The notes beneath the pieces are model-generated. The model searched no databases. It was not told the origin of the DNA and worked only from the letters and a program-made list of their open reading frames with translations. Shown one piece after another: positions 1 through 57,663 of a DNA stretch of 57,663 nucleotides. The position numbers were made by a program, and so were the translations under genes. Origin of the DNA: Aneurinibacillus terranovensis DSM 18919 (GTDB taxonomy: Bacteria > Bacillota > Bacilli > Aneurinibacillales > Aneurinibacillaceae); contig NZ_KE387172.1 in the NCBI RefSeq assembly GCF_000430625.1, forward strand, positions 29,263 through 86,925, written 5' to 3'. Positions within the stretch are counted from its first letter, which is position 1. Every line of letters starts with the position of its first letter.

Positions 1-44
1 CCCTGCAGAAAAAGGACGAGCGGCAACGCCCGCGAGTTTTTCTC
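1..44 (+). repeat. 3'-terminal piece of a dispersed fold-back element (copy C)
   Basis: These bases are identical to the last 44 bases of the 260-bp element at 31,941-32,200 and to the inverse of the start of the copy at 56,176-56,438. The piece ends with the outer arm CCCGCGAGTTTTTCTC, after which the copies diverge. The rest of this copy lies outside the window, so its relation to a terminator cannot be checked here. It shows that the element borders the hydrogenase locus on its left. Confidence 0.85.
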
Positions 45-301
45 ATAAAACAAGGAATTACCGGGTTAGTTTAGTATTGTCTTTTTTAATAATGTGTTTT
101 GAGATATTTTCAAGATAGCGCTTGATTTTTTTCTATCGTCCTTGATTGGATGGCGCCACTGTCTACTTGACAAGGATAAGACCAGTTTAACGAGTCTTTT
201 TACAAAAGCAAAGTTAACTTTGACGGATAGAATGTTGGCATGGTAATATTATTTTGATAATTCAAAATTATTGACGTTATTAAATTATTAAGTTGGAGAA
301 T
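45..301 (+). promoter_or_regulatory. AT-rich upstream region of the hydrogenase operon with a palindrome
   Basis: No gene is seen between the repeat and the hydrogenase operon. The region is AT-rich and should hold the operon promoter. A 16-base palindrome, TTTTGATAATTCAAAA, lies at 252-267 with arms TTTTGA and TCAAAA; it is a candidate regulator site but does not match the classical FNR site TTGAT-N4-ATCAA. TTGATA (254-259) or TTGACG (271-276) could serve as -35 elements, but no clear -10 follows either. The sigma-54 pattern is absent: TGGCAT at 234 is not followed by TTGC at the right distance. Confidence 0.35.
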
Positions 302-394
302 ATGAATCGTAAGAAAGGAAAAGCGGTAACGTACAAAAAGGACGTGCTTTTTAATCTCTACGGTTACCAAAAAAGGAGGGAATTATCGCTGTGA
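302..394 (+). CDS. Possible 30-aa leader ORF overlapping the DUF1641 start
   Basis: An ATG at 302 follows GTTGGAG and opens 30 codons ending in TGA at 392-394, which overlaps the GTG start of the next gene as GTGA. The peptide is basic (starts MNRKKGKAV, ends KRRELSL) and matches no family I know. Such an overlap is typical of translational coupling in this operon. The same bases can also fold: GGTAAC-GTA near 325 pairs with TAC-GGTTACC near 361, and AAAAAG/CTTTTT form an inner hairpin. The segment may therefore be a structured leader rather than a coding gene. Confidence 0.35.
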   Translation: MNRKKGKAVTYKKDVLFNLYGYQKRRELSL

Positions 395-915
395 AAATTG
401 GGGAAGGGTCGGTCGTGGAGGCACCAATTGATCAGTTGCTGATAGAGAAAATTTCTGATCCGCAAACGATCGAGCAACTGGTTCGCCTGCTCGATAAACT
501 GGAGCATATAACGTTTCTGTTCGACATGGTGGAACATTTTATGCGTCGCGGGCCTGAAATAGCTGATTCGATTAACGAGCTCATCGTTATTTTACGACAA
601 AGTTTGTCCAAGCCCGAATACGCAATGCGCTTTGAGCGTGCCCTTACCGCTGTCCAACAAATGCAGGAATTTCTCGATTCCCCTCAAGTCCAGGAACTGT
701 TCAAATCCGATGTTCTCGACGTGCGCTCGGTGCAAATGGTTGGAAAAGTGTCGCGTTCGATGCTCCAGGCCACTGCAGAAACGGCCCGGACGGGGACGAA
801 ACGCGTCGGGCTTATTGGGCTTATGCGGGCATTGAGCGACCCGGAGGTGCAGCCGGCTCTCAATTTTGTTCTTAATTTCGCGCGACATTTATCGAAGGAA
901 CTCGGCGATGCATGA
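391..915 (+). CDS. DUF1641 family protein, first main gene of hydrogenase operon
   Basis: This is a 174-residue, mostly helical soluble protein with a GTG start at 391 behind AAAGGAGGG. The C-terminal half (about residues 95-170: FKSDVLDVRSVQ, GLIGLMRALSDPEVQPALNFVL) matches the DUF1641 family as I know it. Members occur beside formate dehydrogenases (YrhD of Bacillus subtilis) and beside uptake hydrogenases, but no biochemical role is established. Its place directly ahead of hypA and the 8-base overlap with hypA argue for a role in hydrogenase assembly or electron transfer. That role is inference. Confidence 0.85.
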   Translation: MKIGEGSVVEAPIDQLLIEKISDPQTIEQLVRLLDKLEHITFLFDMVEHFMRRGPEIADSINELIVILRQSLSKPEYAMRFERALTAVQQMQEFLDSPQVQELFKSDVLDVRSVQMVGKVSRSMLQATAETARTGTKRVGLIGLMRALSDPEVQPALNFVLNFARHLSKELGDA

Positions 916-1291
916 ATTGTCCATTGCCCACAGTCTGGTTGAATTAGCCGTCGAAGCAGCGGAAAATACGGGGATGAAACGGGTGAAGGCTCTTTACTTA
1001 AAACTCGGTGTCTTGTCGGGTGTGGTAAAAGAATCTTTGGAATTTTCCTTCGATGTGGTCATCGAAGGGACACCTCTTGAAGGGGCGAGGCTAGTGATTG
1101 AGGACGTTCCTGTACAAGTATTCTGTTCTGATTGCCAGGAAGCGCATGTTTTGCCTGAACCGTTTCCTATGCGGTGTCCTGTGTGCGGGACGAGAACAGG
1201 CCAGGTGCTGGAGGGACGCGAGCTGGAACTGTATGCCCTGGAAGGAGGTGAGGAAAATGCAGGAGATGACATTAAATCCCCGGATCGTTGA
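908..1291 (+). CDS. hypA: HypA, nickel-insertion chaperone of [NiFe] hydrogenase
   Basis: The protein has 127 residues and starts MHELSIA, where His2 is the conserved nickel ligand of HypA. The structural zinc site is seen as CSDC (about residue 74) and CPVC (about residue 93). HypA works with HypB to deliver nickel to the large-subunit precursor in the cytoplasm. The start at 908 was chosen over in-frame upstream codons because it gives the family N-terminus; it overlaps the DUF1641 stop by 8 bases. The tail after the zinc site is longer and more acidic than usual and runs into hypB, which begins inside it at 1257. Confidence 0.95.
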   Translation: MHELSIAHSLVELAVEAAENTGMKRVKALYLKLGVLSGVVKESLEFSFDVVIEGTPLEGARLVIEDVPVQVFCSDCQEAHVLPEPFPMRCPVCGTRTGQVLEGRELELYALEGGEENAGDDIKSPDR

Positions 1292-1952
1292 AATCCGCCA
1301 GAACGTTCTTAAGAAAAATGATCTTCTTGCTAGAGAATTGAGGAAGCGTTTTCAAGAAACTGGTGTCTACGTCGTCAACCTGGTTTCGAGTCCGGGAGCA
1401 GGAAAAACGACGCTGCTTACGGATATGTTAACCAGACTTGGGGAACGGCATAGTGTGGCAGCGCTGGTCGGTGATTTAGCCACGGAAAACGACGCGGAAC
1501 GCTTGCGTGAAAGTGGAGCGAAAGTGCGTCAAATTACCACGGGTACAGTTTGTCATCTTGAGGCGAACATGATTGAAAGAACTTTGGCAGAATGGGATTT
1601 GGCAAGTATCGATTTTCTCTTTATCGAAAATGTTGGCAATCTCGTATGCCCTTCGAGTTACGACTTGGGAGAAACCCAGCGTGTTGTTCTCTTTTCTGTG
1701 ACAGAAGGCGAAGACAAGCCAGTGAAATATCCGACCATTGTTAACAGCGCCGATGTGGCAGTTATTACGAAAATCGACTTGGCTGAAGCGGTGGGATTTC
1801 AACGGGAACGCTTCTATGAAGCGCTGAACGAGGTGAGGCCTGGTATTCCTATTCATGAAGTTTCTGTGCGAACGGGAGAAGGGGTCGACGAGTGGATAAC
1901 CCGTTTGGAGGCTGACAAAGCAGCGTTTAAAAAATCGCTCGATTCCCTGTGA
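1257..1952 (+). CDS. hypB: HypB, GTPase for nickel insertion
   Basis: This 231-residue protein is a SIMIBI-class GTPase. The P-loop SSPGAGKTT lies at about residues 43-51, followed by the HypB signatures VGDLATENDA, TGTVCHLEA and ENVGNLVCP; the Cys and His in these motifs form the metal site at the dimer interface. The N-terminus is short and lacks the histidine-rich nickel store of some HypB proteins. The start at 1257 has GGAGGTGAGG just upstream and overlaps hypA by 35 bases. An earlier in-frame start would only add sequence antisense in character to HypA. With HypA it loads nickel into the large subunit. Confidence 0.95.
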   Translation: MQEMTLNPRIVEIRQNVLKKNDLLARELRKRFQETGVYVVNLVSSPGAGKTTLLTDMLTRLGERHSVAALVGDLATENDAERLRESGAKVRQITTGTVCHLEANMIERTLAEWDLASIDFLFIENVGNLVCPSSYDLGETQRVVLFSVTEGEDKPVKYPTIVNSADVAVITKIDLAEAVGFQRERFYEALNEVRPGIPIHEVSVRTGEGVDEWITRLEADKAAFKKSLDSL

Positions 1953-2011
1953 TCGATCGTCAAATCGCTCGACGATTTGCTAAAAAAACTCGCTCTTTGG
2001 AGGTGGGAGAA

Positions 2012-2983
2012 GTGGCGAATCTTCTTTGGGTGCACGGCGGTGCGTGCAATGGAAACACCCAATCGTTTTTAAATGCTGAAGAACCGACAGTAATTGATTT
2101 GGTCACTGATTTCGGTATTAATATTCTGTATCATCATTCTTTGTCGATGGAATTCGGCGATCAAGTGCGTCGTTTGTACGATCAGATCCTGAGTGACGAA
2201 ATCCCTTTGGACATACTCGTGGTGGAAGGGACGGTTATTCAGGGGCCGAATGGAACCGGACACTACGACATGCTCATGGATCGTCCTAAAAAAGATTGGA
2301 TTTTGGAATTCTCCCATAAAGCCCAGTACGTTGTCGCTATCGGCGACTGTGCATGCTGGGGAGGGATTCCGGCGACGAAGCCGAATCCGTCTGAATCGAT
2401 TGGTCTTCAATACTTGAAAGGGGAACGGGGCGGATTTCTCGGAGCCGAGTTCCGTTCGAAGGCAGGACTGCCCGTTATTAATATTCCCGGTTGCCCGGCT
2501 CATCCTGACTGGGTGACACAAATTCTTGTTGCCGTTGCTACCGGTCGCGCGGAAGATGTCCTTTTAGATGATTTACAGCGGCCGCAAACGTTCTTTAAGA
2601 CGTTCACCCAAACCGGCTGTACACGTGTGCAATATTTTGAGTGGAAAGAACCTGTGGAAGAGTTCGGACAAGGCACCCGGAAAGGTTGTTTGTTCTACGA
2701 ACAAGGTTGCCGTGGCCCGATGACCCATTCACCATGCAACCGTATTCTCTGGAACCGTCAATCTTCAAAAACCCGGGCAGGGATGCCCTGTATCGGTTGT
2801 ACGGAGCCTCAGTTCCCGTTCTTCGACTTGGCACCCGGTACGGTGTTCAAGACACAAAAAATTCTTGGCTCGATTCCGAAGGAAGTGCCACAAGGCAGCG
2901 ATCCGTTAAGCTATTCCATTAATGCGGCAATGGCCCGGGCGGTGGCACCGAAGTGGGCGAAAGAAGATATGTTTGTGCCATAA
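2012..2983 (+). CDS. [NiFe]-hydrogenase small subunit, group 2a-like
   Basis: The small subunit carries the iron-sulfur chain that takes electrons from the active site. Cysteine motifs for the proximal cluster (GGACNGNT, DCACWGG, PGCPAHPDW) and the two outer clusters (GCTRVQ, GCLFYEQGCRGP, HSPCN, MPCIGCTEP) are visible. There is no Tat signal and no C-terminal membrane helix, so it is cytoplasmic or on the inner membrane face. The opening LLWVHGGACNGNTQSFLNAEEP is shortened here in meaning: it is the pattern of group 2a HupS/HucS proteins. I chose GTG at 2012 because GGAGGTGGGAG precedes it and it matches the family start; GTG at 1949, overlapping the hypB stop, would add 21 residues and lacks a ribosome site. 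Confidence 0.93.
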   Translation: MANLLWVHGGACNGNTQSFLNAEEPTVIDLVTDFGINILYHHSLSMEFGDQVRRLYDQILSDEIPLDILVVEGTVIQGPNGTGHYDMLMDRPKKDWILEFSHKAQYVVAIGDCACWGGIPATKPNPSESIGLQYLKGERGGFLGAEFRSKAGLPVINIPGCPAHPDWVTQILVAVATGRAEDVLLDDLQRPQTFFKTFTQTGCTRVQYFEWKEPVEEFGQGTRKGCLFYEQGCRGPMTHSPCNRILWNRQSSKTRAGMPCIGCTEPQFPFFDLAPGTVFKTQKILGSIPKEVPQGSDPLSYSINAAMARAVAPKWAKEDMFVP

Positions 2984-3059
2984 GCATAAATGATTAAAAA
3001 TGCTCTGCCCTACATGTCTCTTTTTAGGGAAAACCATTCTAAAGGTGGGGTGTAACAGT

Positions 3060-4697
3060 ATGAGTAAGCAAGGAACAAAAACAGTAATAAAAAGCAATAA
3101 AACGGAAATCAAAGTCCACTCGCTAGGGCGTGTAGAAGGCGATTTGGATGTTAAAGTGACGATTGAAAATGGAGTTGTTGTTGATGCCTGGACGGAAGCC
3201 ACGATGTTCCGCGGCTTCGAGATGATTTTAAAGGGAAAAGATCCGCAGGCCGGTCTGATTGTTACCCCCCGGATTTGCGGCATTTGCGGCGGCAGCCATT
3301 TAACCAAGGCGGTTTATGCATTGGATACGGCATGGAACACCCAGGTGCCGCCTAACGCTACGCTTATTCGTAACATTGCCCAGGCAGCCGAAACGATCCA
3401 GAGCATTCCTCGCTGGTTTTATGCCCTGTTCGCTATCGGGCTTACTCATAAGAACTATGCTTCCTCCAAATTGTATGAGGAAGTGGTTCGTCGCTGGGCG
3501 CCATTTGAAGGCGAACACTATGAGATTGGCGTTACCGTTTCGGCCAAACCGGTGGAAATTTATGCAATCTTCGGTGGCCAGTGGCCTCATTCGAGTTTCA
3601 TGATTCCCGGGGGCGTAATGAGTGCACCGACGCTGTCCGACATTACCCGCTCTATCTCGATTCTGGAATATTATCGCGATAGCTGGTTGGAGAAAATCCT
3701 CCTCGGTTCGTCCGTTGAACGGTGGCTCGAAAACAAAACATGGTCGGACGTCCTTGCATGGCTTGATGAAAAACCGGAACACCGTGATTCCGATCTCGGG
3801 CTCTTCATCCGCTACAGTATGGAGATTGGCATGGACAAATACGGTGCGGGTCCGGGAAGTTATCTTGCGACAGGAAACTTCTTCCATGAAGAGAAATATC
3901 GCTATCCTACCATTGAAGGGCGCAATGCTGCGTTGATTGCCCGCTCCGGCATATTTGACGGGAAGGAATATCACGATTTTGATCAAGCCCGCATACGCGA
4001 AGATCACACGTATTCCTTCTATCGCGGTAGCGGTTCTTACCATCCGTTTGAGGGAATAACCGAGCCTATTGATCCGATAGAAGGCCAAAAGGAAGGAAAA
4101 TATACGTTTGCAAAGGCACCCCGATATGACATTCCGGGGATGGGGGAGACTCCGTTAGAGGTAGGACCGCTGGCTCGCCAAGTGATGGCCGGCCGGCCGA
4201 ATGCGGAAGAGTGGCAGGATTATGATCCTCTCTTCTTAAATATTATTAATGAAATCGGTCCGAGTTCAATGGTACGGGTGCTGGCACGTTTGCACGAAGC
4301 GGCGAAGTACTATTTGCGCATGCGGAAATGGCTGCAGCAGATTGATTTGAATGAGAAATTTTATATCAAGCCAAACGAATTGCCTAAGGGGCGCGGTTTC
4401 GGGGCTACGGAAGCAGCTCGCGGCGCTTTGGCCGATTGGATTGAAATTAAAGACGGAAAGATTGAAAACTATCAAGTCGTAACGCCGACGGCCTGGAACA
4501 TTGGTCCGCGGGATCGTCATGGACAGCGGGGTCCGATTGAGACGGCGATGATTGGCCTGCCCGTCAAAAATTCGCAGGATCCGGTCGAACTGGCCCATAT
4601 CGCACAAAGTTACGATTCTTGTCTCGTCTGTACTGTTCATGCTTACGATGCCAAAACGAACAAAGAGTTAGCCAAGTATGAGGTTATGAAGATGTAA
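3060..4697 (+). CDS. [NiFe]-hydrogenase large (catalytic) subunit, group 2a-like
   Basis: This 545-residue precursor holds the Ni-Fe active site. The N-terminal ligand motif RICGICGG lies at about residues 70-77, and the C-terminal motif DSCLVCTVH near residue 522. As in this family, cleavage after that His would remove the last 17 or so residues (AYDAKT to the end), which is the job of the protease encoded next. The N-terminus reads LGRVEGDLDVKV, another family hallmark. ATG 3060 has AAAGGTGGGG upstream; an in-frame ATG at 3000 would add 20 unrelated residues. With the small subunit it should oxidise H2. The group assignment rests on motif memory, not on a tree. Confidence 0.93.
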   Translation: MSKQGTKTVIKSNKTEIKVHSLGRVEGDLDVKVTIENGVVVDAWTEATMFRGFEMILKGKDPQAGLIVTPRICGICGGSHLTKAVYALDTAWNTQVPPNATLIRNIAQAAETIQSIPRWFYALFAIGLTHKNYASSKLYEEVVRRWAPFEGEHYEIGVTVSAKPVEIYAIFGGQWPHSSFMIPGGVMSAPTLSDITRSISILEYYRDSWLEKILLGSSVERWLENKTWSDVLAWLDEKPEHRDSDLGLFIRYSMEIGMDKYGAGPGSYLATGNFFHEEKYRYPTIEGRNAALIARSGIFDGKEYHDFDQARIREDHTYSFYRGSGSYHPFEGITEPIDPIEGQKEGKYTFAKAPRYDIPGMGETPLEVGPLARQVMAGRPNAEEWQDYDPLFLNIINEIGPSSMVRVLARLHEAAKYYLRMRKWLQQIDLNEKFYIKPNELPKGRGFGATEAARGALADWIEIKDGKIENYQVVTPTAWNIGPRDRHGQRGPIETAMIGLPVKNSQDPVELAHIAQSYDSCLVCTVHAYDAKTNKELAKYEVMKM

Positions 4698-4724
4698 TTT
4701 ACGCTGGTAGAAGGAGGAATTCGT

Positions 4725-5192
4725 ATGACCGTCATTATTGGATGCGGCAATTTGCTCCGCAGTGACGACGGGGTGGGTCCGATGCTCATCCGCAAATTGT
4801 GGGAGCTGGGGGTTCCGCCTGAAGTCCGCCTGGCTGATGGTGGAACCGCCGGAATGGATGTGACTTTTCAAATCGGGGATGCTGAGGAACTGATTCTCGT
4901 GGATGCCTGTCAATCGGGGGCAGCGCCAGGCACGATTTTTCAACTTCCTGGAGAAGAGGTAGAAACGCCTCCTCTAAAAGATGTCAACCTCCACGATTTT
5001 CGGTGGGAAAATGCCATTGCCATGGGCCGTTGGCTGCTCAAAAGCCGCTTTCCAAAAAAAGTGACGGTCTTCCTCATCGAAGCTGAAAACCTGTCGTACG
5101 GGTTTGGCCTGTCTTCTACGGTGGAAGAAGCTTTAGATCGTTTGGCGAACGAGTTGCTTCAGCGCGTGGGAGGGAAAGTAAGTGAAGTTTGA
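4725..5192 (+). CDS. Hydrogenase maturation endopeptidase (HyaD/HupD/HycI family)
   Basis: A 155-residue protein beginning TVIIGCGNLLRSDDGVG, the classic start of the hydrogenase maturation proteases. The nickel-sensing acidic residues are visible as Asp in SDDG (about residue 15) and Asp in LVDAC (about residue 65), with His in NLHDF (about residue 92). It removes the C-terminal peptide of the large subunit once nickel is in place, which closes the active site. The ribosome site AGAAGGAGG is strong. Its position right after the large-subunit gene fits. The last codons overlap the next gene by 11 bases. Confidence 0.93.
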   Translation: MTVIIGCGNLLRSDDGVGPMLIRKLWELGVPPEVRLADGGTAGMDVTFQIGDAEELILVDACQSGAAPGTIFQLPGEEVETPPLKDVNLHDFRWENAIAMGRWLLKSRFPKKVTVFLIEAENLSYGFGLSSTVEEALDRLANELLQRVGGKVSEV

Positions 5193-5478
5193 AATTACTT
5201 CAACGGGTTATCTTCATATCCCCGCCGAAGAAGCGATGAGGTTCCGTACGGGAACCGCCATCGCTTTAATACGTGGTGAAGAACTGTGGATTATGCCGGT
5301 GAGCCATCCAGGGGCAGGAGGATTATTGTTAAAATTACGCAATTCCCGCGGGGATCGAAGCATGTTGGTCGAAGAGTTTCTGCCTGAAGGTGTGCCACCA
5401 GGGGAGCGCAGTGCTGTATGGGATGATCAGCTCGGAGCACTTCGCATCCCCCTTTTCTGTTCAAGTACTTCGGCGTAG
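5182..5478 (+). CDS. Unknown 98-aa protein of hydrogenase operon
   Basis: GTG at 5182 overlaps the protease gene by 11 bases and follows GGAGGG. The product looks like a small beta-rich protein: ITSTGYLHIPAEEA, ALIRGEELWIMPV, GLLLKLRNSRGDRSMLVEEFLP. It has no signal peptide, no membrane helix and one Cys close to the end. I do not recognise a named domain with certainty. Tight overlap with the protease and codon use like its neighbours show it belongs to the operon. It may be an assembly factor or electron-chain component; that is only inference from place. Confidence 0.75.
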   Translation: MKFEITSTGYLHIPAEEAMRFRTGTAIALIRGEELWIMPVSHPGAGGLLLKLRNSRGDRSMLVEEFLPEGVPPGERSAVWDDQLGALRIPLFCSSTSA

Positions 5479-5528
5479 TTGTAATCATAATTTTTTGGCT
5501 TTTCGATGAGAAAAAAGGGGGGAGAATT

Positions 5529-6740
5529 GTGCTGCAGACGCAACCGCTCGGTGTTTTTCCCGGAGCTGCAAGTTTTTTTCTTTTACCGTCTGCTCCAGAA
5601 GGAAATAATGTATTGCCGCTTCTTCTCCGCGGCTATCTTCCCGACATATGGTCGGAGAGTTGGCGTTTTTTTGTTGCGGCAATTCAAGGGGAAAGTGAAG
5701 ATGTGGTTGTAAGCTTATTGCCGCAAGGGCCGGAAGGGATTTACAACCGATTTATTCTTGAGCCGGAAGAACACATATATGCCTGGGCCAGAGAATTGCT
5801 TGAAGGGGATATGGCCCTGCTCTTAGATGCGGTGGCATGGCGTCTTGGCTTGCGCGAAACACCCCCGCCGTATGCTGATGCCGCCGGAGAAGTACGGGCG
5901 TTTCTGTTGGCTACCCAGGCGTACGAGGCACTTCACCGGAACGATTGGCCGACTGGGCTTGCGATTCTTTTGGAGGCAGCGAAAACGGTCCGGGAGATTT
6001 CCCCTGTTTTTTCTGCCCGACTCTACGCCGAATGGGCGGCGACAAAACAGATGCTTGGCGAGCACGGGCAGGAAACAGTAGGGGGGTATCGCTGCGCCCT
6101 GGCTCTTCTGGAGACGTCTTCCTTTCAGGAAGCCCGGGCAGAGCTGTGGTTTCAATTGGGCACAGCCTATCAAACCGGTTCAGAGGGACGGAAGGACTCC
6201 CTTTTGGAAGCGGTCAGGTGCTATCATGAAGTGTTGAAAGTGTATCGTAAAGACACTCATCCTGATGGTTATGCGATGGTTCATATGAATTTAGCGCTCG
6301 CGTATATTGCCATGCCGTCTTCGGATCGCGGCGCCCATTTGCGCGCTGCGACGGCCATTCAATCACTGCGGGAGGCTCTGCATATTTTTAAAAAAGACAC
6401 CCATGTTGAGTATTGGACGAGTGCTACAATTAATCTTGCCAATGCCTTACAGCATGTGAAAACATCCCATCCGGAAGAAAACCTCTGGGAAGCTGTAGCG
6501 CTTTATGAAGACGCGCTGAGTGTACGACGCCCTGAGGATGATCCGCTGGGTTATGCCCGCGTCCTTGCGAATCAGGGAAATGCCCTTGCCCATCTCGGTG
6601 CATTTTCCCGGGCGGTACCTCGGTTAGAAGAGGCGAGCCGACTGTTTCGAACATACGGGGAAAATGATGCGGCCGATTCCGTCAAGTACATATTGGCTGA
6701 AATTTCGATAAAGCAGAAGGAAGCGGCATCCTTTTGTTAA
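5529..6740 (+). CDS. TPR-repeat protein of hydrogenase operon
   Basis: A 403-residue protein with GTG start at 5529 behind a purine-rich GGGGGGAG site. Residues 1-90 have no repeat I know; the rest is a chain of helix pairs. Repeats are visible as AEWAATKQMLGEHGQETVGGYRCALALL, then AELWFQLGTAYQTG, AMVHMNLALAYIAM, ATINLANALQHV and ARVLANQGNALAHLGAFSRAV, each with the small-residue pattern of tetratricopeptide motifs. TPR proteins bind other proteins, so a scaffold or assembly role for the hydrogenase is likely but not shown. TPR genes also occur in the mycobacterial Huc locus. The stop codon TAA overlaps the next start as TAATG. Confidence 0.82.
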   Translation: MLQTQPLGVFPGAASFFLLPSAPEGNNVLPLLLRGYLPDIWSESWRFFVAAIQGESEDVVVSLLPQGPEGIYNRFILEPEEHIYAWARELLEGDMALLLDAVAWRLGLRETPPPYADAAGEVRAFLLATQAYEALHRNDWPTGLAILLEAAKTVREISPVFSARLYAEWAATKQMLGEHGQETVGGYRCALALLETSSFQEARAELWFQLGTAYQTGSEGRKDSLLEAVRCYHEVLKVYRKDTHPDGYAMVHMNLALAYIAMPSSDRGAHLRAATAIQSLREALHIFKKDTHVEYWTSATINLANALQHVKTSHPEENLWEAVALYEDALSVRRPEDDPLGYARVLANQGNALAHLGAFSRAVPRLEEASRLFRTYGENDAADSVKYILAEISIKQKEAASFC

Positions 6741-7078
6741 TGATGGCCGTTGAGCGCTTTAGTGAGCGCATCATCCAGCGCAACGAAGGGGCACAAAACG
6801 CGCTGCATCGGCTTCGCGCGAATCCCCAGGGAGAAGGCGTGTGGTTGAATGAATTTGCGGATGCATTTTTTCGGGATGCTCTCCTTGATAACTCTGCCGG
6901 TTCGTGCTTGATTCTACAAGCTCTGGCTAATCAGCGCATAAACGACTCTTCTCGTATTTTTGTACCTGTTACCGTTGGGGAGGCGCTGCAGGAGCTGGCG
7001 AAGCAAAGCTTCGCCACTTTGTTACAGAATAAAACGGAAGAAGCGCTTGAGCAGACCTTGGCTTTTGGAGGGGATTGA
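6740..7078 (+). CDS. Unknown 112-aa helical protein of hydrogenase operon
   Basis: The ATG at 6740 shares its A with the stop of the TPR gene (TAATG), and the TGA at 7076-7078 overlaps the next start, so translation is coupled on both sides. The product is helical and soluble, starting with MMAVERFSERIIQRNEGAQNA when read from the second codon of a double start, and has one Cys (GSCLILQAL). I do not recognise the family. Place and coupling suggest it partners the TPR or NifU/Rieske protein. Confidence 0.72.
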   Translation: MMAVERFSERIIQRNEGAQNALHRLRANPQGEGVWLNEFADAFFRDALLDNSAGSCLILQALANQRINDSSRIFVPVTVGEALQELAKQSFATLLQNKTEEALEQTLAFGGD

Positions 7079-7929
7079 TGATGAAAGTTATGCAGGAGGA
7101 TTTTAATGCGTTGGCGGAACGCGTAGATCGGGAGCTGTCCTCGATTAAGGAACTGCCGGAGGATGCATGCAGGAAGGCAATGGAGTTGAAAAAGGCCATC
7201 GAAGCGTTTCATGAACATGGTCTCAGAAAGCTCGTCCGTACGTTCCGTGAAACAGATGCGGGGAAAGAATTGTTGCTTAAGGCGGTGGAAGACCCTGCCG
7301 TCTACGCCATGCTCTTCATGCATGGGATCATTAAACAGGACCTGTTTACCCGTGTTGCAGCGGTGCTAGAAGAAGTGCGTCCGTACATGCGCTCTCACGG
7401 CGGCGATGTGGAGCTGGTGAAAGTCGAAGGAGAGACTGTGTATGTCCGCCTTCAAGGTGCCTGTTCCGGATGTTCTATGTCCGCTGTGACGTTGAAAAAC
7501 GGGGTTGAGGAAGCGATCAAAGCGCGTGTCCCGGAAATCGAATATGTCATCATGGCGGGAGATGAAGTGGCTTCCGGCTACCTGCCCATTCATGCGATTG
7601 ATGATGCGGAAAGCCTCGAACAAAGTGGCTGGAAGCAGGGACCTTCCATCTCGGAACTTGAAGAAGGACGACCGGTTCACTTTGCCCACGAGGAGTGGGA
7701 TGTTTTGTTGGTGCGTATAGAGGGAAAAGTGATGGCTTTTCGCAATCAGTGTCCCCATATGAGTATGCCTCTCGACAAAGGACTCGTCGACGGTTCTGCT
7801 ATTACTTGTCCGTGGCACGGTTTCCGTTTCGACTTATCAACCGGAGAGTGCATCACGGCGCCTCACGTGCAGCTCGAACCGTTTCCGGTACGCGTAGAGG
7901 ACCAGCGGGTATGGATACGATTAAGCTAA
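7078..7929 (+). CDS. NifU C-domain / Rieske [2Fe-2S] fusion protein (HucE-like)
   Basis: A 283-residue protein with three parts. Residues 1-95 are helical and unassigned. Residues about 95-165 form a NifU C-terminal domain with CSGCSMS, a site that can hold an Fe-S cluster. Residues about 180-283 form a Rieske domain with CPHMS and CPWHGF, the Cys-His/Cys-His ligand pairs of a [2Fe-2S] cluster. No signal or membrane helix is seen, so it is cytoplasmic. A Rieske/NifU-type iron-sulfur protein is part of the mycobacterial Huc hydrogenase locus, which supports a role as electron acceptor of this enzyme. ATG at 7078 or 7081 follows TTGGAGGGG and overlaps the preceding stop. Confidence 0.85.
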   Translation: MMKVMQEDFNALAERVDRELSSIKELPEDACRKAMELKKAIEAFHEHGLRKLVRTFRETDAGKELLLKAVEDPAVYAMLFMHGIIKQDLFTRVAAVLEEVRPYMRSHGGDVELVKVEGETVYVRLQGACSGCSMSAVTLKNGVEEAIKARVPEIEYVIMAGDEVASGYLPIHAIDDAESLEQSGWKQGPSISELEEGRPVHFAHEEWDVLLVRIEGKVMAFRNQCPHMSMPLDKGLVDGSAITCPWHGFRFDLSTGECITAPHVQLEPFPVRVEDQRVWIRLS

Positions 7930-7945
7930 TCGCTTATCCTCTTGA

Positions 7946-7975
7946 TTGACACAAACTTTTACTTTTCATTACAAC
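7946..7975 (+). promoter_or_regulatory. Possible internal promoter ahead of hypC
   Basis: The 67-base gap before hypC, the first true gap of this size in the maturation part of the operon, contains TTGACA (7946-7951) and TACAAC (7970-7975) at 18-base spacing. The -35 is perfect, the -10 matches four of six. It could give extra transcription of hypCDEF. No start site evidence exists. Confidence 0.3.
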
Positions 7976-7996
7976 ATTTAAGGAGGAAACGCGTCC

Positions 7997-8281
7997 ATGT
8001 GCTTAGCTATTCCAGGACAAATTGTGGAGCTTCTCGACGGTGATCACCATTACGCTATGGTTGACGTTTCCGGCGTGCGCCGGAAAATCAACATCGGCCT
8101 GCTGAAAAATGAAGGAACCCGGCTTGGCGATTGGGTGCTCCTCCATGTCGGATTTGCCATGAGCAAGATTAGCGAAGAACAGGCGGTTGAGCAGCTGAGA
8201 TTGCTCAGCATGCTAGGTGAATCGGACGAGGCCATACAGGAAGTAATGGGGTATCAATTTGATGAAGAGAAAAAAACGTGA
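7997..8281 (+). CDS. hypC: HypC, Fe(CN)2CO assembly chaperone
   Basis: The 94-residue protein begins MCLAIPGQIVEL; Cys2, exposed after removal of Met1, is the ligand that carries the iron precursor in HypC/HybG proteins. The OB-like fold sequence VDVSGVRRKINIGLL and LLHVGFAMSKISEEQA follow the family. It passes the Fe(CN)2CO unit between HypD and the large-subunit precursor. AAGGAGGA is 10 bases upstream. The slightly extended acidic tail (from about residue 75) is not unusual. Confidence 0.95.
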   Translation: MCLAIPGQIVELLDGDHHYAMVDVSGVRRKINIGLLKNEGTRLGDWVLLHVGFAMSKISEEQAVEQLRLLSMLGESDEAIQEVMGYQFDEEKKT

Positions 8282-8307
8282 AGAAAATGAGCATTGGAGG
8301 TGTGATT

Positions 8308-9426
8308 ATGACGATGAAATACGTTGACGAGTTTCGCGACCCGGAATTAATCCGCAGGACATCGGAAGAGATCCATCGTCTTGTCGATCCTGATTATCAT
8401 TATCGTTTCATGGAAGTTTGTGGCGGGCATACGTTTTCGATCTTTCGATTTGGGTTGCAGCATCTGCTGCCAGCAAACATCGAACTCGTTCATGGACCGG
8501 GATGTCCGGTTTGCGTTCTTCCCATGGGGCGGATGGACGACGGTTTATCCATTGCCCGGCAGCCGAATGTGATTTTCACCGCTTTCGGTGATGTGATGCG
8601 GGTTCCCGGTTCACAGGGAACTCCCTTAGAACTCCGGGCCAGAGGAACCGACATCCGTATGATTTACTCTCCCCTGGACGCTTTAAAGATTGCCATGGAT
8701 CATCCAGAACAGCAAGTGGTGCTGTTCGCCATCGGCTTTGAAACGACGGCCCCGTCGACGGCGCTGACGCTCATGCGCGCCCGCGAGTTAAACGTGCCCA
8801 ATTTTTACGTGTTTTCCAATCATGTTATGATTTTGCCGGCGATTCGCACGATCCTGGATTCTCCGGATATGCGCATCGACGGGTTTATAGGACCAGGGCA
8901 TGTCTCGACGGTGATCGGCGCCCATCCTTATGAACTTGTCACGGAACATTATGGAAAACCTGTGGTGATCTCAGGTTTTGAGCCGCTCGATTTACTCCAA
9001 TCGATCCTTATGCTGGTCAAACAAATGAAGGAAGGCCGTGCGCAAGTGGAAAACCAGTACAGCCGTGTAGTTCCATGGGAAGGAAACATCCCTGCGCTGG
9101 AAGTGATGAACGAAGTTTTTGAAGTCCGTCCTTTCTTCGAGTGGAGGGGACTTGGGGTCATCTCCCAATCGGCGCTGAAACTGCGGCCCGAATTCGCCCG
9201 GTGGGATGCGGAAGTCCGCTTCCAGATGGAAGGTGTTCGCGTCACCGATCCGAAAGCGGCGCAATGTGGTGAAGTATTAAAAGGGGTGCTTAAACCGCAT
9301 CAATGCAAATGGTTTGGGAAAGAATGCACACCTGAACATCCTATAGGTGCCCTCATGGTGTCATCGGAAGGGGCGTGCGCCGCATATTACCATCACGTCC
9401 ACATGCGTCAGGCAATCGGCGAATAG
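8308..9426 (+). CDS. hypD: HypD, scaffold for Fe(CN)2CO synthesis
   Basis: HypD (372 residues) is the iron-sulfur scaffold on which the cyanide ligands are attached to iron. Visible signatures are MEVCGGHT (about residue 36), GPGCPVCVLP (about residue 65), FAIGFETTAP and the C-terminal cysteines around QCKWFGKEC, which bind the [4Fe-4S] cluster. ATG 8308 was chosen because GGAGGT lies 6 bases upstream; a GTG at 8278 in frame would overlap hypC and has no ribosome site of its own. It follows hypC directly and the two proteins form a complex. Confidence 0.95.
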   Translation: MTMKYVDEFRDPELIRRTSEEIHRLVDPDYHYRFMEVCGGHTFSIFRFGLQHLLPANIELVHGPGCPVCVLPMGRMDDGLSIARQPNVIFTAFGDVMRVPGSQGTPLELRARGTDIRMIYSPLDALKIAMDHPEQQVVLFAIGFETTAPSTALTLMRARELNVPNFYVFSNHVMILPAIRTILDSPDMRIDGFIGPGHVSTVIGAHPYELVTEHYGKPVVISGFEPLDLLQSILMLVKQMKEGRAQVENQYSRVVPWEGNIPALEVMNEVFEVRPFFEWRGLGVISQSALKLRPEFARWDAEVRFQMEGVRVTDPKAAQCGEVLKGVLKPHQCKWFGKECTPEHPIGALMVSSEGACAAYYHHVHMRQAIGE

Positions 9427-9445
9427 CTCAGGGAGGAAAAAAGAT

Positions 9446-10480
9446 ATGAAGACTACCAAGATGAGTTTTACTGATGCCCATATTGAGTTGGCCCATGGAG
9501 CCGGTGGGAAAGCCAGCCGACGACTCATCGAGGGGCTATTGGTTCCTTACTTGATGAACGACACGTTGCCGGAGTTGAACGATGCGGCACACATCGATGC
9601 TGATGGACGGCGTTTGGCTATTACGGCAGACAGCTATGTTGTCAAGCCGCTCGTCTTTCCGGGCGGGTCCATCGGCGAACTTGCCATAAATGGGACGGTT
9701 AACGATTTGGCCATGGGCGGAGCAAAGCCATTGGCGCTGGTGACCACGTTCATATTAGAAGCGGGCCTTTCGACATCTGAGCTGGAACGGGAAGTGGCGG
9801 CCATGGCCAGGGCGGCACAGTGTGCCGGGGTGTCCGTGGTGGGGGGCGATACGAAGGTGGTGGAACACGGTAAAGCAGACGGGCTGTTCATCACCACTGC
9901 AGGTATTGGTCTTACTGATCAGCGCGTATTCCTTTCGGCCGAACACGTTCGACCCGGCGATCAGGTAATTCTTTCCGGTCCGATCGGAGATCACGGGATC
10001 ACCGTCCTCCTGGCCAGGGGGGAATTGGATTTGGAAGCCGATCTCACCTCAGATACGCGCCCGCTATGGCCATTCGTTGCTAACCTCATCGACGCTGCGG
10101 CGCCAGGGCTGCGCTGGTTACGCGACCCGACGCGGGGCGGCGTGGCTACGGCGTTAAACGAATTGGCAAGAGACGCCAAAGTCGCCGTAGTGCTGGACGA
10201 GGAGGCGATTCCGGTACGTCCGGCGGTGCGGGGTACTTGTGAAATTTTAGGCCTGGATCCTCTTCACATTGCCAACGAAGGGCAGTTTCTCGCCATCGTT
10301 TCCCCGGAATACGCCGATATGGCGTTAGAAGCGATCCGGGGCATACCGGGCGGAGAGGACGCGCGGCGCATCGGCGAAATTCAAGAAGATCCGAAAAAAG
10401 TCGTCCTGGCGCGTTCCCGCTACGGAGGTACGCGGGTCATTGATATGCTTGTAGGCGATCCGCTGCCGCGTATTTGTTAA
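9446..10480 (+). CDS. hypE: HypE, carbamoyl dehydratase (CN ligand synthesis)
   Basis: This 344-residue PurM/AIRS-like ATPase ends in PRIC, the invariant C-terminal Cys that accepts the carbamoyl group from HypF and is dehydrated to thiocyanate. The ATP-binding parts are seen as LAHGAGGKASRRLI near the start, TADSYVVKPLVFPGG, NDLAMGGAKPLAL and VVGGDTKVVEHG. The ATG at 9446 follows GGGAGGAAAA; upstream in-frame starts lie inside hypD. Length and ends match the family. Confidence 0.95.
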   Translation: MKTTKMSFTDAHIELAHGAGGKASRRLIEGLLVPYLMNDTLPELNDAAHIDADGRRLAITADSYVVKPLVFPGGSIGELAINGTVNDLAMGGAKPLALVTTFILEAGLSTSELEREVAAMARAAQCAGVSVVGGDTKVVEHGKADGLFITTAGIGLTDQRVFLSAEHVRPGDQVILSGPIGDHGITVLLARGELDLEADLTSDTRPLWPFVANLIDAAAPGLRWLRDPTRGGVATALNELARDAKVAVVLDEEAIPVRPAVRGTCEILGLDPLHIANEGQFLAIVSPEYADMALEAIRGIPGGEDARRIGEIQEDPKKVVLARSRYGGTRVIDMLVGDPLPRIC

Positions 10481-10567
10481 ATGGTCGCTCCGGCTGCCTT
10501 GCGCGCATCGGGGAAGCGCGGCCGTCTGTTTCATCATCCGTAAGGACGGGAGGTGCTGAAACGAACC

Positions 10568-10819
10568 ATGCGTACACTTTATGGCACAAAAGGATGCCCT
10601 TACACGAAGGAGATGCGGGAATCTTTATTATGGGATGGAGAAGAGTTTACCGAATATGATGTGGAAGAAGACGAAGAAGCGTTAAAACAGCTCATCGCTT
10701 TGACGGGCGGACGCACCGTCCCTGTCCTGGTTGAAGACGACCGTGTCGTTCAAGTCGGGTTTTGCGGCCGCGGATGCATTGTCAAGCTGCCTTCTTCCAT
10801 GGAAGATACATCTTTGTAA
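10568..10819 (+). CDS. Small glutaredoxin-like (UXX-star type) thiol protein
   Basis: A thioredoxin-fold protein of 83 residues with the redox site GCPYTKEM at about residues 9-16 and the cis-Pro motif TVPVLVED near residue 53. The C-terminus has GFCGRGC. It resembles the short UXX-star glutaredoxin-like family that often sits in hyp or metal-cofactor loci. A role in keeping Hyp cysteines reduced is plausible but not shown. The start is uncertain: ATG 10568 gives the best fold start and lies 13 bases after GGGAGGTG; GTG 10553 would add five residues. Confidence 0.75.
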   Translation: MRTLYGTKGCPYTKEMRESLLWDGEEFTEYDVEEDEEALKQLIALTGGRTVPVLVEDDRVVQVGFCGRGCIVKLPSSMEDTSL

Positions 10820-10837
10820 AAAGGTAGGTGGTTTATC

Positions 10838-13087
10838 ATGCATATCGCACAGCTCATTCGCGTTCACGGCGTTGTTCAGGGGATCGGTTTTCGCCCCTTT
10901 ATCTTTCGCCTGGCGAAACGGTGGGAGCTTAGCGGCTGGGTGTGCAACGGGGAAAGCGGCGTGGAGATACATGTGGAAGGGGATGCCTCCGCCATTCAGA
11001 CGTTTATCGAGGAAGTCACGACACATCCTCCTGCGCTGGCCCGGGTGACCGATCTGGAAATCGAAGATGTGGCCGTGCAGGGGCTTCACGATTTTCGAAT
11101 CCGTGAAAGCAAGCGGAACGATCGGCCGACGGTGCACATCCCTGCCGATCAGGCCGTGTGTTCGGCTTGTTTGACCGAACTGTTTCATCCTGCAAACCGC
11201 CGCTATCTGTATCCTTACATCAATTGCACGGAGTGCGGCCCCCGCTACACCGTGATACAACGCCTGCCGTATGACCGTCCCTATACGACGATGAAATCGT
11301 GGCCCATGTGCCCGGCCTGTTCTGCAGAGTATTATGAGCCGACCGACCGCAGGTTCCACGCGCAGCCGACTGCCTGCCCCGAGTGCGGGCCTTATTATCA
11401 CATGCGATGGCAAGGCGAAGAGATAAATGGAGATGGCAAAGTCATCGAAAAGACCGCCCAGCTTCTTCGTGCAGGGCGCATCGTGGCGATCAAAGGACTT
11501 GGCGGATATCATCTGGCATGCGATGCGGAAAACGCTCAGGCGGTGTGGACACTCAGAGATCGGAAGCGTCGCAGGGCGAAACCGTTTGCCCTGATGGTCA
11601 AAGACGTGGAGACCGCGCGGATGCTTATTAAGCTATCACCGGAAGAAGAGGCGCTTCTTACGTCTGCGGCTCGTCCTATTGTGCTTGCCCGCTCACACCG
11701 CTCGCTTCCGGGCGTGGCACCTGATAACACCGATTGCGGCGTGATGCTCCCGTATACACCGCTCCATCATTTGCTGTTTCATTTCGGTGCGCCGCCTGTG
11801 CTTGTAATGACGAGCGCCAATCGCTCCGGTGAACCCATTATCTATAAAGATGAAGACGCTGTGGAAGGGCTTGAAGGACTTGTCGACGCCTGGCTTATCG
11901 GTGAGCGGCCCATCGCCCGCCGCGTCGACGATTCCGTCGTCCGCGTGAGCGAATTTGGGTCCACTGTACTCCGCCGGGCGAGGGGATACGCTCCGCTTCC
12001 TGTCACTCAATTGCCCGGCGATCGGCCCATTCTTGCTGTCGGCTCTGACCTGAAAAATACTGTCACGTTAGTCGTTAAGGGTCAGGCGATCGTAAGCCAG
12101 CATGTGGGAGATTTGACGCAGTACGAGGCGTATGCGGCATTTGAGCAGACCATCTACGATCTTTTGTCGATGTATGATGTCCCGCTGGCAGACACGATCG
12201 TGGCGCATGATCTCCATCCCGATCATCGTTCCGCCCAGTTTGCGCGCGGGCTGGAAAACTGCGAGTACGTTGGCATCCAGCATCACCGCGCCCATGTGGC
12301 ATCCGTGCTGGCGGAACGAAATGCTCTGGACAAACGGGTGATCGGAGTGGCATTTGATGGGACGGGATTTGGCGATGATGGGGCCATCTGGGGCGGGGAA
12401 CTGTTTGTCGGAAGCGTCGCAGAAGGATTGGAACGGCATGGGCACCTTCGCTATGCCGTGCTTCCGGGCGGTGATGCGGCGGCACGTATACCGCTTCAGG
12501 CGCTGGCCGGTTTCTTTGTCGACGTGCCCGAATTGGCGACGGACGTCGGCAGGCGGCTTGCGCTTCCAGAACGGTTTTTCACGACGGTAAAACTCGTGGA
12601 AAAAAGACTCCGCACCTTCCCCACAACGTCCGTTGGCCGATTATTCGATGCCGCAGCCGCCCTTTTAGGATTCACCGAATCCATTTCGTTTGAAGGCCAG
12701 GCAGCTATATGGCTCGAACATCTCGCTCGCTCTGTCTCTTTGGAGAAGGTGTATCCTTTTCCGTGGGATGAAAAGGAACTTGACTATCGTCCCCTCTTGC
12801 AGGCGCTGGCGGAAGATCGTTTGAATGGGCGGGACGCGGCGTCGATTGCCCGTTCGTTTCATAGGAGCATCGCTGAAGGCGTATTTCGAAGCGCCCTCGC
12901 TTTAGGAGAAGCCCACGGGATCGATACGGTTGTATTATCCGGCGGTGTATTTCAAAATTCTCTTTTGCTAGCCGATCTGAAGGAGTTGTTCACTGAAAGG
13001 GCCATGCATGTATGGATAGGTGAGAGGGTCCCCCCAAACGACGGTGGCATCAGCCTCGGACAGGCGGCGCTGGTGGCGGCGACGTAG
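10838..13087 (+). CDS. hypF: HypF, carbamoyltransferase for CN ligand synthesis
   Basis: HypF (749 residues) turns carbamoyl phosphate and ATP into carbamoyl-adenylate and hands the group to HypE. Domain order is complete. An acylphosphatase domain (1-92) has VHGVVQGIGFRPF. A double zinc finger (about 108-190) has CSAC, CTEC, CPAC and CPEC. A YrdC-like domain (about 200-390) has KGLGGYHLACDA and VMTSANRSGEPI. The Kae1-like C-terminal domain (about 400-749) has HDLHPDH, QHHRAH and GVAFDGTGFGDDG. It closes the operon; the stop is followed by about 400 bases with no gene. Confidence 0.96.
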   Translation: MHIAQLIRVHGVVQGIGFRPFIFRLAKRWELSGWVCNGESGVEIHVEGDASAIQTFIEEVTTHPPALARVTDLEIEDVAVQGLHDFRIRESKRNDRPTVHIPADQAVCSACLTELFHPANRRYLYPYINCTECGPRYTVIQRLPYDRPYTTMKSWPMCPACSAEYYEPTDRRFHAQPTACPECGPYYHMRWQGEEINGDGKVIEKTAQLLRAGRIVAIKGLGGYHLACDAENAQAVWTLRDRKRRRAKPFALMVKDVETARMLIKLSPEEEALLTSAARPIVLARSHRSLPGVAPDNTDCGVMLPYTPLHHLLFHFGAPPVLVMTSANRSGEPIIYKDEDAVEGLEGLVDAWLIGERPIARRVDDSVVRVSEFGSTVLRRARGYAPLPVTQLPGDRPILAVGSDLKNTVTLVVKGQAIVSQHVGDLTQYEAYAAFEQTIYDLLSMYDVPLADTIVAHDLHPDHRSAQFARGLENCEYVGIQHHRAHVASVLAERNALDKRVIGVAFDGTGFGDDGAIWGGELFVGSVAEGLERHGHLRYAVLPGGDAAARIPLQALAGFFVDVPELATDVGRRLALPERFFTTVKLVEKRLRTFPTTSVGRLFDAAAALLGFTESISFEGQAAIWLEHLARSVSLEKVYPFPWDEKELDYRPLLQALAEDRLNGRDAASIARSFHRSIAEGVFRSALALGEAHGIDTVVLSGGVFQNSLLLADLKELFTERAMHVWIGERVPPNDGGISLGQAALVAAT

Positions 13088-13500
13088 AGCGCCCATGAGA
13101 TGATAGTCCGCTTTTGCGTAGCTGTTGATCACCTGTGGACACGTATACCAGGCATTGTAGAAGCAATGGCACATGCGTCTTCAATAAAGCAGAAGGATTC
13201 TGTTTTCACGATTTGCTGAAGAACAGGCTTCGAGAGTAGAGAGGCAGCCGATGTTGTTGTAAAAAATTGCGTATGGGTTCGTGTTTTGGTACTATAGGGG
13301 TATAAGACATGTCTTTTCCTCCTCTGGTAAGATTGGTTGTGGTGACATATCTATACCATAGGAAAAGGAAGATGTCTCTTTTTTTATCTGGAAGAAAAAT
13401 GGGAGCGAATTTACTCATTTATAGTATAATTAAAAGATTTGCAAAATTTTCGTTTAAATATTAGCAAAAGATCAATGTGGCAACGATTCCTCTGAATTTA
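13088..13500. other. Non-coding stretch after hypF
   Basis: I find no credible gene in these 413 bases; short frames on both strands lack ribosome sites and family likeness. The only structure is the terminator-like foldback at 13,305-13,386. GC content falls sharply compared with hypF, marking the end of the hydrogenase block. Confidence 0.6.
13305..13386 (+). terminator. Long-loop terminator-like hairpin after hydrogenase operon
   Basis: AGACAT...CTTTTCC at 13,305-13,319 can pair with GGAAAAGG...ATGTCT ending at 13,377, followed by CTTTTTTT. The stem is bulged and the loop is about 45 bases, unusually long for an intrinsic terminator. It may be the operon terminator or part of a larger regulated leader. 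Confidence 0.4.
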
Positions 13501-13525
13501 GATCCAGCTTAAGCTGGATCTTTTT
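13501..13525 (+). terminator. Rho-independent terminator
   Basis: GATCCAGCTTAAGCTGGATC is a perfect 20-base palindrome followed by TTTTT. It ends any transcription coming from the left and stands directly before the decayed tautomerase gene. Confidence 0.75.
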
Positions 13526-13550
13526 ACATAAATAGAGCTATTAGTTCTTA

Positions 13551-13727
13551 ATCAAGGAGGAATTAATCGAAAAAATGTCTCACTTGGTAGCAGAAACGTT
13601 ACAATCCCCTATTCAAAGCGTTCGAGTGCTCATCCACGAAATGCCAATATAGCATTGGGGGATTGCCGGGGAATCTGTAAAGACAATAAGAGGCCGTACA
13701 AGTATAGAAGAAAGGGGAGATAAATAA
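13551..13727 (+). pseudogene. 4-oxalocrotonate tautomerase pseudogene
   Basis: Reading codons from 13,551 gives IKEELIEKMSHLVAETLQ, then SVRVLIHEMPI, a TAG at 13,650-13,652, then HWGIAGESVKTIRGR in the same frame up to TAA at 13,725. This is the 4-oxalocrotonate tautomerase pattern (KEELIEKMT..VAETLG, SVRVLI.EMP, WGIGG). The N-terminus with the catalytic Pro1 is missing and the residue before HW is an amber codon, so no active enzyme is expected. In catechol meta-cleavage the enzyme isomerises 2-hydroxymuconate. The stop TAA overlaps the ATG of the monooxygenase gene, a relic of operon coupling. Confidence 0.75.
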
Positions 13728-13909
13728 TGTCAGCAGAACCTGCTTTAGAACCTGCCTTCCAAAAAAAGCTCAGGGAGCAACCCTGCGATTGGCAGACAAA
13801 GAATGAATATGAAGAAGTTACGCTTAGACAGCAACCTTATCTGCATGGACAGTACCGCAATATCCATGATGAGAGAGACTATACATCTATGATCCTCGTT
13901 ATACGAGAG

Positions 13910-14536
13910 TGAACTACCCGCCACCTCCGCTTCGCTTAGAGGTGGGGGCTTCTAAGATGATCGTACCTAACGGTACGAAATTGACTTAGCTATCGAGCCT
14001 GTTCCATGCTCTATCTATGATTAGGCTAACAGTCGCAATCCTTCGTTTTTGATATTGATAGAAGCGTTCCAATCCCTGTCTGCAACAAAACCGCATTGAC
14101 AGGGGAATGTGCGCTCAGAAAGGGATAGGGATTCTTTCACTCGACCGCAACATGAGCAAGTCTTGGACGATGGAAACCACTTATCTATTTTGATAAGCTT
14201 TTTTCCCTGCTCCTCTAACTTGTATTGGAGAAATGTCGTAAACATGCCCCAGGCATTATCTGCAACACTTTTGTCAAAGTTGAGGGCTTGTGACATTCCT
14301 TACATGTTGAGGTCTTCGACAACCGCGCAGTCATACCGTTTCGCTAATTTGTGCGATTCCTTATGTAGAAAGTCTTTTCGTTGGTTCGCAATCCTTTTAT
14401 TTATCTAAGACTGATTATATCACAGCATAAGAGAAGGAACAATGTTAGGCTGCGCCTAACCGAAATTCATCTCCCGCTTTCACTGCTGCTGTCGCACCTT
14501 CACGTTTAGAAGTGGGAGACTTCTTTCGGAAGAATG
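13910..14536 (-). mobile_element. IS200/IS605-family relic (tnpB-only, internally deleted)
   Basis: A 627-bp insertion with hairpin ends rather than inverted repeats. On the minus strand the left end begins at 14,536 and has the pair CTCCC...GGGAG (14,466-14,514); the right end has CCCCCACCT...AGGTGGCGGG (13,917-13,950) and finishes GTAGTTCA. Inside is the C-terminal part of a TnpB. Removing exactly these bases rejoins CGA GAG with TTA AAA AGC and restores the monooxygenase frame, which fixes both borders. The flank 5' of the left end reads TTTTTAA, fitting a TTTAA-like target motif. No TnpA gene is present, so it cannot move on its own. Confidence 0.85.
14021..14406 (-). pseudogene. TnpB (IS605 OrfB) C-terminal remnant
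   Basis: On the minus strand the frame reads KRIANQRKDFLHKESHKLAKRYD and VVEDLNM, then a TAA, then GMSQALNFDKSVADNAWGMF on to the end. The Glu in VVEDLN is the RuvC-II residue and the Asp in DRDWNAS the RuvC-III residue. The zinc finger is intact (CSCCG and CQCG). The N-terminal half with the RuvC-I Asp is lost and the ochre codon splits the rest. Only the last 91 residues form an open frame from ATG 14,296. Confidence 0.85.
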
Positions 14537-15309
14537 TTAAAAAGCTCGGATTGGGAAGGATTCCGTGATCCGAAAAAATTCTGGTATACGACGTATGTGA
14601 GTAATCGGAAAAAGCTTGCGGAAGAAGTGGAAAATGGGTTCGAATATACGAAGGAATTAGAGATTATTGAAAATCTTTCCCCTGAATGGGTGAATGCAAT
14701 GAGAGACTTGTATACCCCACTGCGTCATCTTGAATATGGTGAGAATGTACAAATGCAGCACGTGATTCGCTATGCGATGGGCAGCACAATCGAACAATGT
14801 GCAACGTTCAAGGCGTATGATAAAACCGGGCGGGCCCAGTGGATTTTATTATGGGCCATGAACATGTAGGAACATCACGGTGATTTTCTAAGCTATGGCA
14901 AAGAAATACTGATGCAGGATGCTGCCTATCAGCCACTGCGTAAGTATGTGGAAGAAATCCTCATCACAGAAGACTGGGCCGAAGTGCTGATCGCTGAGAA
15001 CTTGACGCTCGATTATGGGAATTGGCCTGGAGATTATCTCTGGGGATTAATTTTAAGCGATCCAAGAGAAACGCCGGAAGAGACGATGAGCAATGCAGAA
15101 ATTATCGGGGAATGGGTAAACAAGTGGTACCCGAAGGCATACGAAGCGTTTTCTTCCTTGTCTCCGATATTTGAAAAGCATAGCCTCCCCATCGATCTTT
15201 CAGCTTCTCTCAAAAAAATCGAAGAGGAAATTGTGATTCTGACTTTCAAAAAGTACAATGTGACATTTAAAATTCATGAATTGATTTAAATGGGATAAGG
15301 AAGAAGCAA

Positions 15310-15477
15310 ATGGAAACGAAGCAGGCGTACGTGGGATGGATTTGGATACCAGTGGCGGGGAAGTCGTAGAGGCAATCATTGAAGCGATTAAACAGGATAA
15401 CGAAATTTTTTGAAATCGATATTCCGGATCTCGAAGAAACAAGGGCGTATTCTATGGCTAATCCATATTCAGATTGA
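15310..15477 (+). pseudogene. Monooxygenase effector (MmoB/DmpM-like) protein remnant
   Basis: Directly after the small subunit, a frame gives MDLDTSGGEVVEAIIEAIKQDN and then TGA; shifted by one base it continues EIDIPDLEETRAYSMANPYSD to a stop at 15,475. The first part resembles the conserved VGPVLRAGDVADAVIEAIREDN region of coupling proteins of soluble diiron monooxygenases. These small cofactor-free proteins bind the hydroxylase and tune its activity. Length (about 55 codons against 90-110) and the frame break show decay. The match is short, so the call depends on the neighbouring small-subunit gene. Confidence 0.55.
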
Positions 15478-15550
15478 AATTGAAATTGAAAGGTTACATC
15501 ATTTATAATTGATTGAACATTTAAAATTATCGGCCTTATGGGAGGGTGCT

Positions 15551-17548
15551 ATGAATAAGAAGTTCATTTATGAAGGATTACTAAGGCCTGAGCCGTCCGA
15601 TTTAATCTCCAGCATCCAAAACGCATGGGTAAAATATATTAAAGAGGGAATAAAGCCTGAATCTCTGCTTCGTTCAGAAATTATTGCTTCCTGGGAAAGA
15701 TCGAAAAGATTCGGAGTAAATCCTTTGCAGAAACAAGTTGAGGAAAGTATTGATAATGACGAACTAAGTTTATTTCACGAGAAAAATGATAAACTTCTCC
15801 ATTACGCCAGGCCGGATATGAAATTTCTGGCAGAATCTCTAGAAGGTTCGGAAACTATAATAACAATTAGCGATAAAAACGGGCTTTTACTGGATATGTA
15901 TGGTGATCGTGAAATTTTAAGAAAAGCGGGGAGAATAAATTTTCTTCCAGGGGCGGTTTGGAGTGAAGAAGTTGCAGGAACGAACGCTATAGGTACGGTT
16001 ATAAAAAATAAATTGCCTGTTCAGATTTTATTTACTGAACACTTTTGTACGGGATGGCATGATTGGATTTGTGCGGCTGCCCCTATATTGAATCCGTTTT
16101 CGCATGAGTTAATGGGTGTATTAGATATATCCGGTAAATGGAAGAATGTTCATCCACACACATTAGGATTAGCGATTAGTAAAGCTAATAACATCACCAA
16201 GTATATCGAGAGGATTATTTATCATGAAGGATTACGAATGAATCCTTTTTTGACGGCTACACTTGGTTCGTTTGAGGATGGAATTATTATTGTCGATGAA
16301 AAAAAGAATATTTTGAGGACTAATACAAAGGGAGAGTCATTTATAATTAGAAACAATAAGGAGAAATCTCTTAAAGATTACCCCGAAATTGAAGAGCTTG
16401 TTGATAATGTTATAAATAGTAAACGGTTGGTTGTTGAAAACGAGATCTCGATCAATGGTATGCAAGACAGATTCATTTGCACCGTACATCCTGTAATGTT
16501 TGATCAAAACACTCTACTAGGTGTAGTTGTTCGTTTACGTAAAATCGCCCTAAAATTGAATGCGAAAGAGAGTAAAAGTATAATATCTGCGGCAGATTTT
16601 GGAACAACAAGATATACATTTGATCATATGATTGGTTCAGATCCTGCATTTGTAAAGGGTGTTGATAAGGCTAGAAAAGCCGCATCTTTAGATTCTACTT
16701 TACTTTTAACTGGAGAATCTGGTACTGGAAAAGAATTGTTCGCCCAAGCAATACACAATGCAAGCAAAAGAAGTAATAATCCTTTCGTTGCTCTAAATTG
16801 TGGTGCAATCCCTCGCGAGTTGATTGAAAGTGAACTATTCGGTTACGAACAAGGGGCTTTTACGGGTGCAAAGCAAAAAGGTAGCAAAGGAAAGTTTGAA
16901 TTAGCAGATGGAGGCACCATTTTTCTGGACGAAATAGGGGACATGCCTTTAGAAGTACAAGTTCATTTACTTCGTGTTCTTGAAGAGAGAATGATTATGA
17001 GGATCGGTGGTGATAAAGTTATACCGATCAATGTACGAGTGATTGCAGCGACTCATAAGAACTTGATGGATGCTGTAAAGACAGGGATTTTTAGGGCTGA
17101 CTTATACTATCGTCTTCGTGTAATCGAATTGAAAATTCCCTCCGTGCGTGAGAGATCTTCGGATATTCCGCTTTTGGTTAAACATTTTCTTAAACAACTT
17201 AGTGGGAAATTTGGTAAGGAGGACATTCAAGTAGATTCGCAAGCGATGAAGTATCTACAGTCTTATTCATGGCCAGGTAATATTCGGGAGTTAAAGAATG
17301 TAATAGAACAAGCTATTTTTAATATGGAAGGAAACACTATTCTTCCCTACGATCTTCCGTCAGAGCTATTAGCGGAAGAAGAACAAAGTGTAACGTGTGA
17401 AAAAGGACATTTTATTGCTGTAATTAAGGCTGTTGGAGGGAATGTTACCCTTGCCGCTGAAAAATTAGGAATTTCCAGAGCAACAATGTATAGGAAAATG
17501 AAGCAATTAGGCATCTCTTCTGAAACAGTTAATCAAGTGAAACTTTGA
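15551..17548 (+). CDS. Sigma-54-dependent transcriptional activator, AcoR/AcxR type
   Basis: A 665-residue enhancer-binding protein. The N-terminal part (about 50-215) is a GAF-like sensor with [16 protein letters not shown], the AcoR-family signature, and a PAS-like segment follows (about 230-340). The AAA+ domain (about 355-590) has Walker A GESGTGKE, the sigma-54 contact loop GAFTGA, Walker [13 protein letters not shown] and the R-finger region. A Fis-type HTH ends the protein ([21 protein letters not shown]). ATG 15,551 has GGAGGG 5 bases upstream; upstream in-frame codons add nothing conserved. A sigma-54 promoter for the carboxylase operon lies 100 bases after its stop, so it most likely senses the ketone and turns that operon on. 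AcxR plays this part for acetone carboxylase. Confidence 0.92.
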
Positions 17549-17584
17549 GACAAATGATACAGATAGTGTTTCATTGAGACAAAG
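17545..17584 (+). promoter_or_regulatory. Candidate upstream activator sites
   Basis: TTGAGACAAA occurs twice, at 17,545-17,554 and 17,574-17,583, 29 bases apart start to start. Between them TGTTTCA (17,567-17,573) forms an imperfect inverted pair with each TGAGACA. TGAAACA also occurs at 17,521. The block sits 75-140 bases before the -24/-12 promoter, where enhancer-binding proteins usually bind. The sites partly overlap the end of the activator gene. Confidence 0.5.
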
Positions 17585-17655
17585 ATAAGGCTGGTAGAAC
17601 GCTAACAAAGTCTAGTATTTTCTACAATTTTCGATGATATCTTTTATTTGAGAAC

Positions 17656-17672
17656 TTGGCATGCTTCTTGCT
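17656..17672 (+). promoter_or_regulatory. Sigma-54 (-24/-12) promoter of the ketone carboxylase operon
   Basis: TTGGCATGCTTCTTGCT matches the consensus TTGGCAC-N5-TTGCW with one change, and the GG and GC pairs are 12 bases apart as required. Transcription should start near 17,683. The leader of about 185 bases to the first gene holds a 36-codon ATG frame (17,729-17,839) without a convincing ribosome site, which I do not annotate as a gene. Together with the activator gene upstream, this is strong evidence for sigma-54 control. Confidence 0.85.
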
Positions 17673-17868
17673 AATAATAAAGACAGAAGGGAGGGATAAC
17701 CCCTTTATAAAAAGGACATGCCACAAAAATGAAAGGGCTTACAATATTTGAAGCAAAAGGGAGGTCAAATATTAAAGCGATAAATTGGACAGCATTGATG
17801 ACTTATAAGATAAAAGTAGAAAGTTGTCGAATTTCATAGCAAAACAAAAAATGAAAGGGGAATCAAGA

Positions 17869-19809
17869 ATGGGACTGTTAATGACCATTGATAATGGTGG
17901 TACATTTACCGATGCGTGTTTGATCTATGGGGAGCGCGTGTTTCGTGCCAAGACTCTTACAACGCCGTATGACTTAACCAAATGTTTTATCGAAGTAATC
18001 AAGGCTGCTTCCAAAGAGGTTTATGGAGGGGAAAACATCCGTGCTCTTTTAACCGATCTTGATTATTTGCGTTACTCTACTACAGCAGGTACGAATGCAA
18101 TCGTGCAGAAAAAAGGACCGCGCCTTGGTCTAATCTTGCGCGAAGGGGCAAATCCTTCATTTCTGTTGGGAAGTAATGAAGAAAAAGAAATGTTTACTGC
18201 TATGGTGGATGATCGTGTTGCGGGGATCAACACCAGTGGGGAAGGGCAAGAATTGGAAGCTAAAGTGGTAGAAGTCATTAACCAATTACTCTCCCAGGGT
18301 ACTAATCGTTTAGTAGTTAGTTTAAGTGGATCGAATATCATAGAAGACGAAATTAAAATTAAAAACATTATTTTACGGAAATATCCTCGTCACCTTTTAG
18401 GGGCGGTTCCTGTATTATTCTCACATGAATTAGTTGATGACGCAAATGATAGCAGACGGACTTGGGGGGCTTTAATTAACTCATTCCTTCACTCGGGGAT
18501 GGAGCGCTTCTTATATAATGCAGAAAATGTGTTGCGTGAATATCGCACGAAAAATCCGCTGCTTATTTTCCATAATGATGGTAACTCAGCCAGGGTAGCC
18601 AAAACAACAGCCATTAAAACCTATGGTTCAGGGCCTCGCGGAGGAATGGAGGGGACGAAGGCACTAGCTCAACATTATAACATTCCGGCGTTGTTGACCC
18701 TGGATATTGGGGGAACTACTTCCGATATTGGTCTGGTCAAAGTCGGTCAGATTAAAGAGGATGTATATGGAAAAATTGAAGAAATTCCAACGTCATTCTC
18801 TTTAAGCGATTTGATTAGTGTAGGTGCTGGTGGAAGTTCAATCTTTAAGGTCGTGGAAGGAAAGGTTGTTGTTGGTCCGGAAAGTGTAGGGGCTGCACCG
18901 GGACCGGCTTGTTTTGGACGCGGAGGGCAGGAACCGACTATTACGGATGCATACCTCTTGATGGGAGTATTGGATTCTCGCTCCTATTTCCGTGGTAGCA
19001 TGGTTCTCGATGAGTCCCGTGCTAGGGCAGCGATTGAAGAAAAAATTGCGAAGCCCCTTGGAGTAAGCCTTGAAGAGGCGTTAGTGGCAATGGAAAAAGC
19101 GTATGAGGAAAAGATTGCGAAAGGATTGGCTGTTTATCAGGACCAGGCGAACGAAGTGACCCTGTTAGCTTTTGGTGGTGCAGGACCAATGAGTGCTTGT
19201 GGAGTGGCAAGGGCAGCAGGAATTAAACAAATCGTTATTCCACGTTTGGCCGCAGTCTTTAGTGCGTTCGGAATTTCATTCAGTGATATTGCGCATGAAT
19301 ATCAAGCTAATTTAGTTGAGATTAACGGTAAGAGTTTACAGGAAAAGTTAGTTCAACTAGAAGAGCGGGCTAAACGGGATATGTTTGCGGAAGGATTCGA
19401 TATCTCGGAGTGTACAATCCAAACTCATCTCAGCTTTTTCCGAAATGGAGAGTACCAAACGATTACACTTGACCCATCAGATGCCGTAATCGTCGGATTG
19501 GAAGGAGCTCAGGATATTCGCCTTCATCTTAAAGTGGAAAAGCCGATTGCTCACTTTAAGTTAGAGAATAAAAAGAAATTGAAGGAACATGCTCCAACCC
19601 CTATATATCAAAAATCAATTTTAAATACGGAAAAACAAGCACAAGAGGTTCCGGTTTATCGCTTTGAAGAGATGAAACCAGGGGCTATCGGAGCAGGGAC
19701 CGCTTTGATTGAAGATGAGTACTTCACCTGCCGTATTTTAGAAGGGTGGACGTTTAAGGTTAACGAAAACAAAGATATCTTTTTGTACGATGAAGGGGGA
19801 AAGGCATAA
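17869..19809 (+). CDS. Acetophenone carboxylase-type subunit 1 (HyuA-like, ATP-binding)
   Basis: A 646-residue member of the hydantoinase A/oxoprolinase family with an ASKHA-type ATPase fold. Phosphate-binding motifs are intact: TIDNGGTFTDAC near the start, TLDIGGTTSDIGLV at about 278 and GAGGSSIFKV. In ketone carboxylases such subunits make the phosphorylated enol and carboxyphosphate needed for carboxylation. The gene is first of five in a row whose predicted sizes (about 72, 14, 80, 84 and 33 kDa) follow the order of apc1-apc5 of Aromatoleum. ATG 17,869 has AAAGGGG 8 bases upstream; a TTG at 17,824 is in frame but weak. The stop overlaps the next start (TAATG). Confidence 0.88.
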   Translation: MGLLMTIDNGGTFTDACLIYGERVFRAKTLTTPYDLTKCFIEVIKAASKEVYGGENIRALLTDLDYLRYSTTAGTNAIVQKKGPRLGLILREGANPSFLLGSNEEKEMFTAMVDDRVAGINTSGEGQELEAKVVEVINQLLSQGTNRLVVSLSGSNIIEDEIKIKNIILRKYPRHLLGAVPVLFSHELVDDANDSRRTWGALINSFLHSGMERFLYNAENVLREYRTKNPLLIFHNDGNSARVAKTTAIKTYGSGPRGGMEGTKALAQHYNIPALLTLDIGGTTSDIGLVKVGQIKEDVYGKIEEIPTSFSLSDLISVGAGGSSIFKVVEGKVVVGPESVGAAPGPACFGRGGQEPTITDAYLLMGVLDSRSYFRGSMVLDESRARAAIEEKIAKPLGVSLEEALVAMEKAYEEKIAKGLAVYQDQANEVTLLAFGGAGPMSACGVARAAGIKQIVIPRLAAVFSAFGISFSDIAHEYQANLVEINGKSLQEKLVQLEERAKRDMFAEGFDISECTIQTHLSFFRNGEYQTITLDPSDAVIVGLEGAQDIRLHLKVEKPIAHFKLENKKKLKEHAPTPIYQKSILNTEKQAQEVPVYRFEEMKPGAIGAGTALIEDEYFTCRILEGWTFKVNENKDIFLYDEGGKA

Positions 19810-20162
19810 TGAAAGCTAATATGACGGAATATTTAGCAATCGATCTGGAAAAGGAGCTTTGGTGCTGCCGCAAATGTGACCACGAAATTGCCTCTGCTCG
19901 TGGAAATTATAAAGAAGGTCTTCTCGTTTACAATCGTGATCCGAGAGAAATTCATAAGCCCATTATTAATCCTGATTGGTACGAGTTTACCTTTTCACCC
20001 GATCCGAGCTGGTGTCAGATTCTTGAGTATTATTGCCCTAATTGTGCAACCATGGTGGAAGTAGAATATTTACCACCTGGCCATCCTCCACTACATGATA
20101 TGGAATTTGATATCGATGCATTAAAAGATCGTTATCTTAAAAGAGAGGGGAAGAGAGCATGA
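19809..20162 (+). CDS. Acetone/acetophenone carboxylase gamma subunit (Zn-binding)
   Basis: This small protein (117 residues) has the family pattern of ketone carboxylase gamma subunits: CCRKCDHEI at about residues 18-26, an Arg-Glu-rich stretch RDPREIHKPI, DPSWCQILEYYCPNC near residue 66-80, then EVEYLPPGHPPLHD. The two CxxC pairs form a zinc site, which in the known structures holds the subunit to the complex. It overlaps both neighbours by one and four bases, so all three are translated together. It equals Apc2/AcxC in position and length. The presence of this subunit is what separates the operon from hydantoinase or oxoprolinase loci. Confidence 0.9.
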   Translation: MKANMTEYLAIDLEKELWCCRKCDHEIASARGNYKEGLLVYNRDPREIHKPIINPDWYEFTFSPDPSWCQILEYYCPNCATMVEVEYLPPGHPPLHDMEFDIDALKDRYLKREGKRA

Positions 20163-22333
20163 AGCAAGTTAGTGTAGATATTGGTGGAACGTTTACAGAT
20201 TGCTTTCTGGTTTGGGATGATATCTATTTAGAAACGAAAGCGCTAACAACGCACCATAACCTAGCACTCGGTTTTATGGACGCACTGGAGCAGGCATGTA
20301 AAGAGCTTGGAAAAGATATTCGCACGGTCCTTTCCCAACTGGATTCCGTGCGATATGCCACAACTTTGGGAACTAATGCCCTGATCGAACGAAAAGGGCC
20401 AAAAATTGGATTGTTGACTACAGCTGGTTATGAAAGTCAGGTCCCTTTAAGCCGTGGTCGCGGTTATGGTGATGGTTTGACACCTCAGGAGCAGCAAGAC
20501 TTGCCTGCCGGTCAGCGCCCCGAGCCGATTGTACCAATTCCAATGATAGCAGGGGTTCGTGAGAGGATTGATTATAAAGGCGACATTGTAATGCCGCTAG
20601 ATGAAGAGCATCTTCGTCAGCAAATTCGACTTCTTGTTGACCGCGGGGCCCAGGCATTTGTGGTCGGGCTGACTAATTCCGTTGTTAATCCGGTGCATGA
20701 AAGAAGAGTAGAAGAAATTTTCCTGGAAGAGTATCCGACCCATATGCTAGGTGCGCTTCCTGTTATTCTTTCCCATCAGGTAGCTGAACGGAAGGGAGAA
20801 TATGTGCGCATTACCTCTGCCATTCTGGATGCCTATTTGCACGACCAAATGTATCATGCATTAAGTTCACTTGAAATGACGCTGAAGGAATACGGGTATA
20901 ACAAACCGATGTTAGTCGTTCACAATATCGGTGGAATGGCTCAGTTGAACTCAACGCATGCTCTTCAAACGATTCATTCTGGTCCAACAGCAGGGGTTAA
21001 CGCCGCCGAGCACCTTTCAGAAGAATTTAATGTGGGGCATTTAGTTGCAATGGATATGGGTGGAACAAGCTGTGATATTGGGATTGTCGTAGGTGGCGGT
21101 ATCCGATTCTATGATTTTAACCCTGTAATTGACAGATGGTTAGTCAGTGTTCCAATGCTTCATTTAGGAATTATTGGTGCAGGGGGAGGTTCCATCGCCC
21201 GCTACGATACAACCTTAAAGCATATTGAAGTAGGGCCAGCCAGTGCAGGTTCTGAACCGGGTCCGGCATGTTTTGACCGAGGGGGAATCAATCCGACAGT
21301 AACGGATGCCGATTTGATTTTAGGATACTTGGATCCGGAATATTATGCAGAAGGTCACATTTCCCTAAACAAGAAACGCTCGGAATTTGCGATTGGGGAA
21401 GCCATTTGTGATGAATTGGATATAAGTGTTGTGGAAGCGGCACGTCAAATAAAGAAAAAAGTAGACACCAATATGGCCCACGCTATTTTTAAAGAACTTG
21501 GCGTTAAAGGATATGATCCGAAAAACTTTACCCTCCTGGCATATGGAGGAAATGGGCCCCTCCATTGTTGTGGTATCGCAAAAGTTCTTGACATCGAAAA
21601 AATCTTAATACCTCCGTTCTCCCCTATTTTCTCAGCAGTGGGAGCAGGTATCATGAATCAGGTAAATATTCATGAAAAATCGGTGTTTATGAACATTTAT
21701 GATTCCAATACGCGGAGTCTCTTTAAAGAGTATGAACGGTTCAACTCGATCGTCGAGGAATTGGAAGGGGAAGGAAAAGAGGAGTTGTTGCGTCAGGGAA
21801 TCCCGGAAGAAGCAATTCAGCATCGTCTGGAACTGGATATGCGTTACGGAAATCAGCTGACACAAACTTCTGTTATTTCTCCAGTTAACCGTCTAAATAA
21901 TATGGCTGAAGTGTTGGAACTGGTGAACTCGTTCAGTGTAAACTATGGCGAACGATTTGGGGAAGGAAGCCAGCAGCCTGAAGCCGGTATCCGGATCAAT
22001 ACGATCCGTGTGCTATCTTTCGTTGAGTTGGAACGGGTTGAGTTCAAGAAACCGATTGAAGGTCAAATAGAAGCGCCGGAACCTGTTAGTAAACGTGACT
22101 GTTATTTTGTTGATATCGATGAACCGGTGGTTACAAGTGTGTACCGTACACAATCGATTCAACCAGGTGCTGTCATTGAAGGACCTGCACTCGTGGAATC
22201 ACCTCGTACCACCTATCTCATTGAGCCGGGTTGGAAATTTATTATGGGCGAACAAAACTCGGCCTGGATTATAAATAGTCAAAATAATAGCGCAAGTAAC
22301 AAATTTCAAACGGATACGATGGCCGTAAAATAA
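20159..22333 (+). CDS. Acetophenone carboxylase-type subunit 3 (second HyuA-like)
   Basis: The second HyuA-like gene (724 residues) is a distant paralogue of the first. It keeps the ATPase motifs SVDIGGTFTDCFLVW (start), AMDMGGTSCDIGIV (about 297) and GAGGGSIARYD, and has a longer N-terminal insertion rich in Gly and Gln (RGRGYGDGLTPQEQQD). Acetone carboxylase has only one such subunit; acetophenone carboxylase has two that divide the work of activating ketone and bicarbonate. Both copies here look catalytically intact. Start ATG 20,159 overlaps the gamma gene (ATGA). Confidence 0.88.
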   Translation: MKQVSVDIGGTFTDCFLVWDDIYLETKALTTHHNLALGFMDALEQACKELGKDIRTVLSQLDSVRYATTLGTNALIERKGPKIGLLTTAGYESQVPLSRGRGYGDGLTPQEQQDLPAGQRPEPIVPIPMIAGVRERIDYKGDIVMPLDEEHLRQQIRLLVDRGAQAFVVGLTNSVVNPVHERRVEEIFLEEYPTHMLGALPVILSHQVAERKGEYVRITSAILDAYLHDQMYHALSSLEMTLKEYGYNKPMLVVHNIGGMAQLNSTHALQTIHSGPTAGVNAAEHLSEEFNVGHLVAMDMGGTSCDIGIVVGGGIRFYDFNPVIDRWLVSVPMLHLGIIGAGGGSIARYDTTLKHIEVGPASAGSEPGPACFDRGGINPTVTDADLILGYLDPEYYAEGHISLNKKRSEFAIGEAICDELDISVVEAARQIKKKVDTNMAHAIFKELGVKGYDPKNFTLLAYGGNGPLHCCGIAKVLDIEKILIPPFSPIFSAVGAGIMNQVNIHEKSVFMNIYDSNTRSLFKEYERFNSIVEELEGEGKEELLRQGIPEEAIQHRLELDMRYGNQLTQTSVISPVNRLNNMAEVLELVNSFSVNYGERFGEGSQQPEAGIRINTIRVLSFVELERVEFKKPIEGQIEAPEPVSKRDCYFVDIDEPVVTSVYRTQSIQPGAVIEGPALVESPRTTYLIEPGWKFIMGEQNSAWIINSQNNSASNKFQTDTMAVK

Positions 22334-22352
22334 CAAAAGGGAGTGTGGAAAC

Positions 22353-24593
22353 ATGGCTTTGGATGAATTGAAGCGAGAACAAGAACTGGTAGAGAAGTTT
22401 TTGAAAGAAACCACCCTTTTTCTTGGTCCTGGACCCAGTTTGATGCAAGACCATACATTAGCCCCGATAACAGAAAGGGAAATTGAAGCCATTCGGAAGG
22501 TTACGGATCCTTCTGTTCTTAGTGTGGCACGCAGCAAGATGCAAGCAGGAGCAAACGAAGCGTTTGAAATGCTTGAACAGATCGGGGCTGCACCAGGAGC
22601 AAAATGGGGGGATCTGGTTTGTGGGATCTTTACCGCGAAAGGAGACTTATCCATCGTAAGCTCCGGTGGAGTGTTGATCTTCGCCGGATGTACACAGTAT
22701 GGGGTAAAATATATCGTTCAGAATTGGCTCGATGATCCCGAGGTAGGCGTAAAGCCTGGTGACATCTTCTATTACAATGATGCCCGATATGGTGGAGTTC
22801 ACAATACAGACCAAAACTTGATTATGCCGGTTTTTCATGAAGGGGAGTTAATTGCTTGGATTGTGACCGTTGTCCATGAAGGGGAAAATGGGGCGATCGA
22901 GCCGGGTGGCATGCCATCTGCTGCCGAACAAGTTTATGATCAGGGTCTGGCTATTTCACCGGTTCGGGTAGGCGAAAATTATAAGTTTTATAAAGATCTG
23001 GTCACTTATTTCCAAAATTCCGTCCGTGAACCAAAATTGCAAGTGGTGGATATGAAGGCCAAGCTTTATGCCGCCCGCCGCATTGAACAGCGTATTGAGG
23101 AAACTATTGGTGAATACGGTGTAGATGCTGTTGTTGCCGTATTAAGAAAGACGTTAGATGATACGGTAGAAGAGGTAAAGCGCCGTCTTCGTCAATGGCC
23201 TGACGGCAAAGTGCGGATGATGGGGATTGCTGACAGTACTTTGCGGGAAAATTTATTAATTAAAGTCAATCTGGAGCTAACCAAAAAAGATGATTTATTA
23301 ACTCTTGATTTCCGGGGATCATCACCCGAATTTGCCAACCGTCCTAACAACTCGGTAACAAGCGCGATGAAAGGGATGCTAGCTCAATTATTCCTATCAT
23401 TTATTTGGCCTGATCTACCAAGGAATCAAGCAGTTCTGGCACCAATGGAATTTATTATCGATGAGCATTCTATCTACAATGCTTCATACGATGTTCCGAA
23501 TGCACAAAGTATGATGACGTTTTTCCCGGCGTTCACGGCAACGCAGGCAGCTTTAGCCAAATTTTTATACAACAGCCCGGAAAAAGCGACGAAGGTTTTG
23601 GCCCCTTGGTACAACATGATTAGAACTTGTATCTATGGTGGGGTAACCCAACATGGGGAAACCGTAGGTAATCTATGTGCCGACTTGAACGGGATGCCTG
23701 GTGGAGCAAGGGAAGGTCTTGACGGAGAGCACTCGATTGCGCCGATCTTTGCCCCGATGGCGGAGCAAGGGGAGCAAGAACTGATTGAAGAGGAAGTTCC
23801 GATTATGCAGCTTTCCCGCCGCCTTATGAAGGACAACCAAGGATTTGGCAAATATCGAGGTGGTCAGGGCTATCAAATGTTTTTGACGCAAAAGGATTCG
23901 GACTATTTCGGGTTTATGACCACGACCATCGGTTCCAAATATCCGTCAACGTATGGAATTTTTGGAGGCTATGCTTGCCCGGCTTACCCACTTTGCAAAA
24001 TCAAGGGTGTGGATATTTTTGAGATTATGAAAAATGAACCGGAAAAGATGGTCTATACAGCCAAAGAGATCATGAACAATCGTCCTTTCGAAAATGCTAC
24101 CTACACCACGCATCATGGCGGATTACAATTCGAATTGGTTCAAGAGGGTGAGCTTTATATTATTACGCAAGGGACTGGCGGCGGTTATGGGGATGTACTT
24201 GATCGGGATCCGGAGAAGGTCATTAAGGATGTGGAGGAAAACCTGATTTCCCAGGAGACGGCCAATAACATTTATAAGGTCTTTTACGATCCGAAAACCC
24301 TTGTACTGGATGTGAAAAAGACAGAAGAGGCCCGACAAAAAGAGAAAGAAGACAGGAAAAAGAGAGGGGTTCCTTATCAGAAATTCATAAAAAAATGGGT
24401 AACTGATAAGCCGCCAGCTCATCTTCCTTTCTATGGTTCATGGAAGGATCGGGACATTATCTTTGCCGGATCCCCGGATAGTGTTATGACGGAAGGAAAT
24501 TTAAAATCAGTATGGTTGCCGAATCCAAAAGATGTTCGCATTTCAGAATTAGAAAAGCAGCTTCAAGAATTAAAAGAAAAAATCAATTCCTAA
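22353..24593 (+). CDS. Acetophenone carboxylase-type subunit 4 (HyuB-like, large)
   Basis: A 746-residue hydantoinase B-like protein, the family of AcxB and Apc4 that binds the metal ion and carries out the carboxylation step. Family features are the N-terminal MQAGANEAFEMLEQIG, DIFYYNDARYGGVHNTDQNLIMPVF cut short here as NDARYGGVHNTDQN, the glycine-rich TGGGYGDVLDRDPEKV and MPGGAREGLDGEHSIAP. GGGAGTG serves as ribosome site, 19 bases after the previous stop. The C-terminus ends in a coiled-coil-like Glu/Lys helix. It should assemble with the preceding three products into the core complex. Confidence 0.88.
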   Translation: MALDELKREQELVEKFLKETTLFLGPGPSLMQDHTLAPITEREIEAIRKVTDPSVLSVARSKMQAGANEAFEMLEQIGAAPGAKWGDLVCGIFTAKGDLSIVSSGGVLIFAGCTQYGVKYIVQNWLDDPEVGVKPGDIFYYNDARYGGVHNTDQNLIMPVFHEGELIAWIVTVVHEGENGAIEPGGMPSAAEQVYDQGLAISPVRVGENYKFYKDLVTYFQNSVREPKLQVVDMKAKLYAARRIEQRIEETIGEYGVDAVVAVLRKTLDDTVEEVKRRLRQWPDGKVRMMGIADSTLRENLLIKVNLELTKKDDLLTLDFRGSSPEFANRPNNSVTSAMKGMLAQLFLSFIWPDLPRNQAVLAPMEFIIDEHSIYNASYDVPNAQSMMTFFPAFTATQAALAKFLYNSPEKATKVLAPWYNMIRTCIYGGVTQHGETVGNLCADLNGMPGGAREGLDGEHSIAPIFAPMAEQGEQELIEEEVPIMQLSRRLMKDNQGFGKYRGGQGYQMFLTQKDSDYFGFMTTTIGSKYPSTYGIFGGYACPAYPLCKIKGVDIFEIMKNEPEKMVYTAKEIMNNRPFENATYTTHHGGLQFELVQEGELYIITQGTGGGYGDVLDRDPEKVIKDVEENLISQETANNIYKVFYDPKTLVLDVKKTEEARQKEKEDRKKRGVPYQKFIKKWVTDKPPAHLPFYGSWKDRDIIFAGSPDSVMTEGNLKSVWLPNPKDVRISELEKQLQELKEKINS

Positions 24594-24684
24594 TCTTTGG
24601 TGATTAATATGTTTAACTGAAAAGTCAGTAAGTTGTTCTTTGCGGCTTTTCCAACTGCTATAAAAGTGAAGGGGGGAATGAGGA

Positions 24685-25563
24685 ATGAATTTTAAACAGT
24701 TTTTATTCCCATCAGATACGAAGAGAAAAGTCTGGGTAGATTTTCTTGACTATGCCAATCGACTTTTTGCGGCAGGTAGGGAGGATTTATGGAGTAACCC
24801 AGATACCTTTATTTCCGTCTATAGCCAGGGGCAGGGACTGCTTCGTTCAGATGTACTAAGTCTTTCTATCCTTGACTTCTATGCGGACTTTATCAATCGT
24901 GAACTGGGTGTCAAGGAACCGTGGGTGGGCAGAAAACCAACATTTGCCTTAAAAAAACTGCTGGCACTGGAAGAACCCAGAAATGTTCTTTTGGATGTTT
25001 TATCAGGACTACAAAATCTTTATCGGGGAAATCCGCATATCGTACTTGCGATCCCCTCTCCACAAAGGCTGCTTGTATGGTTGGATTCAGTGGTGCAAAT
25101 TAATCAAGATCTTCCGATAAGCCATGATGATATCGAGGCAGCAGCAATGTATTTGGCCGAGTATTTACGGTCTTTTTCCACTTCCGGATTATCGGCGATT
25201 GTCATCATGGAGAGCGATTCTCCGCTTTTAGATATAAATGAAGCTCTTTCTCTCTACCAGCCCGTATTTAATATAGCGAGGCATTACCAGTGGTCGGTGG
25301 GAATCCAGAAAGGGGGAACCGCTCATGAAATGACCAAGGGCGGGGATGAGGTGGACTTTTATCTCTATGGAGATAGTGAAATTAGCGCCTTGCTTCCTCT
25401 TTGGGAGAAGGGACTTGCCATTGGAGGGGGACTAAATCGGAATTTTTGGGAAGAAAATTCTAATTTACTTGAACTTCCTTCTATAGGGCTCACTTATGGG
25501 ATGATCCCTGGGTATGCGGAACCTGAAAAGGTACTTTCTCAATTGAAAAAGTTGCGTTCGTAA
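24685..25563 (+). CDS. Apc5/ApcE-like accessory subunit of ketone carboxylase
   Basis: The 292-residue product has no domain I can name from motifs, but its size (about 33 kDa) and place as fifth gene match Apc5 (34 kDa), which in Aromatoleum joins the core complex and is needed for activity. It is soluble, with LFAAGREDLWSNP, VYSQGQGLLRSDVLSLSILDFYADFI, and a later part ISHDDIEAAAMYLAEYLRSFSTSGLSAIVI. GGGGGGAATG precedes ATG 24,685. It is separated from subunit 4 by 91 bases, a looser link than within the core genes. A direct alignment to Apc5 is the test. Confidence 0.7.
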   Translation: MNFKQFLFPSDTKRKVWVDFLDYANRLFAAGREDLWSNPDTFISVYSQGQGLLRSDVLSLSILDFYADFINRELGVKEPWVGRKPTFALKKLLALEEPRNVLLDVLSGLQNLYRGNPHIVLAIPSPQRLLVWLDSVVQINQDLPISHDDIEAAAMYLAEYLRSFSTSGLSAIVIMESDSPLLDINEALSLYQPVFNIARHYQWSVGIQKGGTAHEMTKGGDEVDFYLYGDSEISALLPLWEKGLAIGGGLNRNFWEENSNLLELPSIGLTYGMIPGYAEPEKVLSQLKKLRS

Positions 25564-25635
25564 AAATTTTTACGATTAATGTGAAGAAGTAAACGGAATA
25601 GATAATGCCTGTGAAATATGCGGCGAAGGAGCTGC

Positions 25636-25677
25636 AATGATCTCGTGACCTGCGATCACGAGATCATTGTTGTCTTT
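25636..25677 (+). terminator. Strong hairpin between carboxylase and CoA-transferase genes
   Basis: AATGATCTCGTGA (25,636-25,648) and TCACGAGATCATT (25,656-25,668) form a perfect 13-bp stem with a 7-base loop. The following GTTGTCTTT is only a weak U-tract, so it may be a partial terminator or a processing site that sets the ratio of the two operon halves. Confidence 0.6.
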
Positions 25678-25712
25678 AACATCTTCCCTATGAAGAGAAA
25701 GGAGACTGTATT

Positions 25713-26414
25713 TTGAAAAAAGGTAAAATAATTGGGTCTTTTGCAGAAGCGGTTCGTGATATTAAGGATGGTTCCACCATCATTGTAGGTGGATTTGGAA
25801 TTTGCGGAATTCCTGAAAAATTAATACTTGCCTTACGGGATCAAGGGGCTAAAGATTTAACCATTGTCAGTAACAATTGCGGCACCGATGATTGGGGTCT
25901 TGGGTTGTTGATGGCCAATCAACAAATTAAAAAAATGGTAGCCTCTTATGTCGGTGGAAACAAAATCTTTGAACAGCAATTCATAAGCGGAGAGTTAGAT
26001 GTGGAATTAGTTCCGCAGGGAACGTTAGCAGAACGAATTCGTGCTGGTGGTGCTGGAATTCCCGGTTTTTATACGGCAACAGGAGTAGGGACCATGGTTG
26101 CAGAAGGAAAAGAACACAAAGTATTCGATGGAAGAACGTATATCTTAGAACGCGGGATAGTGGGGGATTTCGCATTGGTCAAAGCATGGAAGGGGGATCC
26201 GCTGGGCAATCTTGTTTTCCGCAAAACGGCGCGCAACTTTAATCCCCTGGCGGCCATGGCGGGTAAAATCACCATAGCGGAAGTAGAGGAAATTGTAGAA
26301 ATCGGAGAATTAGATCCAGATGAAATTCATACACCTAGCATTTATGTCCAGCGTATTTTGCTTGGTACGAATTATGAAAAGCGAATTGAATGCCGTACCG
26401 TTTTTACGGCCTAA
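25713..26414 (+). CDS. scoA: 3-oxoacid CoA-transferase subunit A
   Basis: A 233-residue family I CoA-transferase alpha subunit. [13 protein letters not shown] (about residues 26-38) is the glycine loop of the family, and [44 protein letters not shown] (quoted in part: [11 protein letters not shown]) and GAGIPGFYT follow SCOT proteins. It starts with TTG 25,713 behind AAAGGAGA. With the next gene it moves CoA from succinyl-CoA to a 3-oxoacid. Next to the ketone carboxylase, the acceptor is probably the carboxylation product. Confidence 0.9.
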
Positions 26415-26489
26415 TTCTCTTACGGGATTATGGATAATACGTTCTTCTTAATAGCTTCTGGATAAAAAGTAAGGAATGGAGGAGTTCTT

Positions 26490-27140
26490 ATGAAAGATGT
26501 TCGCTTAAAAATTGTGCAACGTGCCGTAAATGAAATTGAAGATGGAATGTATGTCAATCTTGGAATTGGGATGCCGACACTTGTTGCTAATGAAATTCCC
26601 CCAGAATATAACGTGTTACTTCAATCGGAGAACGGATTGTTAGGAATTGGTCCGTATCCTGTAGCAGGAATGGAAGATCCAGATCTCATTAATGCTGGGA
26701 AAGAAACCATTACCACAGTTCCCGGCGCTGCTTTCTTTGATAGCGCTGAATCGTTTGCCATGATTCGAGGTAGACATATTGACCTTGCTATCCTTGGAGG
26801 GATGGAGGTATCCGAAAAAGGAGATTTGGCCAATTGGGTCATTCCAGGGAAAATGGTGAAAGGGATGGGGGGAGCGATGGATCTCGTCAATGGAGCTAAA
26901 CGTATCGTTGTGATCATGGAACATGTCAATAAACATGGAGAATCGAAAGTGAAAAAGGAATGCACACTTCCATTAACAGGAAAACAAGTGGTGCATCGTT
27001 TAATCACTGATTTGGCAGTATTTGATTTTACTCCAGAGGGCATGGTTCTTGTAGAAACCCAGGAAGGGGCAAGAGTGGACGAAGTGAAGGCTAAAACAGC
27101 AGCTTCCTTTATGGTAAGCCCGAAATTGCTAGTAAGATAA
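26490..27140 (+). CDS. scoB: 3-oxoacid CoA-transferase subunit B
   Basis: The 216-residue beta subunit carries the catalytic Glu in [11 protein letters not shown] (about residue 50), which forms the glutamyl-CoA intermediate. [14 protein letters not shown] and [14 protein letters not shown] are further family marks. It is encoded 75 bases after scoA with its own AATGGAGGAG site. Together the pair replaces the ATP-using CoA ligase that activates benzoylacetate in the Aromatoleum pathway. Confidence 0.92.
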
Positions 27141-27224
27141 AGGTTTATATATATTTTGGTAACTAAGGGTCATAGTACCGTTTGTGGATAAAAAACAGTC
27201 GTGAAACTGAAAGGAGTGAAAATT

Positions 27225-28400
27225 GTGGAACAGGTTGTCATTGTTGCCGCAGGTCGTTCACCGATTGGAGAATTTGGGGGAAGTTTAAAAAGTGTGTCAG
27301 CAAGAGAATTAGCCACACATGTAGTCAAAGAAGTAGTTAAAAAATCCGGGCTCTCGCCTGAACACATTAATGAATTAATTTTGGGGAATTGCATCCAAAG
27401 AACGGATGAACCCAATATTGCCCGGACAGTAGCGATTGATGCGGGGTTTGGCAATCATGTAACAGGTTTTACCGTACAGCGCCAATGCTCTTCCGGAATG
27501 CAGGCCATTGTGAATGGTGTTCAGGAAATTTTGTTAGGAGACAGTGAAATTGTCGTTGCTGGCGGTGTGGAAAACATGAGTAATGCCCCTTATGTGTTGA
27601 AAACAGCACGTTGGGGGAATCGCCTACAGCACGGCCAAATGACCGATACTGTATGGGAAATTTTGATGGACCCGCATCATCAGATTATGATGGGCGAAAC
27701 GGCGGAACGTTTAGCGGATAAATATGAGATTACCAGAGAAGAGCAGGATGAAATCGCATATCTTAGCCATCAAAAAGCGATCGGTGCTATTGAATCCGGT
27801 CGGTTTGCTGAAGAAATCGTTCCAATACCGATAAAAAAGAAGAAGGAAACGGTCTTTATAGACCGGGATGAACATGTCCGAACAGATATTACGTTAGAAA
27901 GCTTAGCTAACTTGTCTCCCATTTTCAGAAAGAATGGAACGGTCACAGCAGGAAATGCCTCAGGCATAAACGATGGTGCGGCTGCGGTTGTTCTCATGAC
28001 GGAAAGAAAAGCAAAAGAACTAAATCTTGAAATCATTGGGAAAATCAAAACATATGCTTGGGTCGGTGTGGAGGCCGATCTGATGGGGTATGGCCCGGTG
28101 CCCGCTACACATAAAGCCTTAAAAAGGGCCGGCTATACGTTAGACGATATTCAGCTGATTGAGGTCAATGAAGCATTTGCTGCCCAATATCTAACTGTAG
28201 AAAAATTGCTAGGCTTAAATCGTGAGATTGTCAATGTAAACGGAAGTGGGATTAGTTTAGGTCATCCCATTGGTTGCACGGGTGCAAGAATAGTGATTAG
28301 TCTACTTTTTGAGATGAAGCGTCGGGACTTACAGCGTGGTTTAGCAACCTTATGCATCGGTGGCGGCATGGGAATGAGTATGATTGTAGAGCGTGAATAA
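27225..28400 (+). CDS. Acetyl-CoA acyltransferase (thiolase)
   Basis: A 391-residue thiolase. The acyl-accepting Cys lies in QRQCSSGMQA (about residue 88), the His in GHPIGCTGAR and the second Cys in CIGGGMG near the end; VNEAFAAQ is the Asn-Glu motif. It should split the 3-oxoacyl-CoA into acetyl-CoA and a shorter acyl-CoA, which ends the ketone pathway. The start is GTG 27,225 because AAAGGAG is 7 bases upstream; GTG 27,201 would place the ribosome site inside the gene. Substrate range cannot be read from the sequence. Confidence 0.93.
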   Translation: MEQVVIVAAGRSPIGEFGGSLKSVSARELATHVVKEVVKKSGLSPEHINELILGNCIQRTDEPNIARTVAIDAGFGNHVTGFTVQRQCSSGMQAIVNGVQEILLGDSEIVVAGGVENMSNAPYVLKTARWGNRLQHGQMTDTVWEILMDPHHQIMMGETAERLADKYEITREEQDEIAYLSHQKAIGAIESGRFAEEIVPIPIKKKKETVFIDRDEHVRTDITLESLANLSPIFRKNGTVTAGNASGINDGAAAVVLMTERKAKELNLEIIGKIKTYAWVGVEADLMGYGPVPATHKALKRAGYTLDDIQLIEVNEAFAAQYLTVEKLLGLNREIVNVNGSGISLGHPIGCTGARIVISLLFEMKRRDLQRGLATLCIGGGMGMSMIVERE

Positions 28401-28445
28401 TTAGAAGAATAGTTTGAAAGATTTTGAAGGTAAAGGAAGTAAAAA

Positions 28446-28589
28446 ATGTAAGTAATTGGAAATTGGACATTGCGAGACTTGCTTAACGAAAAGACAACCC
28501 TTTATCCTGATAAAACATTTCTTCATTTTGAAGACAATAATGAACAAATATTTACCTTAACTTATAAACAAATATACAAAAATATTTAG
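28446..28589 (+). pseudogene. N-terminal fragment of AMP-forming acyl-CoA ligase
   Basis: An AAAGGAAG site and ATG at 28,446 are followed at once by TAA, after which the frame continues with NWTLRDLLNEKTTLYPDKTFLHFED, TLTYKQIYKNI and a stop at 28,587. W-T-L-x-D-L-L, YPDKTFL and LTY are the standard opening of acyl-CoA synthetases. Only about 45 of some 500 codons remain and the break falls right at the start of the SAM riboswitch. It was probably a CoA ligase of the ketone pathway, comparable to the ligase gene that follows apc1-5 in Aromatoleum; that link is inference. Confidence 0.7.
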
Positions 28590-28590
28590 A

Positions 28591-28757
28591 CTCTTATCAA
28601 GAGAGGTGAGGGACTGGCCCAATGAAACCTCGGCAACCATTGACTCGTGCAACCGGTGCCAATTCCAGCGGAACATTGTTTCGAAAGATAAGGGGTGCGA
28701 CCGTTCCTTTGCTGCGTTTTTGTCGACCTCTTACCACCGAAGAGGTCGTTTTTATTT
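28591..28757 (+). promoter_or_regulatory. SAM-I (S-box) riboswitch with terminator
   Basis: The aptamer runs from CTCTTATCAAGAGAGG (28,591) to AAAGATAAGGG (about 28,694). The S-box cores AAGAGAGGTGAGGGACTGGC and ATGAAACCTCGGCAACC are clear, and CTTATC pairs with GATAAG to close P1. The expression platform ends in a terminator: CGACCTCTT (28,724-28,732), AAGAGGTCG (28,740-28,748), then TTTTTATTT. It would shut transcription when S-adenosylmethionine is plentiful. Downstream there is only AGGAGGAGC and a 12-codon frame at about 28,819, then a broken TRIC gene, so its original methionine or sulfur gene appears lost. Confidence 0.93.
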
Positions 28758-28935
28758 GTAACGTGCCCAGCAAGCCGTTAATTGCTAGTTGGTGAAAGTC
28801 TAACACAAGGAGGAGCTGAATTGACGGGAGGGGGATCCTTTAGTAATCTAGAATGATGATAGTGTTAAAAATAAATGGCAGGTATTGAGGAGACATATGG
28901 GCATAGTTAATGGATAAGGAGAGGAACTTTCAATA

Positions 28936-29432
28936 ATGTCTTGGGAGATTTTGAACATAATTGGCACGATTGCGTTCGCTGTAAGCGGTGCACTGGTCGC
29001 AAAGCACCTTGCTTTGGACGGCGTTAATTGCGATGCTCGTTCTTTTTCTTCTTCCAGGCAAGTGGATTAACCAGAGCAGAAAATATGTCGAATTATTTGA
29101 TGCGGTTGGACTTGCAGCTTTTGCCATTCTAGGTGCGCTGTATGCTGCGCAAATCGGGCGTCCGCTGAGTGCCATTATGGTGGCTGCTATTGACAGGAAT
29201 AGGCGGTGGCATGATTCGCGATGTACTTGCCGGGCGAAAACCTTATGTGTTAAAGGAAGATATTTATGCTATATGGGCGATGCTGGCGGGTTTTATTATT
29301 GGCATGGGTTGGGTTTCCCTGTCTAATCCCGTCCAATTATCAGCTCTGTGCGGCGTTATTGTTATCCTGCGAATGTTGTCCGTTTATTATAGATGGAAAC
29401 TGCCGAGGCGAACCCTGCAAAAAGCTTGGTAG
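28936..29432 (+). pseudogene. TRIC/UPF0126 membrane channel gene, frameshifted
   Basis: Three frames carry one protein. The first gives MSWEILNIIGTIAFAVSGALVA, the second WSQSTLLWTALIAMLVLFLLPGKW through GALYAAQIGRPLSAIMVAAI, the third LTGIGGGMIRDVLAGRKPYVLKEDIYAIWAMLAGFI to the stop. This is the duplicated three-helix UPF0126 (TRIC cation channel) family. About 35-40 residues of the first repeat are missing at 29,000, and a single-base shift lies at about 29,190 (GCTGCTATT-GACAGG). A membrane protein of the family would have about 205 residues. Confidence 0.85.
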
Positions 29433-29519
29433 AAAATGTAGTTTTTTTCCTTAGCAGAGAAGGGTTTTTGTAGAAGAATGGCGAATCTTTCTTCGTGTTG
29501 ACCCAAAGGAGGAAAGACA

Positions 29520-29759
29520 ATGAAAGTACCTGGCCTTTTAATTCGTGTGGATGACCTGGGACGAATCGCTATACCGGTCGAGCTGCATCGGAAAATCGGG
29601 ATTTGCGACCGGGACGAAGTAGAAGTGATGCTGGAAAAAGATACGATTACACTGAGAAAGCCCCGCCCTAGTTGCGTTTTTTGCGGAACGGAGGAAGGGC
29701 TGCTGGCTTATTCAAAACGATCCTATTGTGTGTACTGTATTGGTGAATTAATCGAATAG
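29520..29759 (+). CDS. AbrB/SpoVT-type DNA-binding protein with CxxC pairs
   Basis: A 79-residue protein. Residues 5-50 form a swapped-hairpin AbrB domain (VDDLGRIAIPVELHRKIGI, DEVEVML). The C-terminal third has CVFCG and CVYC, a possible zinc site found in a subgroup of such proteins. It is likely a small transition-state or local regulator. The start follows AAAGGAGGAAAGACA. It stands alone between a broken gene and an exporter gene, and may control that exporter, which is inference from distance only. Confidence 0.85.
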   Translation: MKVPGLLIRVDDLGRIAIPVELHRKIGICDRDEVEVMLEKDTITLRKPRPSCVFCGTEEGLLAYSKRSYCVYCIGELIE

Positions 29760-29832
29760 GCTACCTATCTGCCAAAATAATAATGTAATATCACTTACAT
29801 AAAATATGCTCCGGGAAAGCTTGCTTATGCCG

Positions 29833-29864
29833 AACCGTTTTGCTTGCAAAACGGTTTTCGTTTT
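29833..29864 (+). terminator. Terminator directly before the exporter gene
   Basis: AACCGTTTTG, loop CTTG, CAAAACGGTT and TTCGTTTT form an intrinsic terminator that ends the abrB-like transcript. It touches the AGGAGG of the next gene, so the exporter must either have a promoter inside this hairpin region or be expressed by read-through, as in attenuation. Confidence 0.7.
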
Positions 29865-29876
29865 AGGAGGTAATGG

Positions 29877-31328
29877 ATGAACCATTCAGAAACGCTGGGA
29901 TCAAATAAAAATCAACAGCGATGGTGGATTCTTGCAAATGTATCATTGGGAACCTTCATGGCGACCCTTGACGGCAGTATTACGAATGTAGCGCTGCCTA
30001 CAATATCAAGTTCGTTATCCGTCCATTTGTATATTGTGCAATGGGTGATAACCGCCTACTTGCTTACGATTGCTTCCGTCCTTCCGATCATCGGAAAGCT
30101 TTCCGATTTATTTGGCCGTTCTTTGCTGTATAATGTCGGCTTTCTGGTGTTCACGGTCGGATCCGGGCTCTGTGGATTGTCACATTCTATTGGGATGCTG
30201 ATTGCGATGCGGGTGGTGCAGGCAATTGGAGCCGCTTTTTTAATGGCGAATAGCCAGGCGATTGTGGCCTCCACGTTTCCGTCCACCGAGCGGGGAAGAG
30301 CGTTAGGGATTACAGGAACAATGGTGTCACTCGGTTCTATGGCAGGTCCCGCTATTGGAGGGCTATTAGTTGGATTTTTAGGCTGGTCCTCGATTTTTTG
30401 GATCAACGTTCCGATAGGCATCGTTGGATTTCTCGCTGGTCTTCGCATTTTGCCAAAGGACAAACAGGCGAAAACAGGCGAGCCTTTTGATTATTCCGGT
30501 TCCCTGTTGTATATGGCTGGAATTGTAACGTTTCTCTATACCGTTTCTAATTCTGAAGTATGGGGCTGGGGCTCACTTCCGTCCATTTTGGGATATGCAG
30601 TGTCTTTTATTGTATTGGTGCTGTTTTATTTTCGCGAACGATTTACAAAGTATCCGATGCTGGACTTTTCCCTGTACCGTATTCAGACCTTTCGCGCGGG
30701 AAGCATTGCCGCTCTTTTGTCCTTTGTGGCGTTGTTTTGCACAAACGTGATGATGCCGTTCTACATGCAGGACGTGCTCAATTTTTCCCCGCATGTCATT
30801 GGCTATGTGATGATGGCTTACCCGCTTACAATGGCGCTTGTCGCTCCTTTCTCGGGATGGCTGTCAGATAAAATCGGGCCGTTATTTTTAACAACAGGCG
30901 GCCTTGTTATCAACGCCATTGGATTTGCGTCTTTAAATATGCTGTCCTTTGAGGCCAATTCCTGGATTATAGCCATGCACCTTGCCGTTTTCGGCATCGG
31001 AATGGGGATGTTTCAATCACCGAACAATTCCAGCGTGCTGGGAGCCGTTCCGCGGAACAAGTTGGGTTCGGCCGGGGGATTAAACGCGCTTGTCCGCAAT
31101 ATTGGCATGGTGTTGGGAACCTCCTTTTCGATCTCTCTCTTCTCGTATCAGCTCCATAAATTAACCGGGCGCATTGCTCAATTAAAAGTGGAAGGTGCCC
31201 AGCATCCTGCAGCATTTCTTACTTCCCTTCATACGGTGTTTTGGATGGCTGCCGGCGTTTGTATTGTTGGTGCGTTCGTGTCAGCAAGCCGTAAAGCGCT
31301 CCCGGTCAGGACAGCCTCAAACTCTTAA
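29877..31328 (+). CDS. DHA2-family (EmrB/QacA) drug exporter, 14 TMS
   Basis: A 483-residue major facilitator with about fourteen hydrophobic helices. NVSLGTFMATLDGSITNVALPTI is the first helix with the DHA2 Asp (LDGS), KLSDLFGRSLLY the loop 2-3 motif, and GSMAGPAIGGLLVGFLGW the antiporter motif C. It should pump cationic or amphiphilic compounds out using protons. The gene at 48,533-49,969 encodes a close paralogue. Start ATG 29,877 was kept over the overlapping ATG 29,873 (other frame). Confidence 0.9.
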   Translation: MNHSETLGSNKNQQRWWILANVSLGTFMATLDGSITNVALPTISSSLSVHLYIVQWVITAYLLTIASVLPIIGKLSDLFGRSLLYNVGFLVFTVGSGLCGLSHSIGMLIAMRVVQAIGAAFLMANSQAIVASTFPSTERGRALGITGTMVSLGSMAGPAIGGLLVGFLGWSSIFWINVPIGIVGFLAGLRILPKDKQAKTGEPFDYSGSLLYMAGIVTFLYTVSNSEVWGWGSLPSILGYAVSFIVLVLFYFRERFTKYPMLDFSLYRIQTFRAGSIAALLSFVALFCTNVMMPFYMQDVLNFSPHVIGYVMMAYPLTMALVAPFSGWLSDKIGPLFLTTGGLVINAIGFASLNMLSFEANSWIIAMHLAVFGIGMGMFQSPNNSSVLGAVPRNKLGSAGGLNALVRNIGMVLGTSFSISLFSYQLHKLTGRIAQLKVEGAQHPAAFLTSLHTVFWMAAGVCIVGAFVSASRKALPVRTASNS

Positions 31329-31387
31329 TCTTTTTGCAAAATGGAAATACAGGCTAACAGGAAGACATGAAAAAAAGGAGGGGAAAG

Positions 31388-31879
31388 ATGACAGCCATTA
31401 TCTGGATTGTAATCGGACTGTTGTTTCTCGTAAGCATCGCCGGGGTGTTTATTCCAGTCATCCCCGATGCTGTGCTTATGTGGGGGGCCTTTCTGCTTTA
31501 CCAGTTTACCGTTGCTAAACACGGCTTGAACTGGTCATTCTGGGTGCCGATGACGGTGTTGACCGCCGTCATATTTGCAGCCGATATGCTGTCCAATGCA
31601 TATTTTGTGAAAAAGTATGGGGGAGATAAGTGGTCAATGGCGGCTTCCATTGTCGGGATTATAGCGGGGCCTATTGTGCTGGGCGCTTTCATTGGCCCGT
31701 TTGCGATTATCGTCGGCCCTTTTCTCGCTGTATGGCTGACCGAGCTGGCCCGCCAAAAACGGGGAAAGCGGGCGTTCGGAATCGCGCTTGGCACTGTTCT
31801 CGCTTTTTTAAGCAGCGCTGCGGCCAAAATCGTGATTCAGCTTATTATGATCACCTGGTTTTTTATTGCTGTAGCATAG
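31388..31879 (+). CDS. DUF456 family membrane protein
   Basis: This 163-residue protein consists almost wholly of hydrophobic segments and carries the DUF456 pattern: a first helix with GVFIPVIPDAVLMWGAF, then KKYGGDKWSMAASIVGIIAGPI, FIGPFAIIVGPFLAVWLTEL and a last helix. Function is unknown; small glycine-rich membrane proteins of this type are widespread in Bacillales. ATG 31,388 was chosen for AAAGGAGGGG just upstream. Confidence 0.85.
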   Translation: MTAIIWIVIGLLFLVSIAGVFIPVIPDAVLMWGAFLLYQFTVAKHGLNWSFWVPMTVLTAVIFAADMLSNAYFVKKYGGDKWSMAASIVGIIAGPIVLGAFIGPFAIIVGPFLAVWLTELARQKRGKRAFGIALGTVLAFLSSAAAKIVIQLIMITWFFIAVA

Positions 31880-31902
31880 ATTATCAACATCTTTTCAATA
31901 AG

Positions 31903-31936
31903 AAAACCATGCTGTCTACGACCAGCATGGTTTTTT
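31903..31936 (+). terminator. Rho-independent terminator of the DUF456 gene
   Basis: AAAACCATGCTG, loop, CAGCATGGTTTTTT. The U-tract is followed after four bases by the dispersed fold-back element. Confidence 0.9.
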
Positions 31937-31940
31937 GTGC

Positions 31941-32200
31941 CCGTTAAAGAAAGTATATGTTGCTTTACAGTATTAAAGCAACATATACTTTCTTCCATTG
32001 GTCACCCGAGAAAAACTCGCGGGAGTGTGCCGAACGTTGCTTTTTCGATGTGGAGCGTGTGGCCGGAAGGGCGATCAGACCGACAATTGTCCATCCTTGA
32101 GATACCCGGATGTTTTGTCGGTCCGACCTTCCGGTCACTAAGCGGCCGTTTCGCTTCCCTGCAGAAAAAGGACGAGCGGCAACGCCCGCGAGTTTTTCTC
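31941..32200 (+). repeat. Dispersed fold-back element, full copy A
   Basis: The element has two folded parts. The first is a perfect hairpin at 31,949-31,992 with 19-bp arms (GAAAGTATATGTTGCTTTA and its inverse) and a 6-base loop. The second (32,008-32,200) has outer arms GAGAAAAACTCGCGGG and CCCGCGAGTTTTTCTC and inner pairs GGCCGGAAGG (32,061) with CCTTCCGGTC (32,127) and GACCGACA (32,078) with TGTCGGTC (32,116). It has no open frame of note. Copy B lies inverted at 56,176-56,438, and a piece at 1-44. It could be a MITE-like element or a structured RNA. Confidence 0.88.
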
Positions 32201-32312
32201 AGCGGTAAAAAGCGTATCTTTCTTCTATATGGCTGAGGTATATGGTTGAGACTGTGGTTTTTACCGGCAGCTGCAAAGGAAGCTGCAGCTATCGTCTGCC
32301 CCAGTGCACTGT

Positions 32313-32936
32313 TCAGTGAATTTGCCGGTATACCCCGATAACCTTACCCAGAATCGTAACGACCGGTAGCAAAATGGGCTCCATTGTTGCGTTTTCCGGC
32401 TGGAGTCTAAAGTGGTTCTTCTCTTTGTAAAAACGCTTAACCGTCGCTTCATTTTCCTCCGTCATCGCCACAACAATATCCCCGTTGTTTGCTACCTGCT
32501 GCTGGCGTACGATAACGTAATCGTCATCCAGAATGCCCGCTTCAATCATACTTTCACCTTGAACCCTCAGCATGTATACCGTATCCCCGCCTACAGTGCT
32601 CTCGGGAAGGGCGAAATATTCTTCAATATTCTCGACGGCCGTAATCGGCTGCCCCGCCGTTACCTTCCCCAACACAGGAACTTTAACGGTCCGTACTTCC
32701 TGAAACTCGCGCTCCATTTCTTCGGAATTCAGAATTTCTATCGCGCGCGGCTTGGTTGGATCGCGGCGAATAAGCCCCTTCTTCTCCAGGCGTGCAAGGT
32801 GTCCGTGGACGGTGGAACTGGACGCCAGCCCTACCGCCTCTCCAATCTCCCGCACGGAAGGAGGGTATCCTTTATCCTTGACCTCTTGTTTGATGTATTC
32901 CAGAATGGCAAGCTGCCTGCTCGATAACTTCTTCAC
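32313..32936 (-). CDS. lexA: LexA, SOS repressor
   Basis: A 207-residue LexA with the winged HTH at the start ([48 protein letters not shown] quoted in part) and the S24 autoprotease domain. The Ala-Gly cleavage site is in VTAGQPI near residue 90, the catalytic Ser in GESMIEAGI and the Lys in EATVKRF. It binds GAAC-N4-GTTC sites and is cut when RecA is active. GTG 32,936 follows AAAGGGGTG at 8 bases; GTG 32,945 is the alternative. It is transcribed away from yneA, with the LexA boxes in between. Confidence 0.95.
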
Positions 32937-32981
32937 CCAAAACACCCCTTTACTTCCAGATCATTCTCTGAAGCTATTATA

Positions 32982-33079
32982 CCAACATTTGTTCTTATAT
33001 ACAAACATAAGTTCTAATTTTTCGATTGACAAGAACGTTCGTTCGCTCTATTATAAAACTATCAAAAGAACGTGTGTTC
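32982..33079. promoter_or_regulatory. SOS operator cluster and divergent lexA/yneA promoters
   Basis: Four LexA-box-like sites lie here. GAACGTTCGTTC (33,033-33,044) and GAACGTGTGTTC (33,068-33,079) are full GAAC-N4-GTTC matches. GAACAAATGTTG (minus strand, 32,983-32,994) and GAACTTATGTTT (minus strand, 33,003-33,014) have one change each. The third box falls between TTGACA (33,026-33,031) and TATTAT (33,049-33,054), a good yneA promoter with 17-base spacing, so LexA binding would block polymerase there. Confidence 0.9.
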
Positions 33080-33154
33080 TGATTTTTGTTAGTTCTAGCA
33101 CATAAAGACAAGCATATGATAGAAACAGATAAAAATCTAAGGAGGAAACGCAGC

Positions 33155-33427
33155 ATGAATAAGAAGCTATTATTTACAGGACTCATTTTTATTCTTTGTA
33201 TCCTTGGAATGACAAAGATAGTGTTTGCTGCTATGAAAGGCGGCAGCAACGACACATCTATTACTGTCACCGTACAAGAAGGAGAAACGCTGTGGAATAT
33301 TGCGGACCGGTATAACGAGCAGGAAGGAATGTCGGTGCCGGAACTTATATTTTACATCAAGCAGGCCAATCATCTTAAAACCGCTATGATTCAGCCGGGC
33401 GATAAAATCATCATCCCTCGTAAATAA
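33155..33427 (+). CDS. yneA: YneA, SOS-induced cell division suppressor
   Basis: A 90-residue protein with an N-terminal membrane anchor (LLFTGLIFILCILGMTKIVFAA) and one LysM domain (VQEGETLWNIADRY to PGDKIIIPRK). This is the layout of YneA, which is exported and delays septation after DNA damage. Divergent lexA and the LexA boxes in its promoter confirm the identity. ATG 33,155 has TAAGGAGGAAAC upstream; earlier in-frame starts lie before the ribosome site. Confidence 0.92.
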   Translation: MNKKLLFTGLIFILCILGMTKIVFAAMKGGSNDTSITVTVQEGETLWNIADRYNEQEGMSVPELIFYIKQANHLKTAMIQPGDKIIIPRK

Positions 33428-33484
33428 TATTTGTTCGCATTTTATGCTATACTAGAGGAACATCCTGTGAGAGGAGTTCAAATA

Positions 33485-33697
33485 GTGACCGAAGAAAAAA
33501 TTAAACGTATAAATGAACTGGCAGCCAAGGCGAAAGGCGTTGGATTAACGGAGGCAGAGAAAGAAGAACAGCAGGCGCTGCGTTTTGAATATGTGCAAGC
33601 GGTTCGGAATTCACTTCGCGTAAACCTGGAGTCGATTCGTTTGGTCGACGATGATGGGAAAGAAATCGGTCCTTTGCCAAAAAAACATAGACATTAA
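33485..33697 (+). CDS. ynzC: DUF896 protein YnzC
   Basis: The 70-residue protein shows the DUF896 pattern: EEKIKRINELAAKAKGVGLTEAEKEEQQALR (first helix pair) and EYVQAVRNSLRVNLESIRLVDDDG. YnzC of B. subtilis lies in the SOS operon with yneA and yneB; its function is unknown. GTG 33,485 has GAGAGGAG 8 bases before it. Confidence 0.93.
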   Translation: MTEEKIKRINELAAKAKGVGLTEAEKEEQQALRFEYVQAVRNSLRVNLESIRLVDDDGKEIGPLPKKHRH

Positions 33698-34585
<888 letters not shown>

Positions 34586-34890
34586 GTAGTTATGTGCGGG
34601 CAATACCAATTATAGGCGGTCTGTCCATTTTCCTTTGTTCATATTATAGTACAAAAATACTGCGTAGTTAATAATTTAAATAAAATTAAAAATAAACTTC
34701 CTCCACACACCTATACAACGATAAAAACAAGTAAAAAACAGATTAAACCTTAACATGAAGCTATTTTCCAGACAATACTTTGAATTATGCGATGGCTTGG
34801 CCCAATGGATCGACTTAGGCATAGGATGCAGCCGATCGATAGACAATAAGGAGGGAAAATATAAAACTAGAAAAAGGAGCCTATATATCC
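34586..34890. other. AT-rich intergenic region
   Basis: No gene is supported in these 305 bases. It is AT-rich and should contain the promoter of the gene at 34,891, whose ribosome site AAAAAGGAG is at about 34,872. I could not pick a convincing -10/-35 pair. Confidence 0.5.
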
Positions 34891-35262
34891 ATGAGCGAAA
34901 AAAACATTCTTGCATTTTTCAAAAGTCCGGAAGAAGCTGAGAAAGTAGCTGAACAGCTGAAATCGTTAGGCACTGCCGATATGCAGATTGACCGAATCAG
35001 TCGATATACCGGCGAGGGAGTAGAACGTTTTACCAATCCAATTACCGGAAATATATCCAGCCTCGCTAATCTAACTCTTGCGGCCGATGGAACAACCCGC
35101 AACGAAGGAATTCTCATGGCAGCGGATGTAAGTGCAAGCGGAATGAGCGATGGAGGGCAGGACGATGTCACCGGCCGGGATGTCCTTTTAACAGTTGTTA
35201 TAGATGAAAGCAATCATAAGAAAGCATTGCAACTGATTGAACAAGGAGGAGGTATGGTGTAG
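34891..35262 (+). CDS. Conserved Bacilli stress-type protein, function unknown
   Basis: A 123-residue soluble protein. NILAFFKSPEEAEKVAEQLKSLG at the start looks like the ferredoxin-like fold of YflT-type stress proteins, followed by ISRYTGEGVERFTNPITGNISSLANLTLA, AADVSASGMSDG and LLTVVIDESNHKKALQLIEQGGGMV. I know similar proteins in spore-forming Bacilli without assigned function. ATG 34,891 lies 10 bases behind an AAAAAGGAG site. No partner gene is next to it. Confidence 0.8.
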   Translation: MSEKNILAFFKSPEEAEKVAEQLKSLGTADMQIDRISRYTGEGVERFTNPITGNISSLANLTLAADGTTRNEGILMAADVSASGMSDGGQDDVTGRDVLLTVVIDESNHKKALQLIEQGGGMV

Positions 35263-35300
35263 CCGGAATTGTGATAGCGTCGCTCTGAACAACATACATA

Positions 35301-35332
35301 AAAACCCCTCGTATTCTCATAAAAGCGAGGGG
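35301..35332 (-). terminator. Terminator of the FixH-like lipoprotein gene
   Basis: On the minus strand CCCCTCG, a 14-base loop, CGAGGGG and TTTTTATG. The plus-strand reading is followed by AAAAC and would be a poor terminator for the gene at 34,891. Confidence 0.75.
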
Positions 35333-35374
35333 AAAACAGAATATCCAACCGACAAATTGTCGTTTGCCTGCCGA

Positions 35375-35791
35375 TTATTTGGCTTCTTTGACCGTGAATG
35401 TTGCCGTTGGCATAATGTGCATATGATTTGCGTTTGTATGGAGCATGACATAATAAGTCCCCGCTTTGTTGAAGGTCCGGGTTAGCGCGTAATGTCCCTG
35501 TTGATCCGGAACCGGAACCGTATCAAACATTTCATGCCGGGATTCACCATCCCGCCATATCTCCATCTTCATTTCAGCATCGTTCACCGGTTTTTCTCCT
35601 GCTTTTACCGTGCCGATTAGTTTCACCGGCTGACCGGTCTGAACAGAAGCAGGCGTTGTGGAAAACGAAACGACAGGCTGGCTTGTTTCCATACTGCAGC
35701 CACTTACGCTAATGGAGAAGAGCAAACAAAGAGGAATCAATCCCAACTGCTTTATTCGTATGAGTCGAATTAGCTGAATCAAGGTGTACAC
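35375..35791 (-). CDS. Lipoprotein with YtkA/FixH-like domain
   Basis: A 138-residue exported lipoprotein: after a basic start, the hydrophobic stretch LGLIPLCLLFSISVSGC ends in a lipobox with Cys at about residue 32. The mature part has TTPASVQTGQPVKLIGTV, KMEIWRDGESRHEM and GTYYVMLHTNANHMHIMPTATFTV, the immunoglobulin-like YtkA domain with His/Met residues that in related proteins bind copper. The start may be further in, at the Met/Ile region before residue 14. Role in copper or oxidase biology is only a family hint. Confidence 0.82.
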   Translation of the reverse strand: MYTLIQLIRLIRIKQLGLIPLCLLFSISVSGCSMETSQPVVSFSTTPASVQTGQPVKLIGTVKAGEKPVNDAEMKMEIWRDGESRHEMFDTVPVPDQQGHYALTRTFNKAGTYYVMLHTNANHMHIMPTATFTVKEAK

Positions 35792-35955
35792 CTCACGATC
35801 ATGATGATGAACATTTTAGTATACGTTAGAATAGTATATTGTCTGCCGAAGATATACGTGCAGAATGATTGAGATGCCTTTTCTGTATTGAGATTTGCAA
35901 AACAGAAAGGCAGGTTTAAAAGGAAATTCAGCCTGGACATTTTACAGCATGCCAT

Positions 35956-35986
35956 CTATATTAAACATAGTTTTTGTTTAATATAG
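35956..35986. repeat. Perfect inverted repeat
   Basis: CTATATTAAAC (35,956-35,966), loop ATAGTTTTT, GTTTAATATAG (35,976-35,986); GCCAT and ATGGC flank it imperfectly. It lies at the upstream border of the broken antiporter gene and may be a scar or terminator relic. Confidence 0.55.
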
Positions 35987-36009
35987 AGAAATGGCAAACG
36001 TATATGATC

Positions 36010-36393
36010 ACACCCGGGTCCGGCGCGTGCTCGGAGCTTCGACCGGCCTTGGATCATCAACGGTACGCGTCGCTTTATTCGGTCTTTGCATGAATTTCGT
36101 CTCGTGCAATCAAACCTTGCCGATCATGGTCACGGGGGCGCACTCTTCTGCCAATCTGGGGTGAACGTTAACCGAGGCCAGAGCTGTCCCGGGTGGTCGC
36201 GGATACGAGTTTAGTTTTTGCCGGGCTCGTTCCCTGGAACATGCTGGCTATTCTCTGTAGTACGGTCATCGGAATACCGACTGTTCAGTATCTGCCGTAC
36301 GCTGTTTTTCTCTGGCTATTACCCCTGCTGACCGTGTGCCTGTCTTTTAGCAAAAGGCAAACAGGGGAGGTTAGACCGTATACTACCCGGTAG
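36010..36393 (+). pseudogene. NhaC-type Na+/H+ antiporter, C-terminal remnant
   Basis: The last part is an open frame: ELSRVVADTSLVFAGLVPWNMLAIL, GIPTVQYLPYAVFLWLLPLLTVCLSF. Upstream, in another frame, MNFVSCNQTLPIMVTG fits the preceding NhaC segment (SCNQT.PI..TG). At least one frameshift or stop (TAA at about 36,166) lies between, and the N-terminal two thirds are missing. The family exchanges sodium or malate for protons. Confidence 0.75.
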
Positions 36394-36496
36394 TTGGCGT
36401 TCTTTCCTTTTGTAAAAAATGATAGAATGGTTTGTAAAATAAACTTGACTGCTGACATGTAAGCTGTGAGTAAGCAATATGGAAGGATGAACGAGA

Positions 36497-38998
36497 TTGG
36501 CAGTAATGACAAGAGATAAGATTGACCTGCTGGCACCCGCCGGTAACTGGGAATGCTTGAAAGCCGCAGTGGCAAATGGTGCCAACGCGGTTTATTTCGG
36601 AGTGGAGAAGTTTAATGCGCGAGCCCGGGCGGATAACTTCCAGATGGATGAACTGCCCGAAATCATGGCGTATCTTCATACGTATGGTGTCAAAGGCTTT
36701 TTAACGTTTAATATACTCGTATTTGAAGACGAATTGGACGAGGCGGAAGAACTGGTAGAAGCCTGTATGAATGCCGGAGTAGATGCGGTCATCGTGCAGG
36801 ATTTGGGACTGGTTCAACTCATTAGGGAAATTTCCCCGGATTTTCCGATTCATGGTTCTACCCAGATGACGGTTACCTCACCGGAAGCGGTTGAATTTGT
36901 TAAGGATTTTGGTATGGAAGTCGTCGTGCTCGGCCGGGAAAATAACCTGAAGCAAATCCGGACTATTTCGAACCAGACGGATGTTCCGCTTGAAGTATTC
37001 GTTCACGGTGCTCTTTGCGTATCGTATTCCGGCCAGTGCCTTACGTCTGAGATGTGGGGCGGCCGTTCCGCAAACCGCGGCGAATGCGCCCAGGCCTGTC
37101 GTCTGCCCTATGATTTAATCGTAGACGGCATTCAGAAAGAGATGGGGAATATCGCTTATTTACTTTCACCGAAAGATCTGGCGGCGATTGATATTATCCC
37201 TGAGTTGATTGAAGCAGGCGTTAGGTGTTTCAAAATTGAAGGCCGATTGAAATCACCCGAGTATGTTGCTAATGTCGTAAATAAATACAGGGAAGCGATT
37301 GACCGGTATTTTACAGGGGAAAATTATGTGCCTTCGCCGGATGATATGCGTGAACTTCAGCAGAGCTTTAGCCGCGGGTTTACCCATGGCTTTTTGACAG
37401 GCACCAATAATAAAAAGCTTGTGGATGGAACCTTTCCAAAAAGCAGGGGCGTTTATTTGGGAACCGTTAAAAAAGTTTTAAAAGATGCCGTATTGTGTGA
37501 ACTTGCTTCCCCGTTAAAGAGGGGAGACGGCATCGTATTTGACGCCGGAAAACCTCAGGAAAAAGAAGAGGGAGGTCGCGTTTATGACCTGCGCAAAAAC
37601 GGCCGCAAAATCGAAGGGGAAGTCGTTTCAGGTATTGTTGAAATTGTCCCGGGACGCAAGGATGTAAAATTAAACCGCGTCCATGCAGGCGATAAAATCT
37701 GGAAAACAAATGACCCGGAACTGGATCGCAGACTGCGTAAAACGTTCGAGCAGGATCAACCTTATGAATTAAGCACACTTTCTGTTGATGCATATGGAAA
37801 GGAAGGGAAGCCCTTAACTTCCGTTTGGCACGATAAAGCGGCAGGCCGCAAAATCACGGTATCCTCCGAAATGTCGCTTGAACCGGCGTTGAAGCGCCCT
37901 TTAACCGAGGAGTACTTGTTTGAACAATGGGGGAGATTGGGCGGCACCATCTATGAATTAAAGGATCTACAGGCCCGGCTGGAGGGCGACGTAATCGTCC
38001 CGGTCAAAGAACTGAACCGGATGCGCAGGGAAGCGGTTGAACAGCTTATTGCCTTGCGGAGAAGTCCGCGGCAATTCAATCGGACGAACCAGATCGGAGA
38101 ACAGCGGGTACCGCTCGCTTTGAACCATACGCTGGCACCCCTTGGGGCAAATCACAAGCCGGAATTAGTGTCACTTTGCCGTACGATTGAGCAGGTGCAT
38201 GCTTCTGCAGCCAGCGTTGCCGATTATATTTATGCGGATTTTGAATTTACGCGTGATTACCCTCAGGCGGTTGAAATCGCACGGCGCAGTGGAAAGCCGA
38301 TTGCCCTTGCCACCCCGCGGATTCATATGCCGGGTGAAAACGGGGTGCTCTATTCGATTCGTAAAGCGAATCCCGACGCCGTTCTTGTGCGGAATGTAGG
38401 GGCGATGCAGTACTATAAAGAAACAAATGATCTTTCGCTTATCGGTGACTTTTCCTTAAATATTGCGAACCATAGAGCGGTTGACTTATTTATCGAACGG
38501 GGTCTGGCCCGTGTTACACCCTCCTATGACTTAAATATTCAGCAGATGATGGACATGCTGCAACAGTCCAGGGTGGATAAAATGGAGCTGGTCATCCACC
38601 AGCACCTTCCGATGTTTCACACGGAACATTGTGTATACTGCACGTTTTTAAGCGAAGGGACCGACTTTACTAACTGCGGCAGGCCTTGTGAAAGCCATCG
38701 TGTTTCTTTGCGGGATCGCGTCGGCATGTCCCATCCGGTGCGCGTGGATGTCGGATGCCGCAATACGGTTTATAATGCGATTGAACAATCGGGCGCCGAA
38801 TATATCGATCGGTTCCTTGAACAGGGGATTCGGGTATTTCGGGTGGAATTTTTAGAAGAAGACGCGGATAAAGTGAAGGAAGTTCTTACTTTATACAGGG
38901 AAGCACTCGATGGAGAGCGAAGCGGCACAAGTGTGTGGAAAACGCTGAAAGCTACTAACCAACTGGGTGTAACACGCGGCCAATTATTAAAAAAATAG
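36497..38998 (+). CDS. U32 family peptidase-like protein (RlhA/YrrO type, long form)
   Basis: An 833-residue U32 protein with the N-terminal barrel (DLLAPAGNWECLKAAVANGANAVYFG, quoted in part), HGSTQMTVTSPEAVEF, FVHGALCVSYSGQC, a DUF3656-like middle (about 380-500) and a C-terminal second half. Clusters of Cys (CLTSEMWGGRSANRGECAQAC in part; later HCVYCTFL, NCGRPC) fit the Fe-S cluster of UbiU/RlhA relatives. RlhA hydroxylates C2501 of 23S rRNA in E. coli; here the role is likely rRNA modification, though B. subtilis homologues are still called peptidases. TTG 36,497 has GGAAGGATG at good spacing; ATG 36,506 is possible. Confidence 0.85.
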   Translation: MAVMTRDKIDLLAPAGNWECLKAAVANGANAVYFGVEKFNARARADNFQMDELPEIMAYLHTYGVKGFLTFNILVFEDELDEAEELVEACMNAGVDAVIVQDLGLVQLIREISPDFPIHGSTQMTVTSPEAVEFVKDFGMEVVVLGRENNLKQIRTISNQTDVPLEVFVHGALCVSYSGQCLTSEMWGGRSANRGECAQACRLPYDLIVDGIQKEMGNIAYLLSPKDLAAIDIIPELIEAGVRCFKIEGRLKSPEYVANVVNKYREAIDRYFTGENYVPSPDDMRELQQSFSRGFTHGFLTGTNNKKLVDGTFPKSRGVYLGTVKKVLKDAVLCELASPLKRGDGIVFDAGKPQEKEEGGRVYDLRKNGRKIEGEVVSGIVEIVPGRKDVKLNRVHAGDKIWKTNDPELDRRLRKTFEQDQPYELSTLSVDAYGKEGKPLTSVWHDKAAGRKITVSSEMSLEPALKRPLTEEYLFEQWGRLGGTIYELKDLQARLEGDVIVPVKELNRMRREAVEQLIALRRSPRQFNRTNQIGEQRVPLALNHTLAPLGANHKPELVSLCRTIEQVHASAASVADYIYADFEFTRDYPQAVEIARRSGKPIALATPRIHMPGENGVLYSIRKANPDAVLVRNVGAMQYYKETNDLSLIGDFSLNIANHRAVDLFIERGLARVTPSYDLNIQQMMDMLQQSRVDKMELVIHQHLPMFHTEHCVYCTFLSEGTDFTNCGRPCESHRVSLRDRVGMSHPVRVDVGCRNTVYNAIEQSGAEYIDRFLEQGIRVFRVEFLEEDADKVKEVLTLYREALDGERSGTSVWKTLKATNQLGVTRGQLLKK

Positions 38999-39200
38999 GG
39001 AGCTCCCTTTTCGATGTATCTGTCCATAAAAAGACAACTTATGACCTATAGTACTATACACAAATACTAGATTTCCAGATAGAATAGGGATAGGACAGCT
39101 ACAATGCTACCAAATATTTCTCAAACACATCTCATAGAATTCGACAGAATACATGAATTTATTTGGTAAAAGCAGACGAATGCTAGGGATGGTGATAAAG

Positions 39201-40205
39201 ATGAAGAAGAAACTCGCGGGTATTGTCCTTCTTTCGATGGCAATTGCTTCGCCTGTATCGGCTGCTTCTTATTCTGTTACTAAAACGGATACACTTTACA
39301 AGATTAGCAGGCAATATCATGTGTCGGTTGCTGAGTTGAAGAAAGCCAATGGTTTAACGAGCGACACCATTATGGACGGACAAGTCCTGATTATTCCAGG
39401 TTCTGCAAAACCGGATATACCAAAGGGCGCGAAAAGTACAAAGCCGGGTACCGCTGCAACTGCCAAAGTTAATTCAAGTAAAAGCTCAAGTAAAACTTCC
39501 GGTAAAACCTCTAGTAAAGCATCTAGTAAAAATTTTAGTCAAAATTCGAGCAAAGGTTCCGGCAAAACTACAAAATCCGTTGCTGCGAAAAGCACGGAGG
39601 CTCCAACAGACAACGGCGTACAAACATTGGCAAGCCGCTCTGTTAGCCGAACGTTTTATGAACCTTCATTTTCTGCCGATAATTCCGTGATGAATGATGG
39701 AGGAGGAGAAAATCAAGGCGCTCATGGAAATGCTGCAACAAATGCAGCAGGGGCACCGGCGGCGGATGTATCGCAAGCGGATGTACATACGGGAAATAAC
39801 ACGTCAACGAATACATATAATAACCAGGTCCCTGAAAATTCAGGGCGCGTAGGAGAGATTGTAAGTCCTTTACTGGGCGTTCCTTATAAATTAGGGGGCA
39901 ATACCCCGGACGAAGGGTTTGATTGCAGCGGATTTACCTCTTATGTATATTCGCAGTTGGGCATCACGCTGCCCCGGATTTCCTCGGACCAGTACACAAT
40001 GGGAACGGATGTCCCAAATAAAGAAGACCTAAAACCCGGAGATTTATTGTTCTTCGATTCGATGAATAAAGGGATGGTCACCCACGTAGGCATTTATTTG
40101 GGCGATAACAAAATGGCTCATTCAGGTTCGGACAAGGTCACTGTGGAGGATCTTACATGGTATTTCAACCACTATCCTTTTTACGGTGCCAAACGTTTTC
40201 TTTAA
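39201..40205 (+). CDS. Secreted LysM + NlpC/P60 peptidoglycan hydrolase
   Basis: A 334-residue precursor. A signal peptide (MKKKLAGIVLLSMAIASPVSAAS) ends near residue 23, one LysM domain follows (VTKTDTLYKISRQYHVSV to VLIIPG), then about 130 residues of low-complexity linker rich in Ser, Lys and Thr. The C-terminal NlpC/P60 domain has Cys in EGFDCSGFTSYVYS, His in VTHVGIYLGD and a third polar residue in the last strand. It should cut the stem peptide in the cell wall. ATG 39,201 was picked over ATG 39,153 since it starts the signal peptide directly. Confidence 0.92.
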   Translation: MKKKLAGIVLLSMAIASPVSAASYSVTKTDTLYKISRQYHVSVAELKKANGLTSDTIMDGQVLIIPGSAKPDIPKGAKSTKPGTAATAKVNSSKSSSKTSGKTSSKASSKNFSQNSSKGSGKTTKSVAAKSTEAPTDNGVQTLASRSVSRTFYEPSFSADNSVMNDGGGENQGAHGNAATNAAGAPAADVSQADVHTGNNTSTNTYNNQVPENSGRVGEIVSPLLGVPYKLGGNTPDEGFDCSGFTSYVYSQLGITLPRISSDQYTMGTDVPNKEDLKPGDLLFFDSMNKGMVTHVGIYLGDNKMAHSGSDKVTVEDLTWYFNHYPFYGAKRFL

Positions 40206-40346
40206 CCCTGCCAACTATTTTTCTATGTGGAAATGGTTATGAAAATCTTGTGACATCCTTCTCTGGAAGTTGTGGATATGAAGGCAAAAGGGTATGATTA
40301 ATAAGAAAACTTAATCTTTCGGCATAGAAAAGAAAGGTGATCGCCA

Positions 40347-41417
40347 ATGGGGAAAGAGATTGTTTTATTGGGAGCGGGATACGGCGGAATTTCATTTCTC
40401 TACACAGTTCTTTCGCACATTCCATCCGATGTCCATATTCATGTTATCGACAGACTTTCAGCCCATACAATAAAACCGGAATTTTATGCTCTTGCCAGCG
40501 GGTCGCTTAATGAAAACAAAGTAATGGCACCTTTTCCGCAGCATCCGAGAATCACCTATATACAGGATGAAGTGGAGGAAATACAAGTCTATAACCATAA
40601 AGTTATCGGAAAATCAACCGAAACTCATTTTGATCAGCTTATTGTAGCTCTCGGGTCTGTTGACAACTATTTCAATGTGCCCTGGGCCGAGGAATATACG
40701 CACAGTATCCAGTCTTTTGCCAAGGCGATGAAGACGAGGAAGGCCGTGGATAATCTACCGGAAGACAGCCGTGTGGTAATTATAGGGGGCGGGCTTTCCG
40801 CTGTTGAATTTGCCGCCGATTTGCGGGAACAGCACCCTACACTTCGCATTACACTGCTGGAGCGTTCGAATCAGGTACTGCCGACGCTGCCCGAGCGCAT
40901 TCAGCAGTTCGTGCGGACGTATCTGGAAGACAGCGACATCGAAGTCAAAACAAATGTTGGCGTAACGCTGATCGATGATAAGAACATTCATTATTCATTT
41001 GAAAATAAATGCATGCCTTATCGCCTGTGTGTCTGGGCAGCCGGCATTAAGCCACATCCTGTTTCCCATGCCCTTTTGGCCTACAGTAACGCTGACCGGC
41101 TCAACAGGGTCGTTGTAAAAGAAAATTATGAGCTGCCTTATTACGAGAATATTTTCGTGGTTGGAGACTGTGCCAGCTCAGAATTCGCACCAAGCGCTCA
41201 GCTGTCAAATATCCAGGGGAAACAGTTAGGCCAATATTTTTTGGATAGCTGGCAAAATAAACAGTTTGTCCCTGAACCGATAAAATTAAAAGGCGTGTTA
41301 GGGTATTTAGGCAAGAAAACGGGATTTGGTATGGTCAATAATAATATACTCCTTGGAAAAATCCCGAATGTAGTCAAATCCGGTGTACTCTGGATGCATA
41401 AACATCATATGGGGTAA
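40347..41417 (+). CDS. NDH-2-like FAD/NAD(P) oxidoreductase
   Basis: A 356-residue flavoprotein with two Rossmann folds: the FAD site IVLLGAGYGGISFLY at the start, the NAD site VVIIGGGLSAVEFAADL (about residue 146) and the FAD-ribityl motif ENIFVVGDCASSEF (about 270). It belongs to the type II NADH dehydrogenase-like group (YutJ/YumB kind). The C-terminal membrane-binding helices of true Ndh are shortened, so it may be peripheral. GAAAGGTGATCGCC lies before ATG 40,347. Confidence 0.85.
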   Translation: MGKEIVLLGAGYGGISFLYTVLSHIPSDVHIHVIDRLSAHTIKPEFYALASGSLNENKVMAPFPQHPRITYIQDEVEEIQVYNHKVIGKSTETHFDQLIVALGSVDNYFNVPWAEEYTHSIQSFAKAMKTRKAVDNLPEDSRVVIIGGGLSAVEFAADLREQHPTLRITLLERSNQVLPTLPERIQQFVRTYLEDSDIEVKTNVGVTLIDDKNIHYSFENKCMPYRLCVWAAGIKPHPVSHALLAYSNADRLNRVVVKENYELPYYENIFVVGDCASSEFAPSAQLSNIQGKQLGQYFLDSWQNKQFVPEPIKLKGVLGYLGKKTGFGMVNNNILLGKIPNVVKSGVLWMHKHHMG

Positions 41418-41470
41418 TTCACTTTGGATAGCGCAATAGAAAGGTCCTGGTGCTTGTCCCCTCACATAGA

Positions 41471-41521
41471 AAAAAACCACTGGAATAGATGAGCGGTCTA
41501 AACCGTCTGCAGTGGTTTTTT
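41471..41521. terminator. Bidirectional terminator
   Basis: AAAAAACCACTG (41,471-41,482) pairs with CAGTGGTTTTTT (41,510-41,521), with an inner GACGG/CCGTC-like pairing in the loop. It ends the NDH-2-like gene. Confidence 0.85.
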
Positions 41522-41639
41522 GCTTTCTTCCTGCCAGACCGCTAGTGGAATTTCCCGTCCTTGTTTATCGCCATGGAATTCAGTAGCATATAGGTATAAT
41601 GATTTGAAGGTTACATAAGAGAAAGGAAGGAAAAATCGA

Positions 41640-42218
41640 ATGAAAATCGGGTTTGATATTGACGATACGTTAAATGATATACGGTACACGATTACCCGCA
41701 TCTTCAATGAACACTTAGAACGCGAGGTCACGAATGAGTTTGTGGACACTTTCCCTACCCTTCATGTGTATGATGCATTTAACTTAAGTCATGAAGAAGG
41801 GCATAATTTGTGGCGCAAGTTTCAGGATCGAATTCATGAAGAAAATCTTCCCCTTGAATTTTCCTCTGATGCACTGAACAAGCTTACCAGGGACGGACAT
41901 GAGATTTACTACATAACAGCCCGTGAAGATTCAGCCCGCGATGCCACTGTAAGCTGGCTAAAAAAATACAAGTTTCCTTTTCAGGAGGACCATCTGTTTA
42001 TCGGGATGAAGGATGAAGAAAAGGCAGGCATAGCGAAAGAAATCGGACTCGATTTGTTTTTTGATGACAAGCCGCATGTTCTCGACGCTTTTGCAGGAAC
42101 TGGCGTGAAAGTGTGTATTAAAGACACCTGCTATAACCAGCATGCCCCCTACCAGCGAATCTCCAGTTGGTCTGAATTGGAAAAAATCGTGCAAGGTCAT
42201 GTTAAAAGCGGAAAGTAA
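41640..42218 (+). CDS. HAD-family 5'-nucleotidase (5'(3')-deoxyribonucleotidase-like)
   Basis: A 192-residue HAD phosphatase. The nucleophile motif is IGFDIDDTLND at the start, motif II is YYITAREDSAR (about residue 84), the Lys is in MKDEEKAGIAKEIGL and the last Asp pair in LFFDDKPHVLDAF. The sequence resembles the YqfW/NT5C group that removes phosphate from (deoxy)nucleoside monophosphates. It follows AGAAAGGAAGG and stands alone. The exact substrate is unknown. Confidence 0.85.
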   Translation: MKIGFDIDDTLNDIRYTITRIFNEHLEREVTNEFVDTFPTLHVYDAFNLSHEEGHNLWRKFQDRIHEENLPLEFSSDALNKLTRDGHEIYYITAREDSARDATVSWLKKYKFPFQEDHLFIGMKDEEKAGIAKEIGLDLFFDDKPHVLDAFAGTGVKVCIKDTCYNQHAPYQRISSWSELEKIVQGHVKSGK

Positions 42219-42597
42219 CGTCCACGTTTCGTTTTATATAAAAACTCACGAGGACCAAAATAGGCGGCGCCTGGAATCCCTCCATCCCGGGTCACTTCAA
42301 CGTATGGTATAAATCATTGTATTTCTCCCAGAGGATAGATTCACTGGTTATTTTACCATATTTATATTATGTAAAGTAAAAATAATTTAATCGACTGGGC
42401 AAACACTTTCAATCCTGCAACCAAATAGGAATAGAAAATCCGGGGATTGCCGATTTTCATCTTATGGGTGTTTGCATTCCGAAAGAATATAGCAGCAAAA
42501 ACACACCCGTTTGCAATCAAAAAAGGATTTCAGGTTAATATTATTGAATCAATTAATTGGAAAGAGGCAAATTTATAGGTAACGAAGGTGCGCCCGG
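42219..42597. other. Non-coding stretch before SDR fragment
   Basis: I see no gene in these 379 bases. GGCAAACAC near 42,397 and GTGTTTGC near 42,468 form a distant inverted pair of unclear meaning. The region probably is eroded sequence, since the following SDR gene is itself only a fragment. Confidence 0.5.
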
Positions 42598-42747
42598 GTG
42601 GCCAAAGCAACAGAAAAATCACTTCAAAACGTACATGCCTTTGCCACAGGTGCGTCAAGCGGCTTAGGACTCACCATGGCAGAAGCTTTGTTGCGTGAAG
42701 GGGCTGCCGTCGCTTTGTCCGCGCGAAAAAGTGAACAATGGCTTTAA
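42598..42747 (+). pseudogene. Short-chain dehydrogenase N-terminal fragment
   Basis: GTG 42,598 opens 49 codons with HAFATGASSGLGLTMAEALLREGAAVALSARK, the nucleotide-binding start of an SDR enzyme (TGxxSGLG). It stops at TAA 42,745 and nothing of the catalytic YxxxK part follows. The aldo-keto reductase gene begins 23 bases later, so a deletion probably joined the two. Confidence 0.8.
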
Positions 42748-42770
42748 AATCTGGAAAGGTAGGCGAAAGC

Positions 42771-43757
42771 ATGGAAAAAAGAAGAGTAGGCAAATCGGAA
42801 TTAGTAGTCTCTGCGCTGGGACTTGGCTGTATGGGGATGTCGGATTTTTATAGCGGACAGGATGACGAAGAATCCATTCGCACGATCCATCGAGCGTTGG
42901 AATTAGGTATTAATTTTCTCGACACGGCCGATATGTATGGCGTTGGAAGGAATGAAGAACTGGTTGGAAAAGCGATTAAAGGCCGCCGGGACCAGGTTGT
43001 TCTTGCTACAAAATTCGGCAACGTAAGAGGGCAAGACGGATCGTTTCAAGGTGTAAATGGAAGACCTGAGTACGTTAAGCAAGCTTGCGAAGCCAGCCTT
43101 CGCCGTTTAGGAGTAGACTACATCGATTTATATTATCAGCATAGAGTGGATCCGAATACACCAATTGAAGAAACAATTGGCGCGATGTCTGACTTAGTAA
43201 AGGAAGGAAAAGTCCGGTATATCGGCATGTCAGAAGCGGCGCCTAATACGATTCGCAAAGCCAGCAAGGTTCATCCGATTACCGCCCTGCAGACAGAGTA
43301 TTCGCTCTGGAGCCGGGACGTGGAAGATGAAATTCTGCCCACAGTACGGGAATTAGGCATTGGCTTTGTCTGCTACAGCCCGTTAGGCCGAGGCTTTTTA
43401 ACCGGACAGATCAAATCGTTTGATGATCTTGCTGAGGATGATTACCGCCGTTTTTCACCGCGCTTCCAGGGAGAAAATTTTCAAAAGAATCTTGAACTCG
43501 TTAGCCGCATTCGTGAAATTGCCGAAGAAAAGGGTTGTAAACCTTCACAGTTGGCTTTGGCCTGGTTGTTAGCCCAGGGGGATGATATTGTGCCGATTCC
43601 GGGCACGAAAAGAAGAAAATACTTAGAAGAAAACGTCGGGGCATTAGATATCAAATTAACGGAGACAGACATAAATAAAATCAATAAAGCTGCACCGCAG
43701 GGAATAACAGCGGGAGGGCGGTATCCTGAAGCTTCGATGAAAAGTGTTAATCTTTAA
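42771..43757 (+). CDS. Aldo-keto reductase
   Basis: A 328-residue NADPH-dependent AKR barrel. The catalytic four are visible: Asp in FLDTADMYG, Tyr in the same motif, Lys in LATKFGN and His in YYQHRVD. The coenzyme site is in [17 protein letters not shown] near the end. It is of the YakC/AKR13-like kind ([11 protein letters not shown]). It reduces small aldehydes or ketones; the true substrate is unknown. ATG 42,771 follows GGAAAGGTAGGCG. Confidence 0.93.
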
Positions 43758-43891
43758 GTATATGGGGGTAGTTAAGCCCAAACTGGAAAATTTGCTGTAC
43801 CACTTCTATAGTGAGTACGGCTATTTTTTTGAGTTACTGATCCGGGATTTTCCCTCTTCCTTAATAATGATACTTTCCGTAAAGAAGCGGT

Positions 43892-43976
43892 TTAAAACGT
43901 TTACATAAATGCAAAATTTTCTGTTGACGAACTTGTACATACAAGTTAAACTATCAATGTATCTTGTATATACAAG
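43892..43976 (+). promoter_or_regulatory. Trehalose operon promoter with TreR operators and cre-like site
   Basis: Two palindromes fit the TreR site TTGTATATACAA: AACTTGTACATACAAGTT (43,930-43,947) and CTTGTATATACAAG (43,963-43,976). The first lies between TTGACG (43,924-43,929) and TAAACT (43,947-43,952), the likely promoter. TTAAAACGTTTACA (43,892-43,905) resembles a catabolite-responsive element (CcpA). Trehalose-6-phosphate should release TreR. Confidence 0.85.
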
Positions 43977-44029
43977 TTTTAAAGAAGTTGAATGCGCTTA
44001 ATTTGTAAGCGATAACAGGAGGAAGTAAA

Positions 44030-45436
44030 ATGGATATAAGGCAATCTACGGAGCAAATTGTCGACGCCATTGGCGGAAAAGACAATATTGCAGCGGCCAC
44101 TCATTGTGTTACGAGGCTTCGATTTGCATTGAAGGATGAAGGCAAGGTTGACAAAGAAACCCTTGAAAATATTGATTTAGTAAAAGGCTCTTTCTCAGCC
44201 AACGGGCAATTCCAGGTGGTTATCGGCCAGGGGACTGTGGACAAGGCGTATGATGAGCTTGTTGACATTGCCGGGATAGGGCACGCTACCAAACAAGAAA
44301 TTAAAGATGCGGCGGAAAAGAACCTCAACCCGATTCAACGTGCTGTTAAAACACTGGCGGATATCTTCATTCCAATTCTGCCGGCTATCGTTACAGCCGG
44401 TTTGTTAATGGGGATAAACAATATTTTAACGGGAAAAGGTATTTTCTACGCAAATCAGTCTTTTATCGATATTCACCCGGCATCGAAAGACCTTGCGGAT
44501 ATTATTAACCTGATAGCCAACACTTCGTTCACGTTCTTGCCCGGTTTAATTGGCTGGTCAGCGGTGAAGAAGTTTGGCGGAAGCGAATTATTGGGGATCG
44601 TTCTCGGGCTCATGCTTGTGCACCCGGCTTTATTGAATGCATGGGGGTATGGTGATGCTCTGCGAAAAGGGACCGTTCCTTACTGGAATCTGTTCGGTTT
44701 AAGCGTTGCAAAAATTGGGTATCAGGGACAGGTTTTACCGGTATTAATCGCGTCCTATGTCCTCGCCAAAATCGAAATCGCTTTAAATAAGCGCGTGGCA
44801 GACTCGTTTAAGATGCTGGTAGTGGCACCCATTGCTTTATTAGTGACAGGTTTCTTAGCGTTTATCGTCATTGGCCCAATCACGTTCGGTATCGCGAACG
44901 CACTGACTACAGGCCTCGTGTTTGTATTTAATAAATTTGCGGCACTTGGCGGCTTGATTTATGGTGCGCTGTACGCCCCGTTGGTAATCACAGGAATGCA
45001 CCACACATTCTTAGCCGTGGATTTACAGCTTATTGGAAGCACCGGTGGAACATTCTTATGGCCGATCCTTGCTTTGTCTAATATCGCCCAAGGTTCCGCC
45101 TCGCTTGCGATGATGTTTGTCGCAAAAGATGAAAAGGTAAAAGGCTTATCGCTGACATCCGCGATTTCCGCTTATCTGGGAATTACGGAACCTGCCATGT
45201 TTGGTGTGAACTTACGATTTAGATTTCCGTTCTTTTGCGCCATTATTGGTTCGGCACTTGGTGCGGTATTTATTACGATTAATCATGTTATCGCAGCGTC
45301 TGTTGGCGTTGGTGGACTTCCGGCCTTCTTATCGATTCTTCCGCAAAAATGGGGTCCGTTCTTTGTTGGAATGGCTATCGCTATTGTCGTACCTTTCGTG
45401 TTAACCTATCTGTTTGGAAAAGCTAAAAGAGCGTAA
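44030..45436 (+). CDS. treP: PTS trehalose-specific EIIBC component
   Basis: A 468-residue sugar permease. The EIIB domain (1-85) has the phosphorylated Cys in AATHCVTRLRFAL (about residue 26). The EIIC membrane domain (about 105-468) has ten or so helices and the substrate region MHHTFLAVDLQLIGSTGGTF plus AYLGITEPAMFGVNL. No EIIA is attached, as in TreP of Bacillus, which borrows EIIA from glucose PTS. It imports trehalose as trehalose-6-phosphate. GGAGGAAG precedes the ATG. Confidence 0.95.
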   Translation: MDIRQSTEQIVDAIGGKDNIAAATHCVTRLRFALKDEGKVDKETLENIDLVKGSFSANGQFQVVIGQGTVDKAYDELVDIAGIGHATKQEIKDAAEKNLNPIQRAVKTLADIFIPILPAIVTAGLLMGINNILTGKGIFYANQSFIDIHPASKDLADIINLIANTSFTFLPGLIGWSAVKKFGGSELLGIVLGLMLVHPALLNAWGYGDALRKGTVPYWNLFGLSVAKIGYQGQVLPVLIASYVLAKIEIALNKRVADSFKMLVVAPIALLVTGFLAFIVIGPITFGIANALTTGLVFVFNKFAALGGLIYGALYAPLVITGMHHTFLAVDLQLIGSTGGTFLWPILALSNIAQGSASLAMMFVAKDEKVKGLSLTSAISAYLGITEPAMFGVNLRFRFPFFCAIIGSALGAVFITINHVIAASVGVGGLPAFLSILPQKWGPFFVGMAIAIVVPFVLTYLFGKAKRA

Positions 45437-45459
45437 TTATAAAGATAAGGATGTTGAAA

Positions 45460-47139
45460 ATGAAGCAACCTTGGTGGAAGAAATCTGTCGTCTATCAAAT
45501 ATACCCAAAAAGTTTTAATGATACAACAGGAAACGGTGTAGGTGATTTGCCCGGTGTCATTGAAAAGCTGGACTATTTGAAAACACTTGGGGTCGACGTC
45601 ATCTGGCTAACCCCTATTTATAAATCACCGCAAAAAGACAACGGATATGATATCAACGATTATTATGACATCCATGAAGAATTCGGAACGATGGCGGACT
45701 TCGATCACCTGATTGCAGAAGCCCACAAAAGAGACATGAAAATCATCATGGATATTGTGGTAAATCACACCTCGACTGAACACAAATGGTTTAAAAAATC
45801 AAGGGAATCCAAGGAAAGTCCTTATCGGGATTTTTACATCTGGAAAGACGGAAAAGACGGTAATAACGGCAAGCAACCGAATAACTGGGAATCGAAATTT
45901 GGCGGTTCCGCCTGGCAGTATGACGAGCAGACCGGACAATATTACCTGCACCTATTTGATGTTACACAGGCAGATTTAAACTGGGAAAACGAAGAAGTCA
46001 GAAAAACAGTCTATGAAATGATGCACTACTGGTTTAAAAAAGGAGTCGATGGCTTCCGTCTTGATGTCATCAATTTAATCTCCAAAGACCAGAGATTCCC
46101 GGACGATGAAACGGGTGATGGCAGGAAATTCTATACAGACGGCCCACGCGTGCATGAGTATATTCATGAAATGAACCGGGAGGTATTCTCGAAATACGAT
46201 AGCATGACGGTCGGGGAAATGTCTTCAACGACGATCGATAACTGTGTGAAATATACAAATCCGGAGCGGCATGAGCTAAATATGACGTTTAATTTTCACC
46301 ATTTAAAAGTGGATTATCCGAACGGTGAGAAATGGGCTATTGCCGATTTTGATTTTCTTTCGTTAAAGAAAATTTTATCGAAATGGCAGGTGGAAATGCA
46401 CCGGGGAAATGGCTGGAATGCGCTGTTCTGGTGCAACCATGATCAGCCGAGAATTGTAACCCGCTACGGAAATGACCAGCAGTATTGGAAAGAATCCGCA
46501 AAAATGCTGGCGACAACAATCCATATGATGCAGGGAACCCCTTATATTTACCAGGGGGAAGAAATTGGCATGACCAATCCTAAATTTGATACGATCGATG
46601 ACTACCGTGATGTGGAAACGCTAAATATGTATCATATTCTTAAAGAAAAGGGTAGGAATGAAAAAGAAATCCTCGAAATTATCAAGAGAAAGTCGAGAGA
46701 TAATTCGCGTACACCGATGCAGTGGGACGCAAGCCAGCATGCCGGATTTACAACGGGAACACCCTGGATTCATGTAGCGGACAATTATAAAAAAATTAAT
46801 GTGGATGCAGCACTTCGGGATCGCGATTCGATTTTTTATCATTATCAGACATTAATTAAACTTAGGAAAGACGTAGAAGTTATCACTCACGGGGATTATC
46901 GGTTGATCCTGGAAGATCATCCTGATATTTTTTCGTATACCAGAACATACCATAATGAAACGTTACTTGTTATTAGTAACTTTTACGGCAAAGAAACAGC
47001 TTTTGAATTACCTGCTGAGCTGCAGTTAAATGATATGGAAGTCCACATATTGCTTTCCAACTATCCTGATTCTCCGGCTGATTTTACAAAAATCGAATTA
47101 CGGCCATATGAATCCGTCGTTTATTATCTTAAAAAGTGA
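45460..47139 (+). CDS. treA: Trehalose-6-phosphate hydrolase
   Basis: A 559-residue GH13 enzyme that splits trehalose-6-phosphate into glucose and glucose-6-phosphate. The four GH13 regions are clear: DIVVNHTS, GFRLDVINLI with the nucleophile Asp, VGEMSS with the acid Glu, and WCNHDQPR. VVYQIYPKSFNDTTGNGVGD is the usual start. It is 23 bases from treP. ATG 45,460 was chosen as TAAGGATG lies in front; ATG 45,451 overlaps that site. Confidence 0.95.
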   Translation: MKQPWWKKSVVYQIYPKSFNDTTGNGVGDLPGVIEKLDYLKTLGVDVIWLTPIYKSPQKDNGYDINDYYDIHEEFGTMADFDHLIAEAHKRDMKIIMDIVVNHTSTEHKWFKKSRESKESPYRDFYIWKDGKDGNNGKQPNNWESKFGGSAWQYDEQTGQYYLHLFDVTQADLNWENEEVRKTVYEMMHYWFKKGVDGFRLDVINLISKDQRFPDDETGDGRKFYTDGPRVHEYIHEMNREVFSKYDSMTVGEMSSTTIDNCVKYTNPERHELNMTFNFHHLKVDYPNGEKWAIADFDFLSLKKILSKWQVEMHRGNGWNALFWCNHDQPRIVTRYGNDQQYWKESAKMLATTIHMMQGTPYIYQGEEIGMTNPKFDTIDDYRDVETLNMYHILKEKGRNEKEILEIIKRKSRDNSRTPMQWDASQHAGFTTGTPWIHVADNYKKINVDAALRDRDSIFYHYQTLIKLRKDVEVITHGDYRLILEDHPDIFSYTRTYHNETLLVISNFYGKETAFELPAELQLNDMEVHILLSNYPDSPADFTKIELRPYESVVYYLKK

Positions 47140-47162
47140 TAAGATAATACGGGTGGTATACG

Positions 47163-47882
47163 ATGCAAAATAAGTATTTTACGATTTATCATGACATTGC
47201 AAACCAAATTCAAAATGGAATCATTAAACCGAATCGAAAGCTACCTTCGGAAAATGAGCTCGTTGAACAATACGGAGTATCGAGGGAAACGATTCGGAAG
47301 GCACTGAACTTGTTATCCCAGAATGGATACATTCAAAAAATCCAGGGAAAAGGTTCCCTTGTGCTCGATATGAGCAAATTTAATTTTCCAATATCGGGAT
47401 TAGTTAGCTTTAGGGAACTGGCGAATAAGATGGGAAAACAGTCAAACACGGTGGTCCACGTTTTGGAATTAATTACACCCGATGATTATCTGATGGATCA
47501 GTTAAACACTTCTGACGAAGAACAAGTGTGGAAGGTTATACGCTCCAGAGAAATCGAGGGCGAAAAAATAATTCTCGATAAAGATTTCCTGTCGAAAAAA
47601 TTCGTGCCGGAGTTAACGCAAGCCATTTGTGAACATTCGATTTACGACTACTTGGAGAATCGGCTCGGGCTTACGATAAGTTTTGCGAAAAAGGAAATTT
47701 CCGTCGAAGACACCACAGACGAGGATCGAAAGTATTTGGATGTGGAAGGATATCAATCGATGGTCGTTGTGAAAAACTATGTCTATCTCGATGATGCAAC
47801 CTTGTTTCAGTACACGGAATCAAGACACCGGCCGGATAAATTCAGATTCGTTGATTTTGCGCGAAGGAACCATAAACCATAA
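47163..47882 (+). CDS. treR: TreR, GntR-family repressor of the trehalose operon
   Basis: A 239-residue GntR/HutC-type regulator. The winged HTH (1-75) has KLPSENELVEQYGVSRETIRKALNLL; the UTRA effector domain follows (about 95-235). It lies last in the operon after treA, as in B. subtilis, and its two operators are in front of treP. It should bind trehalose-6-phosphate. Confidence 0.93.
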   Translation: MQNKYFTIYHDIANQIQNGIIKPNRKLPSENELVEQYGVSRETIRKALNLLSQNGYIQKIQGKGSLVLDMSKFNFPISGLVSFRELANKMGKQSNTVVHVLELITPDDYLMDQLNTSDEEQVWKVIRSREIEGEKIILDKDFLSKKFVPELTQAICEHSIYDYLENRLGLTISFAKKEISVEDTTDEDRKYLDVEGYQSMVVVKNYVYLDDATLFQYTESRHRPDKFRFVDFARRNHKP

Positions 47883-48012
47883 AAGCGACTGGTCCGCCCC
47901 CATTCATGTTGATTTCCTCAATGTTTTTATCTCCCTCAATTTTTGCGTCGGTCATATTTTTAGCAAAATCGTTCAAACTATTTACTGATGCAGATAGAGG
48001 AGGGTAAAGGCT

Positions 48013-48390
48013 GTGGATCACATCAAAGCATTGGGAATTAAATTCATAAGATTTTTATTTAATTTTTATATTTTTATCGGCCTCGTTTTTAACCAGCCTT
48101 TTATGGTTGTCGTTGAAATGAGTTTACTTCTGTCTGTCATGTCCTACCTGCTGGGAGATTTATTTATTCTTCCCCGATTCGGAATGAAAACCGCGACCGT
48201 TTCCGATTTTATCCTAACATTTTTAGGAATATGGTTAGTAACAAAGGCATTCGGAGTACCTGTTCATGTGTTCGTTTTTACCATGATTTCGATTTTTATT
48301 ACGATTGAAGAATTTGTTTATCATGTGTATGTCGAAAAAGTTATCTATGGAAGAAAAATGAATCTAAATCGGATGATAAATAAAATTTAA
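48013..48390 (+). CDS. DUF2512 family membrane protein (YndM-like)
   Basis: A 125-residue protein with four hydrophobic segments: FIRFLFNFYIFIGLVF, MSLLLSVMSYLLGDLFIL, TVSDFILTFLGIWLVTKAFG and VFVFTMISIFITIEEFVYHVYV. The layout and HxxxxxxK tail fit DUF2512 (YndM) of Bacillales, of unknown function, often in sporulation regulons. GTG 48,013 has GAGGAGGG upstream. Confidence 0.85.
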   Translation: MDHIKALGIKFIRFLFNFYIFIGLVFNQPFMVVVEMSLLLSVMSYLLGDLFILPRFGMKTATVSDFILTFLGIWLVTKAFGVPVHVFVFTMISIFITIEEFVYHVYVEKVIYGRKMNLNRMINKI

Positions 48391-48405
48391 CATGACATGT
48401 GAGAA

Positions 48406-48440
48406 CCCCCCATCTTCAAGCGCTACGCGCTAGGTGGGGG
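48406..48440 (+). repeat. IS200/IS605-like hairpin end, solo
   Basis: CCCCCCATCT, AGCGC-TAC-GCGCT and AGGTGGGGG form a branched hairpin much like the right end of the relic at 13,910 (ACCC.CCACCT...AGGTGGGGG). No tnpB sequence accompanies it. It may be a solo end left by a lost element or a terminator derived from one. Confidence 0.45.
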
Positions 48441-48470
48441 AGTGTTCATCATATAATTTTTCTCTCTTGG

Positions 48471-48493
48471 GATGCTTTCGGGCATCTTTTTTT
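48471..48493 (+). terminator. Rho-independent terminator
   Basis: GATGC, loop TTTCGG, GCATC and TTTTTTT; ends rightward transcription before the minus-strand exporter gene. Confidence 0.8.
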
Positions 48494-48532
48494 ATGAGTA
48501 GCTTTTTACTGCCGATAACCTTGCAGTCCATA

Positions 48533-49969
48533 TTAAACATTGCATTTTTGTAAATTTTTACTTGAGAAAAACAATGCGGTAATACTTATTCCGGCAGCTA
48601 CCCAACATACCGTATGTAAAGCAGAAACGAAAGCAAGCGGGTGCTGTGTTCCTTCGACCGGCAGGGGAGCCGATTGGTGGGTCAAACGATGAAGCCGGGT
48701 TGAAAATAAGGAAATCGATACCGATATTCCGAGCAGCATGCCCAAATTTGTTACAAGAGCATTCATTCCTGCCGCAGCACCCAGTTGTTTTTTCGGGACA
48801 GAGTCGATCACATTGGCATGATTGGTTGATTGAAACATGCCATACCCAATTCCAAAAAACGCAAGATGGAACGCAATGAGCCAGGAAGATGCCGTAACAG
48901 GTAATGTGGCAAGCTGTACAAATCCCAGAGTATTTACCATAAGCCCCAGATTGATGAGGAAAAAAGAGCCAGCTCTGTCTGACAGCCAACCCGATAAACG
49001 AGCCATGATAACCATCGTTAACGGATAAGCCATCATCGTATATCCAATGACTGCCGGCGTTAAATGTAAGACCTCCTGCATATAGAAAGGCAGCAGCACA
49101 TTGGAACAGAATAAAGCAGCAAAAGATAAAAAACCGGTGATCGTACCGATTCGAAACAATTGTATACGATATAGGGAGAAATCGAGCAGCGGTATAGATG
49201 TATGGAATTTTTTCAAATAGAACAGGACAAAGGAAAAAACGGACAGAGAGAAACCGACCAAGGTCGATATGGATTTCCATCCCCACATTTCCAAATGTGC
49301 AAGGGTGTAAAAAAATGAATGCAGCCCTACTATATAGAGCAACGGTCCTTTGTAATCGAATGTTTTCACTCTCGTACCGATTTTTTCTTTAGGGAAAATG
49401 AAAAAGCCTGTGATCCATCCAAAAATGCCTAATGGTACATTCAATAAAAAAATACAGTTCCATCCATAGCTGCCTGCCACAAAGCCACCGAGGGCCGGCC
49501 CTGTTACAAAACCGAGAGAAATCATGGCTCCTATAATGCCAATCGCGCGCCCGCGTTCATAACCTGGAAATATGGAGGCGATAATCACATAATTGCCCCC
49601 CACTAATAAAGCAGCACCAATTCCCTGAATGATTCGCATGGCAATGAGCACCGAAACTGAACTGGATAAACCACACAGTCGGGAACTGACTGTAAATGCG
49701 ATAAGCCCTACGTTATATAATAGATACCTCCCGAATGCATCAGACAGCTTCCAAACGATAGGTAGAACAGAACAGATCGTAAGCAAATATGCGATGATAA
49801 CCCATTGAACAACCTGCAGGGACGCCAGTAAAGAATCAGATATGGAAGGCAGGGCGACATTTATAATGCTCCCATCGAGTGCGGCCATAAACGTTCCAAT
49901 GGAGGCACCGGCTAAAATCCACCACCTTTTTTGTAATTCGTTGATTTGAACGATTTGACTTTGAGCCAT
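48533..49969 (-). CDS. DHA2-family (EmrB/QacA) drug exporter, paralogue
   Basis: A 478-residue, 14-helix major facilitator closely related to the product of 29,877-31,328: both share QQRWWILA/QKRWWILA, GTFMA.LDGSI, QWVI.AYLLTI.SVLPI, LHSLTHQ/LHKLTGR ends and the order of loops. Differences are spread along the whole length, so this is an old duplication, not a recent copy. Motif C is GFVTGPALGGFVAGSYGW. It faces away from the small gene at 50,075, and the 105 bases between them must hold both promoters. Confidence 0.9.
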   Translation of the reverse strand: MAQSQIVQINELQKRWWILAGASIGTFMAALDGSIINVALPSISDSLLASLQVVQWVIIAYLLTICSVLPIVWKLSDAFGRYLLYNVGLIAFTVSSRLCGLSSSVSVLIAMRIIQGIGAALLVGGNYVIIASIFPGYERGRAIGIIGAMISLGFVTGPALGGFVAGSYGWNCIFLLNVPLGIFGWITGFFIFPKEKIGTRVKTFDYKGPLLYIVGLHSFFYTLAHLEMWGWKSISTLVGFSLSVFSFVLFYLKKFHTSIPLLDFSLYRIQLFRIGTITGFLSFAALFCSNVLLPFYMQEVLHLTPAVIGYTMMAYPLTMVIMARLSGWLSDRAGSFFLINLGLMVNTLGFVQLATLPVTASSWLIAFHLAFFGIGYGMFQSTNHANVIDSVPKKQLGAAAGMNALVTNLGMLLGISVSISLFSTRLHRLTHQSAPLPVEGTQHPLAFVSALHTVCWVAAGISITALFFSSKNLQKCNV

Positions 49970-50074
49970 GGAGCAGCCCCCTTGCTAGTTTTAAAGGGTA
50001 TTTTGTCTTATCGTTCCACGGGTTACCGAATGGCATACTAAATAATATAGTGACAGGGGAAGGAGGAGAAGAAA

Positions 50075-50287
50075 ATGAAAATCCTACAGGGTGAACATGA
50101 ATGCTTTTATTGCGGAAAAATATTTATCTGGCAGGCAAACATTGCTGGTATTATTCCGAGCGTGGTCAAACCGCGCGATGTCATCGAGGCGAACATTGCA
50201 TTTATCGGAAAAAATAAAGTAGAGATGGATCTATACTGCCCCCAATGTAAATTTAAAAACAGATTTACTGCCGTGTTCAGCAAATAA
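50075..50287 (+). CDS. Small CxxC zinc-type protein, unknown
   Basis: A 70-residue protein with two Cys pairs, CFYCGKIF (about residue 10) and CPQCKFKN (about residue 55), likely to bind one zinc ion. The part between is VKPRDVIEANIAFIGKNKVEMDL. I do not know the family. GGAAGGAGGAG precedes the ATG strongly. Confidence 0.75.
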   Translation: MKILQGEHECFYCGKIFIWQANIAGIIPSVVKPRDVIEANIAFIGKNKVEMDLYCPQCKFKNRFTAVFSK

Positions 50288-50320
50288 ATCAGTACGTAAT
50301 CGAGTCTTTCCGGTACTCGT

Positions 50321-50570
50321 TTACTTTGATAAATGCAAGAAACGCACGATCTCCTCATCGACTTCCTGCCATTTTTCTTCGTGTAAAAAATGTCCGCTTT
50401 CGGTTATAATAACAAAAACGGAATTCTTTATATCTCTATGCAGCTGTTCACACTGGACACGAGGGATCACCTGGTCATATTCTCCTGCCAGAATGAGCGT
50501 ACGGTGTCGAATATCCGAATTCCCTCGGCCGGTCTGCCACCTGTTCTGTGCCCGGCAGATTTCCATAGTA
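50321..50570 (-). pseudogene. Alpha/beta hydrolase C-terminal fragment
   Basis: The minus strand encodes RTLILAGEYDQVIPRVQCEQLHRDI and IITESGHFLHEEKWQEVDEEIVRFL. This is the last part of an alpha/beta hydrolase with the acid Asp (GEYDQVIP) and the catalytic His (SGHFLHEE). The N-terminal part with the nucleophile is missing. Confidence 0.78.
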
Positions 50571-50589
50571 TACAACGGCGCCTGCAAGA

Positions 50590-50817
50590 CGGGGCTCCGC
50601 CTATGCAGTAGCCAGTTGAGGCCACGTCAGGGCGTTTCCCGTTTGTCGTATATAAATCCGGTGCGACAGCAAGATATTCTGCCTTCGCAAAACGGTCAGT
50701 CAGGTCCGGAATGTGCGTGTCCGTCCCCCAAATCTCCTGGATTACGATGACAGCCGGCAGTGGTTTTCCGGAATTAGCCGGGCGAGACGTATACAGCGCA
50801 TATTTGTTCTCAATCAT
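50590..50817 (-). pseudogene. Dienelactone hydrolase N-terminal fragment
   Basis: From ATG 50,817 on the minus strand: SRPANSGKPLPAVIVIQEIWGTDTHIPDLTDRFAKAEYLAVAPDLY, then a jump to STGYCIGGA, the nucleophile Cys motif (GYCxGG). About 60-70 residues between are deleted, and the sequence is lost after the Cys. It runs into the hydrolase fragment at 50,570, making a chimera of two truncated genes. Confidence 0.78.
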
Positions 50818-51018
50818 TAAACTGTATCCATTGTCTATGTAATGCCATGCGCAGGACCTCCAACAAAATTTTTTCAATTTTATCGTATCATACAATTTTA
50901 TGAATTATATAAGTTTACTAGATACAATCTTTGTCCAAAATAGTAGTAAGCAGCTAGATAAAATAGATAGCTAATATACCTCATCAAACAACACTATTAG
51001 CAAGGTAGGTGTTTAAAA

Positions 51019-51207
51019 ATGGAAATCATCGAACAATTTATTATAAACTATGAGCTTGAAGCCGGTGAATCGCTCGGAGAAGCGCTTCAAGAAGGTATTG
51101 ATAAATATCAAAAGCGCTACTCAAATGATTTATTATTAATTCAGCAGGTAATTAAACAAACAAACTCCCATTACGTGGCCATTGTTAATAGAGTTGAAAT
51201 CGAATAA
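51019..51207 (+). CDS. Small acidic protein, unknown
   Basis: A 62-residue, acidic, helical protein (ELEAGESLGEALQEGIDKYQKRY) with ATG behind a GCAAGGTAGG site. No motif I can name. A terminator follows at 51,229, so it is probably transcribed alone. Confidence 0.55.
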   Translation: MEIIEQFIINYELEAGESLGEALQEGIDKYQKRYSNDLLLIQQVIKQTNSHYVAIVNRVEIE

Positions 51208-51224
51208 AGCGAATGAAAAGGTGT

Positions 51225-51533
51225 TTACAGGCGAATCATATCGCCTCTTTTTATTTCACCCCTAATCGCTTTCCGAATCAGCGCTTGATCGTGAATCGCC
51301 CAGAGTTCCCCGGATTTGACTTGCTTGACATAGAGCGTACCTTTTTTTAACGATATCACCTGATATTCATTAGCGGACAAGTTTGTCGCTTTTTTGGCAG
51401 CCGTGCTGCCGGAAGTCTGAACCATGCCGGTCACTGGAACGTTCGCCTTGGATATTCCTATGTTTACTCCAATCCAGATAAATATAATAAAGACCCCTGT
51501 AAACAAAAGGCCGATTTTTGCAGATCGATGCAT
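51225..51533 (-). CDS. Membrane-anchored small protein, unknown
   Basis: A 102-residue protein with an N-terminal anchor (IGLLFTGVFIIFIWIGVNIGI) and an outside basic domain (LKKGTLYVKQVKSGELWAIHDQALIRKAIRGEIKRGDMIRL in part) that may be a small beta fold. GGGGGGA before the start on the minus strand supports it. Its stop overlaps the terminator of the neighbouring plus-strand gene. Family unknown. Confidence 0.7.
   Translation of the reverse strand: MHRSAKIGLLFTGVFIIFIWIGVNIGISKANVPVTGMVQTSGSTAAKKATNLSANEYQVISLKKGTLYVKQVKSGELWAIHDQALIRKAIRGEIKRGDMIRL
51229..51256 (+). terminator. Rho-independent terminator
   Basis: AGGCGA, loop ATCATA, TCGCCT, then CTTTTTATTT. It overlaps the 3' end of the minus-strand gene at 51,225. 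Confidence 0.8.
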
Positions 51534-51669
51534 AGCCTGTCCCCCCTCTACTCAATAAATTATGAGCAAACAAGCTTTGATATGAATAAAGGGCTGTCCC
51601 TTCTTACCCTTCTTTACATTCTGTAAGAAAATAAAGAAATTTATAAAAATAGTAAGAACAATAAAGACA

Positions 51670-51750
51670 AACGGCAATGGACTTGGCTTAATGGTGAGTT
51701 TTAAAATCATTGAAAGCCATCAAGGTAAAGTCTTTGGATTTGCTTTTTAG
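51670..51750 (+). pseudogene. Histidine kinase ATPase-domain remnant
   Basis: Codons give NGLGLMVSFKIIESHQGKVFGFAF then TAG. GLGLMVSxKIIExHxGKV is the G2-box and following helix of sensor kinases, as in the sporulation kinases. Only 26 codons remain within a 630-base AT-rich stretch (51,534-52,164) that has no other gene. A Fur-like half site TGATAATCATTTTA lies at 51,824-51,837, unlinked to any gene start. Confidence 0.45.
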
Positions 51751-52164
51751 TCTGCTGGTTCTCCGTTTGCTGTATGTCTAAAGCTGCTTACATCTGTAAT
51801 CCCCCTGTATGAACTTCAAGTATGATAATCATTTTAATTTACAAAATATTTATTGACCAATAGATTTTTCTGGAATTCACTTGCGTGGACGTTACATTTC
51901 GCAGCTTGCAATACCGTTAAATGCTTGTATTTAATAAAAATTTCTCTTTGCTCTACAGGATTTTTATGATAAAAAAGAAAATATATGCTTTATATATTTA
52001 GTTTATTATTATATTAATTTATGTTCTTCAATCCAATAAAGCAACATAAAATAATAAAAAGCGTCAAATCCTTGAATTACATGGATTTAACGCAATAGTA
52101 CAGAACGCCATAAATGAAGTTAATCTAATAGTGTGAAGGTTTCCGGGTTTTGCCGTGCACTTTT

Positions 52165-52563
52165 TTACTTTTTACCCGAGTGCTTAGAATTTTTGTTTGA
52201 GAACCAGGCGAATACAGTTCGCCAAATCACTAATAAGGCCGTATTAAAAACCGTCGTCACAATAAGAAATGGGATAGAAATGCCATGACCTAGAAGTAAT
52301 GCACGCAATAAAACCCCGATAGGATTGGCAATCAGTGAAGTGATGAAAGTTCGTACTACAACACGCTTCATGCTACCTAAAACTTCTTTTTTGTATATTC
52401 CCGTAATAAAACCAACGAGTAACCATGCCAAAATAAAAGGGATCAGATTGGATAATAACCCTAATATATTAATAGATATACTATGCTCCCGGTCTCCCAG
52501 CAGAATAAACAAAAGAAAACAAATCATATCCCCTATAATCAGTGTCCATTTTCTAGCTGCCAC
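52165..52563 (-). CDS. DUF3054 family membrane protein
   Basis: A 132-residue protein with four helices: WTLIIGDMICFLLFILLG, ILGLLSNLIPFILAWLLVGFITG, FITSLIANPIGVLLRALLLG and FLIVTTVFNTALLVIWRTVFAWF. The GD near the first helix and R-hydrophobic pattern are those of DUF3054. Function unknown. Confidence 0.85.
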   Translation of the reverse strand: MAARKWTLIIGDMICFLLFILLGDREHSISINILGLLSNLIPFILAWLLVGFITGIYKKEVLGSMKRVVVRTFITSLIANPIGVLLRALLLGHGISIPFLIVTTVFNTALLVIWRTVFAWFSNKNSKHSGKK

Positions 52564-52710
52564 GCCGAATCCTCCATTTTGTTGTTTTTATCGTTATCCC
52601 TATTATTAAAGTACAAACCATATTGTAAACGAAATTTTACGTAAACTATATCGATATTGTGACTTCTTTGTGAAAAGTGATTGATAATAAAACTGTATAA
52701 GTTGAATAAT

Positions 52711-52721
52711 ATTGTTACAAT
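52711..52721. promoter_or_regulatory. Palindrome in promoter of MDR oxidoreductase
   Basis: ATTGTTACAAT is an 11-base palindrome centred 45 bases before the next ATG, within a likely promoter. MarR or HxlR-type regulators of quinone reductases use such sites. No regulator gene is adjacent. Confidence 0.35.
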
Positions 52722-52760
52722 AGAAGTAGGAATAGTCGCATTTACATAAGGAGGAGAAAC

Positions 52761-53759
52761 ATGAAAGCCCAAGTTATTCGTGAATTTGGAGACCCATCCG
52801 TTTTTCAACCGGCAGAGATACCAAAGCCTGAGGTAAAACCTGGCCACGTTCTTATCCGGGTAGCGGCGTCAAGCGTGAATCCAATTGATAGTAAGGTTCG
52901 TCAGGGGGCCGTAAAAGGAGTGTCCCCGGATTTTCCAGCTGTTCTCCATGGAGATGTCGCCGGAGTAGTTGAAGAAGTGGGGGAAGGCGTAACATCATTT
53001 AAACCAGGTGACGAAGTGTATGGTTGTGCCGGAGGATTCAAAGGCACGGGCGGTGCCCTTGCGGACTATATGCTGGCCGATTCTGCTTTGATTGCCCATA
53101 AGCCACCGTCACTGACGATGAGAGAGGCAGCCGCTCTTCCATTGGTTTCGATTACCGCCTGGCTGGCGCTCTTCGATAGAGCGAACATTCAGGCCGGACA
53201 GAACGTTCTGGTCCACGGCTCAGCCGGGGGCGTGGGGCATGTTGGGATTCAATTGGCGAAATGGGCAGGTGCAAAAGTTTACACCACTGCTTCCTCGCCA
53301 GACAAGCTGGAGATAGGCAAGCAATTAGGAGCGGATTTTACGATATGCTACCGTGATGAAACGGTGGAGGAATATGTAAATAAATATACGGAAGGAAAAG
53401 GATTTGATGTCGTATTTGATACGGTTGGCGGAAAGAATCTGGATCGGTCGTTTGAGGCCGCGGCCATGAACGGGACTGTCGTTACGATTGCTGCACGCTC
53501 TACCCATGATTTAAGCCCTCTTCATGCAAAGGGACTCAGCCTTCATGTTGTTTTTATGCTTCTGTCCATTGTTACCGGAGTCAATCGTGAACGCCACGGC
53601 TACATTTTAGAACAGGTAACAAAATTAGTGAATGAAGGAAAACTGCGCCCGCTACTAGATGCAAAGACATTCAGTTTTGCGGAAGTGGCTGCTGCACACC
53701 GGCATTTGGAGTCAGGGAAGGCAGTAGGAAAAGTGACATTAGTAAACGAAAATTTTTAA
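52761..53759 (+). CDS. MDR-family NADPH:quinone-type oxidoreductase
   Basis: A 332-residue zinc-free medium-chain dehydrogenase. The GroES-like N-terminal domain has HGDVAGVVEEVGEGVTSFKPGDEVYG; the NADPH site is VLVHGSAGGVGHVGIQLAKWAGAKV (about residues 145-170). It lacks the Cys-rich structural zinc loop of alcohol dehydrogenases. It should reduce quinones or enones with NADPH. GGAGGAG stands 6 bases before the ATG. Confidence 0.92.
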   Translation: MKAQVIREFGDPSVFQPAEIPKPEVKPGHVLIRVAASSVNPIDSKVRQGAVKGVSPDFPAVLHGDVAGVVEEVGEGVTSFKPGDEVYGCAGGFKGTGGALADYMLADSALIAHKPPSLTMREAAALPLVSITAWLALFDRANIQAGQNVLVHGSAGGVGHVGIQLAKWAGAKVYTTASSPDKLEIGKQLGADFTICYRDETVEEYVNKYTEGKGFDVVFDTVGGKNLDRSFEAAAMNGTVVTIAARSTHDLSPLHAKGLSLHVVFMLLSIVTGVNRERHGYILEQVTKLVNEGKLRPLLDAKTFSFAEVAAAHRHLESGKAVGKVTLVNENF

Positions 53760-53789
53760 ACGTATGAGAAAGTAAGGCTAGCATCAGCC

Positions 53790-54030
53790 GCAGGAGCTGA
53801 TGCAGTTCTTTCACAATCGTCTCCTGATATCCGGTATCTTCGCCATATTCCTGGAGCATAGCTGTCTTTTTTTCATCGTAGTTCGACATTGCGGTCCGGA
53901 TTCTCTTTTTTAAAAGCGGTCATAATCGCCTGCACGTTGGCCGGGCGTGGTCCCCATTTCCCGAGCACATTGACGTTTGCATCCGTAAAAATCACAAAGG
54001 GAATGGCGGCCTCCGCGAGCACCCGGAATA
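53790..54030 (-). pseudogene. Thioredoxin-family protein C-terminal remnant
   Basis: On the minus strand one frame reads IPFVIFTDANVNVLGKWGPRPANVQAIMTAFKKENPDRN and, after a shift, YDEKKTAMLQEYGEDTGYQETIVKELHQLL. The WGPRP and LQEYGEDTGYQ motifs belong to a thioredoxin-like family of Bacilli. The N-terminal part with the CxxC site is missing. The hairpin GCATCAGC...GCTGATGC at 53,778-53,800 may end the MDR transcript. Confidence 0.65.
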
Positions 54031-54269
54031 CAACAAGTCTTCAAACCACTGTAAGGCTTCTCTAACAAGATAAAAGGACATAGGGATGCTTTTTTATCAC
54101 TAAAAGAGTATAATTATGGTGTTAAATTGGCATTGTATGTTGTTTGATATCATCCTTTGCATTTTTGGCCTGGATGGTCTTCTGTCGTTTAAGACGGGAC
54201 TTCGTTACGTTTTAATGTACATAGGCGCGGGGTGCCCGATTAGGGAAATTCAAATCTAGAAAGGATGAT

Positions 54270-55205
54270 ATGGTTAATATGTCTGTACAGAAATCGGCCC
54301 TATTGGGCCTTTTTGGTGTTTCTCTACTGTGGGGATGCAATTATGTAGTGAGCGCATTTCTCCTGCGTGCTTTTTCACCTATCTTTCTATCGTTCGCCAG
54401 AATTTCTATGACCTCCCTTTTTCTGTTTTTTGTAGCGTTAAAAGTTGGGGGCCTGCGTCGTCCAACGAAGCATGAGTGGTTCTTGCTGGCAGGGACAGGG
54501 ATTTTTGGGACGCTGTTCAACCAGATTTTTTATTTTACCGGCCTGCATCAATCAACGGCTTCCAATGCGGCGCTTATCATTGCTATGTCTCCGGTAGCCA
54601 CCACTATTTTAGAACGAATCTTTTTAAAGGTGCCGCTAACCCTCACGAAGGTGATCGGAGCCCTGTTTGGTTTGGGCGGCGTCATTGTCATTGTCGGATT
54701 TCAGGGTGAGTCGCTTGGAGTAACGTCTGGCGACTTATATTTGTTGTTTGCCATGCTGGCTTTGTCGATAAGCCTTTTGTTTATCCGGGGCCTCACGCAC
54801 AGTATGTCGTCCTACGCAGTGACTATTTTTTCAACCATTCTCGGCAGTATCCTCATGGCTCCGGCAGCTGCGGGGGAAGCAATCTTCGGACATATTGAAA
54901 TGAGTCATAGCCTGCTATTTTGGATGCTTATGTGTACGGCCGGAATTATTGCCCAGGGCATGGCCGGGTTTTGGTGGAATCGTGGGGTGTCTGTTGTCGG
55001 AGCAGGTACGGCTTCAATGTTTATGAACATTCCCCCGTTCATTGCGCTGATTGTGGGACACTGGGTACTGGGAGATGCGATCCGTACGGCCCAGGTAATC
55101 GGGGGATTTCTTGTATTGTCCGGGGTGTTTATCGCTAACCAGAGTTCTTTTCGTGCTTCTAAAGGAAAACGAAACGTTTGTCAAAACGCTGCGGAATCAT
55201 TGTAG
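54270..55205 (+). CDS. EamA/DMT-family transporter
   Basis: A 311-residue exporter with ten helices in two EamA repeats (about 10-140 and 155-295). GVSLLWGCNYVVSAFLLR and FNQIFYFTGLHQSTASNAALIIAMSPVATTI are the first-repeat hallmarks; GMAGFWWNRGVSVVGAGTASMFMNIPPFIALI the second. It likely exports metabolites or amino acids. A fragment of a second such gene lies at 56,064. Start ATG 54,270 or 54,279. Confidence 0.9.
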   Translation: MVNMSVQKSALLGLFGVSLLWGCNYVVSAFLLRAFSPIFLSFARISMTSLFLFFVALKVGGLRRPTKHEWFLLAGTGIFGTLFNQIFYFTGLHQSTASNAALIIAMSPVATTILERIFLKVPLTLTKVIGALFGLGGVIVIVGFQGESLGVTSGDLYLLFAMLALSISLLFIRGLTHSMSSYAVTIFSTILGSILMAPAAAGEAIFGHIEMSHSLLFWMLMCTAGIIAQGMAGFWWNRGVSVVGAGTASMFMNIPPFIALIVGHWVLGDAIRTAQVIGGFLVLSGVFIANQSSFRASKGKRNVCQNAAESL

Positions 55206-55329
55206 GAAAGAAACCCCGATAATTCTGCCATTCCTCTTGTCTTCTTGTTCGCAGGAAAACGTGCCATGGAAAAGCAAGCTGATTTATGGATGTTAGTTAT
55301 TTTTGAAAAACTGTGGGAGGAAACCTATA

Positions 55330-56034
55330 TTGGAAAAGACTAAAATTGCAGGTGTTTTCGCGCATCCGGACGACGAGACATTTGTAGGCGCCTCGATATT
55401 TTATGAAGCCGCCGTTCGTGGAAAAGAAGTCGTACTCTTTGTCGCAACCCGGGGTGAGGCGGGAAAAAGCGGACGGCTGGGCGCTATGACACGGGAACAG
55501 TTAGCGGAAAGACGGAAACTGGAACTGCGCGCCGCTTTGGATATTATAAAAATAAATACGTTTCATCAATTGACCTATCCGGACGGGAAGTTATCCCAGG
55601 TTGACCGGGAGCAATTAATACAGGATGTTGCAACATTTATTAACGAACAGCATGCTCAGGTTATTGTAACATTCCCGGAGGACGGAATTTCCGGTCACCC
55701 GGACCATACGGCTATTCATCATGCGGTGCGAGAAGCGGTGGTAAGCGAAAAATGTCCGGAGGTCCAGAAGCTGTACTATGCTGCAAGCCGGCCTTTACTC
55801 CATGCGGGCCATTCTCCCTCCATTGTCTTCGACAGCAACGTGCACAGAGAAATAAAGGTGCAGGCCCTGCTCGCCCATGAGTCTCAAATTCTATCGATCG
55901 AAAGGGTATTCGGTGACCTGCACCATCCGCAGACAAAGATACGGCCTGAATCATTTGTGCTTGCTTGGCAGAGAGGAATATACTGGCCGGATAAAAAGGA
56001 AGGCTTTTTTACTGATGACTTAGCTTGCGTTTAA
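55330..56034 (+). CDS. LmbE/PIG-L family deacetylase (BshB-like)
   Basis: A 234-residue zinc-dependent N-deacetylase. The metal site HPDDE is in GVFAHPDDETFVG, and the third ligand His in GISGHPDHTAIH. TTG 55,330 follows GGGAGGAAACC. Members remove acetyl from GlcNAc adducts: BshB proteins act in bacillithiol synthesis or on its S-conjugates. Which role this one has cannot be told; no bshA or bshC is nearby. Confidence 0.88.
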   Translation: MEKTKIAGVFAHPDDETFVGASIFYEAAVRGKEVVLFVATRGEAGKSGRLGAMTREQLAERRKLELRAALDIIKINTFHQLTYPDGKLSQVDREQLIQDVATFINEQHAQVIVTFPEDGISGHPDHTAIHHAVREAVVSEKCPEVQKLYYAASRPLLHAGHSPSIVFDSNVHREIKVQALLAHESQILSIERVFGDLHHPQTKIRPESFVLAWQRGIYWPDKKEGFFTDDLACV

Positions 56035-56063
56035 GACGGTGGACTTGGATGCGTCCAATGTGT

Positions 56064-56129
56064 GCGGGTGCACGTATCTTTGGAACGTTGTTTAACCAAA
56101 TTTTTTATTTTACCGTCCTGCATCAACCA
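56064..56129 (+). pseudogene. Fragment of a second EamA transporter gene
   Basis: GARIFGTLFNQIFYFTVLHQP is encoded here, nearly equal to residues 80-100 of the EamA protein at 54,270 (GTGIFGTLFNQIFYFTGLHQS). The DNA differs at several third positions, so it is an old paralogue rather than a fresh duplication. Flanks are non-coding. Confidence 0.75.
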
Positions 56130-56175
56130 ATAGAGTTTGTTGTTGACCCGATTGACATATTTAAAAAAACCAACT

Positions 56176-56438
56176 AAGAAAAACTCGCGGGCGTTGCCGC
56201 TCGTCCTTTTTCTGCAGGGAAGCGAAACGGCCGCTTAGTGACCGGAAGGTCGGACCGACAAAACATCCGGGTACCTCAATGATGGAGACAATTGTCGGTC
56301 TGATCGACCTTCCGGCCACACGCTCCACATTGAAAAAGCAACGTTCGGCACACTCCCGCGAGTTTTTCTCGGGTGACCAATGGAAGGAAAGTATATGTTG
56401 CTTTACAGTGTTAAAGCAACATATACTTTCCTTAACGG
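56176..56438 (-). repeat. Dispersed fold-back element, full copy B (inverted)
   Basis: Same element as 31,941-32,200 on the opposite strand, with few changes (for example CAGTGT against CAGTAT in the hairpin loop and GGGTACCTC against the GAGATACCC side). Most differences keep pairing or fall in loops. Seen on the minus strand it begins four or fewer bases after the T-run of the terminator at 56,441-56,470, the same arrangement as copy A. Confidence 0.88.
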
Positions 56439-56440
56439 TT

Positions 56441-56470
56441 AAAAAACCATGGATTTAGAATCATCCATGG
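56441..56470 (-). terminator. Terminator of the Sm-like protein gene
   Basis: On the minus strand CCATGGAT, loop GATTCTAA, ATCCATGG and TTTTTT. It ends the gene at 56,493-56,801. Confidence 0.85.
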
Positions 56471-56492
56471 CAAATAAGAAACAACAGCACCA

Positions 56493-56801
56493 TTAAATGA
56501 AGAAAGGAAAGAAGAATGGATTGAAAAAAAAGAATGGGAAGAAAAGTCGACGGAAGCGTCGTCTGAAAAAAAACGGACGTCTAAAGAATCTTTGTGCCGC
56601 ATGAACATCTTCTTCTTTAGCGTTTATGTTCTTCCCAATGAGTTGAACGGAAGGATGATGAACAGTATAATGGTCAGGGAGTAACACAGTAACGCCCTGA
56701 CTATTTACGCTTTCAATTTTTCCGTAAAAGGCACCGGACTTTGTATTGATTACTGTCCACTTCCCTATGTTTTCATTCAACGTTTGACGAAGATTAGTCA
56801 T
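56493..56801 (-). CDS. Sm-like-fold small protein with Phe/Arg-rich tail
   Basis: A 102-residue protein in two parts. The first 60 residues look like a small beta-barrel: LNENIGKWTVINTKSGAFYGKIESVNSQGVTVLLP and HPSVQLIGKNI. The tail (about 70-102) is made almost only of Phe, Arg and Pro (RRPFFFRRRFRR, FFPFFFFNPFFF). Similar Bacillales proteins with F/P-rich ends are thought to be spore or surface proteins, unproven. The strong GGGGGGAT site before the start and the terminator support a real gene. Confidence 0.75.
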   Translation of the reverse strand: MTNLRQTLNENIGKWTVINTKSGAFYGKIESVNSQGVTVLLPDHYTVHHPSVQLIGKNINAKEEDVHAAQRFFRRPFFFRRRFRRLFFPFFFFNPFFFPFFI

Positions 56802-56940
56802 TCTTTGATCCCCCCCTAACTTTGATAACTTTCTATAGAATATGAGGGAATATAAAGTCTTGATTTAGTTGAGTACCCTAATAATCGTCCTTTTATCTAT
56901 AAATGAGCAAAAACGGATACAAAAAATGTCAAATGTTGAG

Positions 56941-57114
56941 TCAGTCCAGTTTTAACCGCTCCTGAACCACTTGAAAGGGAATACCCTTCTGTCCGCAAGC
57001 GTAAACGTACTGAGCAACATCGAGTTTGACTTGCTTACGCACGGTACGAAGACCCTCGCCAAATAAGCAAGGCTGATTTAGTCCGATGGTGCAGTACAGA
57101 TGCGTCCAAGCTAG
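56941..57114 (-). pseudogene. C-terminal remnant of unidentified (probably transposase) gene
   Basis: The minus strand gives LAWTHLYCTIGLNQPCLFGEGLRTVRKQVKLDV and AQYVYACGQKGIPFQVVQERLKLD to TGA at 56,941. The end is well formed but there is no start; it is cut at 57,114. I recall such C-termini from transposases but cannot name the family. It lies next to the IS3 element. Confidence 0.4.
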
Positions 57115-57193
57115 CAGCGCCTAAAGACGTACAAAGGCGGTCGCCGAACGAACTTGGTATGAGGTCAATAGAATGGACACAAAAAGTAAAGAT

Positions 57194-57663
57194 CTAGGCA
57201 GCATTTTTAATAGAGTTATAGTACATACGTTCGTATTGAAGGGGTGTGAAGTATCCGATTGACGAATGAATTCTTTTTCGATTGTAAAAAAATTCTATAT
57301 ACTCATAGATGTGTTTTTTAGCCTCTTCACGGGTCTTAAACTTGTTTAGGTAAATTAGCTCTTTCTTAATAATGCTATGAAAAGACTCAATACAAGCGTT
57401 GTCATAGCAATTGCCTTTTCTGCTCATGCTACCAATCATGTTGTACTGTTCCAGACGATCCTGATAGTCTTTAGAAGCATATTGACTCCCTCGATCGGAG
57501 TGGTGAAGAACTTTTCCTTTGGGCTTCTTTTTGTCATAGGCCCTGTCCAACGCCTTGAGGACTAAGGCTTTCGTCATTTGTTTATCCGCATACCAACCGA
57601 CAATTTCACGCTGGTAGAGATCCATAATACTCGCGAGATAGAGCCATCCTTCATCCGTTGGAA
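57194..57663 (-). mobile_element. IS3-family transposase OrfB, C-terminal part (cut by window end)
   Basis: The minus-strand frame is open to the window edge. It carries the rve integrase core: IMDLYQREIVGWYADKQM, LHHSDRGSQYAS with the second Asp, CYDNACIESFHSIIKKEL with the Glu of DDE, and the C-terminal YIEFFYNRKRIHSSIGYFTPLQYE. The first Asp and OrfA lie outside. The IS end is probably close to 57,170, where TGGACACAAAAAGTAAAG begins, but I cannot confirm its inverted repeat without the other end. Confidence 0.92.

Follow-up and report, generated by a model that had tools for sequence, protein, structure and literature searches.

The window, that is, the whole stretch of 57,663 nucleotides analyzed from Aneurinibacillus terranovensis DSM 18919, starts with an operon which, judged by its sequence, is a complete Bacillota group 2a (Huc-type) [NiFe]-hydrogenase operon. 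The following genes were located.

391 to 915, plus strand: hucM, DUF1641 protein (174 aa), predicted membrane-associated stalk or scaffold subunit (DUF1641, E=2e-11)
908 to 1291, plus strand: hypA, open reading frame named by sequence motif, position and place in the published Parageobacillus operon
1248 to 1952, plus strand: hypB, open reading frame named on the same grounds as hypA
1949 to 2983, plus strand: hucS, hydrogenase small subunit (best PDB match Mycobacterium smegmatis 7utd_B, E=7e-162)
3060 to 4697, plus strand: hucL, group 2a large subunit (M. smegmatis HucL 7uus_A, E=1e-244)
4725 to 5192, plus strand: hydrogenase maturation endopeptidase, HyaD/HybD/HycI superfamily (PF01750, E=1.5e-17; TIGR00072, E=6.5e-40, above cut-off)
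5182 to 5478, plus strand: unkA (98 aa), probable protease-associated domain, free-standing (AF2 pLDDT 91.6)
5529 to 6740, plus strand: TPR protein (403 aa; TPR_12 at its cut-off, E=5.5e-7)
about 6740 to 7078, plus strand: unkB (112-114 aa; start TTG 6734 or ATG 6740), all-helical, no named family (AF2 pLDDT 92.3)
7078 to 7929, plus strand: hucE, with helical N-terminal domain, NifU domain (CSGC; PF01106, E=1e-28) and Rieske domain (CPH...CPWH; PF00355, E=2e-18)
7997 to 8281, plus strand: hypC, open reading frame in the same order as in relatives, named by sequence motif and published synteny
8308 to 9426, plus strand: hypD, open reading frame in conserved order
9446 to 10480, plus strand: hypE, open reading frame in conserved order
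10553 to 10819, plus strand: glutaredoxin of the UXX-star family, cysteine form (NF041212, E=1.4e-21, above cut-off)
10838 to 13087, plus strand: hypF, last gene of the operon, open reading frame named by sequence motif and published synteny

A UXX-star glutaredoxin was observed at six loci of the compared set.

Assignment of the hydrogenase

HucL shares 66.6% identity with its M. smegmatis counterpart. In a search of PDB sequences both subunits were closest to the solved Huc enzyme, and the next best matches followed at about 1e-65 for HucL and about 1e-35 for HucS. Assignment to group 2a is further based on the DUF1641 gene at 391-915, which matches the HucM chain 7uus_Q, and on the downstream HucE-type protein. 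HucL carries an 18-residue C-terminal extension past the CTVH motif which the solved Huc chain does not have; the alignment with 7uus_A stops at CTVH. The adjacent protease belongs to the HycI/HybD superfamily according to its TIGR00072 match.

The best PDB sequence match of the protein encoded at 391-915 was M. smegmatis HucM (7uus_Q, E=5e-4). A profile built from 10 Bacillota homologues aligned over almost the whole length, positions 15-165 with 25-185 of 7uus_Q (E=3e-6). Furthermore, this Bacillota-only profile picked the actinobacterial open reading frame directly upstream of hucS with E-values of 1e-5 to 1e-16. HucM was present in 56 of the 62 loci with enough upstream DNA. The statement in the preliminary description that no membrane subunit is encoded therefore has to be withdrawn; the HucM homologue lies upstream in the same operon. 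The companion statement that cytochrome b is missing is true for this operon: no match to PF01292 (Ni/Fe-hydrogenase cytochrome b) was found there (contig C3). Matches elsewhere in the genome lie on contigs C4 and C11, and a cytochrome b above the family cut-off adjoins another hydrogenase on C4. A group 1 uptake hydrogenase anchored by cytochrome b would have the respective gene in its operon; what was found here is a group 2a enzyme without cytochrome b, as had been anticipated.

A conserved four-gene module between the protease gene and hypC

Four plus-strand genes free of internal stops were confirmed between the protease gene and hypC. They had been described as overlapping tightly, which applies to two internal junctions out of three: one base is shared by the TPR gene and unkB and one by unkB and hucE, but unkA and the TPR gene are separated by a gap of 50 nt. 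At the borders of the module, unkA overlaps the protease gene by 11 nt and hucE ends 67 nt before hypC. In a close relative (L026) the TPR/unkB junction is longer by about 90 bp, hence this overlap appears to be local. The module genes recur in identical order across dozens of loci without exception; these open reading frames are thus not products of chance. Two of the products had been stated to lack a known family, and neither Pfam nor NCBIfam indeed matches unkA or unkB.

Among 398 Bacillota genomes, unkA was found in exactly the three with HucL and unkB in two of these three and nowhere else. The occurrence of the two genes without hydrogenases had been set beforehand as a test; it was seen in 0 of the 395 HucL-less Bacillota genomes, favoring the link to the hydrogenase. 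Among 61 relatives, unkB occurred in exactly the nine genomes whose HucL is at least 67% identical, and unkA in eight of these nine.

unkA as candidate partner domain of the maturation protease

Apart from the family searches with unkA itself, 62 homologues scanned singly against Pfam gave no match, and an unkA profile found nothing convincing among PDB sequences. The protein has no strongly hydrophobic segment. Its structure was modeled from new alignments which, as for unkB, left out plasmid-collection rows. The model aligned with MraZ/AbrB-like barrels over 86-88 residues at 3.2-3.9 Å with VIA-align Z-scores of 8.1-8.8, clear of the next rows; by Foldseek the likeness is weak (E ≥ 0.09, best MraZ 0.16) and there was no sequence match, so that an MraZ-like fold is weakly suggested through the VIA-align Z-score.

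In 41 of 75 loci, unkA is fused in frame to the C-terminus of the protease. On the HucL tree the fusion state requires at least three label changes, as compared to 25 obtained by shuffling. Given these at least three separate events, unkA is, as far as the sequences tell, most likely a partner domain of the hydrogenase maturation protease. The fusion indicates joint action rather than a particular step. In one genome (G026, locus L028) the match covers only 25 C-terminal residues; unkA was therefore called absent or decayed there. For MSMEG_2264, which encodes the mycobacterial protease, a literature search yielded no description of the extra domain of this protein.

The modeled fold also resembles DNA-binding barrels, MraZ with a Z-score of 8.8 and B3 with about 4.5, and unkA might accordingly be an MraZ/AbrB-like regulator of the operon instead of a protease partner. 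We consider this very unlikely: repeated fusion to a maturation protease better fits a role in protein maturation, the best conserved stretch is the GGLLLKxRNxxGDR loop, and likeness of fold by itself does not demonstrate DNA binding.

unkB and the TPR protein

Of the 83 loci whose downstream DNA was long enough, 79 have a TPR homologue. Wherever unkB was found, it lies between the TPR gene and hucE. Scans of 39 unkB homologues one at a time against Pfam remained without match, searches of PDB sequences with a single query and with a profile gave nothing convincing, and neither Foldseek nor VIA-align returned a match above Z 3.0 for the unkB model, which is no proof of a new fold. Like unkA, unkB has no strongly hydrophobic segment. 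A relationship of unkB to HucM or to the N-terminal part of HucE was considered and rejected (hhalign probability below 1%). The gene was lost in several lineages; since it is missing in many functional-looking loci, unkB is not strictly essential. No experimental study of unkA, unkB or the TPR protein was found in the literature.

Comparison with known systems

The module is part of a known kind of gene cluster for burning trace H2 from air, and the general picture of the locus has been published before. From the kind of cluster, the Aneurinibacillus operon would be expected to support oxidation of H2 at atmospheric level. M. smegmatis Huc (PMC10017518; PMC6883350) shares HucM, HucS, HucL and HucE homologues with the window and likewise has no cytochrome b. 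Its hucM is located directly ahead of hucS, whereas in the window it precedes hypAB; in the mycobacterial loci examined, protease and unkA, encoded by separate genes in the window, form one protein, and unkB, present in the window, was not found.

The order DUF1641-hypA-hypB-small-large-protease-hypothetical-TPR-hypothetical-NifU-hypC-hypD-hypE-GST/glutaredoxin-type-hypF is shared with Huc operons 2-4 of Parageobacillus thermoglucosidasius, for which the module (hypothetical, TPR, hypothetical, NifU) has already been published (PMC12976888, Table 1). There, an NHL-repeat gene is inserted between the NifU gene and hypC, where the window has only the short spacer. In Nostoc sp. PCC 7120, TPR (alr0691) and NifU-like (alr0692) genes of the extended hyp operon asr0689-alr0693 adjoin hupSL as in the module; these genes have been published and proposed to mature the small subunit (PMC2408588; PMC3126725). 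The small Nostoc proteins asr0689 and asr0690 have two predicted transmembrane regions and differ by their descriptions from unkA and unkB. The formate dehydrogenases of Bacillus subtilis have a DUF1641 subunit, ForE, which is, like HucM, a partner letting a soluble oxidoreductase reduce menaquinone (PMC8808070); ForE matched the HucM profile (E=7e-3). ForE serves a different enzyme, and HucM of the M. smegmatis hydrogenase is a tetrameric stalk.

New here are the unkA-protease fusion, the helical model of unkB, the co-occurrence of unkA and unkB with HucL, and the loss of cluster ligands in HucE.

Discussion

Purified M. smegmatis Huc consists of HucS, HucL and HucM; it reduces menaquinone analogues, and HucM forms a stalk delivering menaquinone (PMC10017518). 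By homology, HucM of Aneurinibacillus would be a tetrameric membrane-associated menaquinone-binding stalk, on which HucS-HucL would be held and through which menaquinone would reach the enzyme, so neither cytochrome b nor a soluble carrier would be needed. Of the soluble or scaffolded carrier suggested in the preliminary description, the scaffolded quinone coupling thus persists; a soluble carrier or HucE as acceptor is not favored.

The NifU/Rieske fusion itself is real, and 75 of 82 HucE matches keep both the NifU CxxC and the Rieske CxH...CxxH motifs found in the window protein. In M. smegmatis, Huc depends on HucE for its activity, and deletion of the hucE gene cuts H2 uptake as much as deletion of a hydrogenase subunit (PMC6883350). 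With a Rieske cluster of suitable potential, HucE might be the physiological acceptor passing electrons to menaquinone, as also raised in PMC6883350, and unkA, the TPR protein and unkB would scaffold the transfer. We regard this as rather unlikely, because the purified three-subunit enzyme reduces menaquinone analogues, and activity staining with the artificial acceptor NBT is also abolished upon hucE deletion (PMC6883350). Moreover, deficient HucE proteins persist: the Rieske ligands are missing in L031 and L047 and the Rieske domain in L056, L060 has no NifU CxxC, and L071 and L116 lack both sets of ligands. These losses favor a role in assembly over that of an obligatory electron carrier; in most species a redox role of HucE may still exist, given the retained motifs. 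The domains are separable, the Rieske half alone having been lost in one Bacillota and one Chloroflexota lineage, and HucE could therefore have two jobs, maturation of HucS by the NifU domain and a putative protection or re-reduction of clusters under oxygen by the Rieske domain. This division is unlikely too; Rieske-less forms are known from few lineages only.

We consider it probable that a Huc enzyme on a HucM stalk is accompanied by the module at 5182-7929 as a dedicated assembly kit, with unkA as protease partner and the TPR protein, unkB and HucE acting on the small subunit. For this assembly kit we infer the following route from the sequences. The unkA barrel probably helps the protease to recognize HucL and to set the moment at which the 18-residue C-terminal tail is cut off. 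The TPR protein and unkB are proposed to act on the small subunit, holding apo-subunits; for the NifU domain of HucE, in most species together with the Rieske cluster, we propose that it makes the iron-sulfur clusters of HucS or brings them there. A more far-reaching version, which is possible but on balance doubtful, holds that unkA is an undescribed accessory domain of maturation proteases controlling the timing of cleavage of the group 2a large subunit, and that unkB, the TPR protein and HucE make up an assembly line specific to Huc, serving a small subunit whose [3Fe-4S] clusters are unusual, some lineages using a ligand-less HucE.

Enzymes of the Huc type take up trace H2 from the air and are in demand as catalysts that tolerate oxygen, and their poorly understood maturation limits production (PMC10657181). 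HucM at 391-915 corrects the idea of an enzyme without membrane subunit, and unkA as putative protease partner, together with HucE, the TPR protein and unkB as candidate assembly factors, would provide a short testable list for co-expression.

Operon and enzyme class

The window lies in a Bacillota genome of 4.25 Mb. Open reading frames read in the window revealed the hydrogenase genes as one run:

391-13087, + strand, operon, one gene run
Gene order, + strand: DUF1641, hypA, hypB, small subunit (hucS), large subunit (hucL), protease, unkA, TPR, unkB, NifU-Rieske (hucE), hypC, hypD, hypE, glutaredoxin, hypF

A PDB search identified Huc of Mycobacterium smegmatis as the best solved relative of both subunits, with E=1e-244 for HucL and E=7e-162 for HucS; all other hydrogenases scored far worse. 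HucL shares 66.6% identity with its M. smegmatis counterpart. The solved HucL stops at CTVH and the hucL of the window runs on for 18 residues; a C-terminal tail of this kind is removed by the maturation protease in [NiFe] hydrogenases. Judged by sequence, the operon is real and of an already known type.

The four genes between the protease gene and hypC, which the preliminary description had as tightly overlapping, all exist, but they are packed more loosely: the protease gene and unkA overlap by 11 nt, a gap of 50 nt separates unkA from the TPR gene, and 67 nt lie between hucE and hypC. Overlaps of one base each were found for TPR/unkB and unkB/hucE, with TTG 6734 or ATG 6740 as start candidates of unkB. 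The TPR/unkB overlap appears to be local to the window, because the near relative L026 has about 90 bp there that the window lacks. The operon DNA (391-13087) is about 96% identical to that of L026, a genome of another genus of the same family, and the operon was found neither in one congener nor in most tested members of the family; this pattern may stem from a recent transfer or from repeated loss. Just beyond the operon end, a fragment (14021-14296, - strand) resembles by eye the C-terminal zinc-ribbon end of a TnpB/OrfB-type protein. The glutaredoxin between hypE and hypF (10553-10819) is the cysteine form of the UXX-star family; a counterpart occurs at five further Bacillota loci of the set as well as on a Sulfobacillus plasmid.

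Distribution of the module

Of 398 genomes drawn from the phylum, three had HucL; all three also had unkA, and two of them unkB. The proposed co-occurrence with group 2a hydrogenases was borne out within this set, both genes being confined to HucL-bearing genomes. Within 61 relatives, unkB occurred in exactly the nine genomes with a HucL of at least 67% identity, and unkA in eight of these nine. No unkA-TPR-unkB-HucE module accompanied the more remote group 2-like hydrogenases, which are 40-46% identical over HucL. The order hucL, protease, unkA, TPR, unkB, hucE was unbroken in 97 loci, fetched mainly by HucL, and varied by missing members only. Where 4.2 kb or more of sequence followed hucL (83 loci), unkA was present in 68, TPR in 79, unkB in 36 and hucE in 77; these fractions are not unbiased frequencies, since the loci were picked for their similarity to HucL and many of them are mycobacterial. 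Genome G034 carries, besides a complete huc operon, a second HucM-hypAB-HucSL copy (L029) that lacks the module and retains just the N-terminal 35 residues of the protease.

HucM and HucE

In a single-sequence search of the PDB, the DUF1641 protein matched HucM of 7uus best (E=5e-4), and a profile from ten Bacillota homologues matched this chain along nearly its full length (E=3e-6); the same profile also matched the DUF1641 proteins YjlC, 'NDH-2 membrane coupling protein' and ForE1. Furthermore, a Bacillota-only profile picked up the actinobacterial ORF immediately upstream of hucS, the position of M. smegmatis HucM. By homology and position, the first operon gene is identified as hucM. HucM of M. 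smegmatis serves as scaffold and membrane stalk, and the purified enzyme, consisting of HucS, HucL and HucM alone, reduces menaquinone analogues (PMC10017518). The earlier view that no membrane subunit is encoded is therefore wrong; a genome search confirmed that the operon has no cytochrome b. Three loci of a mycobacterial Huc clade (L084, L089, L111) showed no HucM match upstream of hucS with the remaining operon present; for L097 and L108 of this clade the upstream DNA is too short to judge. Quinone coupling may differ in this clade.

HucE had been proposed as the electron acceptor. Its NifU CSGC and Rieske CPH...CPWH motifs are intact in the window, and both cluster motifs are kept in 75 of 82 HucE matches. 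The second Rieske Cys/His pair is lost in L031 and L047, L056 stops ahead of the Rieske domain, L060 is without the NifU CxxC, and L071 and L116 are without both motifs; L069 is interrupted by a contig end. These ligand-less forms, the loss of NBT staining in an M. smegmatis hucE mutant and the finding that purified M. smegmatis Huc contains no HucE (PMC10017518) favour an assembly factor and leave the electron acceptor as the weaker reading; in most species HucE may still have a redox role. In L086 (12707-14887), the TPR and HucE matches lie in a single open frame, which may reflect either a fusion of the two or a frameshift.

UnkA and UnkB

One open frame encodes both the protease and the unkA domain in 41 of 75 loci, the domain following about 12 to 20 residues past the protease end. 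Such fusions occur in Actinomycetota, a Pirellula and an Obscuribacterales genome; a Bacillota-only unkA profile recognised the domain in its fused form with E values between 1e-18 and 1e-28, iterated profiles not being required. Placed on a quick HucL tree, in which the Obscuribacterales row has a long branch, the fusion label needed three changes, each required by branches with good support, as compared to 25 by shuffling. This repeated fusion is good evidence that UnkA acts jointly with the protease; the exact maturation step it serves we can only infer. The AlphaFold2 model of UnkA is a confident beta-rich barrel (pLDDT 91.6), by VIA-align closest to MraZ (Z 8.8 over 88 residues, 3.9 A) with a weaker likeness to B3 domains; Foldseek alone was non-significant. 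On a Mycobacterium intracellulare plasmid (L040, 11498-11755), an 85-aa ORF without counterpart in the window lies between the protease-unkA fusion and TPR.

UnkB gave a helical model (pLDDT 92.3) with no structural match of note in Foldseek or VIA-align. Relationship to HucM or HucE was ruled out by profile comparison. The gene lies between TPR and hucE at every locus where it was found and is lost in several lineages, e.g. mycobacteria and Sulfobacillus. From its position, we would guess that UnkB is a helper of TPR and HucE.

Relation to published work

The module is already published. Parageobacillus has the same order in Table 1 of PMC12976888, with most of these genes up at least a hundred-fold in cells growing at a near-zero rate; a survey across 13 phyla mentions hucE and hypothetical genes adjoining hucL (PMC7784904), and hucE has been named and tested genetically in M. 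smegmatis. As in the window, the extended hyp operon of Nostoc carries TPR and NifU-like genes. In a literature search with most subscription journals outside its scope, no earlier description was found of the protease-unkA link, the two families or ligand-less HucE. Possibly new are the link between protease and unkA, two protein families now defined as hydrogenase-bound, and HucE without cluster ligands.

Follow-up and report, generated by a model that had tools for sequence, protein, structure and literature searches.

An Apc-like five-gene operon in Aneurinibacillus terranovensis that probably serves the degradation of a ketone other than acetophenone

The closest described system is the acetophenone carboxylase ApcABCDE of Aromatoleum aromaticum EbN1 (PDB 5l9w for the core, 9fou for epsilon), which is encoded in the order alpha', gamma, alpha, beta, epsilon and is accompanied by a benzoylacetate-CoA ligase (PMC5214803). 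According to the account given there, the Apc branch had by 2017 only a single characterised enzyme, few epsilon orthologues were found, and caution is urged in assigning functions to the diverse relatives. Acetone carboxylase AcxABC (PDB 5m45, 5svb) resembles the locus described here in its chemistry, in its downstream enzymes (acetoacetate CoA-transferase and thiolase) and in the His/Asp/His of its metal site, but has three subunits with no alpha' or epsilon, a longer gamma and Glu as fourth metal ligand. A third point of reference is the uroporphyrinogen decarboxylase (URO-D) superfamily (Pfam PF01208), the fold of which is shared by the predicted model of the epsilon protein at a sequence identity of 12-15%.

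The stretch of DNA analysed here (the window, 57,663 nucleotides of contig NZ_KE387172.1 of A. terranovensis DSM 18919) contains a five-gene Apc-like set at 17869-25563, on one strand and in the apcABCDE order. All reading frames listed below are present at these coordinates on the same strand.

15509-17548, + strand: sigma-54-dependent activator (AcoR/PrdR/DhaR-like, Fis-type HTH; Pfam Sigma54_activat 4.7e-70, HTH_8)
17656-17672, + strand: sigma-54 (-24/-12) promoter element TTGGCATGCTTCTTGCT, the sole exact match in the window, about 200 bp 5' of apcA
17869-19809, + strand: ApcA-like alpha', second ATP-binding and predicted bicarbonate-kinase subunit (646 aa, 70.5 kDa; Pfam Hydantoinase_A)
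19809-20162, + strand: ApcB-like gamma with four-cysteine zinc site (117 aa, 13.9 kDa; Pfam Acetone_carb_G 1.4e-39)
20159-22333, + strand: ApcC-like alpha, predicted ketone-kinase subunit, pocket T-I-H-P-I-H-L (724 aa, 79.9 kDa)
22353-24593, + strand: ApcD-like beta with Apc-type metal ligands (746 aa, 83.7 kDa)
24685-25563, + strand: ApcE-like epsilon, predicted URO-D-fold barrel (292 aa, 32.9 kDa)
25634-25670, + strand: hairpin with 15-bp stem and weak T tail, possible terminator or attenuator, between the epsilon gene and the transferase; single place in the genome
25713-26414, + strand: 3-oxoacid CoA-transferase subunit A, ctA (Pfam CoA_trans; TIGR02429 277.5 bits, cut-off 128.5)
26490-27140, + strand: 3-oxoacid CoA-transferase subunit B with SENG motif (TIGR02428 312.7 bits, cut-off 243.55)
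27201-28400, + strand: classical short-chain thiolase, BktB-like (TIGR01930 479.5 bits, cut-off 240.55)
28446-28589, + strand: AMP-forming CoA ligase stump (45 N-terminal codons, stop right after the start codon, remainder missing)

The longest frame of the apcA-like gene begins with TTG at 17824; ATG at 17869, with a purine-rich stretch just 5' of it, was chosen as start. In phmmer searches against the PDB, the best solved relative of each of the first four proteins was the matching Apc chain, above acetone carboxylase and hydantoinase: 5l9w_b for alpha' (E = 3e-92), 5l9w_C for gamma (E = 1e-33), 5l9w_B for alpha (E = 6e-163) and 5l9w_A for beta (E = 9e-91), with subunit names taken from PMC5214803 and differing from the letters in the PDB entry. 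Pfam and NCBIfam were concordant for every gene except the fifth. The A, B, C and D genes occur together in 76 of 80 related loci, and epsilon was detected by HMM in 64 of the 80; the gene set is therefore not a product of chance. Gene order and best solved relatives thus uphold the initial annotation, which had recognised an Apc-type five-gene operon rather than the three-gene acetone carboxylase layout, correctly in a Gram-positive host. It had also matched order and sizes to apc1-5, which holds for the order and roughly for the sizes but not for beta, with 746 residues against 684 in Apc (5l9w_A) and thereby closer in length to the acetone carboxylase of the host (754). As length is described in PMC5214803 as only an approximate distinction between the branches, this makes membership of the Apc branch less likely without barring it.

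Similarity to the Apc structure extends to individual motifs. Both alpha subunits carry ASKHA motifs (DNGGTFTD, DIGGT and GAAPGP in alpha'), and the alpha fingerprint is found in the ApcC-like protein as RERIDYKG, with Tyr where the motif has s, and is absent from alpha'. Gamma has the four cysteines (C20, C23, C76 and C79) and, at 117 residues, is shorter than that of Acx (168). Aligned with Apc, beta retains the Asp-His-Asp-His metal site as D87, H150, D153 and H175, the fourth ligand being Asp as in Apc rather than Glu as in Acx. Each core subunit is 29-52% identical to true or near-true Apc sets. In the beta tree the window subfamily groups with Apc beta and not with Acx or hydantoinase, with an SH-aLRT of 85 for what the tree program flags as a long-branch join, while the basal branching of the alpha and alpha' trees is unsettled. 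Unlike in Apc, beta is about 60 residues longer, epsilon is nearly unrecognisable by sequence and the ketone pocket has changed: the proposed pocket of Apc alpha (L81, F281, N282, P285, I333, Q344, T345) reads T, I, H, P, I, H, L, differing at five of seven positions including Leu81 and Phe281.

The fifth protein had no match in Pfam and reached only 12.2 bits (E 0.08) with the NCBIfam ApcE model. Of the 39 members of an epsilon alignment, two match that model (best 0.024), and each Pfam family that hits at all does so in at most two members (best E 0.02, URO-D not being among these families); the Pfam URO-D model gives no match to the window protein or to the 39. The AlphaFold2 model (pLDDT 92.6), in turn, has the solved ApcE (9fou) and then URO-D as top Foldseek matches, and VIA-align gives Z scores of 17.7 for 9fou and 19.4 for URO-D (rmsd 3.7, 284 aligned), against 13-14.5 for other barrels. 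A profile-profile comparison links the epsilon family to an ApcE set with an E of 3e-11. Among 4615 ORFs, a database that does not include the window protein, an Apc-epsilon HMM retrieves family members down to 1e-7; the closest relatives of the window that have epsilon (L029/L039, L042) are absent among the best 40 matches listed. In two operons further removed from the window, epsilon exceeds the Pfam URO-D gathering score of 23.9 (L025 31.7 bits, L027 26.8 bits), and no profile match was seen between the window epsilon family and a pair of URO-D-like proteins. Based on predicted fold, profile-profile match and HMM hits within the family, the fifth protein is a relative of Apc epsilon with a URO-D barrel that is barely recognisable by sequence, in agreement with its earlier assignment to Apc5; the lack of any such relation, named in the initial annotation as a ground for refuting it, does not apply. 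Arg162 is present in 39 of 39 aligned members, as is His in 38 of 39 at the first position of a His200-Tyr201-x-Trp203 motif.

By analogy with Apc, the five genes likely encode an ATP-dependent ketone carboxylase of the same type. Alpha would phosphorylate the ketone enol and alpha' bicarbonate, while beta and gamma would hold both kinases together with a metal site. The epsilon barrel, loosely bound, would close the complex and be needed for joining the enol phosphate and carboxyphosphate partners. The resulting beta-keto acid would then receive CoA through the neighbouring 3-oxoacid CoA-transferase, and the BktB-like thiolase would split this thioester into acetyl-CoA and an acyl-CoA. This flow through the neighbouring transferase is favoured, with somewhat less assurance than the enzyme class and reaction type.

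Of 80 relatives, 69 share the pocket signature TIHPIHL, and no characterised member of this group was found. Sequence comparison places the window operon in a subfamily separate from acetophenone carboxylase, often with a sigma-54 element: of 82 regions lying upstream in relatives, 42 contain a match of 10-11 out of 11, compared with 13 among 1640 shuffled sequences and 4 among 410 windows inside genes. The same subfamily includes five-gene operons of Bacillota and Pseudomonadota (among them those of Bacillus piscicola, a plasmid of Neorhizobium petrolearium, Zoogloea and Azotobacter beijerinckii); most share the pocket signature and have an epsilon, and half carry a sigma-54 element. In Aneurinibacillus danicus, the C subunit is 96% identical and the contig ends within D. 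A ligase follows in most Bacillota relatives, usually with an SCP2-type thiolase, whereas some Pseudomonadota have a transferase nearby.

Downstream of epsilon, the transferase pair and thiolase reported earlier are both intact. Subunit B has the SENG motif with the catalytic Glu, subunit A a 10-residue motif, and the thiolase its Cys/His/Cys motifs; the best model of the thiolase is BktB (PRK09051), scoring below the cut-off. The earlier name, succinyl-CoA:3-oxoacid transferase, stands at the family level of 3-oxoacid CoA-transferase (TIGR02429/TIGR02428 over cut-off), while acceptor and CoA donor are predictions. In 9 of 11 other Bacillota loci a CoA ligase lies directly 3' of epsilon, the place occupied here by the transferase, and the stump is identical at 25 of 45 residues to the Bacillus piscicola ligase behind apcE and likewise to the host's own ligase on contig C29. 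Only a stump of the ligase is left in this lineage, and its usual position is occupied by the transferase. Transferase A, B and a classical thiolase follow epsilon consecutively in none of 91 other loci, where contigs often end early (that of L076 just past transferase B). Of 80 other loci, 14 have transferase genes in the vicinity of such operons, and the transferases adjoining them do not form one clade (p-AU 0.003); by sequence, they were recruited more than once, independently in Pseudomonadota, which suggests a functional link. The view that the transferase takes the ligase's place and saves ATP was nevertheless overstated, given the intact C29 ligase, the hairpin before the transferase and the transferases at other loci. 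An ATP saving is plausible and not unique to this locus.

Alternatively, the carboxylase may act as proposed while the transferase-thiolase trio forms a unit of its own that handles acetoacetate or some other 3-oxo acid, the carboxylation product being activated by the C29 ligase and cleaved by the C29 SCP2-type thiolase. These two genes are intact and together behind a perfect sigma-54 element; the ligase is 74% identical to that behind apcE in Bacillus piscicola and the thiolase shares 75% identity with the one encoded in the operon of a genome of the same family (G004). No sigma-54 element of at least 10/11 was found upstream of ctA, so that, with the hairpin, co-transcription of the epsilon gene and ctA is not assured. 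In addition, close relatives of the transferase from the family and taxonomic order of the host have no apc genes beside them in the stretches compared. Against this, the gap between the epsilon gene and ctA is only 149 bp on the same strand, transferases have repeatedly and independently come to lie next to Apc-like operons, and the ligase once present at this locus is reduced to a stump. Such a division of tasks is rather unlikely. Like the acetone carboxylase function considered next, it concerns product flow or substrate and is compatible with the proposed enzyme class and reaction type.

Less probable still is an enzyme that converts acetone to acetoacetate for use by a SCOT-type transferase and then a thiolase, in the manner of the known acetone pathway. 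The downstream enzymes would suit acetoacetate, and His150/Asp153/His175 has the exact numbering given for acetone carboxylase in PMC5543143. However, the pocket differs from that of acetone carboxylase (LLVPMAM) at six of seven positions and the fourth metal ligand is Asp. Acetone is also a less likely substrate because the host has a full canonical Acx operon on contig C18 (1158 bits to 5m45), itself preceded by a sigma-54 element. For the proposed carboxylase, an aliphatic ketone other than acetone, such as butanone or a longer alkyl methyl ketone, is the most likely substrate, with about an even chance.

A genuine acetophenone (aryl ketone) carboxylase is improbable, and acetophenone, named earlier as one possible substrate, was not borne out. 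The five subunits and their order are the same as in Apc, and the thiolases of the G004 operon and of C29 match the benzoylsuccinyl-CoA thiolase model BbsB, far below its cut-off. Yet the five pocket replacements stand against it, and none of the five proteins reaches its NCBIfam Apc equivalog cut-off, all missing by far (ApcA-E: 374.7/1250, 145.1/250, 582.9/1500, 342.9/1500 and 12.2/450 bits). The thiolase of the window, moreover, is of the classical BktB-like kind, which suits short aliphatic acyl chains. An ATP-dependent hydantoinase- or lactamase-type amidohydrolase, of the same superfamily and suggested by the Pfam names Hydantoinase_A/B, can practically be dismissed in view of the gamma, alpha' and epsilon subunits, the higher scores of the core subunits against Apc than against hydantoinases and the separation of beta from the host's four HyuB proteins.

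Perhaps, as a speculative extension, the TIHPIHL subfamily is a further ketone-carboxylase branch across Bacillota, Pseudomonadota and Actinomycetota, with a haloarchaeal variant, for one common natural ketone not yet linked to such an enzyme. Epsilon might then be a decarboxylase-fold barrel working in reverse, unloading carboxyphosphate and joining CO2 to the enol phosphate via Arg162 and the His200-Tyr201-x-Trp203 motif, and the ATP-costly ligase step might be in the course of replacement by a CoA-transferase, with the stump as its trace. Independently of this, a large sister subfamily now has an epsilon that can be recognised, its own pocket signature, a sigma-54 element in many members and a representative from a Gram-positive host, so that its substrate can be sought in a relative among the Bacillota that is amenable to culture. 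Activation after carboxylation appears exchangeable between ligase and transferase, and the subfamily offers further candidates for CO2-fixing biocatalysts.

With one mismatch allowed, a second sigma-54 match lies at 31788, a laxity at which 11 of 100 shuffles also gave at least two matches. The best NCBIfam models of the activator are PrdR and DhaR, both below cut-off, and a counterpart with 61% identity adjoins the operon in G004.

The gene set that the initial annotation had described as a five-gene operon of the acetophenone carboxylase (Apc) type in a Gram-positive host is complete and intact, and each core subunit is closest to the matching Apc chain. On the + strand, a row of eight genes (17869-28400) consists of two HyuA-like genes flanking a small gamma gene, followed by a HyuB-like gene, a gene whose product has 292 aa, two genes for a CoA-transferase and one for a thiolase, and the row is preceded by a gene for a sigma-54 activator. 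The operon is genuine and complete; it represents a widespread Apc-like subfamily in a Gram-positive host and has an exchanged activation step.

15509-17548, sigma-54 activator gene
17656-17672, exact -24/-12 element TTGGCATGCTTCTTGCT, between the activator gene and apcA
17869-25563, + strand, apcA-E-like genes A (alpha'), B (gamma), C (alpha), D (beta) and E (epsilon, the fifth gene)
25634-25670, 15-bp hairpin between the epsilon gene and ctA
25713-26414, + strand, ctA, 3-oxoacid CoA-transferase subunit A gene
26490-27140, + strand, ctB, 3-oxoacid CoA-transferase subunit B gene
27201-28400, + strand, BktB-like thiolase gene

The closest solved relatives of A, B, C and D in a PDB sequence search were the alpha', gamma, alpha and beta chains of the Apc core from Aromatoleum aromaticum EbN1 (5l9w; E 3e-92, 1e-33, 6e-163 and 9e-91), with acetone carboxylase (Acx) and hydantoinases ranking behind. 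The C protein carries RERIDYKG, close to the fingerprint given for Apc alpha in PMC5214803, while the A protein has no fingerprint; both contain the three ATP-site motifs, and the four cysteines are present in gamma. By alignment, the beta metal site consists of D87, H150, D153 and H175, the same Asp-His-Asp-His set as in Apc (Asp65, His123, Asp126 and His148; PMC5214803), whereas the first position is Glu89 in acetone carboxylase according to PMC5543143. Of the 91 operon loci, 42 entered the trees against Apc and Acx, together with additional sequences. In the beta tree, the subfamily of the window (SH-aLRT 99) joins Apc proper and one intermediate with moderate support (SH-aLRT 85), a join at which the tree program flags long branches, and two Acx-type and four hydantoinase-type proteins of the host fall outside this group. 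Long branches blur the base of the alpha and alpha' trees, in part because sequences chosen as a hydantoinase outgroup grouped with acetone carboxylase or were fragments (L015, L016 and L018), so these two trees do not settle the branch point; the placement uses the beta tree only.

The fifth protein is barely recognizable by sequence. Its single weak match is the NCBIfam ApcE model (12.2 bits, E 0.08), a Pfam scan of the protein gave no match, and searching the PDB by sequence, with either the protein or its alignment as query, returned nothing credible, although the library includes the Apc epsilon structure 9fou. Scans of relatives gave ten Pfam families among 38 proteins (one or two members each, best E 0.02), ApcE in 2 of 39 members by NCBIfam (best 0.024), and a beta-lactamase model (0.002) and a VapC model (0.074) in one of the 39 each; the ten Pfam families and these last two models were dismissed as chance. 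An AlphaFold2 model built from a 39-member alignment (39 of 76 sequences; mean pLDDT 92.6) placed the Apc epsilon chains of 9fou at the top of a Foldseek search of the PDB (E 3.4e-7 to 2.3e-6, TM 0.60-0.64), with uroporphyrinogen decarboxylases (URO-D) next. VIA-align gave Z 19.4 to URO-D (rmsd 3.7, 284 aligned) and Z 17.7 to ApcE (rmsd 3.8, 267 aligned), and 14.5 or less to other barrels. Profile-profile comparison of the window epsilon family with an Apc-epsilon set matched at 97.2% probability (E 3.2e-11, an hhalign value for a single pair only), while a direct comparison with two URO-D-like proteins gave no match (0.4% probability). The Apc-epsilon set comprises three intermediates and four true or near-true Apc epsilons, three above the NCBIfam cut-off and a fourth (L120) somewhat below, and the alpha subunit in each of these four genomes has all seven pocket residues of PMC5214803. 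An HMM of this set matched members of the window family at E down to 1e-7 among 4615 ORFs, a database without the window protein itself, in which its nearest relatives score poorly or are not among the matches listed. In two more distantly related operons, epsilon scores above the Pfam URO-D cut-off. As sequence searches miss 9fou while the profile of the Apc-epsilon set recovers it from the PDB, the link to Apc rests on fold and profile evidence, which together with the HMM and URO-D matches identifies the fifth gene as apcE. The relation to Apc5, whose lack would have spoken against the initial annotation, is thus indicated by both kinds of evidence. Apc epsilon (9fou) itself resembles uroporphyrinogen decarboxylase and its role was open in 2017; our search, which covered few subscription papers, found none joining acetophenone carboxylase and an epsilon subunit.

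Upstream of apcA, the element at 17656-17672 fits the -24/-12 consensus of sigma-54 promoters, and the host genome encodes a sigma-54 factor. An element matching at 10-11 of 11 positions occurs in 42 of 82 upstream regions of related operons, duplicate loci (L029/L039, L028/L038) included, and 18 of these match at all 11. By comparison, a 10-11/11 match occurs in 13 of 1640 shuffled regions and in 4 of 410 windows taken within gene C. Sigma-54 control is therefore frequent, though not established for all, in the subfamily.

Acetophenone, one of the substrates proposed initially, is not supported. All five NCBIfam equivalog cut-offs were missed (374.7/1250, 145.1/250, 582.9/1500, 342.9/1500 and 12.2/450 bits for ApcA-E), and the acetophenone pocket, a structural proposal of the 2017 authors rather than a proven site (PMC5214803), changes from LFNPIQT to TIHPIHL in the window alpha, which argues that the enzyme is not acetophenone carboxylase itself. 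Altogether 504 encoding stretches were counted for the subfamily, with plasmid records from Rhodococcus, Neorhizobium, Cupriavidus and haloarchaea, and the best 80 were kept, so that frequencies among them hold for near relatives only and include some duplicates (L029/L039, L028/L038). Among these 80 loci, TIHPIHL is found in 69 (and in 77 of 92 aligned sequences, the other 15 departing from it at one to three positions), 76 have the full set of A, B, C and D, and epsilon occurs in 62 of the 70 that contain D and extend 1 kb or more past it, with none recognizable in L045, L046, L047, L049, L097, L103, L106 and L108; L089 lacks D and is not counted here. The nearest named relative among the best 80 of 504 is Aneurinibacillus danicus, with a C subunit 96% identical.

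The draft host assembly comprises 98 contigs and has an estimated contamination of 1.28%, so the assignment of loci on other contigs to the host is an assumption. Contig C18 carries a canonical three-gene acetone carboxylase operon (1158 bits to 5m45), and contig C5 a third ketone carboxylase-type operon (L032, 3678-8667, - strand) in the unusual order HyuB-gamma-HyuA (372 bits to 5m45, acetone carboxylase alpha); a perfect sigma-54 element precedes the first gene of each, and the C5 operon has a divergent sigma-54 activator gene. At the pocket positions the host's acetone carboxylase reads LLVPMAM, differing from the window at six of seven. The C18 operon probably serves acetone, which makes a different ketone the likelier substrate of the window operon. 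No clear substrate hint came from the plasmid neighbourhoods in Rhodococcus and Neorhizobium. Literature searches, with most subscription papers outside their reach, found no characterized member of the TIHPIHL subfamily, no paper tying carboxylase, methyl ketone, CoA transferase and hydantoinase together, and none linking acetone carboxylase to 2-butanone and an operon or to Rhodococcus and hydantoinase; the ketone carboxylase genes in PMC8461187 go by other names and reference proteins.

Behind epsilon, 9 of 11 other epsilon-bearing loci from the host's class or named Bacillota carry an AMP-forming ligase in the same orientation (L025, L026, L027, L029, L030, L041, L042, L044 and, by a 21% match only, L064); in L040 the ligase lies on the opposite strand and in L043 none was found. 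In the window, the 3-oxoacid CoA-transferase, both subunits of which exceed the NCBIfam cut-offs and contain the motifs, stands in the ligase's usual place. Behind the thiolase gene lies a stump in which 45 codons encoding the N-terminus of a ligase remain, with a start codon and an immediate stop ahead of them. The stump matches both the ligase that follows apcE in Bacillus piscicola and an intact ligase on host contig C29 (25/45 identical each), which supports a former ligase at this locus. The proposed replacement of the ligase by the transferase is overstated: loss of the ligase pathway from the host was dropped as an explanation because C29 retains an intact ligase-thiolase pair. The C29 ligase shares 74% identity with the operon ligase of B. 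piscicola, the thiolase behind it is 75% identical to the operon thiolase of a same-family genome (G004), and the pair has its own sigma-54 element, so the cell may activate the carboxylation product there. Locus L158 on C29 (3676-10190), with genes for a sigma-54 activator, a TIGR00366-like transporter (below cut-off), a crotonobetaine-ligase-like CoA ligase and an SCP2-type thiolase, has sigma-54 elements on either strand and resembles a regulon partner of the ketone carboxylases. The hairpin between epsilon and ctA, which is not a genomic repeat (one place within 3 mismatches), and the lack of a detectable sigma-54 element before ctA leave co-transcription of the two genes open.

A ligase spends ATP to AMP and a transferase one acyl-CoA, and an energy gain depends on the transferase accepting the carboxylation product. 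A known parallel is the acetone carboxylase pathway, in which CoA-transferases are usual for acetoacetate activation. For Desulfococcus biacutus, PMC7888143 names acetyl-CoA:acetoacetate transferase or acetoacetate ligase as possible enzymes, neither of them measurable. If the enzyme works like Apc (PMC5214803), the ketone and bicarbonate would be activated at two ATP-dependent kinase sites, and epsilon would be required for joining them to a beta-keto acid; the gene neighbourhood suggests CoA transfer and then thiolysis by the adjacent enzymes.

Pairing of a transferase with an Apc-like operon is not new. Uniqueness to the window was dropped, as 14 of the best 80 of 504 loci also have transferase genes; of the 60 among these 80 that extend 5 kb or more past D, a transferase is present in 12, a ligase in 26, both in 6 and neither in 28. 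Placement of the transferase genes varies: in Ciceribacter, Allorhizobium, Ochrobactrum and Neorhizobium they lie convergently behind epsilon, in Azotobacter beijerinckii they follow it directly, and in Zoogloea and relatives they are found upstream. In a transferase tree whose apc-linked members were the window and the 11 loci with both subunits passing, the window transferase groups with Bacillota transferases whose fetched surroundings contain no apc genes, and a single clade of apc-linked transferases was rejected (p-AU 0.003, two trees compared). The pairing thus appears to have arisen at least twice, and such independent origins point to a functional link. Among 92 sequences, several of which end early, only the window showed epsilon followed in a row by transferase A, transferase B and a classical thiolase. 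On a Neorhizobium petrolearium plasmid (L033/L161), an Apc-like operon beside a transferase pair and genes for a sigma-54 factor, a GTP-binding protein and a sigma-54 activator looks like a portable regulon.

Right behind the ligase stump starts a SAM riboswitch (28591-28694, 91.7 bits), followed by a terminator-like stem (28724-28748), with no obvious intact methionine gene before 29520; frames at 28936-29432 appear by eye to be fragments of a single disrupted gene for a membrane protein. Upstream of the regulator gene lie a TnpB-like fragment with a Cas12f1-like_TNB domain (14021-14296, - strand) and NiFe hydrogenase structural and maturation genes (1098-13087), which by Pfam encode a HypB-like protein, the small and large subunits, HypD and an AIRS-domain HypE-like protein and, by eye, a HypF-like protein.
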